DNA of 64,000 nt from contig JALQPE010001722.1 in NCBI GenBank assembly GCA_030407315.1, positions 62,001 through 126,000 of the forward strand. The letters are read 5' to 3'. This DNA is from Asparagopsis taxiformis (taxonomy: Eukaryota; Rhodophyta; Florideophyceae; Bonnemaisoniales; Bonnemaisoniaceae). A program made the position numbers and the translations under genes. The stretch's first letter is position 1. The number at the start of each line of letters is the position of its first letter. Below are positions 1 to 64,000 of the stretch, in pieces. The notes below the pieces were generated by a model. It saw only the letters and a program-made list of their open reading frames with translations, searched no databases and was not told the origin of the DNA.

Positions 1-219
1 AAATTGACTCACGTAGTAGCCCTGAACGCCCGCGGGCACACGAAACGACTTCGTCAATCGTTTCCCCGTCGGGTTCGCAAGGCGAAGGAACGAAAGTGAC
101 GCAACGGCGTAAAGACGAGCATTACGTATGCCCAGGTGCACGACGCACCACAAAACGGACGAGCTAACGAAACGCTCCAACGACGCTGCTACGCGAAGCA
201 GACCAGCGCAACGATTGCG

Positions 220-915
220 CAACCGGCTAACGTGAAGCCGCGGTAACGTGAAGCGCGACGGCACTAACGATATTAACGGCTATACGAAAAGCCAAGCCCG
301 CCGGCAAAGACGTTGTCAACGGAACCGCGACGCACCACGACGCACTGCCGCGTACACGCAACGGCGTGAAACGTCAAGCCAACTCACGCGTGAGTCGGCC
401 TGACGTTTAACGAATTTCCCGTCCAGCTCATCGGAGCAAATTAAAATTGGCACCGACGTGCTACGTGCCAAAGAGCTCGAACGCTCAACGATATGCGGTA
501 CCCGACGGGGTTAATCGCACAGGGCGCGACGGCGGAAACGATTTCCGAGTTAGTTACAAAATGATAACGCCACTGGCCAACGTGAAGCCGCGGGAACGTG
601 AAGCGCGACGGCGCTAACGGTGTTAACGGCTATACGAAATGCCAAGCCCGCCGGCAACCACGTCGTCAACGGAACCGCAACGTACTGCGACGAATTGCTG
701 CGTACACGCCACGGCGTAGAACGTCAAACCGACTCACGCGCGAGTCAGTCTGACGTTCGATGAATTTTTCACCTAGCTCATCGGAGCAAATTAAAATTGG
801 CACCGACGTGCTACGTGCCGAAGAGCTCGAACGCTCAACGAAATTCGACACCCGACGGGGTTATCCGAACGAGAGACGACGGCGGAAAAGATTTTCGAGT
901 TAGTTACTAAATGAT
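220..915. repeat. 350-bp tandem duplication
   Basis: Two diverged copies lie head to tail with an offset of exactly 350 bp: the stretch beginning AACGTGAAGCCGCGG recurs at 229 and 579, and TCATCGGAGCAAATTAAAAT at 428 and 778. Both copies end near GTTAGTTAC followed by AAATGAT. Each carries the short inverted motif ACCCGACGGGGT. No convincing coding frame runs through them. They lie just beyond the 3' end of the antisense ORF, which would be downstream of pol in the element. Confidence 0.85.
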
Positions 916-1099
916 ACGCACGCCAACGGGCTCTACGATCGAGGTTAACGTACCACTCGCAGTGAAAAGCCGCCGCTTTGCCGAATACTTGCGTGTGTTA
1001 CGAACCTGCCAACGGGCACGCGCCGCCGCGAACTCGAAGCACGGGCTACGTAAGCCATACGACACCCGACGGGGTAGACGCCACAACAAAAAAAATTGT

Positions 1100-1128
1100 G
1101 GGGAGGGGCTTAACGCTAACCCCTCCCC
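1100..1128. other. G-rich/C-rich hairpin
   Basis: GGGGAGGGG at 1100-1108 is followed 11 nt later by CCCCTCCCC at 1120-1128, a perfect 9-bp stem. It sits between the tandem duplication and the 3' end of the antisense ORF. Read from the minus strand it lies just past the stop codon, so it could be an RNA 3'-end structure; this is inference. Confidence 0.5.
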
Positions 1129-1260
1129 CGCTGCAGACGACCTGCCAATACGTATTACGAAGCTCAACGGAGCCATGCGATTACGCAAAGAAACAAACGA
1201 AGTTTACGAAGCAGCACGATGCTAAAGCCTACGTGGCCTACGAACTAACCTAGGAACGAC

Positions 1261-3489
1261 CTAGTAGCGACGAGAACGCTTTCCCGCAGGGTCATACGGA
1301 CCAGGGCCTTCGCCGCGGCTATCGTGGCTGCGGCTGCGACTGGGCTGAACGAAGCCCGGCGCGTACGGATCGACGGTCTGCGTGACCACGGGGGCTCGCT
1401 CGCGACGCGACGCGGGGTTCCTGGCGTAAGGGTCCGCAGTCCCGTGGCTGCGCGTATCCGAAGGGCGCGCCGAAGCAGGGTCGCGTGGCAGGTACGCCGC
1501 TGCGTGACCATACCCGACGGGGTCGCCGAAGCCGCCGCCACTCGCAAATGCGTAAGGATCGTTACGACCACCAACGGGCGGTGCGTAACCACGAGTCGCC
1601 GCGGCGAGACGTTCCGAAATCGCGCGCTCCGTTGCCAAGCGGGCAGTCAGGTCCAACGTCTGGGCTCTGAAATCTTCGGCTGCGCGAGCCACGGACGTAA
1701 TGAGGGAACGAATAACCCAGCCGTCCGCACGAGGCGGAGCGGCCATCGACGTACCGAGAAGCCGACGGGCATCCTCATCGGAGACGCGGTCGTCCAGGCT
1801 CACGAACCGTGGCGCGCGCTCGGCCGGCGTGGCCACATCCGGACGACCGACGCGGGCAACGTTGCCCCCTCCCGTAGCCTCGCGTGGCACGATCTCTCGA
1901 GGATCCGGCGCACGCGGCGCTTCGTTTTGATGGCCACGACGGCCAGAACGCGTCCCGCGGGGGCGCTCGTTGCCCCCGAGGCCACCGAAATAACCGGTAC
2001 GATTGCCACGACGGCGTTCGGAACGGGAAGCGACCCGTGGCACGTAAGCCCCATCGCTACGCACGGAGACGAACTCCTGGTTATCGCCGCTTGCGTAATC
2101 GGGACGTATAACCCGATACTCCGGCCCCAACGCAAGGGCGCCGCGAGCCTCAGCCAACGCGCTGGTAACGGAGACGAACGTATCGGAACCGTCCACCGAG
2201 ATTGCACGAAGCATCTCGTAGTCGGCCAGGAAGTCCAACGTGGACTCCGGCAGCAGGCACGCGCGCCCGAACACACGACGTTCCACGAACAGCGAGCACG
2301 CGAGCATCGCTGCGTGTTCGATATCCACGGCCATGAGGAAACGTTCCTTCACGGGGGCAGGCGCGTCCTTCACGGCATCGGTAAAGTAGTGCACCACGCG
2401 TGGTAGCAACGTGGACGACCCACGGGGGTACGGAAACTCCTCTACTACTTCCGGCAACGGCGGGAAGTAGAGCTCGCTCGGGACGACCCACGGAGCCGAC
2501 GCGTGCGATACGCGGTAATAGTCCGCGTTCACGTGACGGAGCGCGAAATGGTCGTCGTACGACACCACGCTCTTGGAGATGACGCTCAACGAAAGAGCAG
2601 TCTTCCATTCGGCACGTTGCCTTTCGGAAAGTGTCCGCGGACACACGAACACGGACGCGACCGTGATGAACGGCGGCTCCTCGGGCGTCCCCTTCCACAG
2701 GAACGCGTCCATGCGGTCCACGCAGATCGCGTCGTTGACGTCACGCAACCACGAGCGGTCGCAACGTATCGACGCCGGGATCTGGTAACGTTCCGATCCC
2801 GGCGGCCCGACGGCAAAACGATGCCCGGCTTTACGCCCCCACGTATCCTCGGCGGAGCGCATGTAGTCGACAACCGCGCGGGCGTCCAGACGATCTTTTG
2901 CCAACGTGGCGAGATCGTCATCCGTAATGCCCACGCGGGGCAACGCAGCCCACGCGTGGGTCAGGACGCCTACGTTGAGCGCCACACCGCCACGTGAGGC
3001 GGTGCCGACTGCCCCAACGGGGTCACCACCCTCCGGCGAGGGATCCTGACGAGGAGAACGAGGCGAACCGTCACGACGAGGCGCGCCCGTGCGGGCTGCC
3101 GCCACAGCACGACGCGAACGAGCGGCCGCTGCCATCGCGGCTACGCCCATCGATGGGGCCGCGACATCCGGGATGATGGGTGACCAATTCCCCGAGTCGG
3201 ACGCCGTTGCGTCATCATCACGTGGGGCATCGGCCCTAGCAGCCTCGGCAGGCGTCACGGAAGCCACCAGGCGAGACAGAGCCATCGGGCAAGACGAAGA
3301 GGCGACGGCCTGAGGAGCAACGGCTTCTCCCGCCCTAACGGATGGGGCGGGAGCGACGGACGCTTCCGTCGCTGGCGGCGCACCGGCTCCGACGAGGGAG
3401 GGAGCGCCCTGCGAAGGGTTCCTCGCTCCACCTCCAGCAGAGCCGGCGGGCCGCGGAGTGTTAGCATCGGTACTACGAGTCGTAACCAT
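1261..3489 (-). CDS. Antisense accessory ORF of gypsy-like element (copy 1)
   Basis: A long minus-strand ORF of 742 codons from the first ATG at 3489, or 768 if the open frame is taken to a TTG at 3567. The N-terminal third and the C-terminal part are low-complexity (Ala, Pro, Ser, Arg). The middle third aligns by eye with the antisense ORF at 32953-36219: both share an Arg-aromatic-x-(Ile/Val)-Pro segment, then Asp-Arg-(Ser/Thr)-aromatic-Leu, Asp-Ala and Val-acidic-Arg-Met, and later a DAP...RF helix pair with many acidic residues. A helical, probably coiled-coil segment lies near residues 620-660. Just upstream of the ATG the open frame encodes a strongly hydrophobic 20-residue stretch, preceded by a pyrimidine tract and TAG that could be a 3' splice site, so the real N-terminus may include a membrane anchor from an upstream exon. 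Function unknown. It is not a shadow of a plus-strand gene: no plus frame here has recognisable domains. Confidence 0.65.
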   Translation of the reverse strand: MVTTRSTDANTPRPAGSAGGGARNPSQGAPSLVGAGAPPATEASVAPAPSVRAGEAVAPQAVASSSCPMALSRLVASVTPAEAARADAPRDDDATASDSGNWSPIIPDVAAPSMGVAAMAAAARSRRAVAAARTGAPRRDGSPRSPRQDPSPEGGDPVGAVGTASRGGVALNVGVLTHAWAALPRVGITDDDLATLAKDRLDARAVVDYMRSAEDTWGRKAGHRFAVGPPGSERYQIPASIRCDRSWLRDVNDAICVDRMDAFLWKGTPEEPPFITVASVFVCPRTLSERQRAEWKTALSLSVISKSVVSYDDHFALRHVNADYYRVSHASAPWVVPSELYFPPLPEVVEEFPYPRGSSTLLPRVVHYFTDAVKDAPAPVKERFLMAVDIEHAAMLACSLFVERRVFGRACLLPESTLDFLADYEMLRAISVDGSDTFVSVTSALAEARGALALGPEYRVIRPDYASGDNQEFVSVRSDGAYVPRVASRSERRRGNRTGYFGGLGGNERPRGTRSGRRGHQNEAPRAPDPREIVPREATGGGNVARVGRPDVATPAERAPRFVSLDDRVSDEDARRLLGTSMAAPPRADGWVIRSLITSVARAAEDFRAQTLDLTARLATERAISERLAAATRGYAPPVGGRNDPYAFASGGGFGDPVGYGHAAAYLPRDPASARPSDTRSHGTADPYARNPASRRERAPVVTQTVDPYAPGFVQPSRSRSHDSRGEGPGPYDPAGKRSRRY

Positions 3490-4066
3490 CGTGGTTACGC
3501 TGTACACGATAATTACGACGAGTGCAACGAGCACGACGACGAGAGCCACGCGGGCTAGACGAAACAAGAGAACGAAATGAACGGAGGTAGCAGTACCCAG
3601 CGGGGGAAAAAGGTAAGGGAGAACGAAAGGAAACGGCCTGGATGACGAGGGTGAGAGGAAGGGTGAGCGACGATCGCTATCACGTTAAGCCGCGGCTTAA
3701 ATAACCTTCGGACGACCGTTGTCGTAATGCCCGCTGGCAGATTCACGAAAGGGCCGCGGCCTACGCACGTATCGCGCTGAATTGAAGCACACCCGCGTGG
3801 TGGAAGTGGACACTGCATTCGTTGCAGGGAAACGCCTAAGCGAGGCATTGGCGAACGATTCCAACGGGCGGGCCTCGATGATTACGAAAGAGCCGGAGCG
3901 CACGCGCGCGCTCCGGCGCCGTGGCGATTCGATCAGCCAACCGGGCCGCGTACGTTCCAACGAGATTCTTCGGGACAACTGCCACGTCCGCAGTTGTACC
4001 CGAAAAGGCGCCACGGCCCCGTGTCTCAGGCGCGTCCTAACGGGCCTCGCGTGGCCGGGACGTCCA
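3490..4066. other. Interval between antisense ORF and polypurine tract
   Basis: No supported gene. On the minus strand this is the 5' leader of the antisense ORF, including the hydrophobic open stretch at 3490-3567 and the pyrimidine-rich TAG just above it. Promoter elements for antisense transcription would have to be here or in the LTR; I see no clear TATA box. Confidence 0.5.
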
Positions 4067-4082
4067 CGTGTGGGGGTGGGGC
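4067..4082 (+). promoter_or_regulatory. Probable polypurine tract
   Basis: A G-rich run (GTGTGGGGGTGGGG) lies directly before the proposed LTR start TGTGTAG at 4083. The complete gypsy element has an equivalent G-rich tract immediately before its 3' LTR. In this family it would prime plus-strand DNA synthesis. The assignment rests on position and composition. Confidence 0.5.
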
Positions 4083-4661
4083 TGTGTAGTATACGTGGCA
4101 ATTCCGAAATTGCAAATAATTACGATTTCCGCGGAATTACGATTTCCGCGGAATTACGAATTTCCGCGGACCCGAGCGATAACAGCAATGCACGAACATT
4201 GCTGGCGCGTGCGCGCGCGCAACCGGAACACGTGTGCAACGAACGTATTGGCAACGGCCACCGGACCAACGGGTCCCTACGTGCGACCCACAAGGTCCTT
4301 TCCCATTCGGGGACGTTACGAGCAGTGTTTACACTGTAAAGCGATGCCATCGTGGCCATATAGGTATTGGCATCGTGCCGGGAGGGAAAGGGGACAATTC
4401 ATCGAACGAGCAACGGCTCTAGTCTACGACTGACTTCTACGTTTACGTTTACGTTTTGCCTAACGAGGCTTCGTCTCCGTCGAGCTGCGTACTCCCTACC
4501 CATCGCCGCACGTAAGGCTGATTGCGTGTAGTGCCTCCGGGCTTGGTTGAGAGCGCCTCCGGTGACGTACCACCTCGTTTGCTAACGTAATCCTCGCGTG
4601 GATTGTTGCGTCGTGACGCTCGTGTCTACTCGCTAACCTATCTCTACCGTTCTACCTAACA
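4083..4661 (+). repeat. Probable 3' LTR of the first gypsy-like element
   Basis: It starts TGTGTAG right after a purine tract and ends CTACCTAACA, resembling the end CTACCTGCTACA of the complete gypsy LTR. Downstream sequence becomes copia pol within about 50 nt. Only one copy is in the window, so the boundaries cannot be checked against a partner and no target duplication can be shown. Confidence 0.5.
4118..4169. repeat. Three tandem 17-18-bp repeats in the LTR
   Basis: AATTACGATTTCCGCGG occurs twice in succession (4118-4134, 4135-4151), followed by AATTACGAATTTCCGCGG (4152-4169). Such short arrays near an LTR start are commonly transcription-factor or enhancer repeats; that role is inferred. 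Confidence 0.85.
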
Positions 4662-4713
4662 TACAGTCAAAACACCAGCGGGTGGACTGTTCGTTTCGTT
4701 TCGTAAGGACAGC

Positions 4714-6711
4714 GTGTCCGTAGCTCGTACCAGCTATCTAGAACTAACGTTGTTCCACACTGCAGCTGACGCATACAACCACACCCCTCATAGCGCAACA
4801 GCAAAGCTTCCTGCTGCACTATGGTTCGACTGCAAACCTGAGATCCACACCATCCTTCTATTTGGTACGACTGGATACGTATACGACCCTGCGCCGCGAA
4901 ATAAGCTCCAGCCACGAGCTGCCCTCCACCATTACATTGGTCGTTCCGATTACTATCACTACTTCATATACAATCCATCGACACAGAAAGTAACCCGATG
5001 CCGAATCGCTGATTTCCATCCCTATAATCCTGCAAGTGACCCTGTCAGCACCATTCATACTGCTAACGTCAGTACCCTTCCCGATACCAACAGCATCATC
5101 CCCCCTCGGCCATATACAGAGCCCAAATCACTCAAGGCAGCTCGAGAAGCCCCGGATGCCACTGAATGGCAACTTGCATGGGACAAGGAATTGGACACTC
5201 TGGAACAGCGTGGTACATTGACCTTCATCCCCAAATCCCAGCTTCCCCCAGGAACCCAGCTGTTCCCATTCACCACCGTGCTAAAATTAAAACGCGACGA
5301 AAATGGCACCCTGATCTCCCGAAAAGTCGGCTGTACAGTACGCGGAGACCGGCAGGTAGCCAGTCTACATTTCGATCCAACAGACCTCTCCAGCCCAGTG
5401 GCGAATCGCGATACTATCCGTGCGGCTCTCGCCTTTGCAGCAGCACACAATTACACTGTGTTACATTGGGATTTAGAATCCGCCTTTCTGCACGAAAAAT
5501 TTACCGAAGACCGCAACATATACCTCCACCAACCACCCCGTTTCGACGGCTCACTCAAGTATCCAAATCATGTAGCACATCTGACGGGAAACATGTACGG
5601 GTGCAAACAAGCCTGTAAGATTTTCACACAAGGCCTGGCTGACTTCCTCCATTCTATCAACTTCCAACGACTGAACTCAGATCCATGCTCATTCATTACC
5701 CACTCGGAAGACGATAAGTCCCAATTCGTTCTCCTCGTCATAACAGTCGATGACTTCTTGGTTATCACTAACCACATACCCCTAGCTAACAATATCCGCG
5801 ACCGACTCTCTCAAAAATACAAAGTCAAAGACTTAGGCCAAGTTCAGCACATAATTGGTTGGAAAGTTGAGCGTGACGACAGTTTAATCACTATTTCACA
5901 GCCTGGCTACATAGCTTCCCTCCTCGAACGATTCAGAATGTGCGACTCAAAGACCTTCACTTCTCCTATCGCATCAGAACTCCTTTCCCCAAACCAGTCT
6001 TCTGCCAAACCGCTCGACACATCACGCCACGACTACAAAGCCCTAATTGGGTCACTACGATACCTGGCCGATTCAACTCGACCAGACATTGCGTTCATTG
6101 TCGGATATCTAGGTCGATCTGCCCATAAACCAACGACTCACGACTGGCAGGCAGGCCTACGTGTTCTGCGCTACCTAAAGGGCACTCTTACCACTGGTAT
6201 ATACTATAGCAGCCTCTTGACCTCCACTCTATCTGCGTATTCCGACTCTGACTTCGCAGCATGCCCCTCTACTCGTCGCTCCACCACTGGTTCTGTCATT
6301 TTCTACAACGGCTCGCCGGTGGCCTGGCAATCTAAACGACAGCGGCACGTATCATCTTCTACGTTTGCAGCCGAATACACTGCTGCCTTTCACACAACAC
6401 AGCTAATTCAAAAAATCGTAGGCTTCTCAGCCTCCCTCCCGGGCCATGACAACACACCTGTCGACCTTTTCATCGACAACACAGCAGCGATCACATCTGC
6501 AACGGCCAAACACCCCACGCCTAGATCGCGCCATGTCGATGTTAAATATCACTGGCTCCGGGAGCAGGTTCAGAACGGCCTCATATCACCAACACACATA
6601 TCCACAACACAAAACCCCGCTGACCTACTCACGAAGTCACTCAAACCTGCCCAGTTCACACACAAACTCCCATTACTTCCCCTCGCAGCACACACGGTGC
6701 GCGGCGACTGA
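4714..6711 (+). CDS. Copia pol fragment: integrase C-end, reverse transcriptase, RNase H
   Basis: An open frame of about 665 codons without its true start (the first codon is GTG, inside what was integrase). Order: end of integrase with the conserved DAYNHTPHS region (about residues 20-100), a Pro/Ser linker, the RT domain (about 145-420; catalytic pair in ITVDDFLVI near residue 345), and RNase H (about 490-650; YSDSDFAACPSTRRSTTGS, AAEYTAAFH and FIDNTAAI). Members copy RNA into DNA and degrade the RNA template. The frame is intact over RT and RNase H, unlike the related element further right. The stop TGA at 6709 is also the first base triplet of a duplicated LTR-start sequence. It cannot be expressed as a full polyprotein from this copy. 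Confidence 0.85.
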   Translation: MSVARTSYLELTLFHTAADAYNHTPHSATAKLPAALWFDCKPEIHTILLFGTTGYVYDPAPRNKLQPRAALHHYIGRSDYYHYFIYNPSTQKVTRCRIADFHPYNPASDPVSTIHTANVSTLPDTNSIIPPRPYTEPKSLKAAREAPDATEWQLAWDKELDTLEQRGTLTFIPKSQLPPGTQLFPFTTVLKLKRDENGTLISRKVGCTVRGDRQVASLHFDPTDLSSPVANRDTIRAALAFAAAHNYTVLHWDLESAFLHEKFTEDRNIYLHQPPRFDGSLKYPNHVAHLTGNMYGCKQACKIFTQGLADFLHSINFQRLNSDPCSFITHSEDDKSQFVLLVITVDDFLVITNHIPLANNIRDRLSQKYKVKDLGQVQHIIGWKVERDDSLITISQPGYIASLLERFRMCDSKTFTSPIASELLSPNQSSAKPLDTSRHDYKALIGSLRYLADSTRPDIAFIVGYLGRSAHKPTTHDWQAGLRVLRYLKGTLTTGIYYSSLLTSTLSAYSDSDFAACPSTRRSTTGSVIFYNGSPVAWQSKRQRHVSSSTFAAEYTAAFHTTQLIQKIVGFSASLPGHDNTPVDLFIDNTAAITSATAKHPTPRSRHVDVKYHWLREQVQNGLISPTHISTTQNPADLLTKSLKPAQFTHKLPLLPLAAHTVRGD

Positions 6712-6771
6712 CAAATAATTCTCATATTCCCTACGCACCGTATCTACTGCTACCACCTGACAAATAATTCT
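6709..6771 (+). repeat. Duplicated LTR-start sequence, 49-nt spacing (copia-1)
   Basis: TGACAAATAATTCTC occurs at 6709, overlapping the pol stop codon, and again at 6758 where the LTR begins. The same arrangement with a different sequence and the same 49-nt spacing is present in the split copia element (39991 and 40040). Confidence 0.9.
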
Positions 6772-6884
6772 CTAATACTTTAATTAATTTAATTACATTC
6801 ACAGTAGACTCAAGCGTGAACATATACATGGCCGACGACGCGCCATCAAGTAAACGTCCGGCAGGACGAATCTCTTTCTCAACA
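6758..6884 (+). repeat. Probable 3' LTR of copia-1 (127 bp)
   Basis: It begins TGACAAATAATT and ends near CTCAACA at 6884, immediately before sequence homologous to the block at 40995. The size fits the 113-bp LTRs of the related element. The left partner LTR is absent, so the right end is inferred from where host-like homology starts. Confidence 0.55.
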
Positions 6885-6889
6885 CATTT

Positions 6890-8310
6890 TCAAGTGTTTT
6901 ACTTTGGTTATATCGTGAAAATGAAAACAGCAGAATTTCCCCATTCTGAAGAACACCAGAGGCGACTATGGTCGTATGTTATGCCATGTTCGTGCAGTGA
7001 CAGCGTATGCCCGTATCGACCTTTGGTGTCTACCATCTTCCAGTACTCTGGATAATCAGGCTCTATGATGTTGTGCTGTGGCTGGAGTGTACATTTACCG
7101 TCCCGAGGGACTGCGCCCTACTTTGATCGAATCCCTTGATTAGTGTGTAGAGCTAATCTATCGAGACACATTGTGTGCCAGCTCCGATTTGATTTTCCGC
7201 CGTGAAGAGTAGGACACAGCAATCTGTGTGGTATTGAGGATTGATGGTGGGCGGTAAGCACGAGGACACGAAGGCAACAAGTTGTGGCATTGGGTACAGC
7301 AAATTTGTGACTGTGGTTAACTTTACTAGCTACGGTTGAAGTGCTGATCAGTTTCCCGCGATTCGCAGCGAAATCACTTGCAACAGAATGTTACGGAACA
7401 ATCCTGTACAGCAATTGTGCTGCGCGCTACGTCATGACTACGAGAGGGGAGCGAGTTCACCTGGAGTTGCCACTCCAAAATTTCGATCAAAAAAACAGTC
7501 CAACATCAGCAGTCGCACGACTCGGATCGCGCGGCACGATCCACGTCAGTACACTGCACTCGCATCACTCGTGATAAGCGTCCCTCCGCAACTCGATCCC
7601 ACACGTCACGCCGCTGCAAAGCTCCTTGCATCTACCTCCGAATTCCATTCCGCAAATAATGTAATCGACCCCAGCTGCTGAGCAAACCATGGTCGCCTCG
7701 CAGACATTCACTGCTGCGGCGCACAGAAGCACAGCACACCTTCCATGTGTTGCGAACCAATTTCGTCGCGATCGGCGTCAGTAGATTGTTGTCCCTGCCG
7801 ACCGCTTCCGTCCAGCTCGTCATCACAGTATTACACATATTTCTGTGCAATACTATGCACTCGCGGTAGCGGATATGCAAGCGGCATAGTCCGTGTTCGG
7901 CACAGATGAGCAGTGCTTTGGGTCGGTGCGGGTCGGGTGCTGTGGGGCTGCTTGCTAGAGATAGACACACATCGTCAGCGACGCACGGACGGATATCCAC
8001 AGCGGCGGCGGAGAGGGCGCGACGATGAACAAGTGTAGTTGGAACTTTTCATTTCGAGCACGTTTGTTCCTCCCGGGTCTATCACGTGTGCTGTCTGTGC
8101 ATGTTTGCCAAACACTCGTATCTCGATTGAGGACGTTGGGTCTGCTCAGGTTTGACAAGCGCTGGGAATGTAGAAACGAGTTGGACTACATCTCTGGTGT
8201 GATGCATCACCGATACGCTGACCAGCTCAGCTGCACTCAACGCACTCGGGATTTGGCAGTGGACAGTGAGTGGTATATGTTGCTTGGACAGCTGTCCGTA
8301 CAATTGGTCA
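6890..8310. repeat. Duplicated noncoding block U2, copy A
   Basis: Sequence here is clearly homologous, in the same orientation, to 40995-42400 (high identity over long stretches, for example the segment around AATGTAATCGACCCCAGC) and more distantly to 16140-16870. No frame is conserved as protein among the three copies, so I treat it as noncoding duplicated DNA of the NLR locus. Confidence 0.8.
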
Positions 8311-9489
8311 GATTATACAAATACGTTTGCTGCAGCACAATTGCTTTCAGATTGTAATTGGTAATTAATGGAACATGCCGCAATTGCCGTGTGAGGCACT
8401 CGGAGAAACCGGTTGAAAGAACACAGCGTGGCTGGTGTGTTTTCTGCAAGTAGAATGAGGCTGGAGAGATGCGGTGGGAGGGGACAGGAAATCTATGAAG
8501 ACGAGCAGAGGCGGCTCGCAACTAAATTAATTTCCTGAGCATCGCTAAAGCAGCAGCTGTGATTGTGCTCAATCACATCAACAATGCGGTGATGGTACGC
8601 ACAAACTACGGATGCATTGTGCATCGCAAACGATCGTCAACCGCCAAAACCACCACCGTGCCTCTCAGCTTTTATTTCGGGTAGAAATTTCGGTGACAGC
8701 CATCGTCAGCATCGCAGATTACAATTTGTCATTGCTGTCAACTTTTGGAATATTTTAAAATATTTTGGTTCTCATCTCCAGTCCATGGCGTTGAGTCACG
8801 CGCACCATATTGTGGCGACGTAGTAACGGTGTCCTTGGCAGAGGATTCCCCATCTGTTCATCGGCATTGCGCACCATCATTGTCAACGTATTGTTCTTTG
8901 GGCCTTTTTGATGCATTGCATACTTCTGGTTCTAGAATATCTCCGCGTCGCAATGACAACCAGCGGCGCCATGACAAAGCAAATCTCGTCTGTGTTCCAC
9001 ATGATGTCCATGACCCTCAGAACTACTGTCCGCTCCGCAGCTCATCATTATCCCTGTGTCCCCCTTCGACACACACGCCCAGTAGTTGATATAGATCCGG
9101 TACCAGCGAACGAACATGCAGCGTTTCTACCCATTTCCCCTCAATAGCAAATCGAGTACACAGACGACATTGGCCAGTTTCGCAGCGCACCAGTTCCGAC
9201 TCACAATCGATTCCTGTGTTCACCACTGAAAATATTCCCTTTGCGTATCTATTGCGCCATATTTCAAACTTGATTTTCCACGCCGCCCCAGACTCTTCCG
9301 CCTGCTACATCAGCTGCGGACTCTCCCTTCTAATTGCCACTCATTGACAGCCCACCACTCCACGGACCTGACCTCTTCCCACCCTAGATCGCGCAGCTTC
9401 CTTCGACCTCTACCGCTGTGCACTAGCGTTGGTGGAGAAAAAGTTATCACCGCCAGTCAAGTCATTCGCTGTTGACTGATTCATCTTGC
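8311..9489. other. Intergenic stretch without recognised gene
   Basis: All frames are short, overlapping and without recognisable motifs. I see no tRNA-like cloverleaf or repeat. It separates the U2 and U1 blocks. Confidence 0.6.
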
Positions 9490-9990
9490 GAGCAGTGTCT
9501 GCGAATCGCATAGCCTCGCGACACAAGCGCCGTGCGTTCCGCAGCAGTCCATCTGCGAGTTGTATTGTCCCGTGAGTCATTCGCACGTTGTTTGTCCGGA
9601 GATCTGCCGGTGTTTTCTGTTTCTAGTCAGCTTGTATAGCTATCCGCAGACAACAGGCCACTGCACATCCCATCACTATCTCCATTGCAGCAAGAGGATT
9701 CCATGTGCTCGATCCCCGGCTCCACTCCGCGTAATATTCGACACACCCAATGATGCACTTCCTCAACGCGTATGGTTTACCACACTTTCCCCCTCCCGTT
9801 GCGCACAACTCGCAGTCATAGAACCCCCCTCCGTGCTCGCGCTTCTTCGCCCTTAGATTATATCGTCCGGTACTCCCACCCTGATGCTCACTCTTCCACT
9901 GCCCTCACATGACGAAATAGCCCATCATGTCATCCACAGCAAGAAACACAATAATCTATTCAACTTGTCTCCTTTATCACCATCACTAAA
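9490..9990. repeat. Duplicated noncoding block U1, copy A
   Basis: Partly homologous to 15690-15810 and to 40380-40830, with shared landmarks such as the stretch around TTGTCCC.TGAGTCATTC and a later ACTTCCTCAACGC. It directly follows the 3' end of the first NLR gene (minus strand), so here it would contribute that gene's 3' UTR and terminator. Confidence 0.65.
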
Positions 9991-10022
9991 CCAAACTAAT
10001 CGAGTTCAACCTTCAAAAGCAC

Positions 10023-13000
10023 TTAGACACTAGGACCAGCTGCACGTCCACTTTCTAGCCTCTCCTTCCCTTCTACAATCGCATTCGCTATCCTCTTCAC
10101 AAACGCATTCTGTTTCTCCTTCTCCTCTGCGCTTGTCCCATTCGTCACTCCCTCGCTATTCTCGATTCCAGTCACGCTCCTCAGCGACTGCAGCACTTTG
10201 ACCACATCTCTGATTTGGTACTCGTCCTCCCGCACCATTCGCGGCAGAAAGCCCTCCGTGATAAACACGTTTTGTCCATTCTTATCTACCATGCTGAACA
10301 GCGAATTCTCATCTCTGCACTCATCCAGCGTCAGCCGATAGAAAACAGGAATGATAATCACTCCCCGTTCCCCACCCGCACCATATCGATCCAGGAAACA
10401 CATTAGTTCCCTCATCGTCCATTGCCTCGCTGCAAACTCCGGCGACAGAATCACCACAGCAATCTTGGCGGTCCGCATCGCATGGATCATCTTCTGCGGT
10501 GCGTGCTGCCCTGGCTTCAGCTCGGCCGTGTCCAGAAACACTTTCAAGCCTAGTGCAACTAGTAGATCGTAGAGGGGCTTTGCGATGGTCCACTTGTCGG
10601 GGCCGGCATGACTGATGAAGACGTCATACACCTCTTCTGCTTCACCGGTTATGTCTTGATCTTTGTGTTTGGCGTGGTCTTCTGATAGGGGTGGATGCAG
10701 TTGTGGGAGGGGTGGGGGATTGTTGCACAAATGGAGTTGATTGTTGTCAGTCATGAGATCGATGTGAAATACACTTCTACTCAAACTCGCACACCACAGA
10801 CGGGACTTGGTGTGGGAATAATGCCAACATTTGACCCTATCCTCCAGGGTGGCTATGATGAAACGTTCACCGTCATGCTCACACCTCACCACGCCAAACC
10901 AATCAACGCTGAGAGCTGAAGATTGCTCTCCACCATTTGTTCCCGAGCTGGCAGACCTGTTCGATGCATTCGTCTCGCCTTCAACTTGTGACTCGTCCAG
11001 AACTGCTCCTGAACACACATTCCAGCATATGTGTTTGCTCTCTATCCGATTCCACTCACCATCTTCTCCCCGTATCTCAACATTTGCGACAACAGAGATA
11101 GTGGATCCATCTGCGCTAAACCAGAATGAATCAATACTTCCACGCGGCTCGTCACTTGTTGAATCACCAAAATCTGCCGACGCTCCATCCGATGCCGAAT
11201 TTCTTCGTTGATAGCCGATTGAATCCAACACCGATTGTTTCACATCTGATAGTGTGCGCAGCAACACTCCTTCGCTTACGTTATAGATATTCAGTGCAGA
11301 AGAATCCCCACTATCAGGGAAAGCGACATATTTTCGATCATTCGACACGGTGAATTTTGATGGCGAATATCCAAAATTTGAAATGTTGACACTTGAAACA
11401 ACGCGATCGATACGTTTCGACACGTCACACACGTCGCGTATCTCCAAACACTCCGAACGCCAATTCAATGTCAACATTGTCGCCTCATCTGCAGAGAATT
11501 CAAAGCTCTCCATGTCGGGCAGAAATGTAGCAACTTGACTGTCACCGTTCTGCACATCTCGCGCGTCCCAAACATGAACTCGACTTCCGTTCAGCGCGAA
11601 CAATTCCGACTCATCTCCAATGCACAGGCATCCGATGACCCCCATTGTCGAATGGCGGAGCGTACGCAACAGTGATACGTTTGGACCATCACGGCTCAAT
11701 TTCCACACATGTATCGTACCGCCTCCATCTGCAGAATATAATAAACTTGCATCTTCGCTAAACAAAACACATTTCACCCAATAGTCATGAGCAGTAGAAG
11801 ACGACCATAGTTGCTCGCGTCTCTCCAAATCGAATATTCGTATAGTTCGATCATCCGATGCGGATGCCAGCAGTCGCCCATTACCACTTAACGCTACACT
11901 GTTCACCGCACGTTCGTGCCCTTCCAACACATTTACGGTGTCGGCGAAATTCTCCGCGTCCCATACGCGAATCGTTCCGTCTCTCGACCCAGACACTACA
12001 ACATCTTCACTCCGTCCTGCCGTTAGCGACGTCACAGAGCTGTCATGTGCATCGACAGTTTGGAATGCATTCTGAGCAATTATGCCCCCGTCTTCCATGT
12101 CCATCACCAACAGTCGTCCTTCGGTAGTACCAAGAACAACTCTCCTTCGCTTCGGTAGTACCTGCATGCACTCGATCTTCTCATCTTCTTGCAATTCTGC
12201 GGCCTGGACACAATAGCACATCTTGTACTCCTCCCATACTACTACCCTTCCTCTTGAACTGCACGAATATATCCTTGACGAACGGTCGTAGTACACATCC
12301 AATAGGCGGTCTTCTTCTTCTAGTCCGACGAGAGACATCTTCTTCGATCCATCCCACCCATTGTATACTCCCACCTCCCCATTGCTCCCTCCCACATCCA
12401 CCTCCTCTCCTCCCGCGACAATACACATGCACTCTCCATATTCCTCAACGTCTAGCACACGTTTCAGCATACTTCTTCCACTAGTTAACACCCCAGGCCC
12501 AGCACGGGCCCATGGTACACGCCCATACCGTTCGATACTACTCACTAGCCGCTCTACAATACCGCTCTCGCTTTTCATATCTCGCAATCGTCCAAACAAC
12601 TGGAAACGACATTCGTCCCGATTCCTCATGCAATACGGTACCATGCACAGTCCCATCGCCTTGACTATAACTTCAATATCCCTTGTCACCTTCTTCCCCA
12701 TCGTCGACTTCTCATGTTCAACTATGTACGATTGTAACAGCCGTAGTTCAGCAATGACCTTCTGGAATGGAGCACGGTCCTCGTCCTTATTCATTTGCTC
12801 CACCCACCGATAGTCGGTGAGCAGTCCCATGGCCTCGGCAACCTTTCCAGCACCGAGTAAGTGCCGTACTACATTATTAACGATGTACTTGTCATCACTG
12901 TCTACCTTCCACCATCCAACTTCTCTACCACCACTTCCTACATTCATCCCACTACTTTCGCCTTCTCTACTGCTTCCACTCGCCTGGATCGATGCTACAT

Positions 13001-14318
13001 ATCCATCAACTACTCTCTTGTGCCAAAATCCTACGCCCTCCCTCCCCACAGCCTGTTCAACACACATGTCGTGAACCAAGTCGTGCAGCACCACTCCTAT
13101 CTCCATTCCACCCTCATCTTTAACGAGCGATACAAGACTGTGCCGTGAAAACATACTCACCCCGCACAGCCCATCCCTCACCCCCCATACTTTCTCAATC
13201 GCCCGCAACGGAAGCATCTGCTGCTTCTGCACAATGCAAAACGACCGAAACATTTCTCCCACTCTCATGCCCTCTCCCCTCCACTTCTTCTCCAGTGACC
13301 GTAAACTCGTCTCCACTGCCACCTTCAGTCCACTATGCCTACTCCCCCCTTCCCCAGCTCCGAGTTGTCCAGAGCTCGCCCTCAGGCTCTTCCAGTATCG
13401 CACAATTCCGTTCTCCCCACACCCACCCGCTCCTCTCCCCACCACATCTTGTAAACCACACCCAGCAACACTCAGCGCCAATGGCAGTCCAGCACACATA
13501 TCAATTATGCTGTCCAGCGCATCGCGATTTCGAGCTCCAAGTGTGCCGATGCTCTCTCTGTCGATACCAGCGTAGCAGCATATAATATCAACACATCTAT
13601 CTCCCCGCCAGTCTTCAGCACTCACCCCGATCGACACATCATGTGTGGGCACACGCCCAATCGCCTCATTTCTTGTCGACGATAACACCTTGCAATCTGT
13701 TCCCTCCATCTTTTGGACACCCGTGCAGACCGCATCCACCAGCTTGTATACACTGGCGTCGAGGTCCCACACGTCATCAAACATAAGTAGGAAGCGCTTG
13801 CAGGCGAGATGCTCGACCAGCATGTTCATCAATCTGAGGTGCATATTGGGCTTGGTTGCGAGTCGGGTGAAATCGGAAGAGAAATCTGGGAGTGTTTTAG
13901 CGACAACTTCTTCCAGCTCGTCTAGCACCGTTTGCACAGTGGCGTCATGACCGAGTTGTACAAACCACACGCCATCGCGGAACTTGGCCCACACATCTTC
14001 ATGTCTACCGAGGGCGCGCAGCATGGTTGTTTTGCCTACGCCACCCATGCCAACCACCGCAATGGCGTTTTGGTTTGGGTCTTCGGATAGAACAGCTGTC
14101 TTGACTTTGCTTTCTGGGGTGCGCGAATTACGGGAGAAGTCGAGGACCTGGCGGGCATTGGGGGGAACATAAAAGGCAGGTGGCTGGGGGATGCGGGCTG
14201 GATTTTGGTGGGACAATATGGGAGAGGAGTGCGGCTGCTGGAGATGGGGATGAACAGAGGACGAGGGTATCGGTAGAGTAGAGGGCGATTGGTTGGATGG
14301 GGGAGTATGGGTATTCAT
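10023..14318 (-). CDS. NLR-like protein: NB-ARC, WD40 repeats, C-terminal TIR (NLR-1)
   Basis: An uninterrupted 1431-residue ORF. Residues 1-80 are Pro/Ser-rich. The NB-ARC ATPase follows: P-loop GMGGVGKTT at 90-98, Walker B LLMFDDVWD at about 177-185, VLSSTRNE near 211, GLPLAL at 277-282, and an MHD-like LHDLVHDM in the winged helix. A helical linker with LLTDYRWVE leads into a WD40 region (about 650-1200; clear units include VVSGSRDGTIRVWD and LASASDDRTIRIFD). A TIR domain starts at about 1228 (VYDVFISHAGPDKW), with FYRL near 1327 and Glu near 1304 in WTMREL at the position of the NADase glutamate of catalytic TIRs. NB-ARC proteins are nucleotide switches that oligomerise; TIR domains signal by assembly or NAD cleavage. 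That it is an immune or cell-death receptor is inference. The ancestral N-terminal leader is lost (14542-14640). Its tandem paralogue is 2.65 kb away. Confidence 0.9.
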   Translation of the reverse strand: MNTHTPPSNQSPSTLPIPSSSVHPHLQQPHSSPILSHQNPARIPQPPAFYVPPNARQVLDFSRNSRTPESKVKTAVLSEDPNQNAIAVVGMGGVGKTTMLRALGRHEDVWAKFRDGVWFVQLGHDATVQTVLDELEEVVAKTLPDFSSDFTRLATKPNMHLRLMNMLVEHLACKRFLLMFDDVWDLDASVYKLVDAVCTGVQKMEGTDCKVLSSTRNEAIGRVPTHDVSIGVSAEDWRGDRCVDIICCYAGIDRESIGTLGARNRDALDSIIDMCAGLPLALSVAGCGLQDVVGRGAGGCGENGIVRYWKSLRASSGQLGAGEGGSRHSGLKVAVETSLRSLEKKWRGEGMRVGEMFRSFCIVQKQQMLPLRAIEKVWGVRDGLCGVSMFSRHSLVSLVKDEGGMEIGVVLHDLVHDMCVEQAVGREGVGFWHKRVVDGYVASIQASGSSREGESSGMNVGSGGREVGWWKVDSDDKYIVNNVVRHLLGAGKVAEAMGLLTDYRWVEQMNKDEDRAPFQKVIAELRLLQSYIVEHEKSTMGKKVTRDIEVIVKAMGLCMVPYCMRNRDECRFQLFGRLRDMKSESGIVERLVSSIERYGRVPWARAGPGVLTSGRSMLKRVLDVEEYGECMCIVAGGEEVDVGGSNGEVGVYNGWDGSKKMSLVGLEEEDRLLDVYYDRSSRIYSCSSRGRVVVWEEYKMCYCVQAAELQEDEKIECMQVLPKRRRVVLGTTEGRLLVMDMEDGGIIAQNAFQTVDAHDSSVTSLTAGRSEDVVVSGSRDGTIRVWDAENFADTVNVLEGHERAVNSVALSGNGRLLASASDDRTIRIFDLERREQLWSSSTAHDYWVKCVLFSEDASLLYSADGGGTIHVWKLSRDGPNVSLLRTLRHSTMGVIGCLCIGDESELFALNGSRVHVWDARDVQNGDSQVATFLPDMESFEFSADEATMLTLNWRSECLEIRDVCDVSKRIDRVVSSVNISNFGYSPSKFTVSNDRKYVAFPDSGDSSALNIYNVSEGVLLRTLSDVKQSVLDSIGYQRRNSASDGASADFGDSTSDEPRGSIDSFWFSADGSTISVVANVEIRGEDGEWNRIESKHICWNVCSGAVLDESQVEGETNASNRSASSGTNGGEQSSALSVDWFGVVRCEHDGERFIIATLEDRVKCWHYSHTKSRLWCASLSRSVFHIDLMTDNNQLHLCNNPPPLPQLHPPLSEDHAKHKDQDITGEAEEVYDVFISHAGPDKWTIAKPLYDLLVALGLKVFLDTAELKPGQHAPQKMIHAMRTAKIAVVILSPEFAARQWTMRELMCFLDRYGAGGERGVIIIPVFYRLTLDECRDENSLFSMVDKNGQNVFITEGFLPRMVREDEYQIRDVVKVLQSLRSVTGIENSEGVTNGTSAEEKEKQNAFVKRIANAIVEGKERLESGRAAGPSV

Positions 14319-14541
14319 GATGGTGGGAGATAGGTTGGAAGTGGGGTTCTTATCGCTGTCAACGTGAGGAAGAGAGCAAGTCGGTGGAGGAGATGATTGG
14401 AGTGGAGACGGATGTGAGGGCGAGGAGGTGGTCAGTGATTCAGAGGAAGCAAGTGATGTAGGGGATGCGACGGGAGGTTCGGCAGGAGGTTCAGCGGGAG
14501 ATTGAAGTATCGGGCAGTTGGAGTGGGGTAGATTGAGGAGG

Positions 14542-14640
14542 TTACTGACGTGAAGATGTGCTAGAGACAGAGACAGGATTGGAGTTGGAGCGGTTCGATC
14601 GGCCGTAGCAATTTGTTCTAGCTAGACAAGTGTGTGGAGA
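14542..14640 (-). pseudogene. Remnant of the ancestral N-terminal leader of NLR-1
   Basis: Minus-strand sequence here matches the first codons of the paralogue at 21411 (shared SNPVSVSSTSS). The position of the paralogue's ATG is AGA at 14617-14619, the following Gly codon is Thr and the second Cys is Tyr, so the MGNCC leader is gone. A stop (TAA, 14542-14544) then interrupts the frame before the present ATG at 14318. NLR-1 therefore appears to have been re-started downstream. Confidence 0.75.
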
Positions 14641-15519
14641 GAAGAGGGGAGGAAGAGGGTCAGTTGTGGATTGGGATGGTGGATGGATGGAGCGGATGGA
14701 AAGGACGGACGGGAAGAGTGGAGTAGAAGCAGTAGCGCTGGGCGGTGCGCGGTGTGCGAATGGCAGAATCGAGGAGTCGAGACTTGGAAGGGGAATGGGT
14801 CGGGACGCGTTGGTGCAGCGATACGGCGGTTGGCTGGAGGAATTGTTGTTGAGCACTGGAGGGGTAGAGACGGGCTAGTGGCTCAGGATTGTCGGGTCTG
14901 CAAGTGGAGAGTGGGAATCTCCTGTCCGAGTCGTGACAGCGATGCGAACGCAGAAGAGCTGAAACGGTGCATTGCTGGCTAAATGGTACAACAGAACTGG
15001 ATAAGTGTGCGTTCGCGATGAATCTTCCATGCAGTTTGCATGAGAGTGTACGACTGCGTGTGGGCCCGTCCACGTGTCGAAATACGGTGCGTACACAGCC
15101 GATATACTGTTCTACCATTGGCTACTCAGTACACACCGGCTGGTCGCATGCAATGAAATACTGCCAACTGTCGCGCAGTCTGGGAGTATACACAGCCATG
15201 GGACGTGAGGCCGAGCAGCACCACGACGAATGCGAGCGGAATGACGCGATGCGGATGGGTGCACCGTGGTGGCCGTGGTGGCGGAATCACGACAGCAGGT
15301 GCAGATAATGCTTGACGAACAACTTACCCTTTACAGTACTTACAGTTAGTATCTCTACTTATACTCACTCGCCGTCGCTCACGATCGACAAGGAATAATT
15401 GAAACAACGCATTCCTTTCACAATGCTCTCACGCCTCATTTCCTGGTCGCCATTGCTGGAGGCCGATGGTGAAATACTTTTCTCCAGTGTATCTACATAG
15501 AGTGTGCAAGTTATTCCTC
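14641..15519. promoter_or_regulatory. Upstream region of NLR-1, duplicated from/with NLR-2
   Basis: The first 250 bp match 21412-21600 (purine-rich GAGAGAAGAGGGGAGG block), and 15067-15115 matches 21860-21912 (shared CGTCCACGTGTCGAAATAC and GCGTACACAGCC). These are the likely 5' UTR and promoter of the minus-strand NLR gene. CACGTG in the shared block is a possible bZIP/bHLH-type site. No TATA box is clear. Confidence 0.5.
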
Positions 15520-15810
15520 ACAGCGGAAGCGTTCGACGAGTGCGTACAGCAATCCGACCGGGTACAATCTCCGCGGGACACCGCAAGCGCGACCGAATAC
15601 GGTACTGCGCTGCACTGCGCATTTCTGTGTTATCGAATTTTTGCATATTTTTTCATTTTCCTTCTGCCCATTTCACCCGCACAGCTCTCTCCCCGGTTTC
15701 TGCGAATTACAAAACGCCGCGACAGAAGCGCGGTGCTGTGCGTACCGCTGCATTCCATCTGCGAATTGATTTGTCCCACGACTCATTCTCAAGTTGTTTC
15801 GCTCTTCGTT
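15520..15810. repeat. Duplicated noncoding block U1, copy B
   Basis: Its right part (from about 15690) is partly homologous to 9495-9600 and 40380-40460 around CCATCTGCGAATTG followed by TTGTCCCACGACTCATTC. No protein frame is shared. Confidence 0.55.
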
Positions 15811-16139
15811 TCGATCGATAGTGCGCGATAATACCTGATCACCTCATGTGATCTGTGCCAATTTCCTGCATCTGTTGCGTAATACTCGTACTCTCAAAAT
15901 GTCGTTCGAGCGGGCGAGCGAGCGCACATCTGAAAGCCCCTCTATTGCACCGTCCCACCCACATGATATTGTATTGAATTTCTGATCATGTGAGCATAAC
16001 TAAATTAGAACAAACATAACGTCACATTATATTCGTGTAGCGAAGGCAATCGCTAGTAGCATCGTTGGGCGACTATCACCTTCGGGGTAGTCTGTTTGCA
16101 ACGCGTTGTATTGAGGTTGAATTATGAATTCACAGCCGC
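15811..16139. other. Intergenic stretch without recognised gene
   Basis: AT-richer sequence between the U1 and U2 blocks. I see no ORF with motifs, no RNA gene and no repeat. Confidence 0.6.
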
Positions 16140-16870
16140 GAGAGACTGCGTCATACTTTGATCAAATGCATTAATGTATAAAGTTGCCGACGAAGAGAAG
16201 ACGACGTAACAAAGTGTGCTGTTCGGGATGGTTAGTGCGCGGCGGTATGTCCATGGACGCCCCTGTAGCCAAAGGCAAGTGGTTGCAGTATTGGGTAACG
16301 GAGAGTCGCAATAGCGGTTGACCAAATGAGCTACAGAGCAAGTGCCGATCAATTCCGAGTGATTTGTAGCGCAATGAGTCGCAACGGAATGTTGTGCAAC
16401 AAGTCGCAATCATCAGTTCCATCGCGCTGCGCGATTGCACGGAGAGCTTCGATGGCTTGAGGGAAAGGTACCTCTTGAAAAACTAAATAAAAAAAAACGA
16501 TTTCAGCCGTCGCAATACCTTCATCAGTGCGCTGCGCTCAGGGCACTTGCGTGCGATCAGCGTCCGTCCGCAACTCGAGTCCACACGTCACGACGCTGCC
16601 AAGCTCCTTTCGTCCACCCCGCAAATAATGCAATCGACCTGAGCTGCCAGGCAAACCATGGTCCCCTCACAAACACTCACCGCTGCGGCGCACGGAGGCC
16701 CGCTTTCCGTGTAGTGCTCACCAACAGCATCGCGATCGCGCCAGTATATTTTCGTCCCTGCTGGCCGCTTGCGCCCAGATCGGCCCTGCCGTCTTGCTCA
16801 CATCTGCGTGGTGCTATGTACTCGCGTTGGCCGATGCTCTAGCGGGATATCTCGTGTTCTGCAAATTTTA
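16140..16870. repeat. Duplicated noncoding block U2, copy B
   Basis: Diverged homologue of 7107-7930 and 41230-42050, best conserved at 16560-16700 (CCGCAACTCGA, CACACGTCACG, CGCAAATAATG). It ends about 100 bp before the 3' end of NLR-2. Confidence 0.7.
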
Positions 16871-16968
16871 GCGGTGCTGGTCACCGCAGTTCCCTGCCGT
16901 GCAATCAACTAACAATCATCATGAATCACTCTGTATTTATTAAACTGCGGTCTCCTAAACTGTCCCTC

Positions 16969-19900
16969 TTACGAACCGCTGGGTCCGGCAGCTCGTCCAC
17001 TCTCCAATCGCCTATTCGCCTTTTCAACGGCATCCCCGATACTCTCGACAAACTCCTTCCGCTCGGCGACCTCTTCAGCGCTATCCCCATTCGTTACCCC
17101 ACCATTATTCTCGATCCCCGTCAATAGAGTCACAGCCTGTAGAGCGCCCATAATCTCCTCCATTCTGTAGTGTCCTTCTTTTCCAATCCGCTCTAGAAAG
17201 CCGTCCGCTGCTAGTGCATTCTCGCCAGCATCGTTCTTCAGTCCAGCAAGCAACTTTTGGTCCTTGCACTCATCCAGCGACAATCGATAGAAAACAGGAA
17301 TGATAATCACTCCCCGTTCCCCACCTGCAGCGGATCGATCCAGGAAACACATCAGTTCCTTTATCGTCCATTTCCTCGCCGCAAACTCTGGCGACAGAAT
17401 CACCACAGCAATCTTGGCAGTCCGCATCGCATGGATCATCTTCTGCGGTGCATGCTGCCCAGCCTCCAGTTCCCACTTGTCCAAGAACACTTTGTATCCA
17501 AGCTTAACCAATAGATCGTAGAGGGGCTTTGCGATGGTCCACTTGTCGGGGCCGGCATGACTGACGAAGACATCATACACCTCTTCTGCTTCAGATTCCT
17601 TGTCTTGGTCTTTGTGTTTGGCGTGGTCTTCTGATAGGGGTGGATGCAGTTGTGGGAGGGGTGGGAGAGGTGGGCGATTGTCGTACAATTGGAGTTGATT
17701 GTTGTCAGTCATGAGATCGATGTGAAATAAACCTCCACTCCAGCTCGCAAACCACAGGCGAGAATTGGTCTGGGAATAAAGCCAATATTTGACCCCTTCC
17801 TCCAGGGTGGCTATGGTGAAACATTTGCCGTCATGCTCACACCTCACCTTGCCATGCGAATCATACCTGAGAGCCGAAGATTGCTCTCCACGATTCGTTA
17901 CCGAGCTGGTAGACCTGTTCGATGCATTCGTCTCGCCGTCAACTTGTGACTCGTCCAGAACTGCTCTTGAACATACATTCCAGCATATGCGTTTGCTCTT
18001 CATCCAAGTCCACTCACCATCTTCTCCCCTTACTCGAACTTTTGGGACAACAGAGATAGTGGACCCATCTGCGCTGAACCGCAATGAATCAATCTGTACA
18101 CGTGGCTCGTCACTTGCTGAACCATTGGAATTACCTCTTCCTTCATCAGATGGCGAGTTTCCTCGTTGATTGCTGATTGAAGCCAACACCAATTGTTTCA
18201 CATCTGATAGTGTGCGAAGAAAAACTCCTTCGCTTGCGTCATAGATATACACAACAGAAGCAGGCCAGCTTTTTGCGAAAGCGACATATTTTCGATCATT
18301 CGACACGATGAATTTCAGTGGCCAATGTACATGATGCTTCGAAGTGTCGACACTTGAAACAACGCGATCGATACACTCCGACACGTCACACACGTCGCGT
18401 ATCTCCAGACATTCCGAACGCCAATTCCTTGTTAACAATGTCGCCTCATCTGCAGAGAGCGCAAATCTGTCCACGTCGGGTAGAAATGTAACAACTTGAT
18501 CGTCACGGTCCTCCGCATCTCGCGCGTCCCAAACATGTATTCGATTTTCGTTCAGCGCGAACAGTTCCGACTCATCTCCAATGCACAGCAGTCCGATGAA
18601 TTGCATGGTCGAATGGTGAAGCGTATGCAACAGTGACACATATTGACCATCACTGCTCAATTTCCAAACATGTATCGTACCGTCCCAATCTGCTGAATAC
18701 AACAAACTTGCATCTTCGCTTAACAAAACACAACTCACATAACTGCGATGAGCAGTAGAAGACGACCATAGTTGCTCGCGTCTCTCCAAATCGAATACTC
18801 GTACAGTTCGATCATCCGATGCGAATGCCAGCAGTCGCCCATCACCACTTAACGCTACACTATACACCGCACGTTCGTGCCGTTCCAACTCATTTTCGGT
18901 GTCGGCGAAATTCTCCGCATCCCATACCCGAATCCTTCCGTCTTCTGACCCAGACACTACAACATCTTCACTCCGTCCTGCTGTTAGTGACCTCACATTG
19001 CTGTCATGTGCATCGACAGTTTGGAGTGGATTCTGAGCAATTATGCCCCCGTCTTCCATGTCCATCACAAACAGTCGTCCTTCGCTCGTTCCAAGAACAA
19101 CTCTCCCTCGCTTCGGTAGTACCTGCATGCACTCGATCTTCTCATCTTCTTGCAATCCTTCGGCCTGGACACAATAGCACATCTTGTACTCCTCCCATAC
19201 TACTACCCTTCCTCTTGAACTGCACGAATATATCCTGCTTGACGAACACTCATAGTACACATCCACTACCCACCCTTCTTCTAGTCCGACGAGCGACATC
19301 TTCTTCGATCCATTCCGCCTATTGTACACCCCTACCTTCCCATTCCACCCTCCCACAACCACCTCCTCTCCTCCGCCTAAAAGACACATGCACTCTCCTT
19401 GTTCCTCAACGTCTAGCACACGTTTCAACATGCTTCCTCCACTAGTCAACACCCCAGGCCCAGCACGGGCCCATGGTACACGCCCATACCGTTCGATACT
19501 ACTCACTAGCCGCTCTACGATACCGCTCCCGCTTTTCATATCTCGCAGTCGTCCAAACAACTGGAAAGTGCATTCGTCCCGATTCTTCATGCAATGCGGT
19601 ACCATACACAATCCCATCGCCTTGACTATAACTTCAATATCCCTTGCTACATTCTTGGCCATAGTCTTCTTCTCATGTTCCACTGTATACGATTGTAACA
19701 GCCGCAGTTCAGCAATGACCTTCTGGAATGGAGCACGGTCCTTGTCCTGATTCATTCGCTCCACCCACCGATAGTCGGTGAGAAGTCCCAGTGTCTCAGT
19801 GGCATCTCCAGCACCGAGTAGGTGCCGTACCACATTATCAACGATGTACTTGTCACTGCTGTCTAGCTTCCACCATTCCACCCCTTCATCCTCACCACCG

Positions 19901-21411
19901 TCATCTGCCCCTCCGCTTCTATTTAATGACTCCCGATATCCATCCAGCAGCCTTGCGTGCCACTTTGCGGCTCCACCCCCGCTCCTCGCCGTCTCCATAC
20001 TCATATCCAGCACCAAGTCGTGTACACCTACTCCACCAATCCCGTTCCCGTCTCGAAGCTCAGATGCAAGGCTGTTTCGTGACAAAATTCTCACTCCAGC
20101 CTCTACCTCCCTCACACCCCATAGCTTCTTGATTGCACTCACCGGCAGACACATCTGCTTCTGCATAATGCACAATGACTCAAACATCTCTCCAGCTCTC
20201 AGCTCATCCTCGAGCTCGTCTGTCTCCTTCTCCGACTCCCATTTCTCCTCCACAAACTCTAGACTCGTCTTCAGTGCATAAGCCAAGCCACTATGTCCAT
20301 CTCCGACTTCTGCCCGTGCAAGTCGCCTGGTATTCCGTTGTAAACGACCCCAGAACTCACTGATTGCATTGTGGTCGCAGCGATTTGAGCCTGGGATCAT
20401 CAACTGCTTTACTGCCGATCCAGCAACGCTCAACGTGAGCGGCAGTCCTCCACATGTTCTAAGGATATGGTCTAGGGCGTTTCGATTGTCAAAAGAAAGA
20501 GACGGGATATCACAAGGTTTAAGACATGCATTGAGACAAAAGATTCGGAGATTCTTGTCAGATTCAGAAAGGTATGCATTGACTTGGATGCAACTGTCCC
20601 GTGTGAGAATATCTGCAACGTCCCCATAGCGCGTGGAAGACAACACTTTCATCCATGTACTCTCATTTCCGCGCACATGTTTGCACGTGGCACACACCAA
20701 CTGGTACACCCTTGAATTGATATCCCAAACGTCATCGAAGAGCAGCAGCAATCGCTTCTGCGCCAGACGGTTTGTGAGGTCAGTGATCATCTCGCGGTGC
20801 GAATCCTCAGAGGCAGCCAGCTCCTTGAAGTCTTCCAAAAAATCTGGAAGCGTACTTTTGACGAGTCTTTGGAGCTGGCGAATGAAGGACGGCATCGTGA
20901 CGTCATGACCGAGTTGAAAGAACCACACACCGTCTTTAAATTTAGACCTGATTTCGTTTTTCCTTCCGAGGGCGCACAAGATCGTGGTTTTCCCCACGCC
21001 ACTCATGCCGTAAAGAGCAATGCTTTTCTTTGTGACATCATCAGACAAAAGGTGTCGATAGGTCATATTCTCAGGCGAGTTGGAGTTTGGCAGGAAGTCG
21101 AATATAGCATCTTCGGCGGAGGGGACGTTGAAAGCAAGGTTTGTAACAACTCTAACGTTGGGAACAAGGCAAGTAGGTGGAGGAGATGATTGGAGCAGAG
21201 ACGGACGTGGGGGCGGAGAGGTAGTCGACGGTTCAGACGGAGCAGGTGATGTGGAGGATGTGAGGGGAGATTCGGCAGGAGTTTCGGCGAGAGATCGTGG
21301 TATCGGACGGTCGGAGTGGGTAACCTGAGGAGGTTGGTGAGGTGATGATGTGCTGGAGACAGAGACAGGATTGGAGATGGAGCGGTTAGATATGGCACAG
21401 CAATTTCCCAT
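16969..21411 (-). CDS. NLR-like protein: acylated N-terminus, NB-ARC, WD40 repeats, C-terminal TIR (NLR-2)
   Basis: An uninterrupted 1480-residue ORF paralogous to NLR-1. It begins MGNCCAIS: Gly2 with Cys4 and Cys5 resembles dual N-myristoylation/palmitoylation signals that anchor some plant receptors and kinases to membranes. Residues 10-90 are Ser/Pro-rich. NB-ARC: P-loop GMSGVGKTT at 135-143, Walker B LLLLFDDVWD at 221-230, then VLSSTR and GLPLTL, and a winged-helix VHDLVLDM. The helical linker and WD40 region (about 690-1240) are far closer to NLR-1 than the NB-ARC is. TIR starts near 1276 (VYDVFVSHAGPDKW), with the putative catalytic Glu near 1352 in WTIKEL. Role as an intracellular sensor is inferred from architecture. 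Domain order is the reverse of plant TIR-NB-LRR proteins. Confidence 0.9.
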   Translation of the reverse strand: MGNCCAISNRSISNPVSVSSTSSPHQPPQVTHSDRPIPRSLAETPAESPLTSSTSPAPSEPSTTSPPPRPSLLQSSPPPTCLVPNVRVVTNLAFNVPSAEDAIFDFLPNSNSPENMTYRHLLSDDVTKKSIALYGMSGVGKTTILCALGRKNEIRSKFKDGVWFFQLGHDVTMPSFIRQLQRLVKSTLPDFLEDFKELAASEDSHREMITDLTNRLAQKRLLLLFDDVWDINSRVYQLVCATCKHVRGNESTWMKVLSSTRYGDVADILTRDSCIQVNAYLSESDKNLRIFCLNACLKPCDIPSLSFDNRNALDHILRTCGGLPLTLSVAGSAVKQLMIPGSNRCDHNAISEFWGRLQRNTRRLARAEVGDGHSGLAYALKTSLEFVEEKWESEKETDELEDELRAGEMFESLCIMQKQMCLPVSAIKKLWGVREVEAGVRILSRNSLASELRDGNGIGGVGVHDLVLDMSMETARSGGGAAKWHARLLDGYRESLNRSGGADDGGEDEGVEWWKLDSSDKYIVDNVVRHLLGAGDATETLGLLTDYRWVERMNQDKDRAPFQKVIAELRLLQSYTVEHEKKTMAKNVARDIEVIVKAMGLCMVPHCMKNRDECTFQLFGRLRDMKSGSGIVERLVSSIERYGRVPWARAGPGVLTSGGSMLKRVLDVEEQGECMCLLGGGEEVVVGGWNGKVGVYNRRNGSKKMSLVGLEEGWVVDVYYECSSSRIYSCSSRGRVVVWEEYKMCYCVQAEGLQEDEKIECMQVLPKRGRVVLGTSEGRLFVMDMEDGGIIAQNPLQTVDAHDSNVRSLTAGRSEDVVVSGSEDGRIRVWDAENFADTENELERHERAVYSVALSGDGRLLAFASDDRTVRVFDLERREQLWSSSTAHRSYVSCVLLSEDASLLYSADWDGTIHVWKLSSDGQYVSLLHTLHHSTMQFIGLLCIGDESELFALNENRIHVWDARDAEDRDDQVVTFLPDVDRFALSADEATLLTRNWRSECLEIRDVCDVSECIDRVVSSVDTSKHHVHWPLKFIVSNDRKYVAFAKSWPASVVYIYDASEGVFLRTLSDVKQLVLASISNQRGNSPSDEGRGNSNGSASDEPRVQIDSLRFSADGSTISVVPKVRVRGEDGEWTWMKSKRICWNVCSRAVLDESQVDGETNASNRSTSSVTNRGEQSSALRYDSHGKVRCEHDGKCFTIATLEEGVKYWLYSQTNSRLWFASWSGGLFHIDLMTDNNQLQLYDNRPPLPPLPQLHPPLSEDHAKHKDQDKESEAEEVYDVFVSHAGPDKWTIAKPLYDLLVKLGYKVFLDKWELEAGQHAPQKMIHAMRTAKIAVVILSPEFAARKWTIKELMCFLDRSAAGGERGVIIIPVFYRLSLDECKDQKLLAGLKNDAGENALAADGFLERIGKEGHYRMEEIMGALQAVTLLTGIENNGGVTNGDSAEEVAERKEFVESIGDAVEKANRRLESGRAAGPSGS

Positions 21412-22281
21412 GGCTAGACAAGTGTGTGGAGAGAAGAGGGGAGGAAGAGGGTCAGTTGTGAATTCGGATGGTGAATGGATGGAGCGGAATGGCGGGAAGA
21501 GTGGAGTGGAGAAAGTGGCGCTGGGTAGTGTGTGGATCGCAGAATCAAAGAGTAAAATTTTTGAAGACGAATGGGTCGGGGCACGTTGGTGCAGTGGTGC
21601 GACGGTTGGTAGGAGGAATTGTTGCCAAGACGTGTAGAGTGGATAAAGACGGAGCGGTGATTCGGAAGCGACAAAATCTGAAAACAGTGATGAAAATCAT
21701 GAGATGGCAACCTAGTGCGATGCGATCGCACAGTGCTGAAATGGCGTATTGCTGGCAGAACGGCACGTTGTTGTAAATGCGACATGAATGGAAATATGGG
21801 GAATGATGGAATGGAGAAGTGTACTGTATGAGGAGAGAGTGTGCAACTGGGAATGTGATCGTCCACGTGTCGAAATACAGTGCGTACACAGCCGAAATAC
21901 TGTACCACCATTGGCCACTATGTACACTCAGACGCACAGCATCGGATTCACTCGGACAACTGTCATTGTGCCATAGTGTTTTTCTGCCCTGAACGCACCG
22001 CAATCACGTCCAGTACACTCTTCACAAGTTACCGACGTTACAACACTTTTGGGGCTGCAGTGTCACACGTGCTGTGAAGCAGCACAGAGGAAACTGGAGC
22101 CTTCGATACGGAGGATGTGCGGGCGGAAAAGGCGCCGTGGCCGAGTACGTAATCCATTTCCACACGTGTCGTCCACGTCACGTCACACATCCCGCACTGG
22201 TCGCGTGCAATGAAATACTGCCAACTGTCGCCCAATCCAGCACTCGTATGCATCACTAGAGGCATGCGCAAAACCGACCAT
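21412..22281. promoter_or_regulatory. Upstream region of NLR-2
   Basis: No supported gene. It shares blocks with the region upstream of NLR-1 (21412-21600 and 21860-21912), so it probably holds 5' UTR and promoter. At 22199-22235 it repeats GTGCAATGAAATACTGCCAA, also seen at 15148. It ends at the left LTR of the copia element. Confidence 0.5.
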
Positions 22282-22394
22282 TGTCGGATGACCACACGTA
22301 GTACAGCACTTACACCTGTCACCACTATATATATACACACCGGCGCCGACTCTCGCACCACAATAAACTAGCTAGGACGTTACGATCTTCATCA
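22282..22394 (+). repeat. 5' LTR of copia-2
   Basis: 113 bp, TG...CA ends, apparently identical to 40040-40152. It contains an alternating CTATATATATACAC stretch that may act as the core promoter. Confidence 0.95.
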
Positions 22395-22412
22395 GGTTAT
22401 GGGCTCAGACGC
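22395..22412 (+). promoter_or_regulatory. Primer-binding site of copia-2
   Basis: GGTTATGGGCTCAGACGC follows the LTR with no gap. It closely resembles the Drosophila copia primer site (GGTTATGGGCCC...), which pairs with the anticodon region of a cleaved initiator-Met tRNA. Priming by a half tRNA is therefore inferred. Confidence 0.7.
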
Positions 22413-22499
22413 AACCGCGATCATTACGTTCTCCCTCTCACTACCCTCCCACTGCCTCAACATTGCGGCGACCCGATCACACAAATCATCCTCAGCACC

Positions 22500-24944
22500 A
22501 TGCAGTCCCCACCAACGCCTCGAGCAGGGCGGCTCCTGAATTACCGCCGATCAAGACAGCGACATCTCGCACTTCAACACTACCCCGAACTTCTCTATCA
22601 CCAAACCCTCCTCAAACAACTCCCATCCCCTCCCTTTACACCTCCTACGATGCCTTCCCCGAGAACTCCACATACCGAACCTCCCCTCCCTAGTACCACT
22701 AACGACCTCAATCCCTCACCCCCTCAACCTTCCCCCAACCCCATCACCAACCTCAATCCCTCAACCCCTCAACTTTCCCCCAATCCTATCGCCAACTCCA
22801 TCCCCTTACCCCATCAAACGCCACATTTTGACTTCCCTGCACTCACCCCTTCCAATCTGGTACAATGGTGCCTCAGCGTGGAAAGCCACGCAGCAGTGAA
22901 TAATATACTTGAGTATATCATTGGACCCGTTCCACCCGATCCTACCGACCCACCCCAAAAGCAAGCTCATCAAAGAAATCTTGCATTAGCCCGAATCCTC
23001 ATCATCCCAAACATATCGCAGGAGGTACTCACCGGAATCAGCCCGAACTTACTGTCTAGCCACCCGTCATACATTTATCAACATCTCAAGGACAAGTTGT
23101 CAATCGTACCACCACAGAATTCCGAAGCAAGCTTGCGCAATGCAGCCAATCAGATACACTACTCCTCCGATTCTGGCATTCAAGACTACATAACCAAACA
23201 CAAAGAACTCAGAAACATAATGTTACAGTCCGGTTTCCCGAACATCGACGATGAAGCTACCACAATCAAATTTGTGATAGACGGACTGCAGATTCATCAG
23301 GACTGGGCTCCGCTACTCCGAGAACTGGCCAACTTTCCCAACTTCCATAACGGCCAGAGGCCCTCACTGGATCTGGTATTTACCATGCTGATCACCCACG
23401 AACAAGCTGTCCCGCATACGCACAACACCACCAGTACACTTCCCAATACCTCTCAGATTCCGGCGACTATGGTTCCTCCCTCGTATCAACATGCAAACAC
23501 ATTCTCACACACCACTTTACAACCACCCTACCACCATCCACAACCTCCTTACTATCAAACCCCGTACCCGCCCGCACGACAGCGTACGTACAGAGGAAGA
23601 GGTAACCGTCGGAATGCACGTTTCCCAGTCACGAACATTCACGACTATCACTCTCCCCCGCCCGGCCACAATGGTCCATGGTGCACATTACACGGTACAA
23701 TGACACACGACACGCAGAATTGCTGGACAAGACAAAACCTCATGCGACACCACCAGGCCGAATTGAAACCAAAAACAAACCAACAAGCACAATACACATA
23801 CCAGAACCAACGGATTTTCCCCCCTCCACTGTCTCTCCCACCCCCACCAAACCCAAACCCTTATCTCCCTATCATTCATCCGCTCCATCCCAGCGATTCC
23901 TCTCCGTCAAGTCATGTCGCCCGCAACGAACAACCACCATCTCCGTATGACAGCCCAATAAATACCTCGACCACTTCCTCCTACATACTAGACTCCGGTG
24001 CCACACCTACACACCTACAAAACCACCAACCTACTATGCGCCCTACCTCTTCATCCACAACTGTGGCATCCGGTCAACAATCTCACATAACACACTGTGG
24101 ACCGGCAACTATTCCCCTCAGTGCGATGCAACAGATCCAAATTCCACACGCCGTCACCATGCCAGCTGCGGAACACAACCTCATCTCCGTTAGTCAGCTT
24201 GCCCAACAATACGAAATTGTATTTCGTTCTGATGCCGCCTACATTACCCGACAACAACGACGACCTTCCAGACGCATCACCATCGCGCGAGCTCCAAAAA
24301 TCAACCAACTATACTTTATCCAGCCTCACCTCCCGCACCAAGCCGCCAACAGGACGTACACGTCACCGATACATGCCCCTAAGCACCAATCACACACGAC
24401 CTCATGCCACGGCGCCCGAACGCATTCTCCAATACAAAATCCCAGAAAGTCGGCGCGTCCTCCCTCAATCGCTGCACCAAGTACCAACCCTCCCCGCCTT
24501 CTACCACCCAATCCAAAGTCACAGTACCAAAGCCCTTTAATTTCACCAGTAGGCGCAAATCCCCCAAACACAACAAAAACAACAGCCAACAAACTCAAAA
24601 CGACATCACACCACCCCCCGCCATCGCCAAACCAAACATCACCTCTCTCAAACCACCTAAAGCACTACGACGCCGACTCACCAACAATACTCCAAACCCT
24701 CCCAAAACAAACGATACGGTACAACCACTCACCAGCAAGGCCAAACGATCGCAGAAACGCCAAACCACCCCCATATCAAAACCCCCTCCCCCAACCAGAC
24801 CTCCCCATACCAACCCCACAAAACAAAACACCTCTTTACCATCCCAAAACACCTCCCCGATTAATTCCACCATACCCGCCACTCAAAATGCCCCATCCAC
24901 CCTTGAACGCAAGCAAAACGCACCCTATAAGCGACAACCGATAA
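22500..24944 (+). CDS. Copia gag and protease (copia-2)
   Basis: 814 codons from ATG 22500. The N-terminus is Pro/Thr-rich. A Gag core (about residues 120-300; NLVQWCLSVESH, LRNIMLQSGFP) is followed by a basic region and a C-x3-H-x4-H-x4-C knuckle (WCTLHGTMTHDTQNCW, about 395-410), and then the aspartic protease ILDSGATPTHL (about 498) with LISVSQLAQQ. After about 24300 the protein becomes low-complexity; a different frame (seen from 24404) is the one that continues across the gypsy insertion into the integrase zinc finger, so this ORF has already shifted frame before its stop at 24942. Gag packages RNA; the protease cuts the polyprotein. Confidence 0.8.
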   Translation: MQSPPTPRAGRLLNYRRSRQRHLALQHYPELLYHQTLLKQLPSPPFTPPTMPSPRTPHTEPPLPSTTNDLNPSPPQPSPNPITNLNPSTPQLSPNPIANSIPLPHQTPHFDFPALTPSNLVQWCLSVESHAAVNNILEYIIGPVPPDPTDPPQKQAHQRNLALARILIIPNISQEVLTGISPNLLSSHPSYIYQHLKDKLSIVPPQNSEASLRNAANQIHYSSDSGIQDYITKHKELRNIMLQSGFPNIDDEATTIKFVIDGLQIHQDWAPLLRELANFPNFHNGQRPSLDLVFTMLITHEQAVPHTHNTTSTLPNTSQIPATMVPPSYQHANTFSHTTLQPPYHHPQPPYYQTPYPPARQRTYRGRGNRRNARFPVTNIHDYHSPPPGHNGPWCTLHGTMTHDTQNCWTRQNLMRHHQAELKPKTNQQAQYTYQNQRIFPPPLSLPPPPNPNPYLPIIHPLHPSDSSPSSHVARNEQPPSPYDSPINTSTTSSYILDSGATPTHLQNHQPTMRPTSSSTTVASGQQSHITHCGPATIPLSAMQQIQIPHAVTMPAAEHNLISVSQLAQQYEIVFRSDAAYITRQQRRPSRRITIARAPKINQLYFIQPHLPHQAANRTYTSPIHAPKHQSHTTSCHGARTHSPIQNPRKSARPPSIAAPSTNPPRLLPPNPKSQYQSPLISPVGANPPNTTKTTANKLKTTSHHPPPSPNQTSPLSNHLKHYDADSPTILQTLPKQTIRYNHSPARPNDRRNAKPPPYQNPLPQPDLPIPTPQNKTPLYHPKTPPRLIPPYPPLKMPHPPLNASKTHPISDNR
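24940..24944 (+). repeat. Target-site duplication of gypsy insertion, left copy
   Basis: GATAA before the 5' LTR equals GATAA at 37403-37407 after the 3' LTR, a 5-bp duplication typical of LTR-element integration. Confidence 0.9.
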
Positions 24945-25627
24945 TGTCGTACCGCCTGGCGGTCCTCGCTGATCGAGCCGTGTCGCTTCCCTATTGGGTA
25001 CCCACTTACGGGATGTGCCAATCAGAAGGCACCAGCCAACTGGCGTGTTTCCTATACTTAGGACAAGCTAAGGCTGACAAATAACCCCACCCGGGCCTAT
25101 CGGCCCCGGCCAAGACCCCACAAGGGGCAAATTTTAACTTAGGCTGATCAGCCATACATTACAATGTAAGCCTATTGGCAATGACCTCGCGGGTAGGCGA
25201 GCGCCAGTAATTGGGTTCTGATTGGTCACTAACTGGATATTTATTCCTAACCACTAACCCTAGCTTACAGTAGACTTAGTATAAAACGGCCACTGGAATA
25301 GCCAGTAGGCACGGTTTCTAGAGTAACGTAAACTCAAGTGGAATTACGACCCACAGGAACAGTGTTCGCATACCTATTGTTCAACCCCTCTCCGGGAAAA
25401 CCTTAGGGTTAGCCAACAGCTCGACGGATTACGTCATCTTGCTCCATTAATACGCATCTCGCGTGAGCGCTATAATCGCACAACCCCCTCCGGGTAGCGA
25501 TCCCTTCTCTCTCACGAGACTACCCGCCGGGTACCTATAAGGTTCATCTACTCTACCACTTCCTCTACCGAGGCTCGGGACACCTGTCGGGTGGTTTGCC
25601 GCTCTAGCGGATTTTCTACCTGCTACA
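24945..25627 (+). repeat. 5' LTR of gypsy element
   Basis: TGTCGTACC...CTGCTACA, 683 bp. Contains TATAAAA at 25280-25286, the palindrome GGCTGATCAGCC at 25142, and several CCC-loop-GGG inverted motifs. All four differences I see from the 3' LTR lie in about 60 bp near 25500-25560. Confidence 0.95.
25280..25286 (+). promoter_or_regulatory. TATA box of gypsy 5' LTR
   Basis: TATAAAA about 340 bp from the LTR right end; repeated at 37055-37061 in the 3' LTR. The likely start of genomic RNA would be some 25-30 nt downstream. Confidence 0.65.
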
Positions 25628-25628
25628 T

Positions 25629-25641
25629 TGGTCTCTCGACC
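25629..25641 (+). promoter_or_regulatory. Primer-binding site of gypsy element
   Basis: TGGTCTCTCGACC starts one nt after the LTR end. TGG pairs with the CCA end of a tRNA, so the primer tRNA should end GGTCGAGAGACCA. I cannot say which tRNA without a genome search. Confidence 0.75.
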
Positions 25642-25704
25642 TAGAACCTTGTACCCTCGGGTAAGTCTCTTTGAGAGAAATTTTCCTTCACAATCATCTT
25701 CACG

Positions 25705-27630
25705 ATGCCTCGTAACCCTACAGCGGGACCCTCTAGTGAGGACATAGCGCCTGCCAGCGACTTATCCGATTCGGATCTGATCGCCGAAGAAGGCGTGGTG
25801 ATTAACACCCTGCAAGACCGAGCCGACCGAATCTTCAAGGAACGGTTGGAAGAGTTCAAGGCTGAATTCAGCACCGTCGTCGAGAAGACTGTTCAAGACC
25901 GCAGGGCGGAAATCGTAGACGCTACGGTCAAAACCGTCATGGAACTGGTCGAGCCAAAGCTGTTGGCCGCCAGCCGAGAAGCCACCCAAGATCGGGACGC
26001 CGAGTTCCTAGTGGAAACCTGGAATCAGGTCAAAGCCGAATTCGCTAAGCGCGTGTCCCTTTTGGAAACTCGTCTGGAGGAGCTTTCGATTCACGGCTTT
26101 AGTGCCAGTCCATTAGGACAACAGGAGTTTCCTGCTCGCCGCATCCGATCGGCTGACATCCCTGACCCTACATACGGTAGGGAGGAAGAAGAAGATCCCC
26201 GATTGGATCAAGTCGCAGAAGCAACCCGACACCTGTCGGACCGTGTCGACGCCCTCGCCGAATCACTATCCCAAACAGGGAATATCTCTCGCACGAGACA
26301 GCACACTCGTGCCACCGGATCTATACCGGAAAATCCCTCGTGGGATGATGAAGAAGGACCTCTTGAGGAAGGCTTAGTGCCTTTGAAGGCCCGCGAACCC
26401 GCGTTCGACCTAGTGGTCTCCTATCGGTACTACCGACTCAAGAACAAGTCCCTAACGACCGACACCCCAACGGGTAAATCAAGAAGCTTGTATAAGCTAA
26501 CGGAGAAGATCCGTAATTTCAACGCGTCATTCACGCCGTTCGATGGTACGGAACCCATCGATATCCTCCGGTTCCTCGCGGAATTTCAAGATGCATGTGA
26601 TTCATGCGGAGTCTCGGAGGGAGAAGCTACCAAGTTACTCAAGTATTTCCTGGAAGGAGAACCTCAACGGTTTATCGCCGCTGAGGCGCGGAAGCGCAAG
26701 CTTCTCAACCACCTGCATCAGCAGATCACTTGGCCTCAAGCCGTTAACGCCCTTCTGGCTCGCTACGCGACGGACAATGTCCTAGCGGACGCATATGACG
26801 CAGTAACGCGTATACGGCAAGGGCCGGATGAGGACGAAGCCGCATACGCAGACAGACTGCAGGACGCTGCACTCCTGTGTGCGAACGTCTTCTCGGAAAG
26901 AGACTTGGTCAACTACTACCTCAAGGGCCTACGCCCAGAGGTTAAACACACCGTCAAGGTGACTATAGGCCGCAGTGGCGGAGAAGATTTCCTTGCTGTC
27001 CGTAACCTTGCTAAAGGACTCGGGGACTCTTTACGAGCATCGCTGCCCGCGAAACCTAAGGCCTACCCTACTCGGGAAATCGCGGATCGTAAACGCAAAG
27101 CGTTGCTCGCTACCGTACCCGGAGAACCGGCCGTGATACCGCGGACCCCGCCGCCGACCTTACCTTCCCCTACCGGGAACCCAATGGGCGCGCCAATGCA
27201 GGCCCCTACCCTAACGGGAGAACATCTTAAACTCGCTGAGAGTATGATCCCCGAAGGGGCTGTTACTTGGAGATGCTCTGGCTGTCGCCAACCGGGGCAT
27301 GTGCTATACACTTGTCCTTATTTACCGCCCTCTGTGGGAACTTACTTCGCCTTTGCGAACTACGCTTACCAGCAAGAACCGGAACAGGTTATGCGCCGCC
27401 AACAGCGCCAGTCCAATCGGTTCAACCGGAAAAGGGATTACCCTAAAGCCGTGCTCCAACGGTCAAACCCTCCAACACGCATGGTTGCGTTCGCCGATGA
27501 CGAAAATCATCCCAAATTGGGCCCTCTGAGGCGAGACGTTTTAGAACGTAACGGATCTTCCGTAACGGCTCAAGACGTTGCCGACGCCTTGGAAACCTCC
27601 GACGACTCCGACACGTCGTCGGAAAACTAA
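25705..27630 (+). CDS. Gypsy gag
   Basis: 641 codons from ATG 25705. The N-terminal third is acidic and helical, probably coiled coil (about residues 35-130). The retrotransposon Gag core (about 270-440) has FDGTEPIDILRFLAEFQDAC and YFLEGEPQRF. A CCHC zinc knuckle CSGCRQPGHVLYTC lies near 525-540, followed by a basic tail and an acidic, Asp/Ser-rich end. Gag forms the virus-like particle and binds RNA. The stop TAA shares its last A with the ATG of pol, so pol is likely made by re-initiation or by a -1 shift. Confidence 0.9.
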   Translation: MPRNPTAGPSSEDIAPASDLSDSDLIAEEGVVINTLQDRADRIFKERLEEFKAEFSTVVEKTVQDRRAEIVDATVKTVMELVEPKLLAASREATQDRDAEFLVETWNQVKAEFAKRVSLLETRLEELSIHGFSASPLGQQEFPARRIRSADIPDPTYGREEEEDPRLDQVAEATRHLSDRVDALAESLSQTGNISRTRQHTRATGSIPENPSWDDEEGPLEEGLVPLKAREPAFDLVVSYRYYRLKNKSLTTDTPTGKSRSLYKLTEKIRNFNASFTPFDGTEPIDILRFLAEFQDACDSCGVSEGEATKLLKYFLEGEPQRFIAAEARKRKLLNHLHQQITWPQAVNALLARYATDNVLADAYDAVTRIRQGPDEDEAAYADRLQDAALLCANVFSERDLVNYYLKGLRPEVKHTVKVTIGRSGGEDFLAVRNLAKGLGDSLRASLPAKPKAYPTREIADRKRKALLATVPGEPAVIPRTPPPTLPSPTGNPMGAPMQAPTLTGEHLKLAESMIPEGAVTWRCSGCRQPGHVLYTCPYLPPSVGTYFAFANYAYQQEPEQVMRRQQRQSNRFNRKRDYPKAVLQRSNPPTRMVAFADDENHPKLGPLRRDVLERNGSSVTAQDVADALETSDDSDTSSEN

Positions 27631-30600
27631 TGACGGGGAGTGAGGTGTCGCACTCCCGTCAGGAGGTGGAGCGATTACTCTACTCGGTGGACATCTCACC
27701 ACAACCACCTCCGCAGGAAAAGGCTGCAACTCCCTCTAGGGACCAAAGTCTTTTCCAGACACCAACCCCTTCGGGTTCCCCCACAGGGACTCGAACCTCA
27801 AGGCCGAAAGCCTCATGCCTGCTTAAGGCCGCCCATTACGTAGTAATGGGTTCCATCGGACTCGATCCGTCAATTCTCACGCCCATGCGTATGGTGATGG
27901 ACACCGGGTCCGGACCATCGGTCATCCACGAAAGGAGCTTACCCCACAATTGGGAACAATTCCAAGTCCCTACGGGGAAAGTTCCGCAACTGGCCGATGC
28001 TAACGGCAATCCTCTTCGGATAAAAGGCAAGATAATACTGTCATTACAGTTAGGCCACAAGTCATTTGAGGAAGAATTCTTCGTCGCGCCTAAGTTGGCC
28101 GTACCCCTCATCTTGGGAACTGGGGCAATGAATACCCACGTAGACGCAATTAGGTGCCGGGCCCAACGAATTGATATTCACGACGGCGGGTCGATAGCTA
28201 TCCTAGTGATGTCACCTACGCGTAAAACATCCCCCACCCTTTCGTGCTACGTGGATGCCTCGCGACCCTCTAATGGGATTAACTTAGACCGCCAGCCTCA
28301 TGGCATTCGATTGTCACAAAGTGTGAATGTTCCTCCGCGGAGTCAAGTAACAACTACTGTTGTATGCGCCGGTGGCGGCTTGAGTATACTCTCTCCGAGA
28401 GATCGGATCCTTCACCGACATCGTGTCTCTATCCCGAATGGGGTTGCGGAAGTCATCCCGCGACAGGAATTCCTGACTATTTTAACTAACTTCGGTACAT
28501 CGGACAAGTACCTCCCAAAGGGGACTGTTATAGGCTATGCCCTTCGGACACCTGAACGGCCAATGCGCCCCATGGCTCTCAGCCGTTCTACCCCTTCCTC
28601 CCAAGAGGCCTCCACTATGGTGACTACTCTCCATCAGGAGCAAGAGGCCGAGGCCACCCAACCATCAAGCTGGAAGCAAGAAGTCTCTCTAGACCACCTT
28701 GGTCAAATCCCGTTGAGGGAACGCATCCTTAGCATGCTATCTCGACACGAGTCTATGTGGGATGGATCCCTAGGGGACATCCGCGCTACGGAACACCGAA
28801 TCGACATAGTCGAAGGAAGCAAGCCTAGACGGCAACAACCCTACCGGATGGGACCCGCTCGTCGAGAGTTTTCCCGTAAGGAAATAACCAGCATGCTGGA
28901 AAAAGGAGTGATCGAACCGTCGACCTCCGAATGGGCTAGCCCAGTGGTTCTTGTCCCGAAGAAGGATGGTAAATTACGCTTTTGCGTCGACTACAGGGGT
29001 CTTAACGACATCACTGTCAATGATGTGTACCCCCTTCCACGAATGGATGATTGCATTGACTCCCTCGGAGATGCTCAAGTATTCACCACATTGGATTGTA
29101 ATTCTGGCTATTGGCAGATACCTGTTGCACAGGACGACCGTGAAAAAACGGCATTCACCTCCCATTTGGGGACATATCGCTTTAAGCGTTTGCCTTTTGG
29201 CTTAAAGAACGCTCCGGCAACGTTTCAGCGTGCCATCGACATTATTCTTAGCAGCGTTCGCTGGCAGACCTGTCTGATTTACTTAGACGATGTGATCGTA
29301 TTCTCTCGGGACGAGGCCGAACATCTCCACCATGTGGACCAAGTACTCTCCCTCCTGCGGGAAGCAGGTGTCACCCTGAAGTTGACAAAGTGTCATTTCT
29401 TCGAAAAGAAGGTTGATTACCTGGGGCATGTCGTGATGCCAGGAAAGCTAGCTGTTGCACAGAACGCCACTTCGGCTATCGCTGACGCGATCTTTCCGCA
29501 AACGCCTACGCAAATGCGATCCTTCCTCGGAAGCTGTGGCGTCTTTCGACGATTCATCAAAGGGTATGCCGCAATTGCGCACCCCTTGAACGAAATGCTG
29601 ACCAAAGACAGCCTCCCTAAATTCGGGAAAGAACCTCCTACCGAGGACCAACAGCGCGCGTTCAACGCTCTCAAAGAGGTCATGACCAAGCCGCCGATAC
29701 TGGCTCTACCCAAGTTGGGTCAACCCTACACCGTAGACACGGACGCTTCCGCATACCAAATAGGATGCGCTCTGCTTCAGCAGCAAGGGGAAGAGAACGA
29801 TCTCAAGCCAATTGGCTATTGGTCGCGGACCTTGACTAAACCTGAAAGAGGTTACTCCCCTACGGAGCGTGAATGTCTAGCCGTCGTATGGGCTGTCACT
29901 ATCTTACCTCCATACTTGGAGCAAACAAAGTTTGTAGTCCGGACGGACCATAACGCGCTGCGTTGGCTCATGAATATCAACGACCCTTCAGGGAGACTAT
30001 GCCGTTGGCGCCTCCGACTTGCGGAATTCGACTATCAAATAGTCTACCGACCCGGTAGGGTTCACCAACTACCAGACGCCCTTTCGCGTGTTGAAACTAA
30101 CGGCGAGACGCCCGTCACTATTGACGATGAAATACCAACTCTGTTGGCCACGCACGCACCGCAAGGTGAAACATCCTTGGATGATGATACTAATGTTTGG
30201 TTCTACGACCTTTCTCTAGCAAGAGACCACGCCGAGGAGGTGCCTAATCGCAACGGTACACCCGTCTTGACAACTCATCCGCAAACGGAAAACTATTGCC
30301 CGATAACTCTCCAAGAGTGGCTCGAAGAGCAACGAACAGACGACTTCTGTCAACAGGCCCTGGCCTCGCAGAAATCTGACTCTCTCTTCTTCGAAGACGA
30401 AGACGGTGTCCTTTGTAGGAAGTCCAAATTGGACGGGTCATCCCAAATTGTGGTACCTAAAGCCTTACGGCAACGTCTATTGACGATGTGCCACCACGGC
30501 ATATTGGCAGGACATCCTGGTCAGAACCGCATGTACGACACGATGCGCCTATCTTACTACTTGCCTGCAATGGCTGCGGACATAACCGGAACGGTTGAAC

Positions 30601-32645
30601 GCTGTTCAGCGTGCGCGAGAAACCGATTACGGTTGCGCAAACATGCGAGTACCCTCCAGCTGTTCCCAGCTACCACACCATTGGATGACGTTGCAATTGA
30701 CCTCCTCGGTCCTCTACCTCGTACCAAGAAGGGTAACGTGCACCTACTGGTGATTTCGTGTCGCTTTACCAAGCTAACCCAGGTGGTTCCGCTGCGAAGC
30801 ATTACGGCTTACCATGTGGCAGTAGCCTTTTGTACACATTGGGTGTTTAAGTATGGTCCTCCACGGACATTACTATCCGATAACGGTCCGCAATTTGCGT
30901 CGAAGTTCTTCCAGGCTGTCTGCCTCCAGTTAGGAACGAAGAACGTCTTCACGACGGCATACCATCCCCAGACAAATGGGCAAGTCGAACGGTATAACCG
31001 TACTCTATTGAGCATGCTACGTAATTACGTTAATGATAACCAGGACGACTGGGATGTCTACGCATCAGCGTTAACCTATGCGTACAACACGCACGTGCAT
31101 CGCACAACGGGAACTACACCCTTCGACCTCATACTAAGCCGACCTCCACCGCCATATGCGACACACCATTCGGTGAAAAGGAGGGCAACGCCAGACGCGT
31201 TCACGAAGCAAGACTTCTTACGCCGTATTACGGATACCATTGATATGGCAGGTAAACGCCTTCACAGCGCGCAAGCACGCTACAAGCGTAACTTCGACCG
31301 GTCAATCCGGAAGTCTAAACGACTCATCACTACCGATGATTACGTTTATCTGGATAATCCAGAAGTCCGTGAACGGAACAAGCTAACTCCAATAGCTCAA
31401 GGTCCCTATAGGGTTGTCCGTGCCGGACGGCGAACGGTTTACATCGACCGCGATGGTATCACAGAAAAGGTTAGTCTCGATAGAGTTGCACTCGCTCCGC
31501 GACTGACCGAGGAACCAACCTTACCACCTCGGCTACATGCCGCTAACGCACAAGCGTCACCATCAGGTGCAGATGCCCTCGCGCCAAATACACAACCACG
31601 CCAACCGACAGGCGACGGCCAACAGAACGCACAAAGCGAATCACTTCCGCCAACTCCTAATCAGGAATACCCCTTCAGGGATCAACCATCGTCCCCACGA
31701 CAACCTACAATTAGGATAACACCGGGAAGTAGTGGTTTGGGACAAACCACCCTTCAGGAGGGGGCCCCCGACGCGGTGCGCGTAAGCAAAAATTTTGCAA
31801 CTCCCTCTCGGGATCGACCTTGTAGTCTTTCACCCTTCGGTAACTCACCCACAATTGGGAACGACGCACACGACCCAAGTCGTTCACCCACACGGCCGGT
31901 AACTACCAACCACAATCGCACACAATTGCGAAGAAGTCAACAAAGACGCCACGACAACTCTGCCAATGCAGACCAAGACCAAGACGTCAACCCTGACAGG
32001 GCTCTCCCGTCGCACAAGCGAGCAACTCGCCAAAGTATGGCAGGCACCGACGCCACAGACTCAGCCCCAAGGCATTTGACCAACGCAAACGCGACCAGGC
32101 GACGCCCAATCAAAGCACGCATACAAACGCCGAATTCCCCTCAACGGGACGCGAACCCTCCATCGGGAGCCGAACTTCGCATAGCGAACCAAGCAAGTCA
32201 AGCACCCGCCCATTTGGCAAAACCCAAACCGGGTCGACACACTCGCTCAAGTGCGAAGAAGATAGCCACGGCAAACCCCGTAAGGTCTTTGGAAGCCACC
32301 CCCAATGGGGAACAAGAGAAAGCGCCACAGGGCACGCAGCCGAACTCGGAACGAGTAGCTCTCCCTGAAGGGACGAAGGAAACCCCAGAGGGAAGTAGCG
32401 ACGCCGAACGCGCAACCTCAGAGGAGGAATATCCCATCGATGATCTCATCGATTACGTCACTGATGACGACGGGGAACAATGGTTCCTGGTAAAGTGGTA
32501 TGGCTACCGAAAGCCGACATGGACGCAACGCGCGAACGTCCCCCCTGAATGGGCATCAAGGTACTTCCGTCGAAGACAACACCGCGAAGGTGACCGGCAA
32601 CCACGCCGAGCGCGCACGCGCAAACCCAAGAGAGGGAAGAAGTAG
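27630..32645 (+). CDS. Gypsy pol: protease, RT, RNase H, integrase, chromodomain
   Basis: 1671 codons. Aspartic protease MDTGSGPSVIH (about residue 90); RT (about 400-600) with LPFGLKNAPATFQ and the catalytic YLDDVIVF near 550; RNase H (about 695-820; DTDASAYQIG, RTDHNALRW, LPDALSRV); integrase with the HHCC finger (CHHGILAGHPG ... CSAC, about 951-995) and D-D-E residues in IDLLGPL, SDNGPQF and NGQVERYN; a long low-complexity linker; and a C-terminal chromodomain (about 1605-1650; QWFLVKWYGYRKPTWTQ). The chromodomain of chromoviruses can steer integration to modified histones. The frame has no break. Start chosen at the ATG overlapping the gag stop. Confidence 0.95.
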   Translation: MTGSEVSHSRQEVERLLYSVDISPQPPPQEKAATPSRDQSLFQTPTPSGSPTGTRTSRPKASCLLKAAHYVVMGSIGLDPSILTPMRMVMDTGSGPSVIHERSLPHNWEQFQVPTGKVPQLADANGNPLRIKGKIILSLQLGHKSFEEEFFVAPKLAVPLILGTGAMNTHVDAIRCRAQRIDIHDGGSIAILVMSPTRKTSPTLSCYVDASRPSNGINLDRQPHGIRLSQSVNVPPRSQVTTTVVCAGGGLSILSPRDRILHRHRVSIPNGVAEVIPRQEFLTILTNFGTSDKYLPKGTVIGYALRTPERPMRPMALSRSTPSSQEASTMVTTLHQEQEAEATQPSSWKQEVSLDHLGQIPLRERILSMLSRHESMWDGSLGDIRATEHRIDIVEGSKPRRQQPYRMGPARREFSRKEITSMLEKGVIEPSTSEWASPVVLVPKKDGKLRFCVDYRGLNDITVNDVYPLPRMDDCIDSLGDAQVFTTLDCNSGYWQIPVAQDDREKTAFTSHLGTYRFKRLPFGLKNAPATFQRAIDIILSSVRWQTCLIYLDDVIVFSRDEAEHLHHVDQVLSLLREAGVTLKLTKCHFFEKKVDYLGHVVMPGKLAVAQNATSAIADAIFPQTPTQMRSFLGSCGVFRRFIKGYAAIAHPLNEMLTKDSLPKFGKEPPTEDQQRAFNALKEVMTKPPILALPKLGQPYTVDTDASAYQIGCALLQQQGEENDLKPIGYWSRTLTKPERGYSPTERECLAVVWAVTILPPYLEQTKFVVRTDHNALRWLMNINDPSGRLCRWRLRLAEFDYQIVYRPGRVHQLPDALSRVETNGETPVTIDDEIPTLLATHAPQGETSLDDDTNVWFYDLSLARDHAEEVPNRNGTPVLTTHPQTENYCPITLQEWLEEQRTDDFCQQALASQKSDSLFFEDEDGVLCRKSKLDGSSQIVVPKALRQRLLTMCHHGILAGHPGQNRMYDTMRLSYYLPAMAADITGTVERCSACARNRLRLRKHASTLQLFPATTPLDDVAIDLLGPLPRTKKGNVHLLVISCRFTKLTQVVPLRSITAYHVAVAFCTHWVFKYGPPRTLLSDNGPQFASKFFQAVCLQLGTKNVFTTAYHPQTNGQVERYNRTLLSMLRNYVNDNQDDWDVYASALTYAYNTHVHRTTGTTPFDLILSRPPPPYATHHSVKRRATPDAFTKQDFLRRITDTIDMAGKRLHSAQARYKRNFDRSIRKSKRLITTDDYVYLDNPEVRERNKLTPIAQGPYRVVRAGRRTVYIDRDGITEKVSLDRVALAPRLTEEPTLPPRLHAANAQASPSGADALAPNTQPRQPTGDGQQNAQSESLPPTPNQEYPFRDQPSSPRQPTIRITPGSSGLGQTTLQEGAPDAVRVSKNFATPSRDRPCSLSPFGNSPTIGNDAHDPSRSPTRPVTTNHNRTQLRRSQQRRHDNSANADQDQDVNPDRALPSHKRATRQSMAGTDATDSAPRHLTNANATRRRPIKARIQTPNSPQRDANPPSGAELRIANQASQAPAHLAKPKPGRHTRSSAKKIATANPVRSLEATPNGEQEKAPQGTQPNSERVALPEGTKETPEGSSDAERATSEEEYPIDDLIDYVTDDDGEQWFLVKWYGYRKPTWTQRANVPPEWASRYFRRRQHREGDRQPRRARTRKPKRGKK

Positions 32646-32952
32646 AGTAACCCCACAGGGATAAGAACCTAACAAGGTACCCACTGGGTGGAGCTACCAA
32701 ACCTCGGAGGGTCAAGCCAAAAAGGGCGCACTTTATCACCGCCAACCGGAGCCACTGTGGAAATTTAGATTTCAGGAAATGAAAAAATTTGACCAAAAAG
32801 GGTTTCAACAAACAAATCCGCACGTCAGCGTGATGATGCATCTTTAATGTACCTCAGAGGTGCCTCAGGACTACCTGATGAACAATGGCGCAACGCAAAA
32901 GCTTGTTCAAACTACCGTTAGAGGTTATTCTCCCAAAGGCAATTGCCAGTCC
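32646..32952. other. Convergent gap between pol and antisense ORF
   Basis: About 300 bp separating the ends of two genes that point at each other. It should hold the 3' end of antisense transcripts. Short CCC/GGG inverted motifs occur, but I see no gene. Confidence 0.6.
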
Positions 32953-35900
32953 TTAGCGACGATAATGGCTAGAAGGCCGAGGCCGATGAGAGGCAGACGG
33001 TGCCGTAGGGGCAGGAGCGCGTACATTCGTCGAAGGACGAGGATGGCGGGGTGCAACCCTTGCGAAGGTAGGATTACGACGCAAACCGCGTTGCGGAACT
33101 GCACTAGAACCCCGACGACGGGCAGGCACAGGGCCATGCGAAGACGCAACCGCAGAGGCGGATAACCCAACTGCTGGGATGGACGCGGGAGGCGGAGAAA
33201 CATCTGGCGACTCAGGCGACCCTAACCGGGCATCAAGACGCGCAAGTAAAGGATTACTAGCATCCGCAGCACCCACGGGGGAATGAAGACGAGTCCGCAC
33301 GTTGCGTTCGGGAAGACCCTCATCGGGAGACCGAGCGCGACGACGCGAGTAACCAGGCTGAACTGCCTCCTCGCCACCCTCTTCGGGAATAACTGCTTGC
33401 TGCAGTAGACGCCTGGAGTCCTCCAACTCACCTTCTAATTCCCCAACCCGGGTTCGCAATTCTGCTGCCTCCAGGCGTGCGGCCTCAACCTCCCTATCCG
33501 CTGTGCGGCGACGCTCTCGGGCGATGTTACGCTGTTCGCGTCCTTGCTTATAGCGAGCAGCTAACGTGATGCACGACAATGCGAGTCCATCCAACGCGGA
33601 TCTTACGATGTAACGCCCATTGGCAGAGGCAAAAATGGAAGCCACCGTACCATCCCCGAGATCATCGGCCAACCGCCGCACATGCGGAATCGATAGCAAT
33701 TCGCGACTCGACAATTCCCCACGTAGGATATCAACAGCAGGAGGCTGACGCGTGACTACATCATCACCGTTCACGGATGGCTCAGAGCCTTGGTCGGATG
33801 TCAGAAGCGCCTCCATGGCGGGACCCACTTGGGATGAAGGGGCAGCTGTAGGCTGAGGGGTTGGCGCGGTAGGCGCGACGGTCATCGGGACCTGACTTTC
33901 GTACAAGTCATCAGCACCACTGGGTGGTAAGGAAGCAACAGGAGCGAAGCTCCGTCCTGCGTAAGGCGAACGCCCAGCTGGGCCTCCCGCCTCGGCGGCC
34001 GTCCACCACGGACGCGGCACAAATGCCTCGCCAACAGGCTGATATTTGTAAGAGTCGGGATGACCGTCGGAATACCTGTCAGGCTCCACGCCGTAGTACC
34101 CATCTTCGGTGAACTCACCATCTCTGCGATAAGGCGGCAGCTCTGCGACTGTACCATCTCGATGGTTTAACACGTTAATACGTAACGCCCTCACCGGCAA
34201 GTCAACAGTCCTGTAGATAACCACCTTCTCCGGTGCCACTCCCGTGATGTTGGTACTGACCAATTCCTGCGGATAATCATCACCCCCAAGGGCCACCTTC
34301 AGCAACCGACGCACTACCGAACCAGGTAACTCCCGACTATAGGGGACCACGTCCGACACCGGAACCTTCGGGATATCGTACCAAGTACTGCTCACCCTAT
34401 TGAGGAGTTCCTCTGCCATCACCGGCACAAAGCCCCGCGTCTCGGCGGTACGAGCCAACTCGATCCCTATAAGGATATCCCTCTCCAACTCGAGGTATGA
34501 TCGGAACCTGTCCATTCGCCATTCGGGCGCGTCGCGAAGAGCGGAATTATGGAAATACACCAGCGACGGAGGGTCGGCAACGGGCAAACACATCGGTGGA
34601 GATGACTTGCCTTCCCAAGTGGGATCATCCCATAGCGGGTCCAAAGCTTCCCTAGCTACCTTCATGGGCCTAGTGGCCGGCTCAGCAGAGCTACCATGAC
34701 GGTGCGCGAACACGCGATAATCGTTCGCCGTCACCTGACGCCCCATCCTTCGGGAAGTAACCCTAGCGTGCAAACGCATATGATGCTCATAGCTACCCGT
34801 ATCGGGACGTGGAGGATACGCAAACCAGCGAGACCGAATCATCGGCATGTCCGCTACGGAGCCTTGGTACGATCCTTCTTGGAACAAACGACGATTCATA
34901 CGTTCGACGTAGAGCGCATCTCCGGGATGGAGCAGGAAAGTCCTGTCGCTGCATAGCGTATGGGGAACACGGAAGTGACGCATAGGGCGACTCGAAGGGA
35001 GACGGGCGTAAGCCGACCAACATTCGTTTTGAACCTGATGGTTTTGACCCCGGAGGGAGCTCATGAGAAGCATATCGCGACGTAACTCGCTTCTCGGGCG
35101 ATCCGTAAAGTCCCTACGAGGGAGTCGCGCAAACGGGTAGTGTTCCCAACGAGCGGCGAGCTCACGCCTGAAAGGCAAGGCTTGCGAGTCGAATACCACC
35201 AGCTCATCAGCATTTGCTGGGTAGAATTCTCCCATGGAGCGCCAATTGGCAGTCGGCTTAGGTGCCCGAGGGGGAGTGTCGTGTGACGGAACAGCTGGTG
35301 CTGGAGCAGACGCAACCGCGTAAGGGTCAACTAAGGCGGTGCCCGACGGTCTTACGCCTACAGAGGCATCGGCGGCAGCCGCACCAGACCCACTTCGGGT
35401 AACTCTGCCAGTAGAGGCATATGGGTCTAGGACCTTCTCTACAGGTTGAGCATTAGCCTTCTCGGCTGCAGCCTTCTCGGCTTCTGCCCGAGCAGCCTCG
35501 CGGCGCAACTCTTCTTCCCTACGCTTTCGAGCGTTCGCCAGTATCTGTTGGTTGCGGCGACCATAGTCCTCATAGGGATTCGCTGAAGCGTCATGACCAG
35601 AAGAGGTACGAGCCGCCGGGGCGGAAGGACGAGAAGTAATCGGACGCGAACTTGGCGAAGGCCTGACGTTCGGCTGCCTTGTTGGCCTAGGCGTAGCGCC
35701 TCCCTCGGCGACGACTTCTATCACCTCCTCGGTGTCGGCCGGCATGGCTCCCCTTGGGGACGGGCCGGCGGCCTTCGATGACTCACCTTCGCGTGACGGC
35801 GGATTAACCGATGACGGTTTGACACTTGCCACTGGGGTGGAAGGCTTCGGGGAAGCAGGCGATTCAGCCGGAACAGAGTCGCGCTCTTGTGCGCTTGCCC

Positions 35901-36219
35901 TGGTAGGGGGGACCGTCTCTTCGGAACGTGCTTGCGCACTCGCAACCTTGCCAGCAGGCGACGCTGGATCAGCGGTGCCTTTGGCGGCAGTCGAACGCGT
36001 TCGCGTTTGCGATTGAGCCGCGGTGGCTGACGGCACGCGTGGCGCTGAAGTCGACGAAGACTTAGCCGGTGTAGGCGGAACCCCGGTGCGGGAGGAGGAA
36101 GCCTGGTGGCGAGTCGTGGGACGGCGAACGCTGGAGCGTGTGGTAGGACGGTTGGGCGAACCCATATTGTCTCCTTCCTCTTCAGAGGATTCGAATTGAA
36201 TCGGAGCACGAGGGGTCAT
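32953..36219 (-). CDS. Antisense accessory ORF of the gypsy element (copy 2)
   Basis: 1088 codons from ATG 36219; the open frame runs to 36324 from a TTG. It is encoded on the strand opposite gag-pol, between pol and the 3' LTR. Residues 1-330 are low-complexity (Ser, Pro, Ala, Thr) with an acidic SSEEEGD start and a short Ala/Glu/Arg helical run near 235-260. A folded-looking middle (about 360-720) is homologous to the antisense ORF at 1261-3489. A strongly charged coiled coil (about 935-985; RERRRTADREVEAARLEAAE) precedes a Pro/Arg-rich tail. No RT, protease or envelope fusion motif is recognisable and no membrane segment is clear. Some plant gypsy lineages carry an antisense extra ORF at this site; identity with those is not shown. 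Function unknown. Confidence 0.8.
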   Translation of the reverse strand: MTPRAPIQFESSEEEGDNMGSPNRPTTRSSVRRPTTRHQASSSRTGVPPTPAKSSSTSAPRVPSATAAQSQTRTRSTAAKGTADPASPAGKVASAQARSEETVPPTRASAQERDSVPAESPASPKPSTPVASVKPSSVNPPSREGESSKAAGPSPRGAMPADTEEVIEVVAEGGATPRPTRQPNVRPSPSSRPITSRPSAPAARTSSGHDASANPYEDYGRRNQQILANARKRREEELRREAARAEAEKAAAEKANAQPVEKVLDPYASTGRVTRSGSGAAAADASVGVRPSGTALVDPYAVASAPAPAVPSHDTPPRAPKPTANWRSMGEFYPANADELVVFDSQALPFRRELAARWEHYPFARLPRRDFTDRPRSELRRDMLLMSSLRGQNHQVQNECWSAYARLPSSRPMRHFRVPHTLCSDRTFLLHPGDALYVERMNRRLFQEGSYQGSVADMPMIRSRWFAYPPRPDTGSYEHHMRLHARVTSRRMGRQVTANDYRVFAHRHGSSAEPATRPMKVAREALDPLWDDPTWEGKSSPPMCLPVADPPSLVYFHNSALRDAPEWRMDRFRSYLELERDILIGIELARTAETRGFVPVMAEELLNRVSSTWYDIPKVPVSDVVPYSRELPGSVVRRLLKVALGGDDYPQELVSTNITGVAPEKVVIYRTVDLPVRALRINVLNHRDGTVAELPPYRRDGEFTEDGYYGVEPDRYSDGHPDSYKYQPVGEAFVPRPWWTAAEAGGPAGRSPYAGRSFAPVASLPPSGADDLYESQVPMTVAPTAPTPQPTAAPSSQVGPAMEALLTSDQGSEPSVNGDDVVTRQPPAVDILRGELSSRELLSIPHVRRLADDLGDGTVASIFASANGRYIVRSALDGLALSCITLAARYKQGREQRNIARERRRTADREVEAARLEAAELRTRVGELEGELEDSRRLLQQAVIPEEGGEEAVQPGYSRRRARSPDEGLPERNVRTRLHSPVGAADASNPLLARLDARLGSPESPDVSPPPASIPAVGLSASAVASSHGPVPARRRGSSAVPQRGLRRNPTFARVAPRHPRPSTNVRAPAPTAPSASHRPRPSSHYRR

Positions 36220-36324
36220 CCTAAAAGCCAGTAGAGGCGGAGACGGACGTTGATAAAAACCCTGAAGCGGGACGCACAAGTGGCCTATTGGCTTAAGTCT
36301 CCGGGAGGGAGCTGCGCTATTCAA

Positions 36325-36707
36325 CCCAGGAAGGGGGATCGCGAGGCAATGGGCCGAAACGGCGAATGCAAGCCTCGAATTGGCACCGCTCGTGCGATCA
36401 CGCGGCTAATTATTTAGCAGATGGACGCAAAAACCCGTTGAGGGATAATGGAAAGGACGCGAATGCGTGGACGCAGTTGGACACCGAAGGGGTGAATACG
36501 CTGTGTTGCGTTAGGACGATGTTGAACCTGAAACAGGTATTGATTCCAATAGGAAACGGTCGGGCGGAACTCGGGAAGAGTCGGATGGACAACACATTTA
36601 GTGTGCACGCGCCGCGCGCGGGAAAATTTTGAATTGCACAATGCAACGGCCACAGCCAAAAATTGTAATTTTATTTGATCAAATTTTGTCGGGACGACAA
36701 ATCTCTC
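36325..36707. other. Interval between antisense ORF and polypurine tract
   Basis: No gene supported. It is the 5' leader of the antisense ORF on the minus strand. Near its right end TTTGTC and GACAAA flank GGGAC as a short hairpin just before the polypurine tract. Confidence 0.55.
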
Positions 36708-36719
36708 AGGAGGGGGCCG
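36708..36719 (+). promoter_or_regulatory. Polypurine tract of gypsy element
   Basis: AGGAGGGGGCCG immediately before the 3' LTR; expected primer for plus-strand synthesis. Confidence 0.75.
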
Positions 36720-37402
36720 TGTCGTACCGCCTGGCGGTCCTCGCTGATCGAGCCGTGTCGCTTCCCTATTGGGTACCCACTTACGGGATGTGCCAATCAG
36801 AAGGCACCAGCCAACTGGCGTGTTTCCTATACTTAGGACAAGCTAAGGCTGACAAATAACCCCACCCGGGCCTATCGGCCCCGGCCAAGACCCCACAAGG
36901 GGCAAATTTTAACTTAGGCTGATCAGCCATACATTACAATGTAAGCCTATTGGCAATGACCTCGCGGGTAGGCGAGCGCCAGTAATTGGGTTCTGATTGG
37001 TCACTAACTGGATATTTATTCCTAACCACTAACCCTAGCTTACAGTAGACTTAGTATAAAACGGCCACTGGAATAGCCAGTAGGCACGGTTTCTAGAGTA
37101 ACGTAAACTCAAGTGGAATTACGACCCACAGGAACAGTGTTCGCATACCTATTGTTCAACCCCTCTCCGGGAAAACCTTAGGGTTAGCCAACAGCTCGAC
37201 GGATTACGTCATCTTGCTCCATTAATACGCATCTCGCGTGAGCGCTATAATCGCACAACCCCCTCCGGGTAGCGATACCTTCTCTCTTACGAGACTACCC
37301 GCCGGTTACCTATAAGGTTCATCTGCTCTACCACTTCCTCTACCGAGGCTCGGGACACCTGTCGGGTGGTTTGCCGCTCTAGCGGATTTTCTACCTGCTA
37401 CA
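36720..37402 (+). repeat. 3' LTR of gypsy element
   Basis: 683 bp, about 99.4% identical to the 5' LTR by eye, with a TATA box at 37055. GATAA follows directly as target duplication. Confidence 0.95.
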
Positions 37403-37407
37403 GATAA

Positions 37408-38033
37408 CAGCCACACTCCCACCAGTAACCCACACACGCTCCCAACATGTCCAAGATTACTATAATTGGCATCTAAAACTAGGACACCTGCACCCACAGC
37501 GCATACACCAATTGGCCCTCCACAACCTCGCCAACGGCCTTCCTCCCTCACTGAAACAACCGCCACCCCGCATGACATGCAGTGGCTGTGCAATTGGTAA
37601 ACAATCAGCAGCCCCTTTCCACAAAACACGCCCGCGAACTGCCTCCATAGCAGCACACGTCCACACCGACGTATGTGGCCCATTTCACCCTCCTTCAATT
37701 ACCGGAAACAAATTTTTCGCTACCTTCATTGACGAACACACCCGTTACTTACAAGTACACCTCTCAGCGCACAAAAACCATGCAGCACAACACATCAAAG
37801 ATTATATCACAGGCATCCATACGCTATCCCCATATCGAGTTACTGACGCAACAATGGACAACGCGCGGGAATATTTCTCAAAGGATCTCACCAATTTTTT
37901 CAGACAACACCACGTTCAAACCCACCCAACCATCCCATATACTCCACAACAAAACTCCTTGGCAGAGCGAGTGAACCGAACATTACTAGACACAATCCGC
38001 GCATCCTTACTCACATCTGGACTCCCACACACC
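37408..38033 (+). pseudogene. Copia-2 integrase (continuation after gypsy insertion)
   Basis: Across the insertion the frame continues into the integrase zinc finger (NWHLKLGHLHPQRI ... CSGCAIGKQ) and the catalytic core: Asp in HTDVCGPF, Asp in TMDNAREYF, Glu in NSLAERVNRT. Near 38033 the reading frame shifts; LWDYALLSAVENHNNSPH follows in another frame. Insertion of the gypsy element and this frameshift both inactivate it. Confidence 0.85.
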
Positions 38034-39302
38034 TCTGGGACTACGCACTCCTCTCTGCAGTTGAGAATCACAATAATTCTCCACACGCCGCCCATAAACA
38101 AACCCCCTACACGATGTGGACCGGCCGCAAGCCCGATCTAAAAACATGCATGGAATTCGGCCAACTAGGATATGTTCACGATAGACGGCCAAAGAACAAA
38201 TTCCAGCCACGCGCTACACTAATGAATTTCATTGGACGAGTCGACGACCGACATTACTACGTCTACGACAAGAATACCGACACAGTATCTCGATGTCGAA
38301 CTGCAGATTTCAAACAATACGACCCAAACTCAGATCCCCACGCACACACGCAAGCACACACCGCAACCGCGATCCCTGCCAGCACGCCATCCACATTTAC
38401 AGAACCGCGCAATCTAGCACAAGCCCGTAAAGCTCCTGATAGTGCTGAATGGGCGCTATCATGGAACGCCGAACTTGATAATCTCGAAGCCCGTGGAACG
38501 ATAACATACATACCCAAGTCCGAACTGCCACCAGGAACTAAACTACTGCCACTTAAAACCGTCCTCAAAACGAAACGCGACGCCAGCGGTAACCCTATAT
38601 CGCGAAAAACCCGCTGTAACATTAGAGGGGACCTACAGACTCCCCATGAACACTTTAACCCGGATGCAATATCCTCCCCCGTAGCTGATAGAGACGCCAT
38701 CAGAGTGGCGCTCGCACTCGCCGCAGCACACAACTACCAAGCCCACCACTTGGACTTGGATTCCGCCTTCCTACACGAGGCCTTTGAGGATGACAAAACA
38801 CTCTACATCTATCAACCCAAGCGCTTCGACGGTTCGTATAAATATCCCGGCTATGTCGGCAAAGTAACCGGCAATATGTATGGAGCGAAACAGACATGCT
38901 CCATCTTTACCACAGGACTGTCCAAATACCTACACCTGTCCCATTTCAACCGCTTAACCAGTGATAGCTGCACATTCCTGCTCACAGACCGCACAAACCC
39001 ATCAAAATTCGTCTTCTTTGTAATCACAATCGATGATTTCCTCGTGATTTCGAACAGCTCCACCCTGCGCGAAAAAGCCAAACGGCAACTACAGAAGAAA
39101 TACAAGTTAAAGGACCTCGGCCCCGTCCAGCATATACTTGGTTGGAAGGTGGATCGAAATGCACATGGAATCACCATATCCCAACCCTCCTACATCTCCC
39201 AACTACTGCAGAAATGTGACCTGTCTGCATGCAAACCCACCTCCTCCCCCATCGCCAGCGATATCCTTAACACCACTGAACAACTCACTTCCCCCTCGAC
39301 AC
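38034..39302 (+). pseudogene. Copia-2 integrase end and reverse transcriptase
   Basis: Open over about 420 codons: the integrase C-terminal region (TMWTGRKPDLKTCMEFG), a linker, then RT with DLDSAFLHEAF, GNMYGAKQTC and the catalytic ITIDDFLVIS. Motif by motif it parallels copia-1 RT at about 60% identity by eye. The frame shifts again near 39302 before YDFLSLIGSLRYLADSTRPD. Confidence 0.85.
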
Positions 39303-40059
39303 TAAGCAATATGACTTTCTCAGCTTAATTGGCAGTCTGCGGTATCTGGCGGATTCGACGCGCCCGGATATTGCCTTTATCACCGGGTACTTGGCACGCT
39401 ACTCACAAAAACCACTAACGCTCCACTGGCATGCTGGCTTACGAGTACTGAAATACTTGAAAACCACACAACAAACGGGCATAACCTACTCGTCAAAGTT
39501 CACAACAGACCTAGCAGCCCACTCCGACAGTGACTACGCTGCTTGCCCTTCAACCCGACGATTAACTTCAGGAACAGTAATCTTCTACAACAACTCACCG
39601 GTCGCATGACAGTCAAAAAGACAGCGTTTCATTGCGACAAGCACTTGGCAGGCCGAATTAGTCGCGGCGTTCCACTCAACCCTACACGTTAACTGCATCC
39701 GCAAACTACTGAATGACCTACGGCACCCGGTTCACACGCCAGTACCACTATATATGGACAACGCAGGCGCAATTACAACAGCAAAGACGCCTCACCCCAC
39801 ACCAAAGTCGAAACATATCGACATCAAATATCACTTTTTAAAGGAAGAAGTGCAACGAAAACATATTGACCTCAAGCACATCTCCACAAACCATAACGCC
39901 GCAGACATATTAACAAAGGCGCTCAAGCCGGCTCAATTCACAAAAAAAGTTACCCTCCTCCGACTACAACAGTCCGCGCCGTGCGGCGACTGTCGGATGA
40001 CCAATCCTGAATCCACGTCGCGACCAGTTCCAGTCTCCGTGTCGGATGACCACACGTAG
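39303..40059 (+). pseudogene. Copia-2 RNase H and end of pol
   Basis: RNase H motifs HSDSDYAACPSTRRLTSG, QAELVAAFHST and YMDNAGAI are present. A TGA at 39607-39609 replaces the Trp codon found in copia-1 (AWQSKRQ), so the domain is interrupted. The frame ends with a stop at 40059, 20 nt inside the 3' LTR. Confidence 0.85.
39991..40052 (+). repeat. Duplicated LTR-start sequence, 49-nt spacing (copia-2)
   Basis: TGTCGGATGACCA at 39991 recurs at 40040, the LTR start. Both copia elements have GCGGCGAC just before the upstream copy and exactly 49 nt between copies. Confidence 0.9.
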
Positions 40060-40152
40060 TACAGCACTTACACCTGTCACCACTATATATATACACACCG
40101 GCGCCGACTCTCGCACCACAATAAACTAGCTAGGACGTTACGATCTTCATCA
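40040..40152 (+). repeat. 3' LTR of copia-2
   Basis: 113 bp, apparently identical to 22282-22394. No purine-rich tract precedes it; the sequence just upstream is TTCCAGTCTCCG. Confidence 0.95.
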
Positions 40153-40994
40153 CGTGCTCGGGCGAGCGCAACTCAAATCACCTTCTCATCCCAGTCTGCT
40201 GTCGATGACACTGATTGCCGCCCATCATCCAATATACTTCATTTCTCGCGTCCATGTGGTGTCGGAAGACTTTTCCTGTGCGCTCTCTCATACCAAGTTG
40301 AGGTATGACACGCCGTTGTTCGCCGGAGACCAGTTTCTCTAGAGGCACAGCTTTGCATCGCATTGTTTCGTGACAGACGTATCATCTGTCTCGCACTCTT
40401 CCATTAGCTGATTGTATCGTCCCACGACTCATCCGTGAGTTGTTTCATCACCGTTCCGCTGGTCTGTTCTGTTTCTATTTAGCATGTATATCAATCCATG
40501 AACGACATCGGAATGCGCATCCCAACACCAACTAACACATGATACAACTGCCACACTGGTCCATGCGCTGTATCTGCCGCTTTGTCCTGCAATAAATTTG
40601 ATACTGCGCGATGATACACTTCCTCAACGCTTATAATGCGTCGTTCTTTGCTCCTTGCGCTGCGGGAAACCCGCGCTCACAAAATAACTTTCGAGCGCAC
40701 ACTTGACCACTGCTCAATCACACCTTCTCATCCTCCCGTCATGTTCTTAAAGTCCCTCAGCACTCCCACATGATGAATTAGACTACCATGCTTCCAAGAG
40801 CCAAAAACGTGAAAATTTATTACACTTCTATTGATTGTTAGCAAAACTAAAACTAACTACTCGGAAGAAACGTACATCGCCTTGTGATTTTATCCTCTCG
40901 TCACCCACAATATCCATGCATTCCGAGGAAGAGAAGACAACGTTTTGCATCCCAAGTTCATGAGGTACCATTTGTAGAAGCAGGCCCTTTTCAA
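40153..40994. repeat. Duplicated noncoding block U1, copy C
   Basis: 40380-40830 is partly homologous to 9490-9990, the 3' flank of NLR-1 (shared ACTTCCTCAACGC and CACATGA.GAA). The NLR coding sequence that would follow is missing; unrelated AT-rich sequence leads into block U2. Confidence 0.65.
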
Positions 40995-42400
40995 ATGCGC
41001 TCCTATCTCCACGTGCTTTACTTGGGTTACATCGTAAAAATAACAGCAGCAGAACTACCCCCTTCTGCAGAACACCAGATGCGACTGTGATCATATGTTA
41101 AGTCATGTTCGCTCAGAGACAGAGTATGCCTGTATCGACCTTCGGTGTCTACCATCGTCGGGTACTCTAGATAGTCAGGCTCTATGATGTTGTGCTGTGG
41201 TTGGAGTGTGCATTTACCGTCTCGGGGACTGCGCCATACTTTGATCGAATCCCTTGATTAGTGTGTAGAGCTAATCTATCGAGACACAATATGTGCTAGC
41301 TGCGGTTTGATTTTCCGCCGTGAAGAGGAGGAAATAGCATTATGTATGATATTGAGGATTGATGGTGGGCGGTAAGCACGAGGACACGAAGGCAAGCAGC
41401 AGTGGCAGTGGGTAAAGGAAAGTCGTGACTGTGGTTTACTTCACTAGCTACGGTTTAAGTATTGATCAATTCCCCGGGATTCCTAGCGAAATCATCTGCA
41501 ACGGAATGTTACGGAACAAGCTTGTAACAGCAATTGTGCTGCGTGCTACGTCATCACTCCGAGAGGGGAACGATAGTTTACCAGCGGTTGGAACTCGAAA
41601 ATTTTGATCAAAAAAACAGTCCGACATCAGCAGTCGCACGACTCGGATCGCGCGGCACGATCCACGTCAGTACACTGCACCCACTTCACCCGTGATAAGC
41701 GTCCCTCCGCAACTCGATCCCACACACGTCACGCCGCTGCAAAGCTCCTTGCATCTACCTCCGAATTCCATTCCGCAAATAATGTAATCGACCCCAGCTG
41801 CTGAGCAAACCATGGTCGCCTCGCAGACATTCACTGCTGCGGCGCACAGAAGCACAGCACACCTTCCATGTGTTGCGAACCAATTTCGTCGCGATCGGGG
41901 TCAGTAGATTGTTGTCCCTGCCGACCGCTTCCGTCCAGCTCGTCCTCACAGTATTACACATATTTCTGTGCAATACTATGCACTCGCGGTAGCGGATATG
42001 CAAGCGGCATAGTCCGTGTTCGGCACAGATCAGCAGTGCTTTGGGTCGGTGCAGGTCGGGTGCTGTTGGGTTGGTAGCTAGAGATAGACATACATCGTCA
42101 GCGACGCACACACGGGTGTCCACAGCGGCAGCGGAGAGGGCGCGACGATGAACAAGTGTAAATGGAACTTGTCGTTTTGAGCAAGTTTGTTCTTCCCGGG
42201 TCCATCACGTGTGCTGTCGGTGCATGTCTGCGAAACACTCGTGTCTCGATTGAGGACGTTGGGTCTGCTCAGGTTTGACAAGTGTTGGGAATGTAGAAAC
42301 GGGTTGGACTACATCTCCGGTGTGATGCACCACCGATACGCCAACCAGCCCAGCCACACCCGACGCACTCTGGATTTGGCAGTGAACAACTGCTCGTACA
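40995..42400. repeat. Duplicated noncoding block U2, copy C
   Basis: Very similar to 6890-8310 in the same orientation, identical over long runs near 41760-41900. No protein frame is conserved. Confidence 0.85.
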
Positions 42401-44496
42401 CGGCGCATGCTCTGTGTGCCTGGCGTCGTAACTGACTTCCATTCCACCCCTGCTGGCATTGTTGGAAATAGAATTTCAAGACGCGTAGAAGATATTTTAA
42501 CATCAAAATGATAGTGCCGGCAAGATGAGTATTTGGCGGGCCCTTTTTCTGTATCGATTACAGTATGCATCCCAAATTTGGAGGGAAATTCACTGTACCG
42601 GTGCCAGGACTGAGCTGGAATGCCAGATATCAACGGCGACAAGAACAGGACACAGATAGTCGCCAGGCACCACCAGGTCACAGACGCCAGTCAAGGAGCA
42701 TGCAGACGCACCTCCCAGCTCCCACAAACCGATCTATACCATGCTTTCCCCCATACATCTATCTGCGTTTCTGTAGAAATCCCACCCGCCCTCCATCCCG
42801 CTAACCTTGTAGATTTTCTAGTCATCCCGGGCACATCTGGGGGCCATTTGCTACATGCGCAGGCAGGGTTACACATGAAGGACTAGAGTACTCCTACTCC
42901 CAGGTTTGGACAGGTGAACTTCGCGCAAACCTTGTTGTAAACCTGCGTTCTTTAGTTTTTTCGTTCCAAGGTGTCAAGTGGTGTTCTGGGCCGAAAACGG
43001 TAGTGGTAGGGATGTTAATTTAATATGTGGCGTGGACTGATGGAATAGAGGCATCTGGATGGTTGAGACCGGCATGGAACTTTTGTAAGTCCTGACTAAT
43101 TTGGATGCAGGACAGTGAGAAATGCTGGGGCTGGCGACACCTGATGAATTGACAGCTTTTTCACACTAGAGTCATATATGAAAAGTAGCCCCGTGAGTAT
43201 CCGGTGACATTGCTGTTGGGGAATAGATAAAGACCCAGACTTCAGAGAGAGGCGTTCTTGCGGAACGGTTGATGCATAAATCCCTGCGCCATGGACACCC
43301 ACATGAGCCACACCGGTTTGCGGTCTAATAGTTTTCACAAAAGAAACGATTGCGCTTGAAGGACGCGTTCTAGTAATAGTCAAAGTAGTGTGCGAGCGTG
43401 CATTCGATGTTGTTGCAATCTGTACAAATTGTGACGGCTGATGGTTCTGCCCGGCGAAGCGTACTAAGCAATACACATTTCATAGGGAAGCCTACGTCTG
43501 GAGCCCAATAAGAGTGCATCCCGACTCGACTCCAGCCATTGCATCACGCGAGCCTCTCGTCCAAAATGAGTGAACGACGCTGCAAAACAAGCTTCAACCC
43601 TATCAGCACGCCCTCTTCGTCTATTTATATCTGAATCTGACATTTTCCGATGCCAAGGTTACTCCAGGGTATCCCGTGCACCAGGAGTAGAGTTGACGTC
43701 ACCTGCCGCGATCTTCCTCTATATTGCAGTACAGGACTTACACAGTCCATGCACAGCCATCCAAAATTGTGTGCGAATGCATGTACAGCTAGGCAAAAAA
43801 GTATCCTTATTGTCTTTCTAAACCAATACGATATCAAACAAGTTGTTCAACTGCTTACTCGCTTGACAAGTCGGGTATTTGAGTGTGACTGGAAATAGAA
43901 ATCACCCATGCCATATAAAGTTCCCCCAGCTTTGTACATTGACTTGGACTGCCGTGTGCCCAACGTCACTACTGCGCGCTCCCCTTTTTGTCCTCCGTCA
44001 TGTCTCCTCCGTCCAATCCACATGAGACTTCAAACTCTCTCTCGCTTATGGCTGTGAGTGGCCTAGGGAGGGAGCTAATGTGTCTTAAAAAATCTCCAGA
44101 AAACTTTGAAGCAAGGTGTCACGCATTCCAAATAATGCGATTCAAATGGAGATCCCAAATTCGGTTCTATCATGCCCATTATCATCTTTCCTGTATTTCC
44201 TCTCAATACTCCGTTTAGCGCAGCCAAATGCTACCCAATTAATGGAAGACCTTTTCTTTTTGACTGGCTAACTAGGAAGCTTTGGCGGTGCAAGCTGTTT
44301 ATCGCTGGGAATTGGACATAGTCAATGAAACAGAAAACATAGCTAGGGAGATATCGAGTGTATTTAAACGCAGGTAGCAGAGAGTAGAAGTAAAGGAGGC
44401 AGGAAAAAACCACCTCAACAAAAACTCAAACCACGATTAACTACAGTGATCACTAGTGAAGCCAATTGTGGCTTACTGAGTTTTCTTTGCCCAAAA
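42401..44496. other. Intergenic stretch, no supported gene
   Basis: Short ORFs only. A minus frame ending at 42205 starts with a signal-peptide-like stretch (42681 downward), but it runs into the U2 repeat and matches nothing I know. CCATATAAAG at 43910 and GTATTTAAACG at 44358 look like core promoters; the latter may belong to the LTR of the element that follows. Confidence 0.5.
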
Positions 44497-45603
44497 ATGA
44501 CACCTACAAACAGCTGTCACCACACAGGGCAACAACTTTTCACCCCTATCACACACCCGGAGTTGCGACAGCTTGGTCGCAAAGCCATTGACGAATTCGT
44601 GAAAGCACGTCAACGGTACCTACAGCGCATTAGCGACATTGATGCGCAAGGTGGAGTAGCTACTACTATCTCACTCAAATCTTCATTCGACCCCGACCTG
44701 CTGCTGTCTCTCGTTGAGTTCAAGGAATTCAAAGACGTCAATACAGTGGAAGAGCTTAATGAGGACGTTCTAAAGAAATGGTTGGAAGAGAAGACTGCCA
44801 TCTCTCTCGACTCCATCACACCCCATGATTTGGAGCAGGCTGTCATAGCGAACGTGCAAATCAATATATACGGGGATGACCCAGAGCTTCGTATAAAGAA
44901 CCTGTTCATGGAATACAAAAAGTTTCTCAGAAGCAGGCACTGGGATACACTAATAACAATCAACCCACAGGTGGCTACTACACACATATGCGCTCTCCTG
45001 AAGCCTGCAGAGTTGCAGGGTAAGATACTGGCAGATCTGAGCCTGTGTAAGACTGCATTGAAAACTGATTGGCTTTCGTTCTACCAGTATGTGGTTGAGC
45101 AAGCTGTATGTAACCCCTTCATCCCTGTCCGATCCGCATCAGTGGATCAACAGAGAGGTGAAATACTAGCTGGAGAGATTGCGAATACTTCTGAGGCCTT
45201 GAAAAATACATCATTTCATAGCTCAGCCGCTTGCATTCCAGCTAGAACTAATCGTAACACCCCAACACTATCTGCATCTCCCTGTTCGCTACCAAAACGT
45301 TCAAATACGGTAAGCACGGCTAGTAGCAAGAATATCGCAGCTGCCGCAGGTGAAGATAAGAGCCAGGATGCATCCAAGAAGCAGTTACCTTTATGCCTCA
45401 ATAAGGAAAAGTGCAATGGAAGGCATATGATAAGGGATTGTCCTAGAACTAGCAGCAAGGAGAAGGAAACGTTTCTGAAGGAATATTATGCGGAGCGATC
45501 TAAATCCGGAAGACTCAACTCTTTGTCACATAATCATGATTCCGAAGTTCGTGAAGCATTACAGGGAACTGGCAGGTACTTTGCAAACTGGCTGACACTG
45601 TGA
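44497..45603 (+). CDS. Gag-like protein of LTR retroelement
   Basis: 368 codons from ATG 44497; the frame is open from 44446 but without an earlier ATG. A helical, charged N-terminal half is followed by a low-complexity linker and a zinc-knuckle-like CLNKEKCNGRHMIRDC (C-x5-C-x3-H-x4-C) near residue 305, then a basic helix. This knuckle form is seen in gag proteins of several protist and oomycete elements. The stop overlaps the next ORF by 4 nt, in the -1 frame. Gag identity is inferred from knuckle and position. Confidence 0.6.
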   Translation: MTPTNSCHHTGQQLFTPITHPELRQLGRKAIDEFVKARQRYLQRISDIDAQGGVATTISLKSSFDPDLLLSLVEFKEFKDVNTVEELNEDVLKKWLEEKTAISLDSITPHDLEQAVIANVQINIYGDDPELRIKNLFMEYKKFLRSRHWDTLITINPQVATTHICALLKPAELQGKILADLSLCKTALKTDWLSFYQYVVEQAVCNPFIPVRSASVDQQRGEILAGEIANTSEALKNTSFHSSAACIPARTNRNTPTLSASPCSLPKRSNTVSTASSKNIAAAAGEDKSQDASKKQLPLCLNKEKCNGRHMIRDCPRTSSKEKETFLKEYYAERSKSGRLNSLSHNHDSEVREALQGTGRYFANWLTL

Positions 45604-46127
45604 GTGTAATCGTCAACGGTGATTATGGAGCAGATCACTCTGCATTAAGCCAGAATCACCTTGACAAATGCGCGGAGCAGGGAGTATTTGTATCTGTGCT
45701 CCCATTGTCCAATCCAGTACCGGTATCATTGGCTATTGACACATCTGGTGACACCACAAGGATATATGCACACAAAAAGGCAAGACTGTCAACAACACTC
45801 ATGACATCTGAGGGCCCGTTTCGACTACGCAATTTGGAATTCCTAGTCTTTGATCATAACATGCCTGAAGTTCTTATATCACGCCCTGTACTGCAGTCAC
45901 TAGGATTCAACCTGGACGCCCACATTGTGTCCGTACGTAATATATACCACGACACAGACTTCTCAGATGTCGGCTTTGAATGTCGTTCCCAGAGACGTAC
46001 AGAGAGTCATGCTCCGCCCCATACAACTAACTTGGCAATGATTCTTGGACAGACATATCCAAATGAGGCAAATGTCACAGAGATGCCACTGCACCTAGAT
46101 GCAGACGATATGAAATATTGTGTATGA
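45600..46127 (+). CDS. Retropepsin-like protease fragment
   Basis: About 175 codons in the -1 frame relative to the gag-like ORF. VNGDYGADHSALS resembles the D-x-G-A catalytic motif, and ISRPVLQSLGF resembles the second conserved loop of retropepsins. It ends by frameshift inside a 14-bp tandem duplication. It begins at GTG and would be reached by ribosomal frameshift. Confidence 0.55.
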   Translation: MSVIVNGDYGADHSALSQNHLDKCAEQGVFVSVLPLSNPVPVSLAIDTSGDTTRIYAHKKARLSTTLMTSEGPFRLRNLEFLVFDHNMPEVLISRPVLQSLGFNLDAHIVSVRNIYHDTDFSDVGFECRSQRRTESHAPPHTTNLAMILGQTYPNEANVTEMPLHLDADDMKYCV

Positions 46128-46136
46128 AATATTGTG
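46109..46136. repeat. 14-bp tandem duplication
   Basis: TATGAAATATTGTG occurs twice without spacer. The second copy shifts the protease frame and creates its stop. Confidence 0.95.
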
Positions 46137-46154
46137 ACTCATGTACCAACAGAT

Positions 46155-46440
46155 CGACACGAAACTACGTACAGCTCTGACTCAATATTAATCACACTTT
46201 GTATACTCTCCAGGAGAATGCTCTCCCGTTTGGTTGCAAGCTGTAATAATTACATCGATGTTTGGTGGCACAGCTACAGCTATAAATACTTCTCTAGTAG
46301 CTACTTACGACAGAAATACAGTGAGATAGGCAAGCTCTGCACGCTCTTGTTCTTGCTCTACGCTCCTATCTAAACACACATTTGTTCGTTCTCATTGCAC
46401 CGCTCAATAACGCTCTCACACTACCCAGCAATTCAAAGTT
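46155..46440 (+). promoter_or_regulatory. Promoter/leader region of the Tudor-bearing copia element
   Basis: TATAAATA at 46281-46288 and a pyrimidine-rich leader lead to ATG 46441. Probably the remains of a 5' LTR; no partner LTR is in the window, so its limits are unknown. Confidence 0.45.
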
Positions 46441-49400
46441 ATGGGCCCAGATCTACCCAGTCGCCCTCGGTTTGCTTGGGACTCAAAGACCGTCCCATGG
46501 ACTGACGGGAAGGGTGATCAAGAAGAATACGCAGACTCTGTTTCGCTTTGGCGTGCATTCCATGAGAAACTCCCTGATAACCATGGCAGCAAGATTCCTA
46601 CCGAATTACAGGGAATCATGCTCCAATCGCAGCTTTTCGGCCGTGCACGTGATATTGTCAAGCTCATTGACGAAAAAGTGATCCAATCTGAAGAAGGCGT
46701 TGACGCAATTGTCAATGCTCTACACAAACGTGACCCACTAGCAGTTGTTAGTGAAGTCTATCATGACTTCAACAGCTTACTGAACACAAGAAGGGGGACT
46801 ACAGAGACATTTAAAAACTTCGAGTCCCGCTTTTTGGCAAAAGTATCCAAGTTTAACTCGCAATCCTCGCTCTGCAAGCTCCCTGATGCTCTAGTATCAT
46901 TTATGTTGCTATCAAATTCCAATGTCGACAGTAATCAACGTATCTCTATACTTGCTGCGTCAGCCCCCCGAGATTTCAAGCCTACACGAAAGTCTAAAAC
47001 AGATGACTTCTTGTCTGCAGTTTCTTACGATTCTATCGCCTCAGTTCTCAGGCAATGTGATGCTTCCAGTAACACTGATACGCGTTCGATTCACACACAC
47101 TCTGCTACTGCGACACATACGAGGCACCGTTCTGGAACGAAGATCCGACGTAAGCTAAACCCAGCTCAGCTTGCCGACCTCAAATCACGCTGTAAGTGTA
47201 ATCTATGCTCTAGCTATGGCCATTGGGCATCCGATCACAACCCTGACGGCTCTTTAAAACCGGGAGTCACATCTACACCTGAACCCAGCCAACGAAACAC
47301 AAGAGATTCTGGATATGATACGAAAAAGGCCGTCACCTTTCACATGGCATCGTTGCCATCTGCCGATAATAACCTGTTCTGCTCAATTGGTCCACTTCTG
47401 GACGATGGAGCTCCTTATAGTGGAATGGGCATGAGAGAATTCCGGGCGATCCAACCAATGGTTCTACCTAATTGGAGCGGCAAGCCCCACAAATTGCCAG
47501 ACACAATTGCTGATCGTCCATTCTGGAAGTATGGATCTGGAGCTCATTCAAGTGAAGTACGAAGGATACTTGGATCTGTCTACCTAAATGCTACCACTGA
47601 TGAAGGAGTTTCTGTACGAATAAGACATTTAATCATTGAAGGATCCTCTCAGTGGGTAATTGGTCGCAATGTCACCAGGTACTGTGACATTGTACACATC
47701 AAGAATAATTTGCTACAGATACCAGCATTGGATGGAGGTACACAGCATCTCTCGATTTCATTGGTGGACTATGATCTACACTCATACATCCCACATTCTG
47801 TATTCTACAACTATGGAAAATCCGTACAAACTGTTGACAAGATGACGCTGTTCTGCGCAACATCTGTTCTGAATGGTGTAGACGGAGATTTATCCTGGAA
47901 GGATACAAAGCACATCATTGACAAAGTGCACTTACATGTCTGCGGACATTCTAATTTCTCTGACATGAAGTTGCTACTCCAGAGAAATGGCATATGGGAT
48001 GAATGTGTATCAAATTACCTGAGTGATACTATTGAAAACTGCATAAACTGCAAGACTACTTCAGTCCCGAAGACGCCCCGCAAAGTCTCGCTCAGCTCTA
48101 TGAACAGATCATTTAATGAAAAAGTTTGCATTGATCACTTATTCTTGAATGAACACGCTGTTTTCCATATCATGGACTCAAGTGTGAGATACTCTGCTGG
48201 TTCCATTGTCCATGACACTGGAATGAAGCACGCTATTTGTGCTTTTGAGGCCCAGTGGGTGTCACAATTTTGGACACCTGGTGGTGTTATATTTGATGCT
48301 GCGTTTGACAACTCTTCATTTATATCATACCTCAGAAAATGTGGCATTGACCCTATACCGCTCCCACCTCGTCGTCACAACAAAAACGTTCTGGAATCAA
48401 AACACAAGATACTACGTGACATATTCCTACGTCTCAAGGAATGTAATGATAATGACAGCTCTATCACTGATGATATTATAGTCCAACAAACCTTTCGCAT
48501 ATCCAATGACCTGTACGGAAATGACGTCATCTCATCCCATGAATTGGCAAAAGGTTACTCAAGACCCATATTACCTGGTTCCACTCCTGTGAAGATACCG
48601 AACGAGTTGTACACTGCCCATGAGACGCTCATTGCAAAGCGCAAACTCAATTTAATACTGAGGTCTAAATCGACTTCAACGTCACCTGTATGTGTCGGTG
48701 ACTTAGTTCAAATCTTCATCAAACGACAGCATGAAAAGAGAGGCAAATGGACTTCTCCCAAACCAGTACTAAGTTTTGATCCTAGTACACACTGTATCAC
48801 AGTACCAGGAAAGAATGGACATGTCGTTCGTGCTGCAATTGAAGATGTCCGAGCAGCTGTATGTGATAATCCACTTGCAATAAGTATCCAAGAGGCCATA
48901 GATGAACTGGAAAATTCCATGCAAAATGTGTTGCATACTCAAAAACCTGCAACTACGCGATACCCTGATACCGCTCCCTCTCTCGAAAACAATGCGGATT
49001 TTGATCTGACATCCGATCAAGCCAATCACACTAATTTTTCAACTTCATCCAGCAATGATACAGCCAATAGTAACGATGAAAAGATGTTACCCTCTACCGG
49101 AGATTCGATTGAAGTTTATTGGCCAGAGGATAGGACATACTATCCTGGAACTGTATCAGAACTTAATGAGGAAACTGGAAAGTATCACATATCTTATGAT
49201 GACGGTGATGCAGAGGATCTTGATCTCTCCAATGAACGTTGGAGATTTCTTTCTGCTGCTGCTCCTGAAAAAACTGTTTCCAGCAACAAGATCACTATGC
49301 TACCTGGCGCTGAGCTTTCTAGTGTGGAAAGAAATGCAACTGATGAGTACTTCAGTGTCTTCCACGACAAAGAATTCTCACTTCACTACGCTCAAGGGTT

Positions 49401-49653
49401 ACCTTCCTTCGTTACGCAAAATGCTTATGAACGCGAAGAAGCTTCCTTCAAGAAGACTGTCCGTGAAGTACCCATTTCTCAGGTTCCAAAAGATGCTAAC
49501 ATTATAACAAGTCATGTAATATACAAAGTGAAGACTACAGACGACGGCAAGCGCCTCGTCAAAGCTAGAATAGCTCCCGTCTGTGTTTTCGGAAGTGGAC
49601 GCGGACGTCCAGTCTCTCTAGTACGGGTCCTAGTCGGCCCCGAGATTTACTAG
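46441..49653 (+). CDS. Copia-type gag-pol with Tudor-like domain, truncated in RT
   Basis: 1070 codons from ATG 46441. Gag (about residues 1-215; SLWRAFHEKLPDNHG); a C-x2-C-x4-H-x4-H finger CNLCSSYGHWASDH near 255; a protease-like LLDDGAPYSG near 317; integrase with its zinc finger (HVCGHSNF ... CINC, about 497-540) and Asp in CIDHLFL, Asp in FDAAFDN, Glu in VLESKH. Between integrase and RT lies a Tudor-like domain (about 890-935; IEVYWPEDRTYYPGTV, YDDGDAEDLDL). RT begins with VIYKVKTTDDGKRLVKARIAP and is then cut; the last 20 codons are unrelated. Tudor domains often bind methylated lysine or arginine, which suggests chromatin targeting (inference). The element cannot make DNA without RT. 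Confidence 0.8.
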   Translation: MGPDLPSRPRFAWDSKTVPWTDGKGDQEEYADSVSLWRAFHEKLPDNHGSKIPTELQGIMLQSQLFGRARDIVKLIDEKVIQSEEGVDAIVNALHKRDPLAVVSEVYHDFNSLLNTRRGTTETFKNFESRFLAKVSKFNSQSSLCKLPDALVSFMLLSNSNVDSNQRISILAASAPRDFKPTRKSKTDDFLSAVSYDSIASVLRQCDASSNTDTRSIHTHSATATHTRHRSGTKIRRKLNPAQLADLKSRCKCNLCSSYGHWASDHNPDGSLKPGVTSTPEPSQRNTRDSGYDTKKAVTFHMASLPSADNNLFCSIGPLLDDGAPYSGMGMREFRAIQPMVLPNWSGKPHKLPDTIADRPFWKYGSGAHSSEVRRILGSVYLNATTDEGVSVRIRHLIIEGSSQWVIGRNVTRYCDIVHIKNNLLQIPALDGGTQHLSISLVDYDLHSYIPHSVFYNYGKSVQTVDKMTLFCATSVLNGVDGDLSWKDTKHIIDKVHLHVCGHSNFSDMKLLLQRNGIWDECVSNYLSDTIENCINCKTTSVPKTPRKVSLSSMNRSFNEKVCIDHLFLNEHAVFHIMDSSVRYSAGSIVHDTGMKHAICAFEAQWVSQFWTPGGVIFDAAFDNSSFISYLRKCGIDPIPLPPRRHNKNVLESKHKILRDIFLRLKECNDNDSSITDDIIVQQTFRISNDLYGNDVISSHELAKGYSRPILPGSTPVKIPNELYTAHETLIAKRKLNLILRSKSTSTSPVCVGDLVQIFIKRQHEKRGKWTSPKPVLSFDPSTHCITVPGKNGHVVRAAIEDVRAAVCDNPLAISIQEAIDELENSMQNVLHTQKPATTRYPDTAPSLENNADFDLTSDQANHTNFSTSSSNDTANSNDEKMLPSTGDSIEVYWPEDRTYYPGTVSELNEETGKYHISYDDGDAEDLDLSNERWRFLSAAAPEKTVSSNKITMLPGAELSSVERNATDEYFSVFHDKEFSLHYAQGLPSFVTQNAYEREEASFKKTVREVPISQVPKDANIITSHVIYKVKTTDDGKRLVKARIAPVCVFGSGRGRPVSLVRVLVGPEIY

Positions 49654-49701
49654 AACAAATGAACGTCCGCGTCCGAAAAAAATAAAAATTTTTTGGATGC
49701 G

Positions 49702-49873
49702 GACGTCCACTTTCTCTAGTACATATGGCGGAATACTAGGGCCCGACATCCACTTTCTCTAGTACATATGGCGGAATACTAGGACCCGACATCCACTTTC
49801 TCTAGTACATATGGCGGAATACTAGGACCCGACATCCACTTTCTCTAGTACGTTCGGCGGAATACTAGGACCC
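49702..49873. repeat. 43-bp minisatellite, four units
   Basis: Units begin GACATCCACTTTCTCTAG (first unit GACGTCC) at 49702, 49745, 49788 and 49831. Each holds an inverted pair CTAGTA ... TACTAG. The array starts 50 bp after the truncated RT frame. Confidence 0.95.
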
Positions 49874-50005
49874 GACATCCAGTATACAATATATCAGCGA
49901 AAACCGGGAGGGAAGAAATTACAGCGGATGGTAAATTCAGGGCCCATATCGGACCGTATTTTATTCTCTCATTTACGAAACTGCTCGTATACAATACGTC
50001 TCTCT

Positions 50006-50190
50006 AGAATAGGAAATACATATCTGGTCAGAATAGGAAATAAATACCCGGTTAGAATAGGAAATACGTATCCAGCCAGAATACGGAATACGTATCCAGC
50101 CAGAATACGAAATACGTATCCAGCCAGAATACGGAATATGTATCCAGCCAGAATATGAAATACGTATCCAGCCGGAATACAAAATACCTG
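50006..50190. repeat. 24-bp minisatellite, about eight units
   Basis: Unit AGAATACGGAATACGTATCC plus AGCC, with a degenerate left end. The period is a multiple of three and the array is open on both strands: RIRNTYPA on plus, SGWIRISY on minus. I doubt that either is translated. Confidence 0.9.
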
Positions 50191-50488
50191 TCAGCATATC
50201 GTCGATCACCCATTCCCTCACTATCGCGTTCTCCCTACCATCCGAACGCCATGCACCACCATCCGCACATACTTCAAGAACCCTCACGACCTTGATTACA
50301 AAAAATCCGCTCCTTCCCAATTCCATCCCGCTTTCCTCGACACCACCCCAGCGCATTAAATCATCAAGACATCAAACACGAACATGGTCAGCAAAATCTT
50401 ACACCACTTGAAACGCACTCTCACTTCTATCGTATGCCCCAAAATATACACATACCAGAAACACCTCACAGCTTCATTCCCCATCTTC

Positions 50489-51445
50489 CTACATCCCTTC
50501 TTCACTCTCCTTCAGTCCTGCCGTTCCTGCTTCACCACTCCTGCATCACATACAAAACATCAACCCCAACAGTCAGATTCAAAAGCAACGCTTACCACGA
50601 CAGATATCCTAGAAACTTCCTTACTTACCTCTCATCCATCCTACACACAATACAAACCATGATCCAAAAACCTTGCAATGAATAATCAAAGTCAGCAGTC
50701 CATATCTTTGCAAAACAAGTCTTGGTGCTCAGTGAAACTTACCTTCTGTGATCAACATTCCTGCACCATCTACACAACATCGGAATCAACCACAACAGTC
50801 AGACCCAAAACCAACCTTCCCTCGCTGCTTACTTTCAAAACTCGCACACTTACCTTCGCTCCACACAATACACACCATGACTCAATAGGCTTCCAATGAA
50901 AAATATCGCATCAACGGAAATAGTCAGACTCAAAACCAACCTTCCCTCGCTGCTTACTTTCAAAACTCGCACACTTACCTTACCTGTTCCACCCTGCACA
51001 CAATAAAAACCATAAATCACGTAATCGTGTAGCCAAGAAAAGTAGTCAGCATTCCGCATCTTCGCACAACCGGTCTGGGCGCCGAATGTGACTTACCTTC
51101 CGTCATCACTATGCCTCCATCACCTACGCAACATCGGAATCAATCGCAACAGTCAGATTGAAAACCAACGTTTCCCTCGCTACATACCCTGAGAACTCGC
51201 AAATGTACCTCTCATCCATCCTACACACAATACAAACCATGATCCAAAAACCTTGCAATGAATAATAATCAAAGTCAGCAGTCCATATCTTTGCAAAACA
51301 AGTCTTGGTGCTCAGTGAAACTTACCTTCCGTCATCAACATTCCTGCATCATCTACACAACATTGGAATCAACCACAACAGTCAGACTCAAAACCAACCT
51401 TCCCTCGCACCATACTTTCAAAACTTCACGTACCTCTCTTCCATC
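50489..51445 (-). other. Array of splice-site-flanked micro-exon-like blocks
   Basis: On the minus strand seven short blocks lie between AG and GTA(A/C): 51434-51445 (12 nt), 51326-51343 (18), 51209-51220 (12), 51097-51114 (18), 50979-50993 (15), 50743-50760 (18) and 50629-50640 (12), then a last block 50489-50540 that ends in TAG. Every internal length is a multiple of three. All share one open phase, giving MEER, NVDDGR, MDER, HSDDGR, VEQVR, NVDHRR, MDER and SGEAGTAGLKESEEGM, with Arg codons split at the joins. Gaps between blocks are 88-105 nt, except one of 218 nt holding a degenerate block near 50855. This looks like the 3' part of a gene with tandemly duplicated micro-exons. The first exons are not identified. 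Expression is untested. Confidence 0.5.
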
Positions 51446-51480
51446 CTCCGCTTAATACACACCATGAGTCAACATGCTTC
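50520..51480. repeat. Degenerate tandem duplication underlying the micro-exon array
   Basis: Long near-identical segments recur, for example 50640-50760 and 51221-51343 (both run through the stretch with CTTGCAATGAATAA and CAAAACAAGTCTTGGTGCTC). Shorter copies lie between. The repeating pair of blocks is about 215-230 bp. Confidence 0.8.
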
Positions 51481-51533
51481 CAAGGAAAAATATCGCATAA
51501 ACGGAAATAGTCAGACTCAAACTCCACGCTTCC

Positions 51534-51659
51534 CTTTGACCGCCTTTGCTTTGTTTAGTGTAAAGGATGGAACGAAGGTACGTGCGCGAATCTTCATCAA
51601 GATTCGCGCACGTAACTTCATTCCATCCTTTACACTAAACAAAGCAAAGGCGGTCAAAG
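51534..51659. repeat. 61-bp inverted repeat with 4-nt loop
   Basis: Arms 51534-51594 and 51599-51659 pair over 61 bp with two mismatches around the loop CATC. Each arm contains a version of the 12-nt micro-exon block: AAAG, GATGGAACGAAG, GTACGT on the plus strand in the left arm, and GATGGAATGAAG on the minus strand in the right arm. It could be an inverted duplication of that unit, or the source of a long hairpin RNA. Confidence 0.9.
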
Positions 51660-52240
51660 AATCTCAGTCGGTGATGAGGGCGGAGTGGAGCCTGCGGCGT
51701 CGACCGGACAGCTTTCAGCGTCCGCTTAAGTCTTGCTGTGCATACTCGAAATCATCGCCGGCAGTGAGATTGAGTATGGCCCAAGCCATGGTCTCTGATT
51801 CCCCGAACAATGAGATCCGGATCGAGGACAACGAATATAAACATATAATCATATATATGAGAATCCATTTGCTTTCCTTACATGATCCGTGGCATATCCG
51901 CTGTAAAGCACATTCAAATTCCACGAAGTTCAGAAATAAAAAAGTTTATTATTACAAATGAATTAATTGAAAATTCATCTCCCAGGGCAGTCGTTCGTCC
52001 TTCCATGCACACGTTGCCAGCACGCAATGTGATGTAACAGTTGGAAATGATTGAACTCTCGGTTAAATTCCACCGTTGGGATGTCAGCTGGAGTGAGCAC
52101 AAAACTACTACCCACAAAACTACGAACGAACACGTTACATTCCAAGTCTCGAAAGCACCACAAAAATAAAATTGGTCGCATCTGGACGGCACAGTCTCCC
52201 CTGTTCAGCTCGCAATCCTCCTTTTGCGTCAAAACTCGAC
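51660..52240. other. Stretch without assigned gene
   Basis: A minus frame 51715-51924 (MEFECALQRICHGSC...) could be an upstream exon of the micro-exon gene: it contains GATCAT followed by GTAAGG near 51880. The codon phase does not match the array, so I do not assign it. Otherwise nothing recognised. Confidence 0.4.
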
Positions 52241-53617
52241 ATGGAATGCAAGTATGAAGGGTGCTTCTACTACTGCGTAGATGCTTATGCGCTCGCGCTG
52301 CATGAGCGAACGTGTCGCTACCGTTTCAACCCCTCTACCCAACATTTCAACAACGCTCGTGTCCCTGCCGTCACCCATGAGCCTGCTCGAAACGGCGACC
52401 ATGATTCCCCGCAACCCAGCTCCCCAGACCCAGAATCTGGTCGTGCTTCCTCCAGCGACTCACCCTGTGACGCTCCACTGCCACCAGCCTCAACACCCTC
52501 CCGCGCAGACCTCCTCGTGCAATCCCTCGCCGCCAGTCTCACAACCCTCGAGTACAAGGCCGGCGCTGGCCGCGTGAGCGAAGTCATCACCATCCTACAA
52601 GACCCCGCATTCTCCCTAGAAAAGTTCAACAGCACCGTTCGCACCGTAGAAGAATGTCGCCACGTTACCGCTTCCATGGTCGAAACACATTTCCGCACCG
52701 AAGGTTACAAGAGCCACATCGTTCCAGACAAAACTGGTAAGTACTCGGCACAGCTGTACCTCCGCGACCCAGTCGACATGCTCCGCAGGCAGTTAGCACT
52801 GGCTAACGACCAAAATACTCTCTTCCACCCCTCCCCACAGACCGCCCCAGACGGCACCGCAATATTTTCTCATCCCCTACACACAGAATTCGCGAAAACG
52901 CTGCACCAGGTTACTAGACAGCGCGTGCAGCTCTCGGAAGATCCACAGGTCGTATGGGCAGAGGAAACTGATCCCACACCTTCCTCCTTTGCCGGCCTCC
53001 TCCAAGTGTACTCTGACAAGAGCAGCACAAGCCTCAAGAGCTCCGCAATCGTCGCATACCCCATACACGTCACACTGCTCAACTTCTCCGCCCCCCTCCG
53101 TCGCCACTGCATCCGTACCGGCCTCACCATCGTCGGGTATCTTCCGTACATTGTTAACCCTTCGTCCAACGCCTTGTTCGGTGATGAAATGCCGACAACC
53201 TCTAGTTCTGCTAGTCGCGCTCGCAAAATTGATATTCTTCATAAAGCACTCGAAAAAGTGTTTTCGTCCCTATCCACCGCGTTCTCTTCCGGGTTCCCCT
53301 GCACAGACTCTACTGCCACTGTCCGCCAATGCTTTCCCATCCTAGCCAATTATTGCTGCGACTTTCCAGAGGCCAAAGAGCTGTCGTGCACTCGCAACAG
53401 CACTACCACCACACATCCCTACCACCGCTGCTACATCCCCGCCACTCAACTTGAATCCAGCGCGCCACACCAGCCCCGCTCCCTTGATGATGCACTCTCT
53501 GCACGCCAAGAGAGCGCTCAGGAGCTTACAACTGCTCCTCTTGAAGCTCTCTCCCTCCTCGAACAACACTCTGTCCTCGAATTGACCGCTCTTATACCAA
53601 GTAACAGTCCCTTATAG
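52241..53617 (+). CDS. Plavaka-type transposase, N-terminal/central fragment
   Basis: 458 codons from ATG 52241 (the frame is open to an ATG at 52172). A C2HC-like finger CKYEGCFYYC ... HERTC at the N-terminus and a Ser/Pro linker are followed by a region matching Plavaka/KDZ-like transposases from memory of the family: LLQVYSDKSSTS, YPIHVTLLNF, RRH, VGYLPYI, then LHKALEKVF and VRQCFPILANYCCDFPEAKELSCT, corresponding to the family's SDKT, GYLP and DYPEQ segments. The C-terminal third of the usual protein is missing: the frame stops at 53615. These are CMC-superfamily DNA transposases best known in basidiomycetes. No terminal inverted repeats found nearby. Confidence 0.6.
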   Translation: MECKYEGCFYYCVDAYALALHERTCRYRFNPSTQHFNNARVPAVTHEPARNGDHDSPQPSSPDPESGRASSSDSPCDAPLPPASTPSRADLLVQSLAASLTTLEYKAGAGRVSEVITILQDPAFSLEKFNSTVRTVEECRHVTASMVETHFRTEGYKSHIVPDKTGKYSAQLYLRDPVDMLRRQLALANDQNTLFHPSPQTAPDGTAIFSHPLHTEFAKTLHQVTRQRVQLSEDPQVVWAEETDPTPSSFAGLLQVYSDKSSTSLKSSAIVAYPIHVTLLNFSAPLRRHCIRTGLTIVGYLPYIVNPSSNALFGDEMPTTSSSASRARKIDILHKALEKVFSSLSTAFSSGFPCTDSTATVRQCFPILANYCCDFPEAKELSCTRNSTTTTHPYHRCYIPATQLESSAPHQPRSLDDALSARQESAQELTTAPLEALSLLEQHSVLELTALIPSNSPL

Positions 53618-53728
53618 GAGTTGTAGGGGTCAATAGACACCACAACACATTCTCCTTCGAGCCTCTGCACAATGGCTTGCAGTTGGAACTTGCAGAAGCC
53701 GATGATGGCCCCGGTCGGGCCGCTGGCC

Positions 53729-53914
53729 AGTTTCTGGGGCCGTTGTGACCAAATTAGACGACCTGAATTGAATTAAAATTTGGGCTATTCTCAAAAACAT
53801 GCACATGTGAACATGTTTTTGAGATGGGGGTGTGCCGTACGGCACTTTCGACCTCCCAAATCGATGCTTTTTGCAATTTTCTTGGTCCCGAAATTTTAGA
53901 ATTTCTGGGCTTGC
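53729..53914. repeat. 185-bp repeat with hairpin and palindrome, copy 1
   Basis: About 97% identical to 54646-54829. Contains a perfect 12-bp hairpin (CTCAAAAACATG ... CATGTTTTTGAG, 53790-53823) and the perfect palindrome GTGCCGTACGGCAC (53832-53845). No ORF. Possibly a non-autonomous element or the end of one. Confidence 0.9.
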
Positions 53915-54645
53915 CAGCAATTCAATTGAGTCGGGCATCCATCGGACGTCCATTTCAGCTTAGTCTTGTATTGCGCACCTGCACGCATTGCAGCAATGAA
54001 TCAGGCGAGAGCGCACCGTGCTGCCGTAACGACGAGATGATATAGTTTCGGAGTGGTTAGTCAGCCTGGCCGGCAGCAGGATGGCACTGGTTGCAACCAT
54101 TTTCATCCTGCTACCGCACGGCGCACACACACTGCAGCACGCAATTGACGCTTGAGTCAGAGGCGTGATGTGCAAGCCGTGCGATGCTGTGTATTTGTCT
54201 GTGTGTCTGTGTGGTGGTGCTACTGCTGCATGTTGAAGTACTTCCCAGGTGTACCACTGGTCCACATCTTTTTGGACTGCCACCGCAGACGTACTCCGAC
54301 GCATGTACATGCATCGGAAACCGACCGAGATAGCAGAGCAGCAATCACTGCTGGCTAGACGTCCAAATTTTTGGTAGGCTCGAGGGCAATGGTTGAGTGG
54401 CTGACATTCATTGGACGTCTACCGCTGATGGATGAGCTCCGCGGTAGGTGTAGGTTTCGCGGTGTTGTCCTACAATGCTGGATGTCGAAGACAACGAGTA
54501 CATTTACTAGACGTCCAGGTTGACCAGCTGAGCAGAGGAATATGATGTGGAGATGAAGGCATTGGTGAGGCTGGCAGGAACGGTTTAACAGTATGGGTGT
54601 AGTGGGAGAGTGAGGAAGGAGGGGCCGCTCGGGGCACAGGGTGGC
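53915..54645. other. Sequence between the two 185-bp repeats
   Basis: No recognised gene. If the direct repeats are the ends of one element this would be its body of 731 bp, but no gene or LTR-like TG...CA ends are seen. Confidence 0.4.
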
Positions 54646-54829
54646 TTCTGGGGCCGTTGTGGCCAAATTAAACGACCTGAATTGAATTAAAATTTGGGCT
54701 ATTCTCAAAAACATGCACATGTGAACATGTTTTTGAGATGGGGGTGTGCCGTACGGCACTTTCGACCTCCCAAATCGATGTTTTTTTGCAATTTTCTTGG
54801 GCCCGAAATTTTAGAATTTCTGGGCTTGC
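54646..54829. repeat. 185-bp repeat with hairpin and palindrome, copy 2
   Basis: Second copy, same orientation as 53729-53914. The hairpin and 14-bp palindrome are unchanged. Confidence 0.9.
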
Positions 54830-55239
54830 ATGTTTGTAAAGAGGGTAGCGAAGGCGATATTAGAGGGAAAAAGAGGCTGGAAAGTAGAGGAGCGGCTGGT
54901 CGTAGCGGCTGAATGCCTTGGAGAGTTGCACTAAATTAGTTTGGTTTAGTTACGCTGGTAAAGAAGTTAAATACGTTCTCGTGTCTCTTGTTCTGGACGA
55001 TGTGACGGTGTGTGTCATAATGTGGTGGAAGTAAGAGGGTGAGCATCGGGGTGGGAGTATGGGACGATATAATCAGATGGAGATGAAGTGCTGGCAGGAA
55101 TGATACTCTGTGACTGCGAGTCGTGCGCAATGGGAAGAGGGCAGTGCGACAGATCGTATGTGTAGGAGTAATGGATCAGTGGGTGTGTCGAATAATACGC
55201 GAAGCGAAGCAGCATACCTGGCGCAAGGACTGGTGTGGC
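54830..55239. other. Stretch before the large inverted repeat
   Basis: No gene or repeat seen. Whether the inverted repeat extends into it cannot be judged, because the other arm reaches the window end first. Confidence 0.5.
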
Positions 55240-55913
55240 GATTGTCGTCTCATTCATTGAAGTGATGGGACGTGCAGTGGAAAACGGGTGGGTGTTGGTT
55301 GGGTGGCACATCGAGTGAATCACGGAAAATACGTTTTCCCCTTGGACGACGCTCTCTGCCCGCATATCGATGCCACGAAGCCATGTGCGGAGACGGGTGT
55401 GACGTTCGCGGGCGGTGGTGGGTGAAAACCCATCTTATCGCACCAGTTTATAGTCTCCTACCTACCCTAGAGCTCTTCTGACGTGCCCAGTCCTAAGTTT
55501 CGTACCACTTGATCACTCACATACTATATTTTTATGGTTAAACACATTATAATGTGATTCTATAGAATCACAGTTGATGGACAGCATCATATCCGTTTAT
55601 TGTTGGTGATATAGCGATATAAATTAACCGAGGAGATTGTTGAGGTTGTACTTCGGGTACGATGTTGAATGTTAGATTAGAATTCCCGTCAATATAACTG
55701 TACCATCATCCATCCGCTCGCATTCATCCATGTATGGATGGCGTTTCTCGACATGGCTACTATGTAATTATGAGCGATTGGCAGTGGCAAAGGGAAATCT
55801 ACTGCGACAACTGTCCACCCAATTGCGTGCAATCTCTTGCTCATTAACTCTTCCTCTCGCCCCTCTTCAGTAACTTCTCCACGCCCCAATCTCTCCCCAT
55901 CTCCACCATCTTC

Positions 55914-56823
55914 CTAATATCTGAACCGCATAAAAATACGGCATCCCTTCTCGTCATAATCCTCCTCAACCATGTGCACTGCCTGCACTTCATTCTCACA
56001 CCACCCTTGCTGTACAATGTCCTCCACTTCAGCACCACTCATAATCTGTACCGAGGGTTCAAACGCCGCTGTTACATATTTGACCATAAAGTCGTTGCGA
56101 ACGTTTGCATACAAATATCTCTTCTCAAATGCGCGCAGTGCCGACAAGAATTTCAATCCCAATATGTTATTATCACTCGACATGGCGACCAGCAATCCAT
56201 CTTCATCTCTTAATAACAACTCCCTCGCCGTTTCGCCGAAAACATTTTCCGCCATTCCCATTAAGCCGTCCGGAATGAGCCGATAAACCCCAAAACTTGT
56301 GCATCCCAAGGTGCGGACTTGCAACCGCGATAAATCGGCGTCCAATCAAGTCCGCAACCAGACCCGTTTCCTCATTGTATAGCTTTGCAGCTGCGTACCG
56401 CACATACAAACCACCCAACAAGAACCCTACTAAACTGATTGCATTGAAAATGTCATTCTCTGCAACAATTCTTTGCATATCTTCGGCCAATCTCTAGCCT
56501 CCGAGTAGGATACCATCGTGGGTGTTATCCGTATTCACCTTTGTCACAAGCACTAATAATTCGCAGCTCGAAGCAGCTGTAGCTGCTTGCAGTTCATCCA
56601 AGACATATGTAAGGTCTTCTAAAGCACCATGGAGCTCATGAGCGAGGACGAGTAGTTCTGTGGGAGGTGCGCGTATGAGCGCGTCATGTGGCAGAACGAG
56701 GGGTGGAGACGCTGGACGACGGGGTGCTATTGCGAAAGGAAGACGCACGGTAACATTAATCACTATTCCCCTAATTGCCCAACTCGAGTAGTAATTAAGA
56801 CGACTCTTCCCCGACATGATCAA
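55914..56823 (-). pseudogene. Decayed DUF676 serine esterase/lipase, left arm
   Basis: Matches the DUF676 (ROG1-like) alpha/beta-hydrolase pattern: LLVLAHELHGALEDLTYVLDEL, VNTDNTHDGILLGG, RLAEDMQ, SLVGFLLGGLYVRYAAAKLY, VASPHLG, ETARELLLRDEDG, LLVAMSS and KRYLYANVRND. Broken by a TAG after ILLGG, a frameshift just after VASPHLG, and loss of the nucleophile: the family GxSxGG is GFLLGG. The oxyanion-loop HGLHG is HELHG. This arm keeps the frame further than the right arm, both near 56640 and near 56000. Intact members hydrolyse lipid esters; this copy cannot. Confidence 0.8.
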
Positions 56824-57033
56824 TCATTCCGTAACCGCACGCTTCATTGCTCTGTGAAAAAGTGTATCCAACACACTTGTTGCCAGCATGTATGAGAATG
56901 GTCGTAGAGCTGAGAGAGCTATCTTACAGATTGTATAATGCGTGTAAAAGTAGGAGTCTTGATGTTTGTCAAGGATGTCTAAAATTGTAGACAGCGTCGA
57001 AAAGATCAGCGCACATGAGCGCTCAGAATACGA

Positions 57034-58364
57034 TTACAAATCGCCTGCTTCACTCGCGACTGAAATCGAAACCAACATCGCATGAAGAGCTTTTTTCGAA
57101 TCTTCAACGGCATTCGTCATGATGTGCGGTGTAATAATATTCACATAAGTCCCGGCACCTAGGAACAACAACGCCTGTAGAAGCAGATCCAGAATACAAC
57201 ATTGATCAGTTTCGCAATGCCAAAATTCATCCAGACGATCCTCATCGGTGGGCAACGACGATATTTTCATACGCTCCATCAACAAAACCATAACCGCTGC
57301 TACTGGACAGGCAGACAGTTTGTGATGACTTCCATAAGGCGTATTCGCAGTGCAGTCACAAATCAACACGCCCACCCGTCAGCCGCAGCGAGAAAAGCCC
57401 TTTCATCGCTAACTCTCAAACACGTCGCCAATAATTGCGAACAGGCGTCCACAACGACGTTGCTTTCCGCAGATTTGTGTTGCGTCAATTCGCCGGCATT
57501 CGCATCCGAAAGGTCGCACATAACCTCTGCAATCGCACGATGAACAGGATCCGGGTCTGGCGTGTCCTGCGCGGCATGAAAAGAAGACTTGAGTTGGGTG
57601 CAAATCATGTGCAACAGCTGATGAGAAGTTTGCGAATAACCGATGACATCGCACAGCGCGGCAGCGGCATGTTCTGCAATTTGCGGGATACCAATCGCGG
57701 CGATGATTGTCGACAGAATAGTCGGGTCGCTCGAATAGGCCTGCCAGGCTTGTAAACAAGAGACAGCGGCACGGGCATTACGCAAAGCCGCATGGTCAAG
57801 ATGGGCAGGAAGATTGGCCTGCAAATTGGCCATCATGAAGAGAGGCGTCTGCTGAACAACGTGTGCATTTGTGGCACAAAAGCGGTGCAAAGGCTGCGTC
57901 TCGGCGTGTTGATACTCGAGCATGACGGCCGACATGACGTGAAATATGCGCACCTGTTCGTCGGCGAGTACGCAGCGGGGGTCGAGCCACATGGAGATGC
58001 GCAGCGACGATTGAAAATGTGCCATCGCAAAGGCGCATGCGCGCGCGAAGAAATAGAGGGCAGAGGGGTGGTGGAGCGCGAGCGCGAGGGCACGAGGCGG
58101 GATTCATAAGGCGTAGATGCGTTGTGGGTCATCGGTGAACATCAACCAATCGGTTTGGAATCGACGATGCAGCGTAGTGGCGGCGAACAGAAGCGCGTGT
58201 GGCGTCGCATCGGTGTTGATCAATTGTGCGCATATGGAACATGTTGATTGGGAATGACGCACGGCGGTGAGATAACGATCGGCTTGCGATATTTTTGTGC
58301 CGCGGTCGAGTGTGGGCAAAGCGAGATGCACGTTGGCGAGGGTGAATTGATGTGTGTTTGTCAT
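57034..58364 (-). pseudogene. Decayed importin-13/transportin-3-like gene, left arm
   Basis: Begins ATG 58364. FTLANVHLALPTLDRG ... FAATTLHRRFQTDW resembles the N-terminal HEAT repeats of importin-13/transportin-3 (Mtr10) receptors, which carry SR proteins and other cargo into the nucleus. The next part (CLQAWQAYSSDPTIL, AEHAAAALCDVIG, AIAEVMCDLSD) fits the same fold. A TGA stops the frame after QRIYAL. A missing T relative to the other arm shifts it near 57390, after DERAF. Only about 440 of the usual 900 or so residues can be followed. Family assignment is by eye. Confidence 0.5.
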
Positions 58365-58563
58365 GGATTACGATTAGCGACTTGATCCATGAAAGTGTAT
58401 GTTGGAAAAATAGTCGGGAGCGTGTTGTGGTGTGGGGCGTTTGGTCAATCTTGCGTTCAGCCTTTCTGTGTGCCTCTCGACCCCATTTCCGGACACCTGT
58501 CTCAACACACATTCTGCTCGCCCATTGGCTGTTTCACACGCTGGTGATGTTTACAATGTCAGC

Positions 58564-59034
58564 ATGTCTCTCAGACTTCGTAACCGACTATGGAATGGTG
58601 TGGCCGTATTTTGCGCCTCTCGTCGACGCTCTGCAGAGGTAATGTATACGTTGCTGTGCGCCCAAGTGGGCCTTGGTAGATCCAATGAAATTTTGCTCGA
58701 CTTGGGCGATGGCAGTCAGCTCGGACAGCAAGCCAAGAAGCGTGGTACAGATGCAAAAGCTGTCAGTATTATTGTTACACTGCCTCAGGTTCTATTGACC
58801 TATTTGGTCACCTGTGATGATGGCAGTTGGATTGATGATACAAGCCTTTTTTCATTGATGAATTTGACACGTCCACTCTGTCCATTTGGGAAGAAATTAT
58901 ACTCTCCATGCCCACTGGGCATGGAGTACAATACGACTGGCAGTCGTATTGTAATGTGTTTATTTTCCAAGGAACTGGATATCAACGACCGTGAGCTCGT
59001 GCCTCTATGGATAGAACGCTATAATTCTAATTAG
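58564..59034 (+). CDS. Unrecognised ORF across the left arm/spacer boundary
   Basis: 156 codons from ATG 58564; the frame is open from 58432 inside the arm. Starts MSLRLRNRLWNG, with mixed hydrophobic and charged composition, no signal peptide and no motif I know. Two adjacent perfect hairpins (58904-58953) fall inside it, which is unusual for coding DNA. It may be an exon or a chance frame. Confidence 0.3.
   Translation: MSLRLRNRLWNGVAVFCASRRRSAEVMYTLLCAQVGLGRSNEILLDLGDGSQLGQQAKKRGTDAKAVSIIVTLPQVLLTYLVTCDDGSWIDDTSLFSLMNLTRPLCPFGKKLYSPCPLGMEYNTTGSRIVMCLFSKELDINDRELVPLWIERYNSN
58904..58953. other. Two adjacent perfect hairpins
   Basis: CTCCATGCCCA/TGGGCATGGAG (11-bp stem, 1-nt loop, 58904-58926) is followed directly by TACAATACGACT/AGTCGTATTGTA (12-bp stem, GGC loop, 58927-58953). 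Confidence 0.95.
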
Positions 59035-59089
59035 TCCGCAGGGTGCTACTTTTCTTCTAGATCGCATTGAGAGGTTGCAAAGGTTCCCG

Positions 59090-59533
59090 ATGTTGCGAAC
59101 TTTTGCGTACAATGCTGCCAGGCATGAGAGTCCTGTGCAATTGTCTCTCTCAATGTTGAGAGACATGACTCAGGAGCTGCAGAATTTATCCAGTAACTTT
59201 GTTCCAACTTATTCAGAGTGTTTTTTGCATGGTATCAAGATGATAATGGTTGAGAATCCTGCTGAACTCCAATTTGGAATCGTGGAGGAGGCCGAATACG
59301 CGGACTCCGCGTCACTCATTGTTGCAGACGCAAAGCTCACAGAGGCAACAGTACGCTCCAGGAGCAAGCGAAGAACACGCACAGAACGGAAGGAGAGAAC
59401 CGGTGCCTCTCTTGCTGCGGCTAGAAAGAGAACAGGGGTTGCCTTTGCAGATTCTCTTTTATTCCCAGCCATTTTTGTAGCGAAGGGCAAACGTGAGGCT
59501 GAATCTGCTGCTGGACCTCATCGAGCTCCGTGA
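59090..59533 (+). CDS. Unrecognised ORF in spacer
   Basis: 147 codons from ATG 59090. MLRTFAYNAARHE, then LSLSMLRDMTQELQNLSS, a central acidic part and a very basic RSRSKRRTRTERKERTG run (about residues 87-105) that could be a nuclear signal. No family recognised. It may be a fragment of the same gene as the ORF ending at 59034, in another frame. Confidence 0.35.
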   Translation: MLRTFAYNAARHESPVQLSLSMLRDMTQELQNLSSNFVPTYSECFLHGIKMIMVENPAELQFGIVEEAEYADSASLIVADAKLTEATVRSRSKRRTRTERKERTGASLAAARKRTGVAFADSLLFPAIFVAKGKREAESAAGPHRAP

Positions 59534-60879
59534 TCGCATCGTTTCCAGTTACTACTTTTCCGACAACTCTTCCACGATGAAATTAGCAGTGACCAACGAT
59601 CGCCAATTCACTGCCTATTCTAGATACTTGGGTCAATATTGTACTGTGTAGATAGTTGATGCATGCTCTGGAATAGTTTATCACACTCTTTCCGACTTGC
59701 ATCTATGGGCGTTGTTAATATCATCTGAAAGCGGCGGAGACCTCGAAGCGTTGCGTTTCATCTCAATTGCAGTGTTTTTTCTGCAAACGCAGCAGTACAA
59801 TGGAATGCTTTCCAAGGAGAAACCAAGACTTGGACGTCACCTGAAGCAGAGAAGTCATTATCATCGAGTGTATCGTCAGGAGAGTTGTTGGATGAAGCAA
59901 TACTCAAAAATGAGCCAGGCAACAAAATCGCCAACGCGTTTTTGCTCTGCGAATGTTCGGCCAACAAACTGAACCCGAAAGTGTCATATCAAGAGGGGAA
60001 CACATGTCGCACAATTGCCACTCCGGAGCTCAGCGTAAAGTCGTTCCACTATTGTTCTAAGACAAGTCAGCTGTGGATTTTAGGACAGAAAAGGCGTGAT
60101 CTGAACCACATAGACCTCATCGCCGACGATACTGACCTGGGAGCACGCGACAAACTCGCGCTACCGATGCTCTCGACAGCATTCTGATCAGAATGGCCTG
60201 GGCAACGGACAGGGAATGATCGCAGCGCAGGGATGGGGGCCGAGAAGTTTACGATGTGTTTTCATCACAGCTGACCCCGACAAGTTAACCATCGCGAAAT
60301 TATTTTACGAAATGCTATTGTCGTTATGTCTGAAGGTGTTCCAGGACAACGCGGAGTTGTATCTGGGGCAGAACGCGGCGGGAGGATGATTGACGCGATG
60401 TGGACGGCTTACATGTAGAACAGTAACGGGGTCACGAACGGGAGCAATAATGTAGAAAAGGTGGTGCAGAGGAATTATGTCGAGGAAATCGCAGAGGCGG
60501 TCGTACAGGCGCGGAAGCGGGTACACGAGATTGTTACAAAGCTGATGATTATTGTTCAATTTGAGAGCCTTCTGCGGTCACAGTTGTGATGCGCCGAGTC
60601 GACCAAAGCGTAAATTGTTGGTGTCTCGTCCAGTGCGGCCTCCACGTCGCGTCTGGTGACGTTACAAGTCTGGGAGACATGCTGACATTGTAAACATCAC
60701 CAGCGTGTGAAACAGCCAATGGGCGAGCAGAATGTGTGTTGAGACAGGTGTCCGGAAATGGGGTCGAGAGGCACACAGAAAGGCTGAACGCAAGATTGAC
60801 CAAACGCCCCACACCACAACACGCTCCCGACTATTTTTCCAACATACACTTTCATGGATCAAGTCGCTAATCGTAATCC

Positions 60880-62211
60880 ATGACAAACACACATCAATTC
60901 ACCCTCGCCAACGTGCATCTCGCTTTGCCCACACTCGACCGCGGCACAAAAATATCGCAAGCCGATCGTTATCTCACCGCCGTGCGTCATTCCCAATCAA
61001 CATGTTCCATATGCGCACAATTGATCAACACCGATGCGACGCCACACGCGCTTCTGTTCGCCGCCACTACGCTGCATCGTCGATTCCAAACCGATTGGTT
61101 GATGTTCACCGATGACCCACAACGCATCTACGCCTTATGAATCCCGCCTCGTGCCCTCGCGCTCGCGCTCCACCACCCCTCTGCCCTCTATTTCTTCGCG
61201 CGCGCATGCGCCTTTGCGATGGCACATTTTCAATCGTCGCTGCGCATCTCCATGTGGCTCGACCCCCGCTGCGTACTCGCCGACGAACAGGTGCGCATAT
61301 TTCACGTCATGTCGGCCGTCATGCTCGAGTATCAACACGCCGAGACGCAGCCTTTGCACCGCTTTTGTGCCACAAATGCACACGTTGTTCAGCAGACGCC
61401 TCTCTTCATGATGGCCAATTTGCAGGCCAATCTTCCTGCCCATCTTGACCATGCGGCTTTGCGTAATGCCCGTGCCGCTGTCTCTTGTTTACAAGCCTGG
61501 CAGGCCTATTCGAGCGACCCGACTATTCTGTCGACAATCATCGCCGCGATTGGTATCCCGCAAATTGCAGAACATGCCGCTGCCGCGCTGTGCGATGTCA
61601 TCGGTTATTCGCAAACTTCTCATCAGCTGTTGCACATGATTTGCACCCAACTCAAGTCTTCTTTTCATGCCGCGCAGGACACGCCAGACCCGGATCCTGT
61701 TCATCGTGCGATTGCAGAGGTTATGTGCGACCTTTCGGATGCGAATGCCGGCGAATTGACGCAACACAAATCTGCGGAAAGCAACGTCGTTGTGGACGCC
61801 TGTTCGCAATTATTGGCGACGTGTTTGAGAGTTAGCGATGAAAGGGCTTTTTCTCGCTGCGGCTGACGGGTGGGCGTGTTGATTTGTGACTGCACTGCGA
61901 ATACGCCTTATGGAAGTCATCACAAACTGTCTGCCTGTCCAGTAGCAGCGGTTATGGTTTTGTTGATGGAGCGTATGAAAATATCGTCGTTGCCCACCGA
62001 TGAGGATCGTCTGGATGAATTTTGGCATTGCGAAACTGATCAATGTTGTATTCTGGATCTGCTTCTACAGGCGTTGTTGTTCCTAGGTGCCGGGACTTAT
62101 GTGAATATTATTACACCGCACATCATGACGAATGCCGTTGAAGATTCGAAAAAAGCTCTTCATGCGATGTTGGTTTCGATTTCAGTCGCGAGTGAAGCAG
62201 GCGATTTGTAA
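60880..62211 (+). pseudogene. Decayed importin-13/transportin-3-like gene, right arm
   Basis: Same gene as 57034-58364. In this arm one single reading frame can be followed from ATG 60880 to 62211, interrupted by TGA (61138-61140) and TGA (61864-61866) and ended by TAA (62209-62211). Beyond the TAA the same frame stays open to another TGA at 62419. It has one more T than the left arm in a T run near 61852. The segments on both sides of the stops fit one HEAT-repeat protein, so I read the stops as later mutations. Confidence 0.5.
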
Positions 62212-62421
62212 TCGTATTCTGAGCGCTCATGTGCGCTGATCTTTTCGACGCTGTCTACAATTTTAGACATCCTTGACAAACATCAAGACTCCTACTTTTA
62301 CACGCATTATACAATCTGTAAGATAGCTCTCTCAGCTCTACGACCATTCTCATACATGCTGGCAACAAGTGTGTTGGATACACTTTTTCACAGAGCAATG
62401 AAGCGTGCGGTTACGGAATGA

Positions 62422-63399
62422 TTGATCATGTCGGGGAAGAGTCGTCTTAATTACTACTCGAGTTGGGCAATTAGGGGAATAGTGATTAATGTTACCGTGC
62501 GTCTTCCTTTCGCAATAGCACCCCGTCGTCCAGCGTCTCCACCCCTCGTTCTGCCACATGACGCGCTCATACGCGCACCTCCACAGAACTACTCGTCCTC
62601 GCTCATGAGCTCCATGGTGCTTTAGAAGACCTTACATATGTCTTGGATGAACTGCAAGCAGCTACAGCTGCTTCGAGCTGCGAATTATTAGTGCTTGTGA
62701 CAAAGGTGAATACGGATAACACCCACGATGGTATCCTACTCGGAGGCTAGAGATTGGCCGAAGATATGCAAAGAATTGTTGCAGAGAATGACATTTTCAA
62801 TGCAATCAGTTTAGTAGGGTTCTTGTTGGGTGGTTTGTATGTGCGGTACGCAGCTGCAAAGCTATACAATGAGGAAACGGGTCTGGTTGCGGACTTGATT
62901 GGACGCCGATTTATCGCGGTTGCAAGTCCGCACCTTGGGATGCACAAGTTTTGGGGTTTATCGGCTCATTCCGGACGGCTTAATGGGAATGGCGGAAAAT
63001 GTTTTCGGCGAAACGGCGAGGGAGTTGTTATTAAGAGATGAAGATGGATTGCTGGTCGCCATGTCGAGTGATAATAACATATTGGGATTGAAATTCTTGT
63101 CGGCACTGCGCGCATTTGAGAAGAGATATTTGTATGCAAACGTTCGCAACGACTTTATGGTCAAATATGTAACAGCGGCGTTTGAACCCTCGGTACAGAT
63201 TATGAGTGGTGCTGAAGTGGAGGACATTGTACAGCAGGGTGGTGTGAGAATGAAGTGCAGGCAGTGCACATGGTTGAGGAGGATTATGACGAGAAGGGAT
63301 GCCGTATTTTTATGCGGTTCAGATATTAGGAAGATGGTGGAGATGGGGAGAGATTGGGGCGTGGAGAAGTTACTGAAGAGGGGCGAGAGGAAGAGTTAA
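62422..63399 (+). pseudogene. Decayed DUF676 serine esterase/lipase, right arm
   Basis: Same gene as 55914-56823. Further damage here: one C missing near 62581 (frame lost right before the HELHG motif) and one A missing near 63237 (C-terminal frame lost after EDIVQQG). The Leu in place of the catalytic Ser and the TAG after ILLGG are shared by both arms, so these arose before the duplication or were spread by gene conversion. Confidence 0.8.
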
Positions 63400-64000
63400 T
63401 GAGCAAGAGATTGCACGCAATTGGGTGGACAGTTGTCGCAGTAGATTTCCCTTTGCCACTGCCAATCGCTCATAATTACATAGTAGCCATGTCGAGAAAA
63501 CGCCATCCATACATGGATGAATGCGAGCGGATGGATGATGGTACAGTTATATTGACGGGAATTCTAATCTAACATTCAACATCGTACCCGAAGTACACCT
63601 CAACAATCTCCTCGGTTAATTTATATCGCTATATCACCAACAATAAACGGATATGATGCTGTCCATCAACTGTGATTCTATAGAATCACATTATAATGTG
63701 TTTAACCATAAAAATATAGTATGTGAGTGATCAAGTGGTACGAAACTTAGGACTGGGCACGTCAGAAGAGCTCTAGGGTAGGTAGGAGACTATAAACTGG
63801 TGCGATAAGATGGGTTTTCACCCACCACCGCCCGCGAACGTCACACCCGTCTCCGCACATGGCTTCGTGGCATCGATATGCGGGCAGAGAGCGTCGTCCA
63901 AGGGAAAACGTATTTTCCGTGATTCACTCGATGTGCCACCCAACCAACACCCCCGTTTTCCACTGCACGTCCCATCACTTCAATGAATGAGACGACAATC

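Follow-up and report, generated by a model that had tools for sequence, protein, structure and literature searches.

A diversified red-algal family of NB-ARC/WD40 proteins with a C-terminal TIR domain and a predicted N-terminal membrane anchor

Two genes of the red alga Asparagopsis taxiformis, P0001 and P0002, encode Apaf-1-like NB-ARC/WD40 proteins ending in a TIR domain. They are found in the window, the whole 64,000-nucleotide stretch of contig JALQPE010001722.1 that was analysed. The family to which they belong is, in our judgement, rather probably a diversified, fast-evolving repertoire of membrane-tethered receptors with a plant-type NADase output, its lipidation, ligands and NADase activity being predicted. 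The first-pass annotation described a pair of NLR-like genes; two genes are indeed there, but as members of a large family and not merely as a pair. New relative to that annotation are the acylation-type N-terminal signal, the N-terminal TIR of Chondrus homologues, cassette mosaicism, a hypervariable propeller face, and the family size. The red-algal origin is borne out by plastid phycobilisome genes in the genome.

Table 1. Features of the window discussed in the text (positions are those of the window)
Feature	Positions	Strand	Remarks
P0002	16969..21411	minus	NB-ARC / WD40 / C-terminal TIR gene; 1480 aa, one open frame, start MGNCCAISN
P0002 residues 1-10, MGNCCAISNR	21382..21411	minus	putative N-myristoylation and palmitoylation signal; consensus match
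P0002 NB-ARC	20404..21054	minus	residues 120-336
P0002 helical domain, Apaf-1 HD2-like	19492..19836	minus	residues 526-640, 3' of the winged helix
P0002 WD40 propeller 1, 7 blades	18526..19428	minus	residues 662-962; top loops hypervariable
P0002 second beta-propeller region	17692..18516	minus	residues 966-1240; model confidence lower
P0002 TIR	17254..17577	minus	residues 1279-1386; plant-type fold in the model
P0002 Glu1352 codon	17356-17358	minus	WxxxE glutamate
P0001	10023..14318	minus	second gene copy; 1431 aa; without N-terminal signal
Decayed signal copy upstream of P0001	14542..14619	minus	ATG replaced; TAA in frame
P0001 NB-ARC	13458..14093	minus	residues 76-287
P0001 TIR	10314..10628	minus	residues 1231-1335
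P0001 Glu1304 codon	10407-10409	minus	WxxxE glutamate
Upstream block	21835..21927	minus	84% match to 15042-15134
gag and pol	25705-32645		with RVT_1, RNase H and integrase
RVT_2 (copia-type) fragment	38114-39328

As first annotated, both proteins combine an NB-ARC, WD40 repeats and a C-terminal TIR. In a Pfam profile search all three score above curated cut-offs in P0001 and P0002, respectively: NB-ARC with 82 and 80 bits (cut-off 23.5), WD40 with 74 and 82 bits, and TIR_2 with 63 (residues 1233-1332) and 70 bits (residues 1281-1384). The Apaf-1-like character of the core, a helical domain together with WD40 propellers, is supported by the Pfam matches, the structural model and structure comparison. 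The motifs listed earlier are present in both proteins: a P-loop (GMGGVGKTT in P0001, GMSGVGKTT in P0002), Walker B, GLPL, an MHD-like motif read by eye as LHDL and VHDL, respectively, and the catalytic-type glutamate at 1304 and 1352. Among the best 25 of 38 and 39 Pfam families, no N-terminal domain (CARD) is matched, the N-terminus being Ser/Pro-rich; these matches and the model show WD40 propellers in the place of LRRs. Chance open frames are ruled out by dN/dS values well below 1 in the TIR and NB-ARC.

The start of P0002 matches what we take to be the N-myristoylation/palmitoylation consensus, and a myristoylation-type start (MGxxx[SA]) is found in 11 of 12 long family proteins, P0001 being the exception. 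These twelve comprise ten of the 20 fetched loci and the window's two genes (L058 stopped before the TIR). The ten other fetched loci, excluded from the count, span several frames; an MG start is present in the L063 frame and absent from those of L057 and L059, the latter judged by its first frame and lying on the same contig as P0001. In L066, an earlier in-frame ATG lies upstream of MGNCC, and the start was picked by homology. In the long proteins that bear it, this acylation-type N-terminus would serve as a membrane anchor through predicted lipidation. The first ATG of the P0001 frame corresponds to an internal position of the homologous L066 protein. In the decayed signal copy upstream, the ATG is replaced (14617-14619), a TAA follows in frame after 25 codons (14542-14544), and one base is inserted ~14 bases downstream of this stop. 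The earlier statement that both genes look functional is not fully supported, since in P0001 the family signal has been abolished by loss of the start, a stop in frame and a frameshift. Of the two genes, P0002 probably encodes a complete receptor, and P0001 is a mosaic copy without anchor, probably either soluble or being lost.

The genome holds at least 114 NB-ARC and at least 150 TIR matches, haplotigs included; 20 of the 114 NB-ARC places were fetched as regions. For 44 of the 114 listed NB-ARC matches, those of the window genes included, the same open frame also holds a listed TIR match, downstream in all 44 (two matches were assigned to one frame when contig, strand and frame length agreed). 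On this count a TIR encoded by a separate gene is rejected, and in both window genes the genomic frame joins the C-terminal domain to the NB-ARC and gives no sign of a separate transcript. Among the remaining 70 matches, 19 have an unmatched TIR downstream on the same strand within 6 kb, and three have one upstream at 2.8-5.0 kb, maybe of a neighbouring gene. Frames shorter than 1300 aa harbor 63 of the 114 matches; many of the copies must therefore be broken, cut or spliced. C1845, with L058 and L066, may represent either a paralogous cluster or the second haplotype. Identity is 96.5% between P0003 and L064 and, across 206 residues at the TIR, 97.6% between P0048 and L013; such near-identity means that they probably come from the same or a sister species, and not from independent ones.

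The NB-ARC of P0001 is 44% identical to that of P0002 and 97% to that of L066. A breakpoint scan by itself does not separate recombination from uneven selection; jumps in dS do, and because of them the breakpoints, near residues 511 and 1264-1334, are read as recombination. NB-ARC, WD40 and TIR are thus, by this sequence evidence, swapped between paralogues as cassettes, and P0001 is a mosaic copy. Over the comparisons used, dN/dS is 0.20 for the TIR and 0.39 for the NB-ARC, which indicates that both are under purifying selection (pairs with dS ≥0.6 in a module were dropped, leaving 17, 17, 20, 21, 21 and 7 of 21). For individual NB-ARC pairs, ω is 0.19 between P0001 and L066, and 0.99, at a dS of 0.022, between L054 and L055.

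The whole WD40 region has an average dN/dS below 1. Within propeller 1, the rate of change in top-face loops is three times that in bottom loops, in a top/bottom split made after the hot sites were known, with faces assigned by strand order and strand D of blade 4 set by hand. The bootstrap interval of the top-loop dN/dS over both groups is 0.74-1.86 and includes 1, and one of the two groups has an elevated dS in its top loops as well (0.302 vs 0.157 in the bottom ones). Variability is greatest at residues close to where the D-A loop ends and the B-C loop begins. These are the sites for which PMC1805685 describes positive selection in Podospora, and they would suit an allorecognition system, distinguishing self from non-self after cell fusion or on meeting kin or parasitic red algae as the fungal het-d/het-e NLRs do, in place of pathogen sensing. 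We consider this unlikely: any peptide-binding propeller would vary at those positions, and the red-algal repeats, unlike those of Podospora, are not internally near-identical. Near-identical internal WD repeats were indeed rejected as a feature of these genes, no tandem array of WD40 length being found within the gene.

The P0002 TIR model retains the fold and the W/E pair, its catalytic pocket having been a point raised with the first annotation; among the structures compared, its closest folds are TIRs of plant TNLs. Some of these plant TIRs are established NADases. Tryptophan and glutamate of WxxxE are invariant in all 26 aligned TIR rows, namely 24 locus rows and the window's two, out of 44 TIR segments in the loci; those excluded were near-copies (>93% identical), a short row and a wrongly cut one. 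The SH pair of the AE interface of plant TIRs is replaced in most rows by another residue followed by Pro, so TIR assembly may differ from that of TNLs. This replacement would also fit a non-enzymatic TIR, an assembly or adaptor domain whose recruited partners carry the signal. Neither EDS1_EP (PF18117) nor LSDAT_euk has a match in the genome, which shows little since the control genomes are equally devoid of matches. The invariant W and E, the purifying selection on the TIR and the closeness of its fold to those of plant TIRs, some of them NADases, make a non-enzymatic role quite improbable. A plant-type NADase output, predicted from the catalytic residues and the modelled fold, is the reading that we retain.

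The locus is segmentally duplicated, as proposed earlier, with blocks that match at a spacing of 6.95-6.96 kb throughout both genes and of 6.79 kb in the 5' leader and flank; the upstream block common to both copies makes the 5' flank part of the duplication. A scan of the flank for promoters, with bacterial patterns only, returned nothing informative. The transposon-rich surroundings are equally recovered: besides the gag/pol and RVT_2 sequences of Table 1, a Tudor ORF at 46441 belongs to a sequence repeated in the genome, its first 2001 bases being full-length in 11 other copies at 91-99% identity. That both genes are decaying, functionless relics of a transposon-rich repeat family, as the lost start of P0001, the many short-framed copies and the dense transposons might suggest, is very improbable given reading frames that stay open for 1431 and 1480 codons and the low dN/dS values of TIR and NB-ARC, including that of the P0001-L066 pair.

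The receptor that we favour would be ordered as acyl anchor, disordered Ser/Pro linker, NB-ARC, Apaf-1-like helical domain, propeller 1, propeller region 2, flexible linker and TIR. The acylated N-terminus would hold it at the membrane, with the propellers keeping the NB-ARC off, as in Apaf-1. A non-self or modified-self ligand may bind the variable top face of propeller 1, followed by nucleotide exchange and oligomerisation; the C-terminal TIRs would then assemble and cleave NAD, with immune or cell-death signalling as the outcome. Paralogues would renew the repertoire by swapping their NB-ARC, WD40 and TIR cassettes. In an Apaf-1-type wheel, N-termini meet at the hub and propellers occupy the rim; on such geometry the hub would bear the lipid anchor and the rim the enzyme, an inversion of the plant TNL layout. 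Tentatively, and with slightly less than an even chance in our estimation, the family may thus form a reversed-polarity NLR class of roughly 100 genes or more, haplotigs counted in, with anchored hub, rim enzyme, cassette swaps and a propeller 1 face driven to vary. A TIR whose modelled fold is like that of plant TNLs but which lies at the other terminus of the protein would offer a sharp test of whether TIR activation requires induced proximity at the hub, and a red alga would be seen to possess a large set of intracellular receptors that module exchange renews.

The closest system is the TIR-NB-ARC-WD40 family of Chondrus crispus (P0050-P0064; PMC9806590, PMC7145615). There, the TIR is in front in all 15 homologues found, and none begins with MG, in contrast to the C-terminal TIR and acylation-type N-terminus here. 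Both families comprise many paralogues, WD40 Pfam domains occur in 14 of the 15 Chondrus proteins (not P0060), and the Chondrus TIRs are 50-56% identical to those of Asparagopsis. A search of the Asparagopsis genome with the N-terminal-TIR protein P0052 gave 61 rows (34 of 1122 candidates scored), all starting at query residue 223 or later and none reaching into the TIR part. The NB-ARC tree groups red algae with support 98/95, one long-branch row (P0033) falling inside with Chondrus, which alone has 79/42. In the TIR tree, built on few columns, the red-algal clade has 96/89. Both trees carry a long-branch warning and a root placed on rows not forming one branch side; their group names "plant" and "bac" are our labels, covering P0016, P0017, P0031, P0033 and P0042. 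Judged from these trees and the domain orders, NB-ARC and TIR are homologous in both algae and the TIR has changed ends between them; P0004 and P0005, with C-terminal TIRs, group close to those of Chondrus (81/63), which leaves a single relocation unproved.

Plant TNLs (RUN1, RPV1, L6, RPS4) share the closest TIR folds, the NB-ARC and WxxxE, and in our NB-ARC tree they form a clade sister to the red-algal one. They differ by an N-terminal TIR with an LRR sensor, as against a C-terminal TIR with WD40 propellers here, and by the SH pair. Apaf-1 (3sfz, superposed on model residues 1-717) displays the same order of NB-ARC, helical domain and propellers, but has a CARD in front and no TIR. RPS5 is an acylated plant CNL; such CNLs resemble this family in their acylation-type N-terminus, but possess a coiled coil and LRRs, and no TIR. 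Putative acylation sites in some CNLs are mentioned in PMC11467418. Finally, the fungal NWD allorecognition NLRs (HET-D, HET-E, HNWD), for which PMC1805685 documents reshuffling inside the gene family, share with the red-algal proteins the variable D-A/B-C loop residues of the top face, and thus the same sensor-face variation. They carry a NACHT and exchange single near-identical WD repeats, whereas the Asparagopsis family combines an NB-ARC and a C-terminal TIR with the exchange of whole modules.

The NB-ARC/WD40/TIR proteins of A. taxiformis share their architecture and their motifs, and nearly all of the long ones have an N-terminal MG signal. The first-pass annotation described a pair of such genes in the window; the two genes, P0001 and P0002, are real, but both belong to a larger family. 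In each, the NB-ARC, WD40, and TIR domains score above Pfam's cut-offs, and the P-loop, Walker B, and GLPL motifs are kept, as is the WxxxE glutamate (residue 1304 in P0001, 1352 in P0002), in agreement with that annotation. The TIR displays a plant-type fold in the predicted model. Across the genome, NB-ARC matches number at least 114 (414 candidates, 114 scored) and TIR matches at least 150 (315 candidates, 150 scored). Judged by their scores and frame lengths, 105 of these NB-ARC matches are distinct, and the remainder may be haplotigs; 51 of the 114 lie in frames of at least 1300 aa. Both domains match in one common frame in 44 cases, the TIR being downstream of the NB-ARC in all 44, at a distance of 2.8-3.6 kb. 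Since 35 further TIR matches occur in frames of at least 1200 aa with no listed NB-ARC match in the same frame, the family totals are lower bounds. At two loci, L034:1222-2658 (contig C549) and L035:1105-1884 (C781), the TIR directly follows the NB-ARC and the WD40 part is absent, possibly through internal deletion. A third member on the window's contig, L059 (C1601:22502-29002), lies outside the window and is spread over three frames; the first methionine of its NB-ARC frame is that of MNTHTPPSN, as in P0001.

Features of the window
Feature	Position	Strand	Description
P0001	10023-14318	minus	ORF, 1431 residues
P0002	16969-21411	minus	ORF, 1480 residues
gag and pol retroelement	25705-32645		
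copia-type fragment	38114-39328		
Tudor-domain ORF	46441-49653		1070 aa, PTM/DIR17-type Tudor domain

The assembly (141.5 Mb, 3156 contigs) is that of a red alga, as one 224-kb contig carries nine near-full-length and two partial matches to phycobilisome proteins. P0001 and P0002 have retroelements as neighbors. The Tudor-domain ORF has near-identical repeat copies on other contigs, its first 2001 bases being found in 11 full-length copies elsewhere in the genome (91-99% identity); it is probably a mobile element that carries the Tudor domain.

Modules are exchanged within the family. Compared in blocks of 60 columns, P0001 and P0002 share 36-53% identity as far as P0001 residue 482 (except the first block, with 11 aligned residues), 73-90% over residues 483-961, 63-75% over 962-1200, 83-89% over 1201-1317, and 47-54% beyond. 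The P0001 NB-ARC is 97% identical to that of L066, a family member elsewhere in the genome; its first WD40 part is 83% identical to both L066 and P0002, and its second part 76% and 69%, respectively. Between P0001 and P0002, dS is saturated in the NB-ARC, falls to 1.36 for the winged helix and to 0.16-0.22 for the linker and WD40, stands at 0.40 in the TIR, and is saturated again in the tail; for the paralogues L055 and L061, it stays at or below 0.21 through the WD40 end and then rises to 2.5 in the TIR. Because synonymous divergence jumps as well, the mosaic likely stems from recombination between paralogues. In a breakpoint scan, the split was reached by none of 500 permutations in eight of nine pairs and by 21 of 500 in the ninth (P0002-L058). 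Three breakpoints map to residues 511-512 of P0002 or L058, and two to the TIR (1264-1270 and 1334).

Eleven of this genome's 12 long proteins start with MG and carry Ser or Ala as their sixth residue (MGNCCA, MGKCFS, MGNCFA, MGHFFS, MGTIFA), with Cys at residue 4 or 5 in nine of the 11. No ATG precedes this start within the frame in ten of the 11; that of L066 was picked by homology. We take these starts to fit the myristoylation consensus, and the signal is putative. An MGxxx[SA] start is also found in four of the five database proteins with a C-terminal TIR (P0003, P0004, P0005, P0048, P0049), the fifth, P0048, beginning inside the NB-ARC. Among 15 Chondrus gene models with an N-terminal TIR, none starts with MG. 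P0001 is the lone exception among the 12. The DNA upstream of it is a decayed copy of the family leader, with the ATG replaced, an in-frame TAA after 25 codons, and one base inserted. Its close relative L066 retains an intact signal, and the P0001 start methionine is an internal residue there.

Pooled dN/dS is 0.39 in the NB-ARC, 0.29 in the winged helix, 0.30 in the helical domain, 0.66 and 0.73 in the first and second WD40 parts, and 0.20 in the TIR (95% bootstrap 0.13-0.30). Among the 600 WD40 sites, one paralogue group has 216 variable positions and the other 232, with 110 variable in both groups (hypergeometric p 3e-6); the excess falls mostly in the first part (54 vs 35.6 expected; second part, 56 vs 48.4). 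Variation concentrates on the top face of the first propeller, with loops assigned from predicted strands. Its top loops (D-A and B-C) show a dN of 0.290 and a dN/dS of 1.15 (0.74-1.86), against 0.095 and 0.61 in bottom loops and a dN/dS of 0.44 in strands, an excess of top over bottom reached in none of 10000 permutations. Within the window's own group (P0001, P0002, L066, L058), top loops reach a dN/dS of 1.78 (1.02-3.30). In the predicted structure, 16 of the 17 most variable sites fall in loops, by the D-A loop end or the B-C loop start. Fungal het-d/het-e are alike in where WD40 sites vary, positive selection being reported at those positions (PMC1805685); the fungal repeats, however, are near-identical, and the red-algal ones are not.

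Functionally, these proteins would be lipidated at the N-terminus, would undergo Apaf-1-like autoinhibition and wheel formation, and would bind a ligand through the first propeller; they may cleave NAD, with an immune or cell-death output. That the family is rather an allorecognition system seems unlikely.

A search with the P0002 TIR region returned 19 proteins: P0003, P0048, P0049, 15 NB-ARC/TIR proteins of Chondrus crispus (P0050-P0064, 14 of them with WD40 Pfam domains), and P0065. The latter, also from C. crispus, combines Sel1 repeats with a red-algal-type TIR at its C-terminus, and a search for an NB-ARC in it gave no match; a C-terminal TIR thus exists in Chondrus too, on another scaffold. 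In the NB-ARC tree, red-algal proteins form one clade (98/95), including the long-branch row P0033, with a subclade of C-terminal-TIR proteins (96/84) and the plant rows as their sister group. Red-algal TIRs also form one clade (96/89), P0004 and P0005 being placed near Chondrus TIRs with weak support. Judging from these sequences, the TIR appears to have changed ends between red-algal NB-ARC proteins, on one or more occasions. In a scan of prokaryotes, the sole relative among 94 pattern matches was encoded by an Amoebophilaceae MAG (WTJV01000008.1, L067:4737-8267). This protein of 1176 aa has an N-terminus resembling that of a lipoprotein; its TIR shares 44% identity with the red-algal query and is followed by a NACHT-like region with a P-loop, as read by eye. 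The gene may reflect transfer between eukaryote and symbiont.

Among the papers listed by searches of the open-licence literature, none was seen to describe a red-algal NLR family with a C-terminal TIR and, as far as these searches show, reversed order, anchor signal, cassette mosaics, and a hypervariable sensor face are not described together there. NB-ARC/WD40/TIR receptors as such are already known from Chondrus, for which one survey counts 61 NB genes, 58 with WD40 and 23 of those 58 with TIR (PMC7145615). In another, the order is written TIR-NBARC-WD40, and the NB-ARCs of these proteins are reported as sister to those of plants (PMC9806590). The same building blocks occur in two orders: in all 15 Chondrus proteins, the TIR lies within residues 4-128, ahead of the NB-ARC, whereas it stands at the end in the proteins of this genome and in P0003, P0004, P0005, P0048, and P0049.
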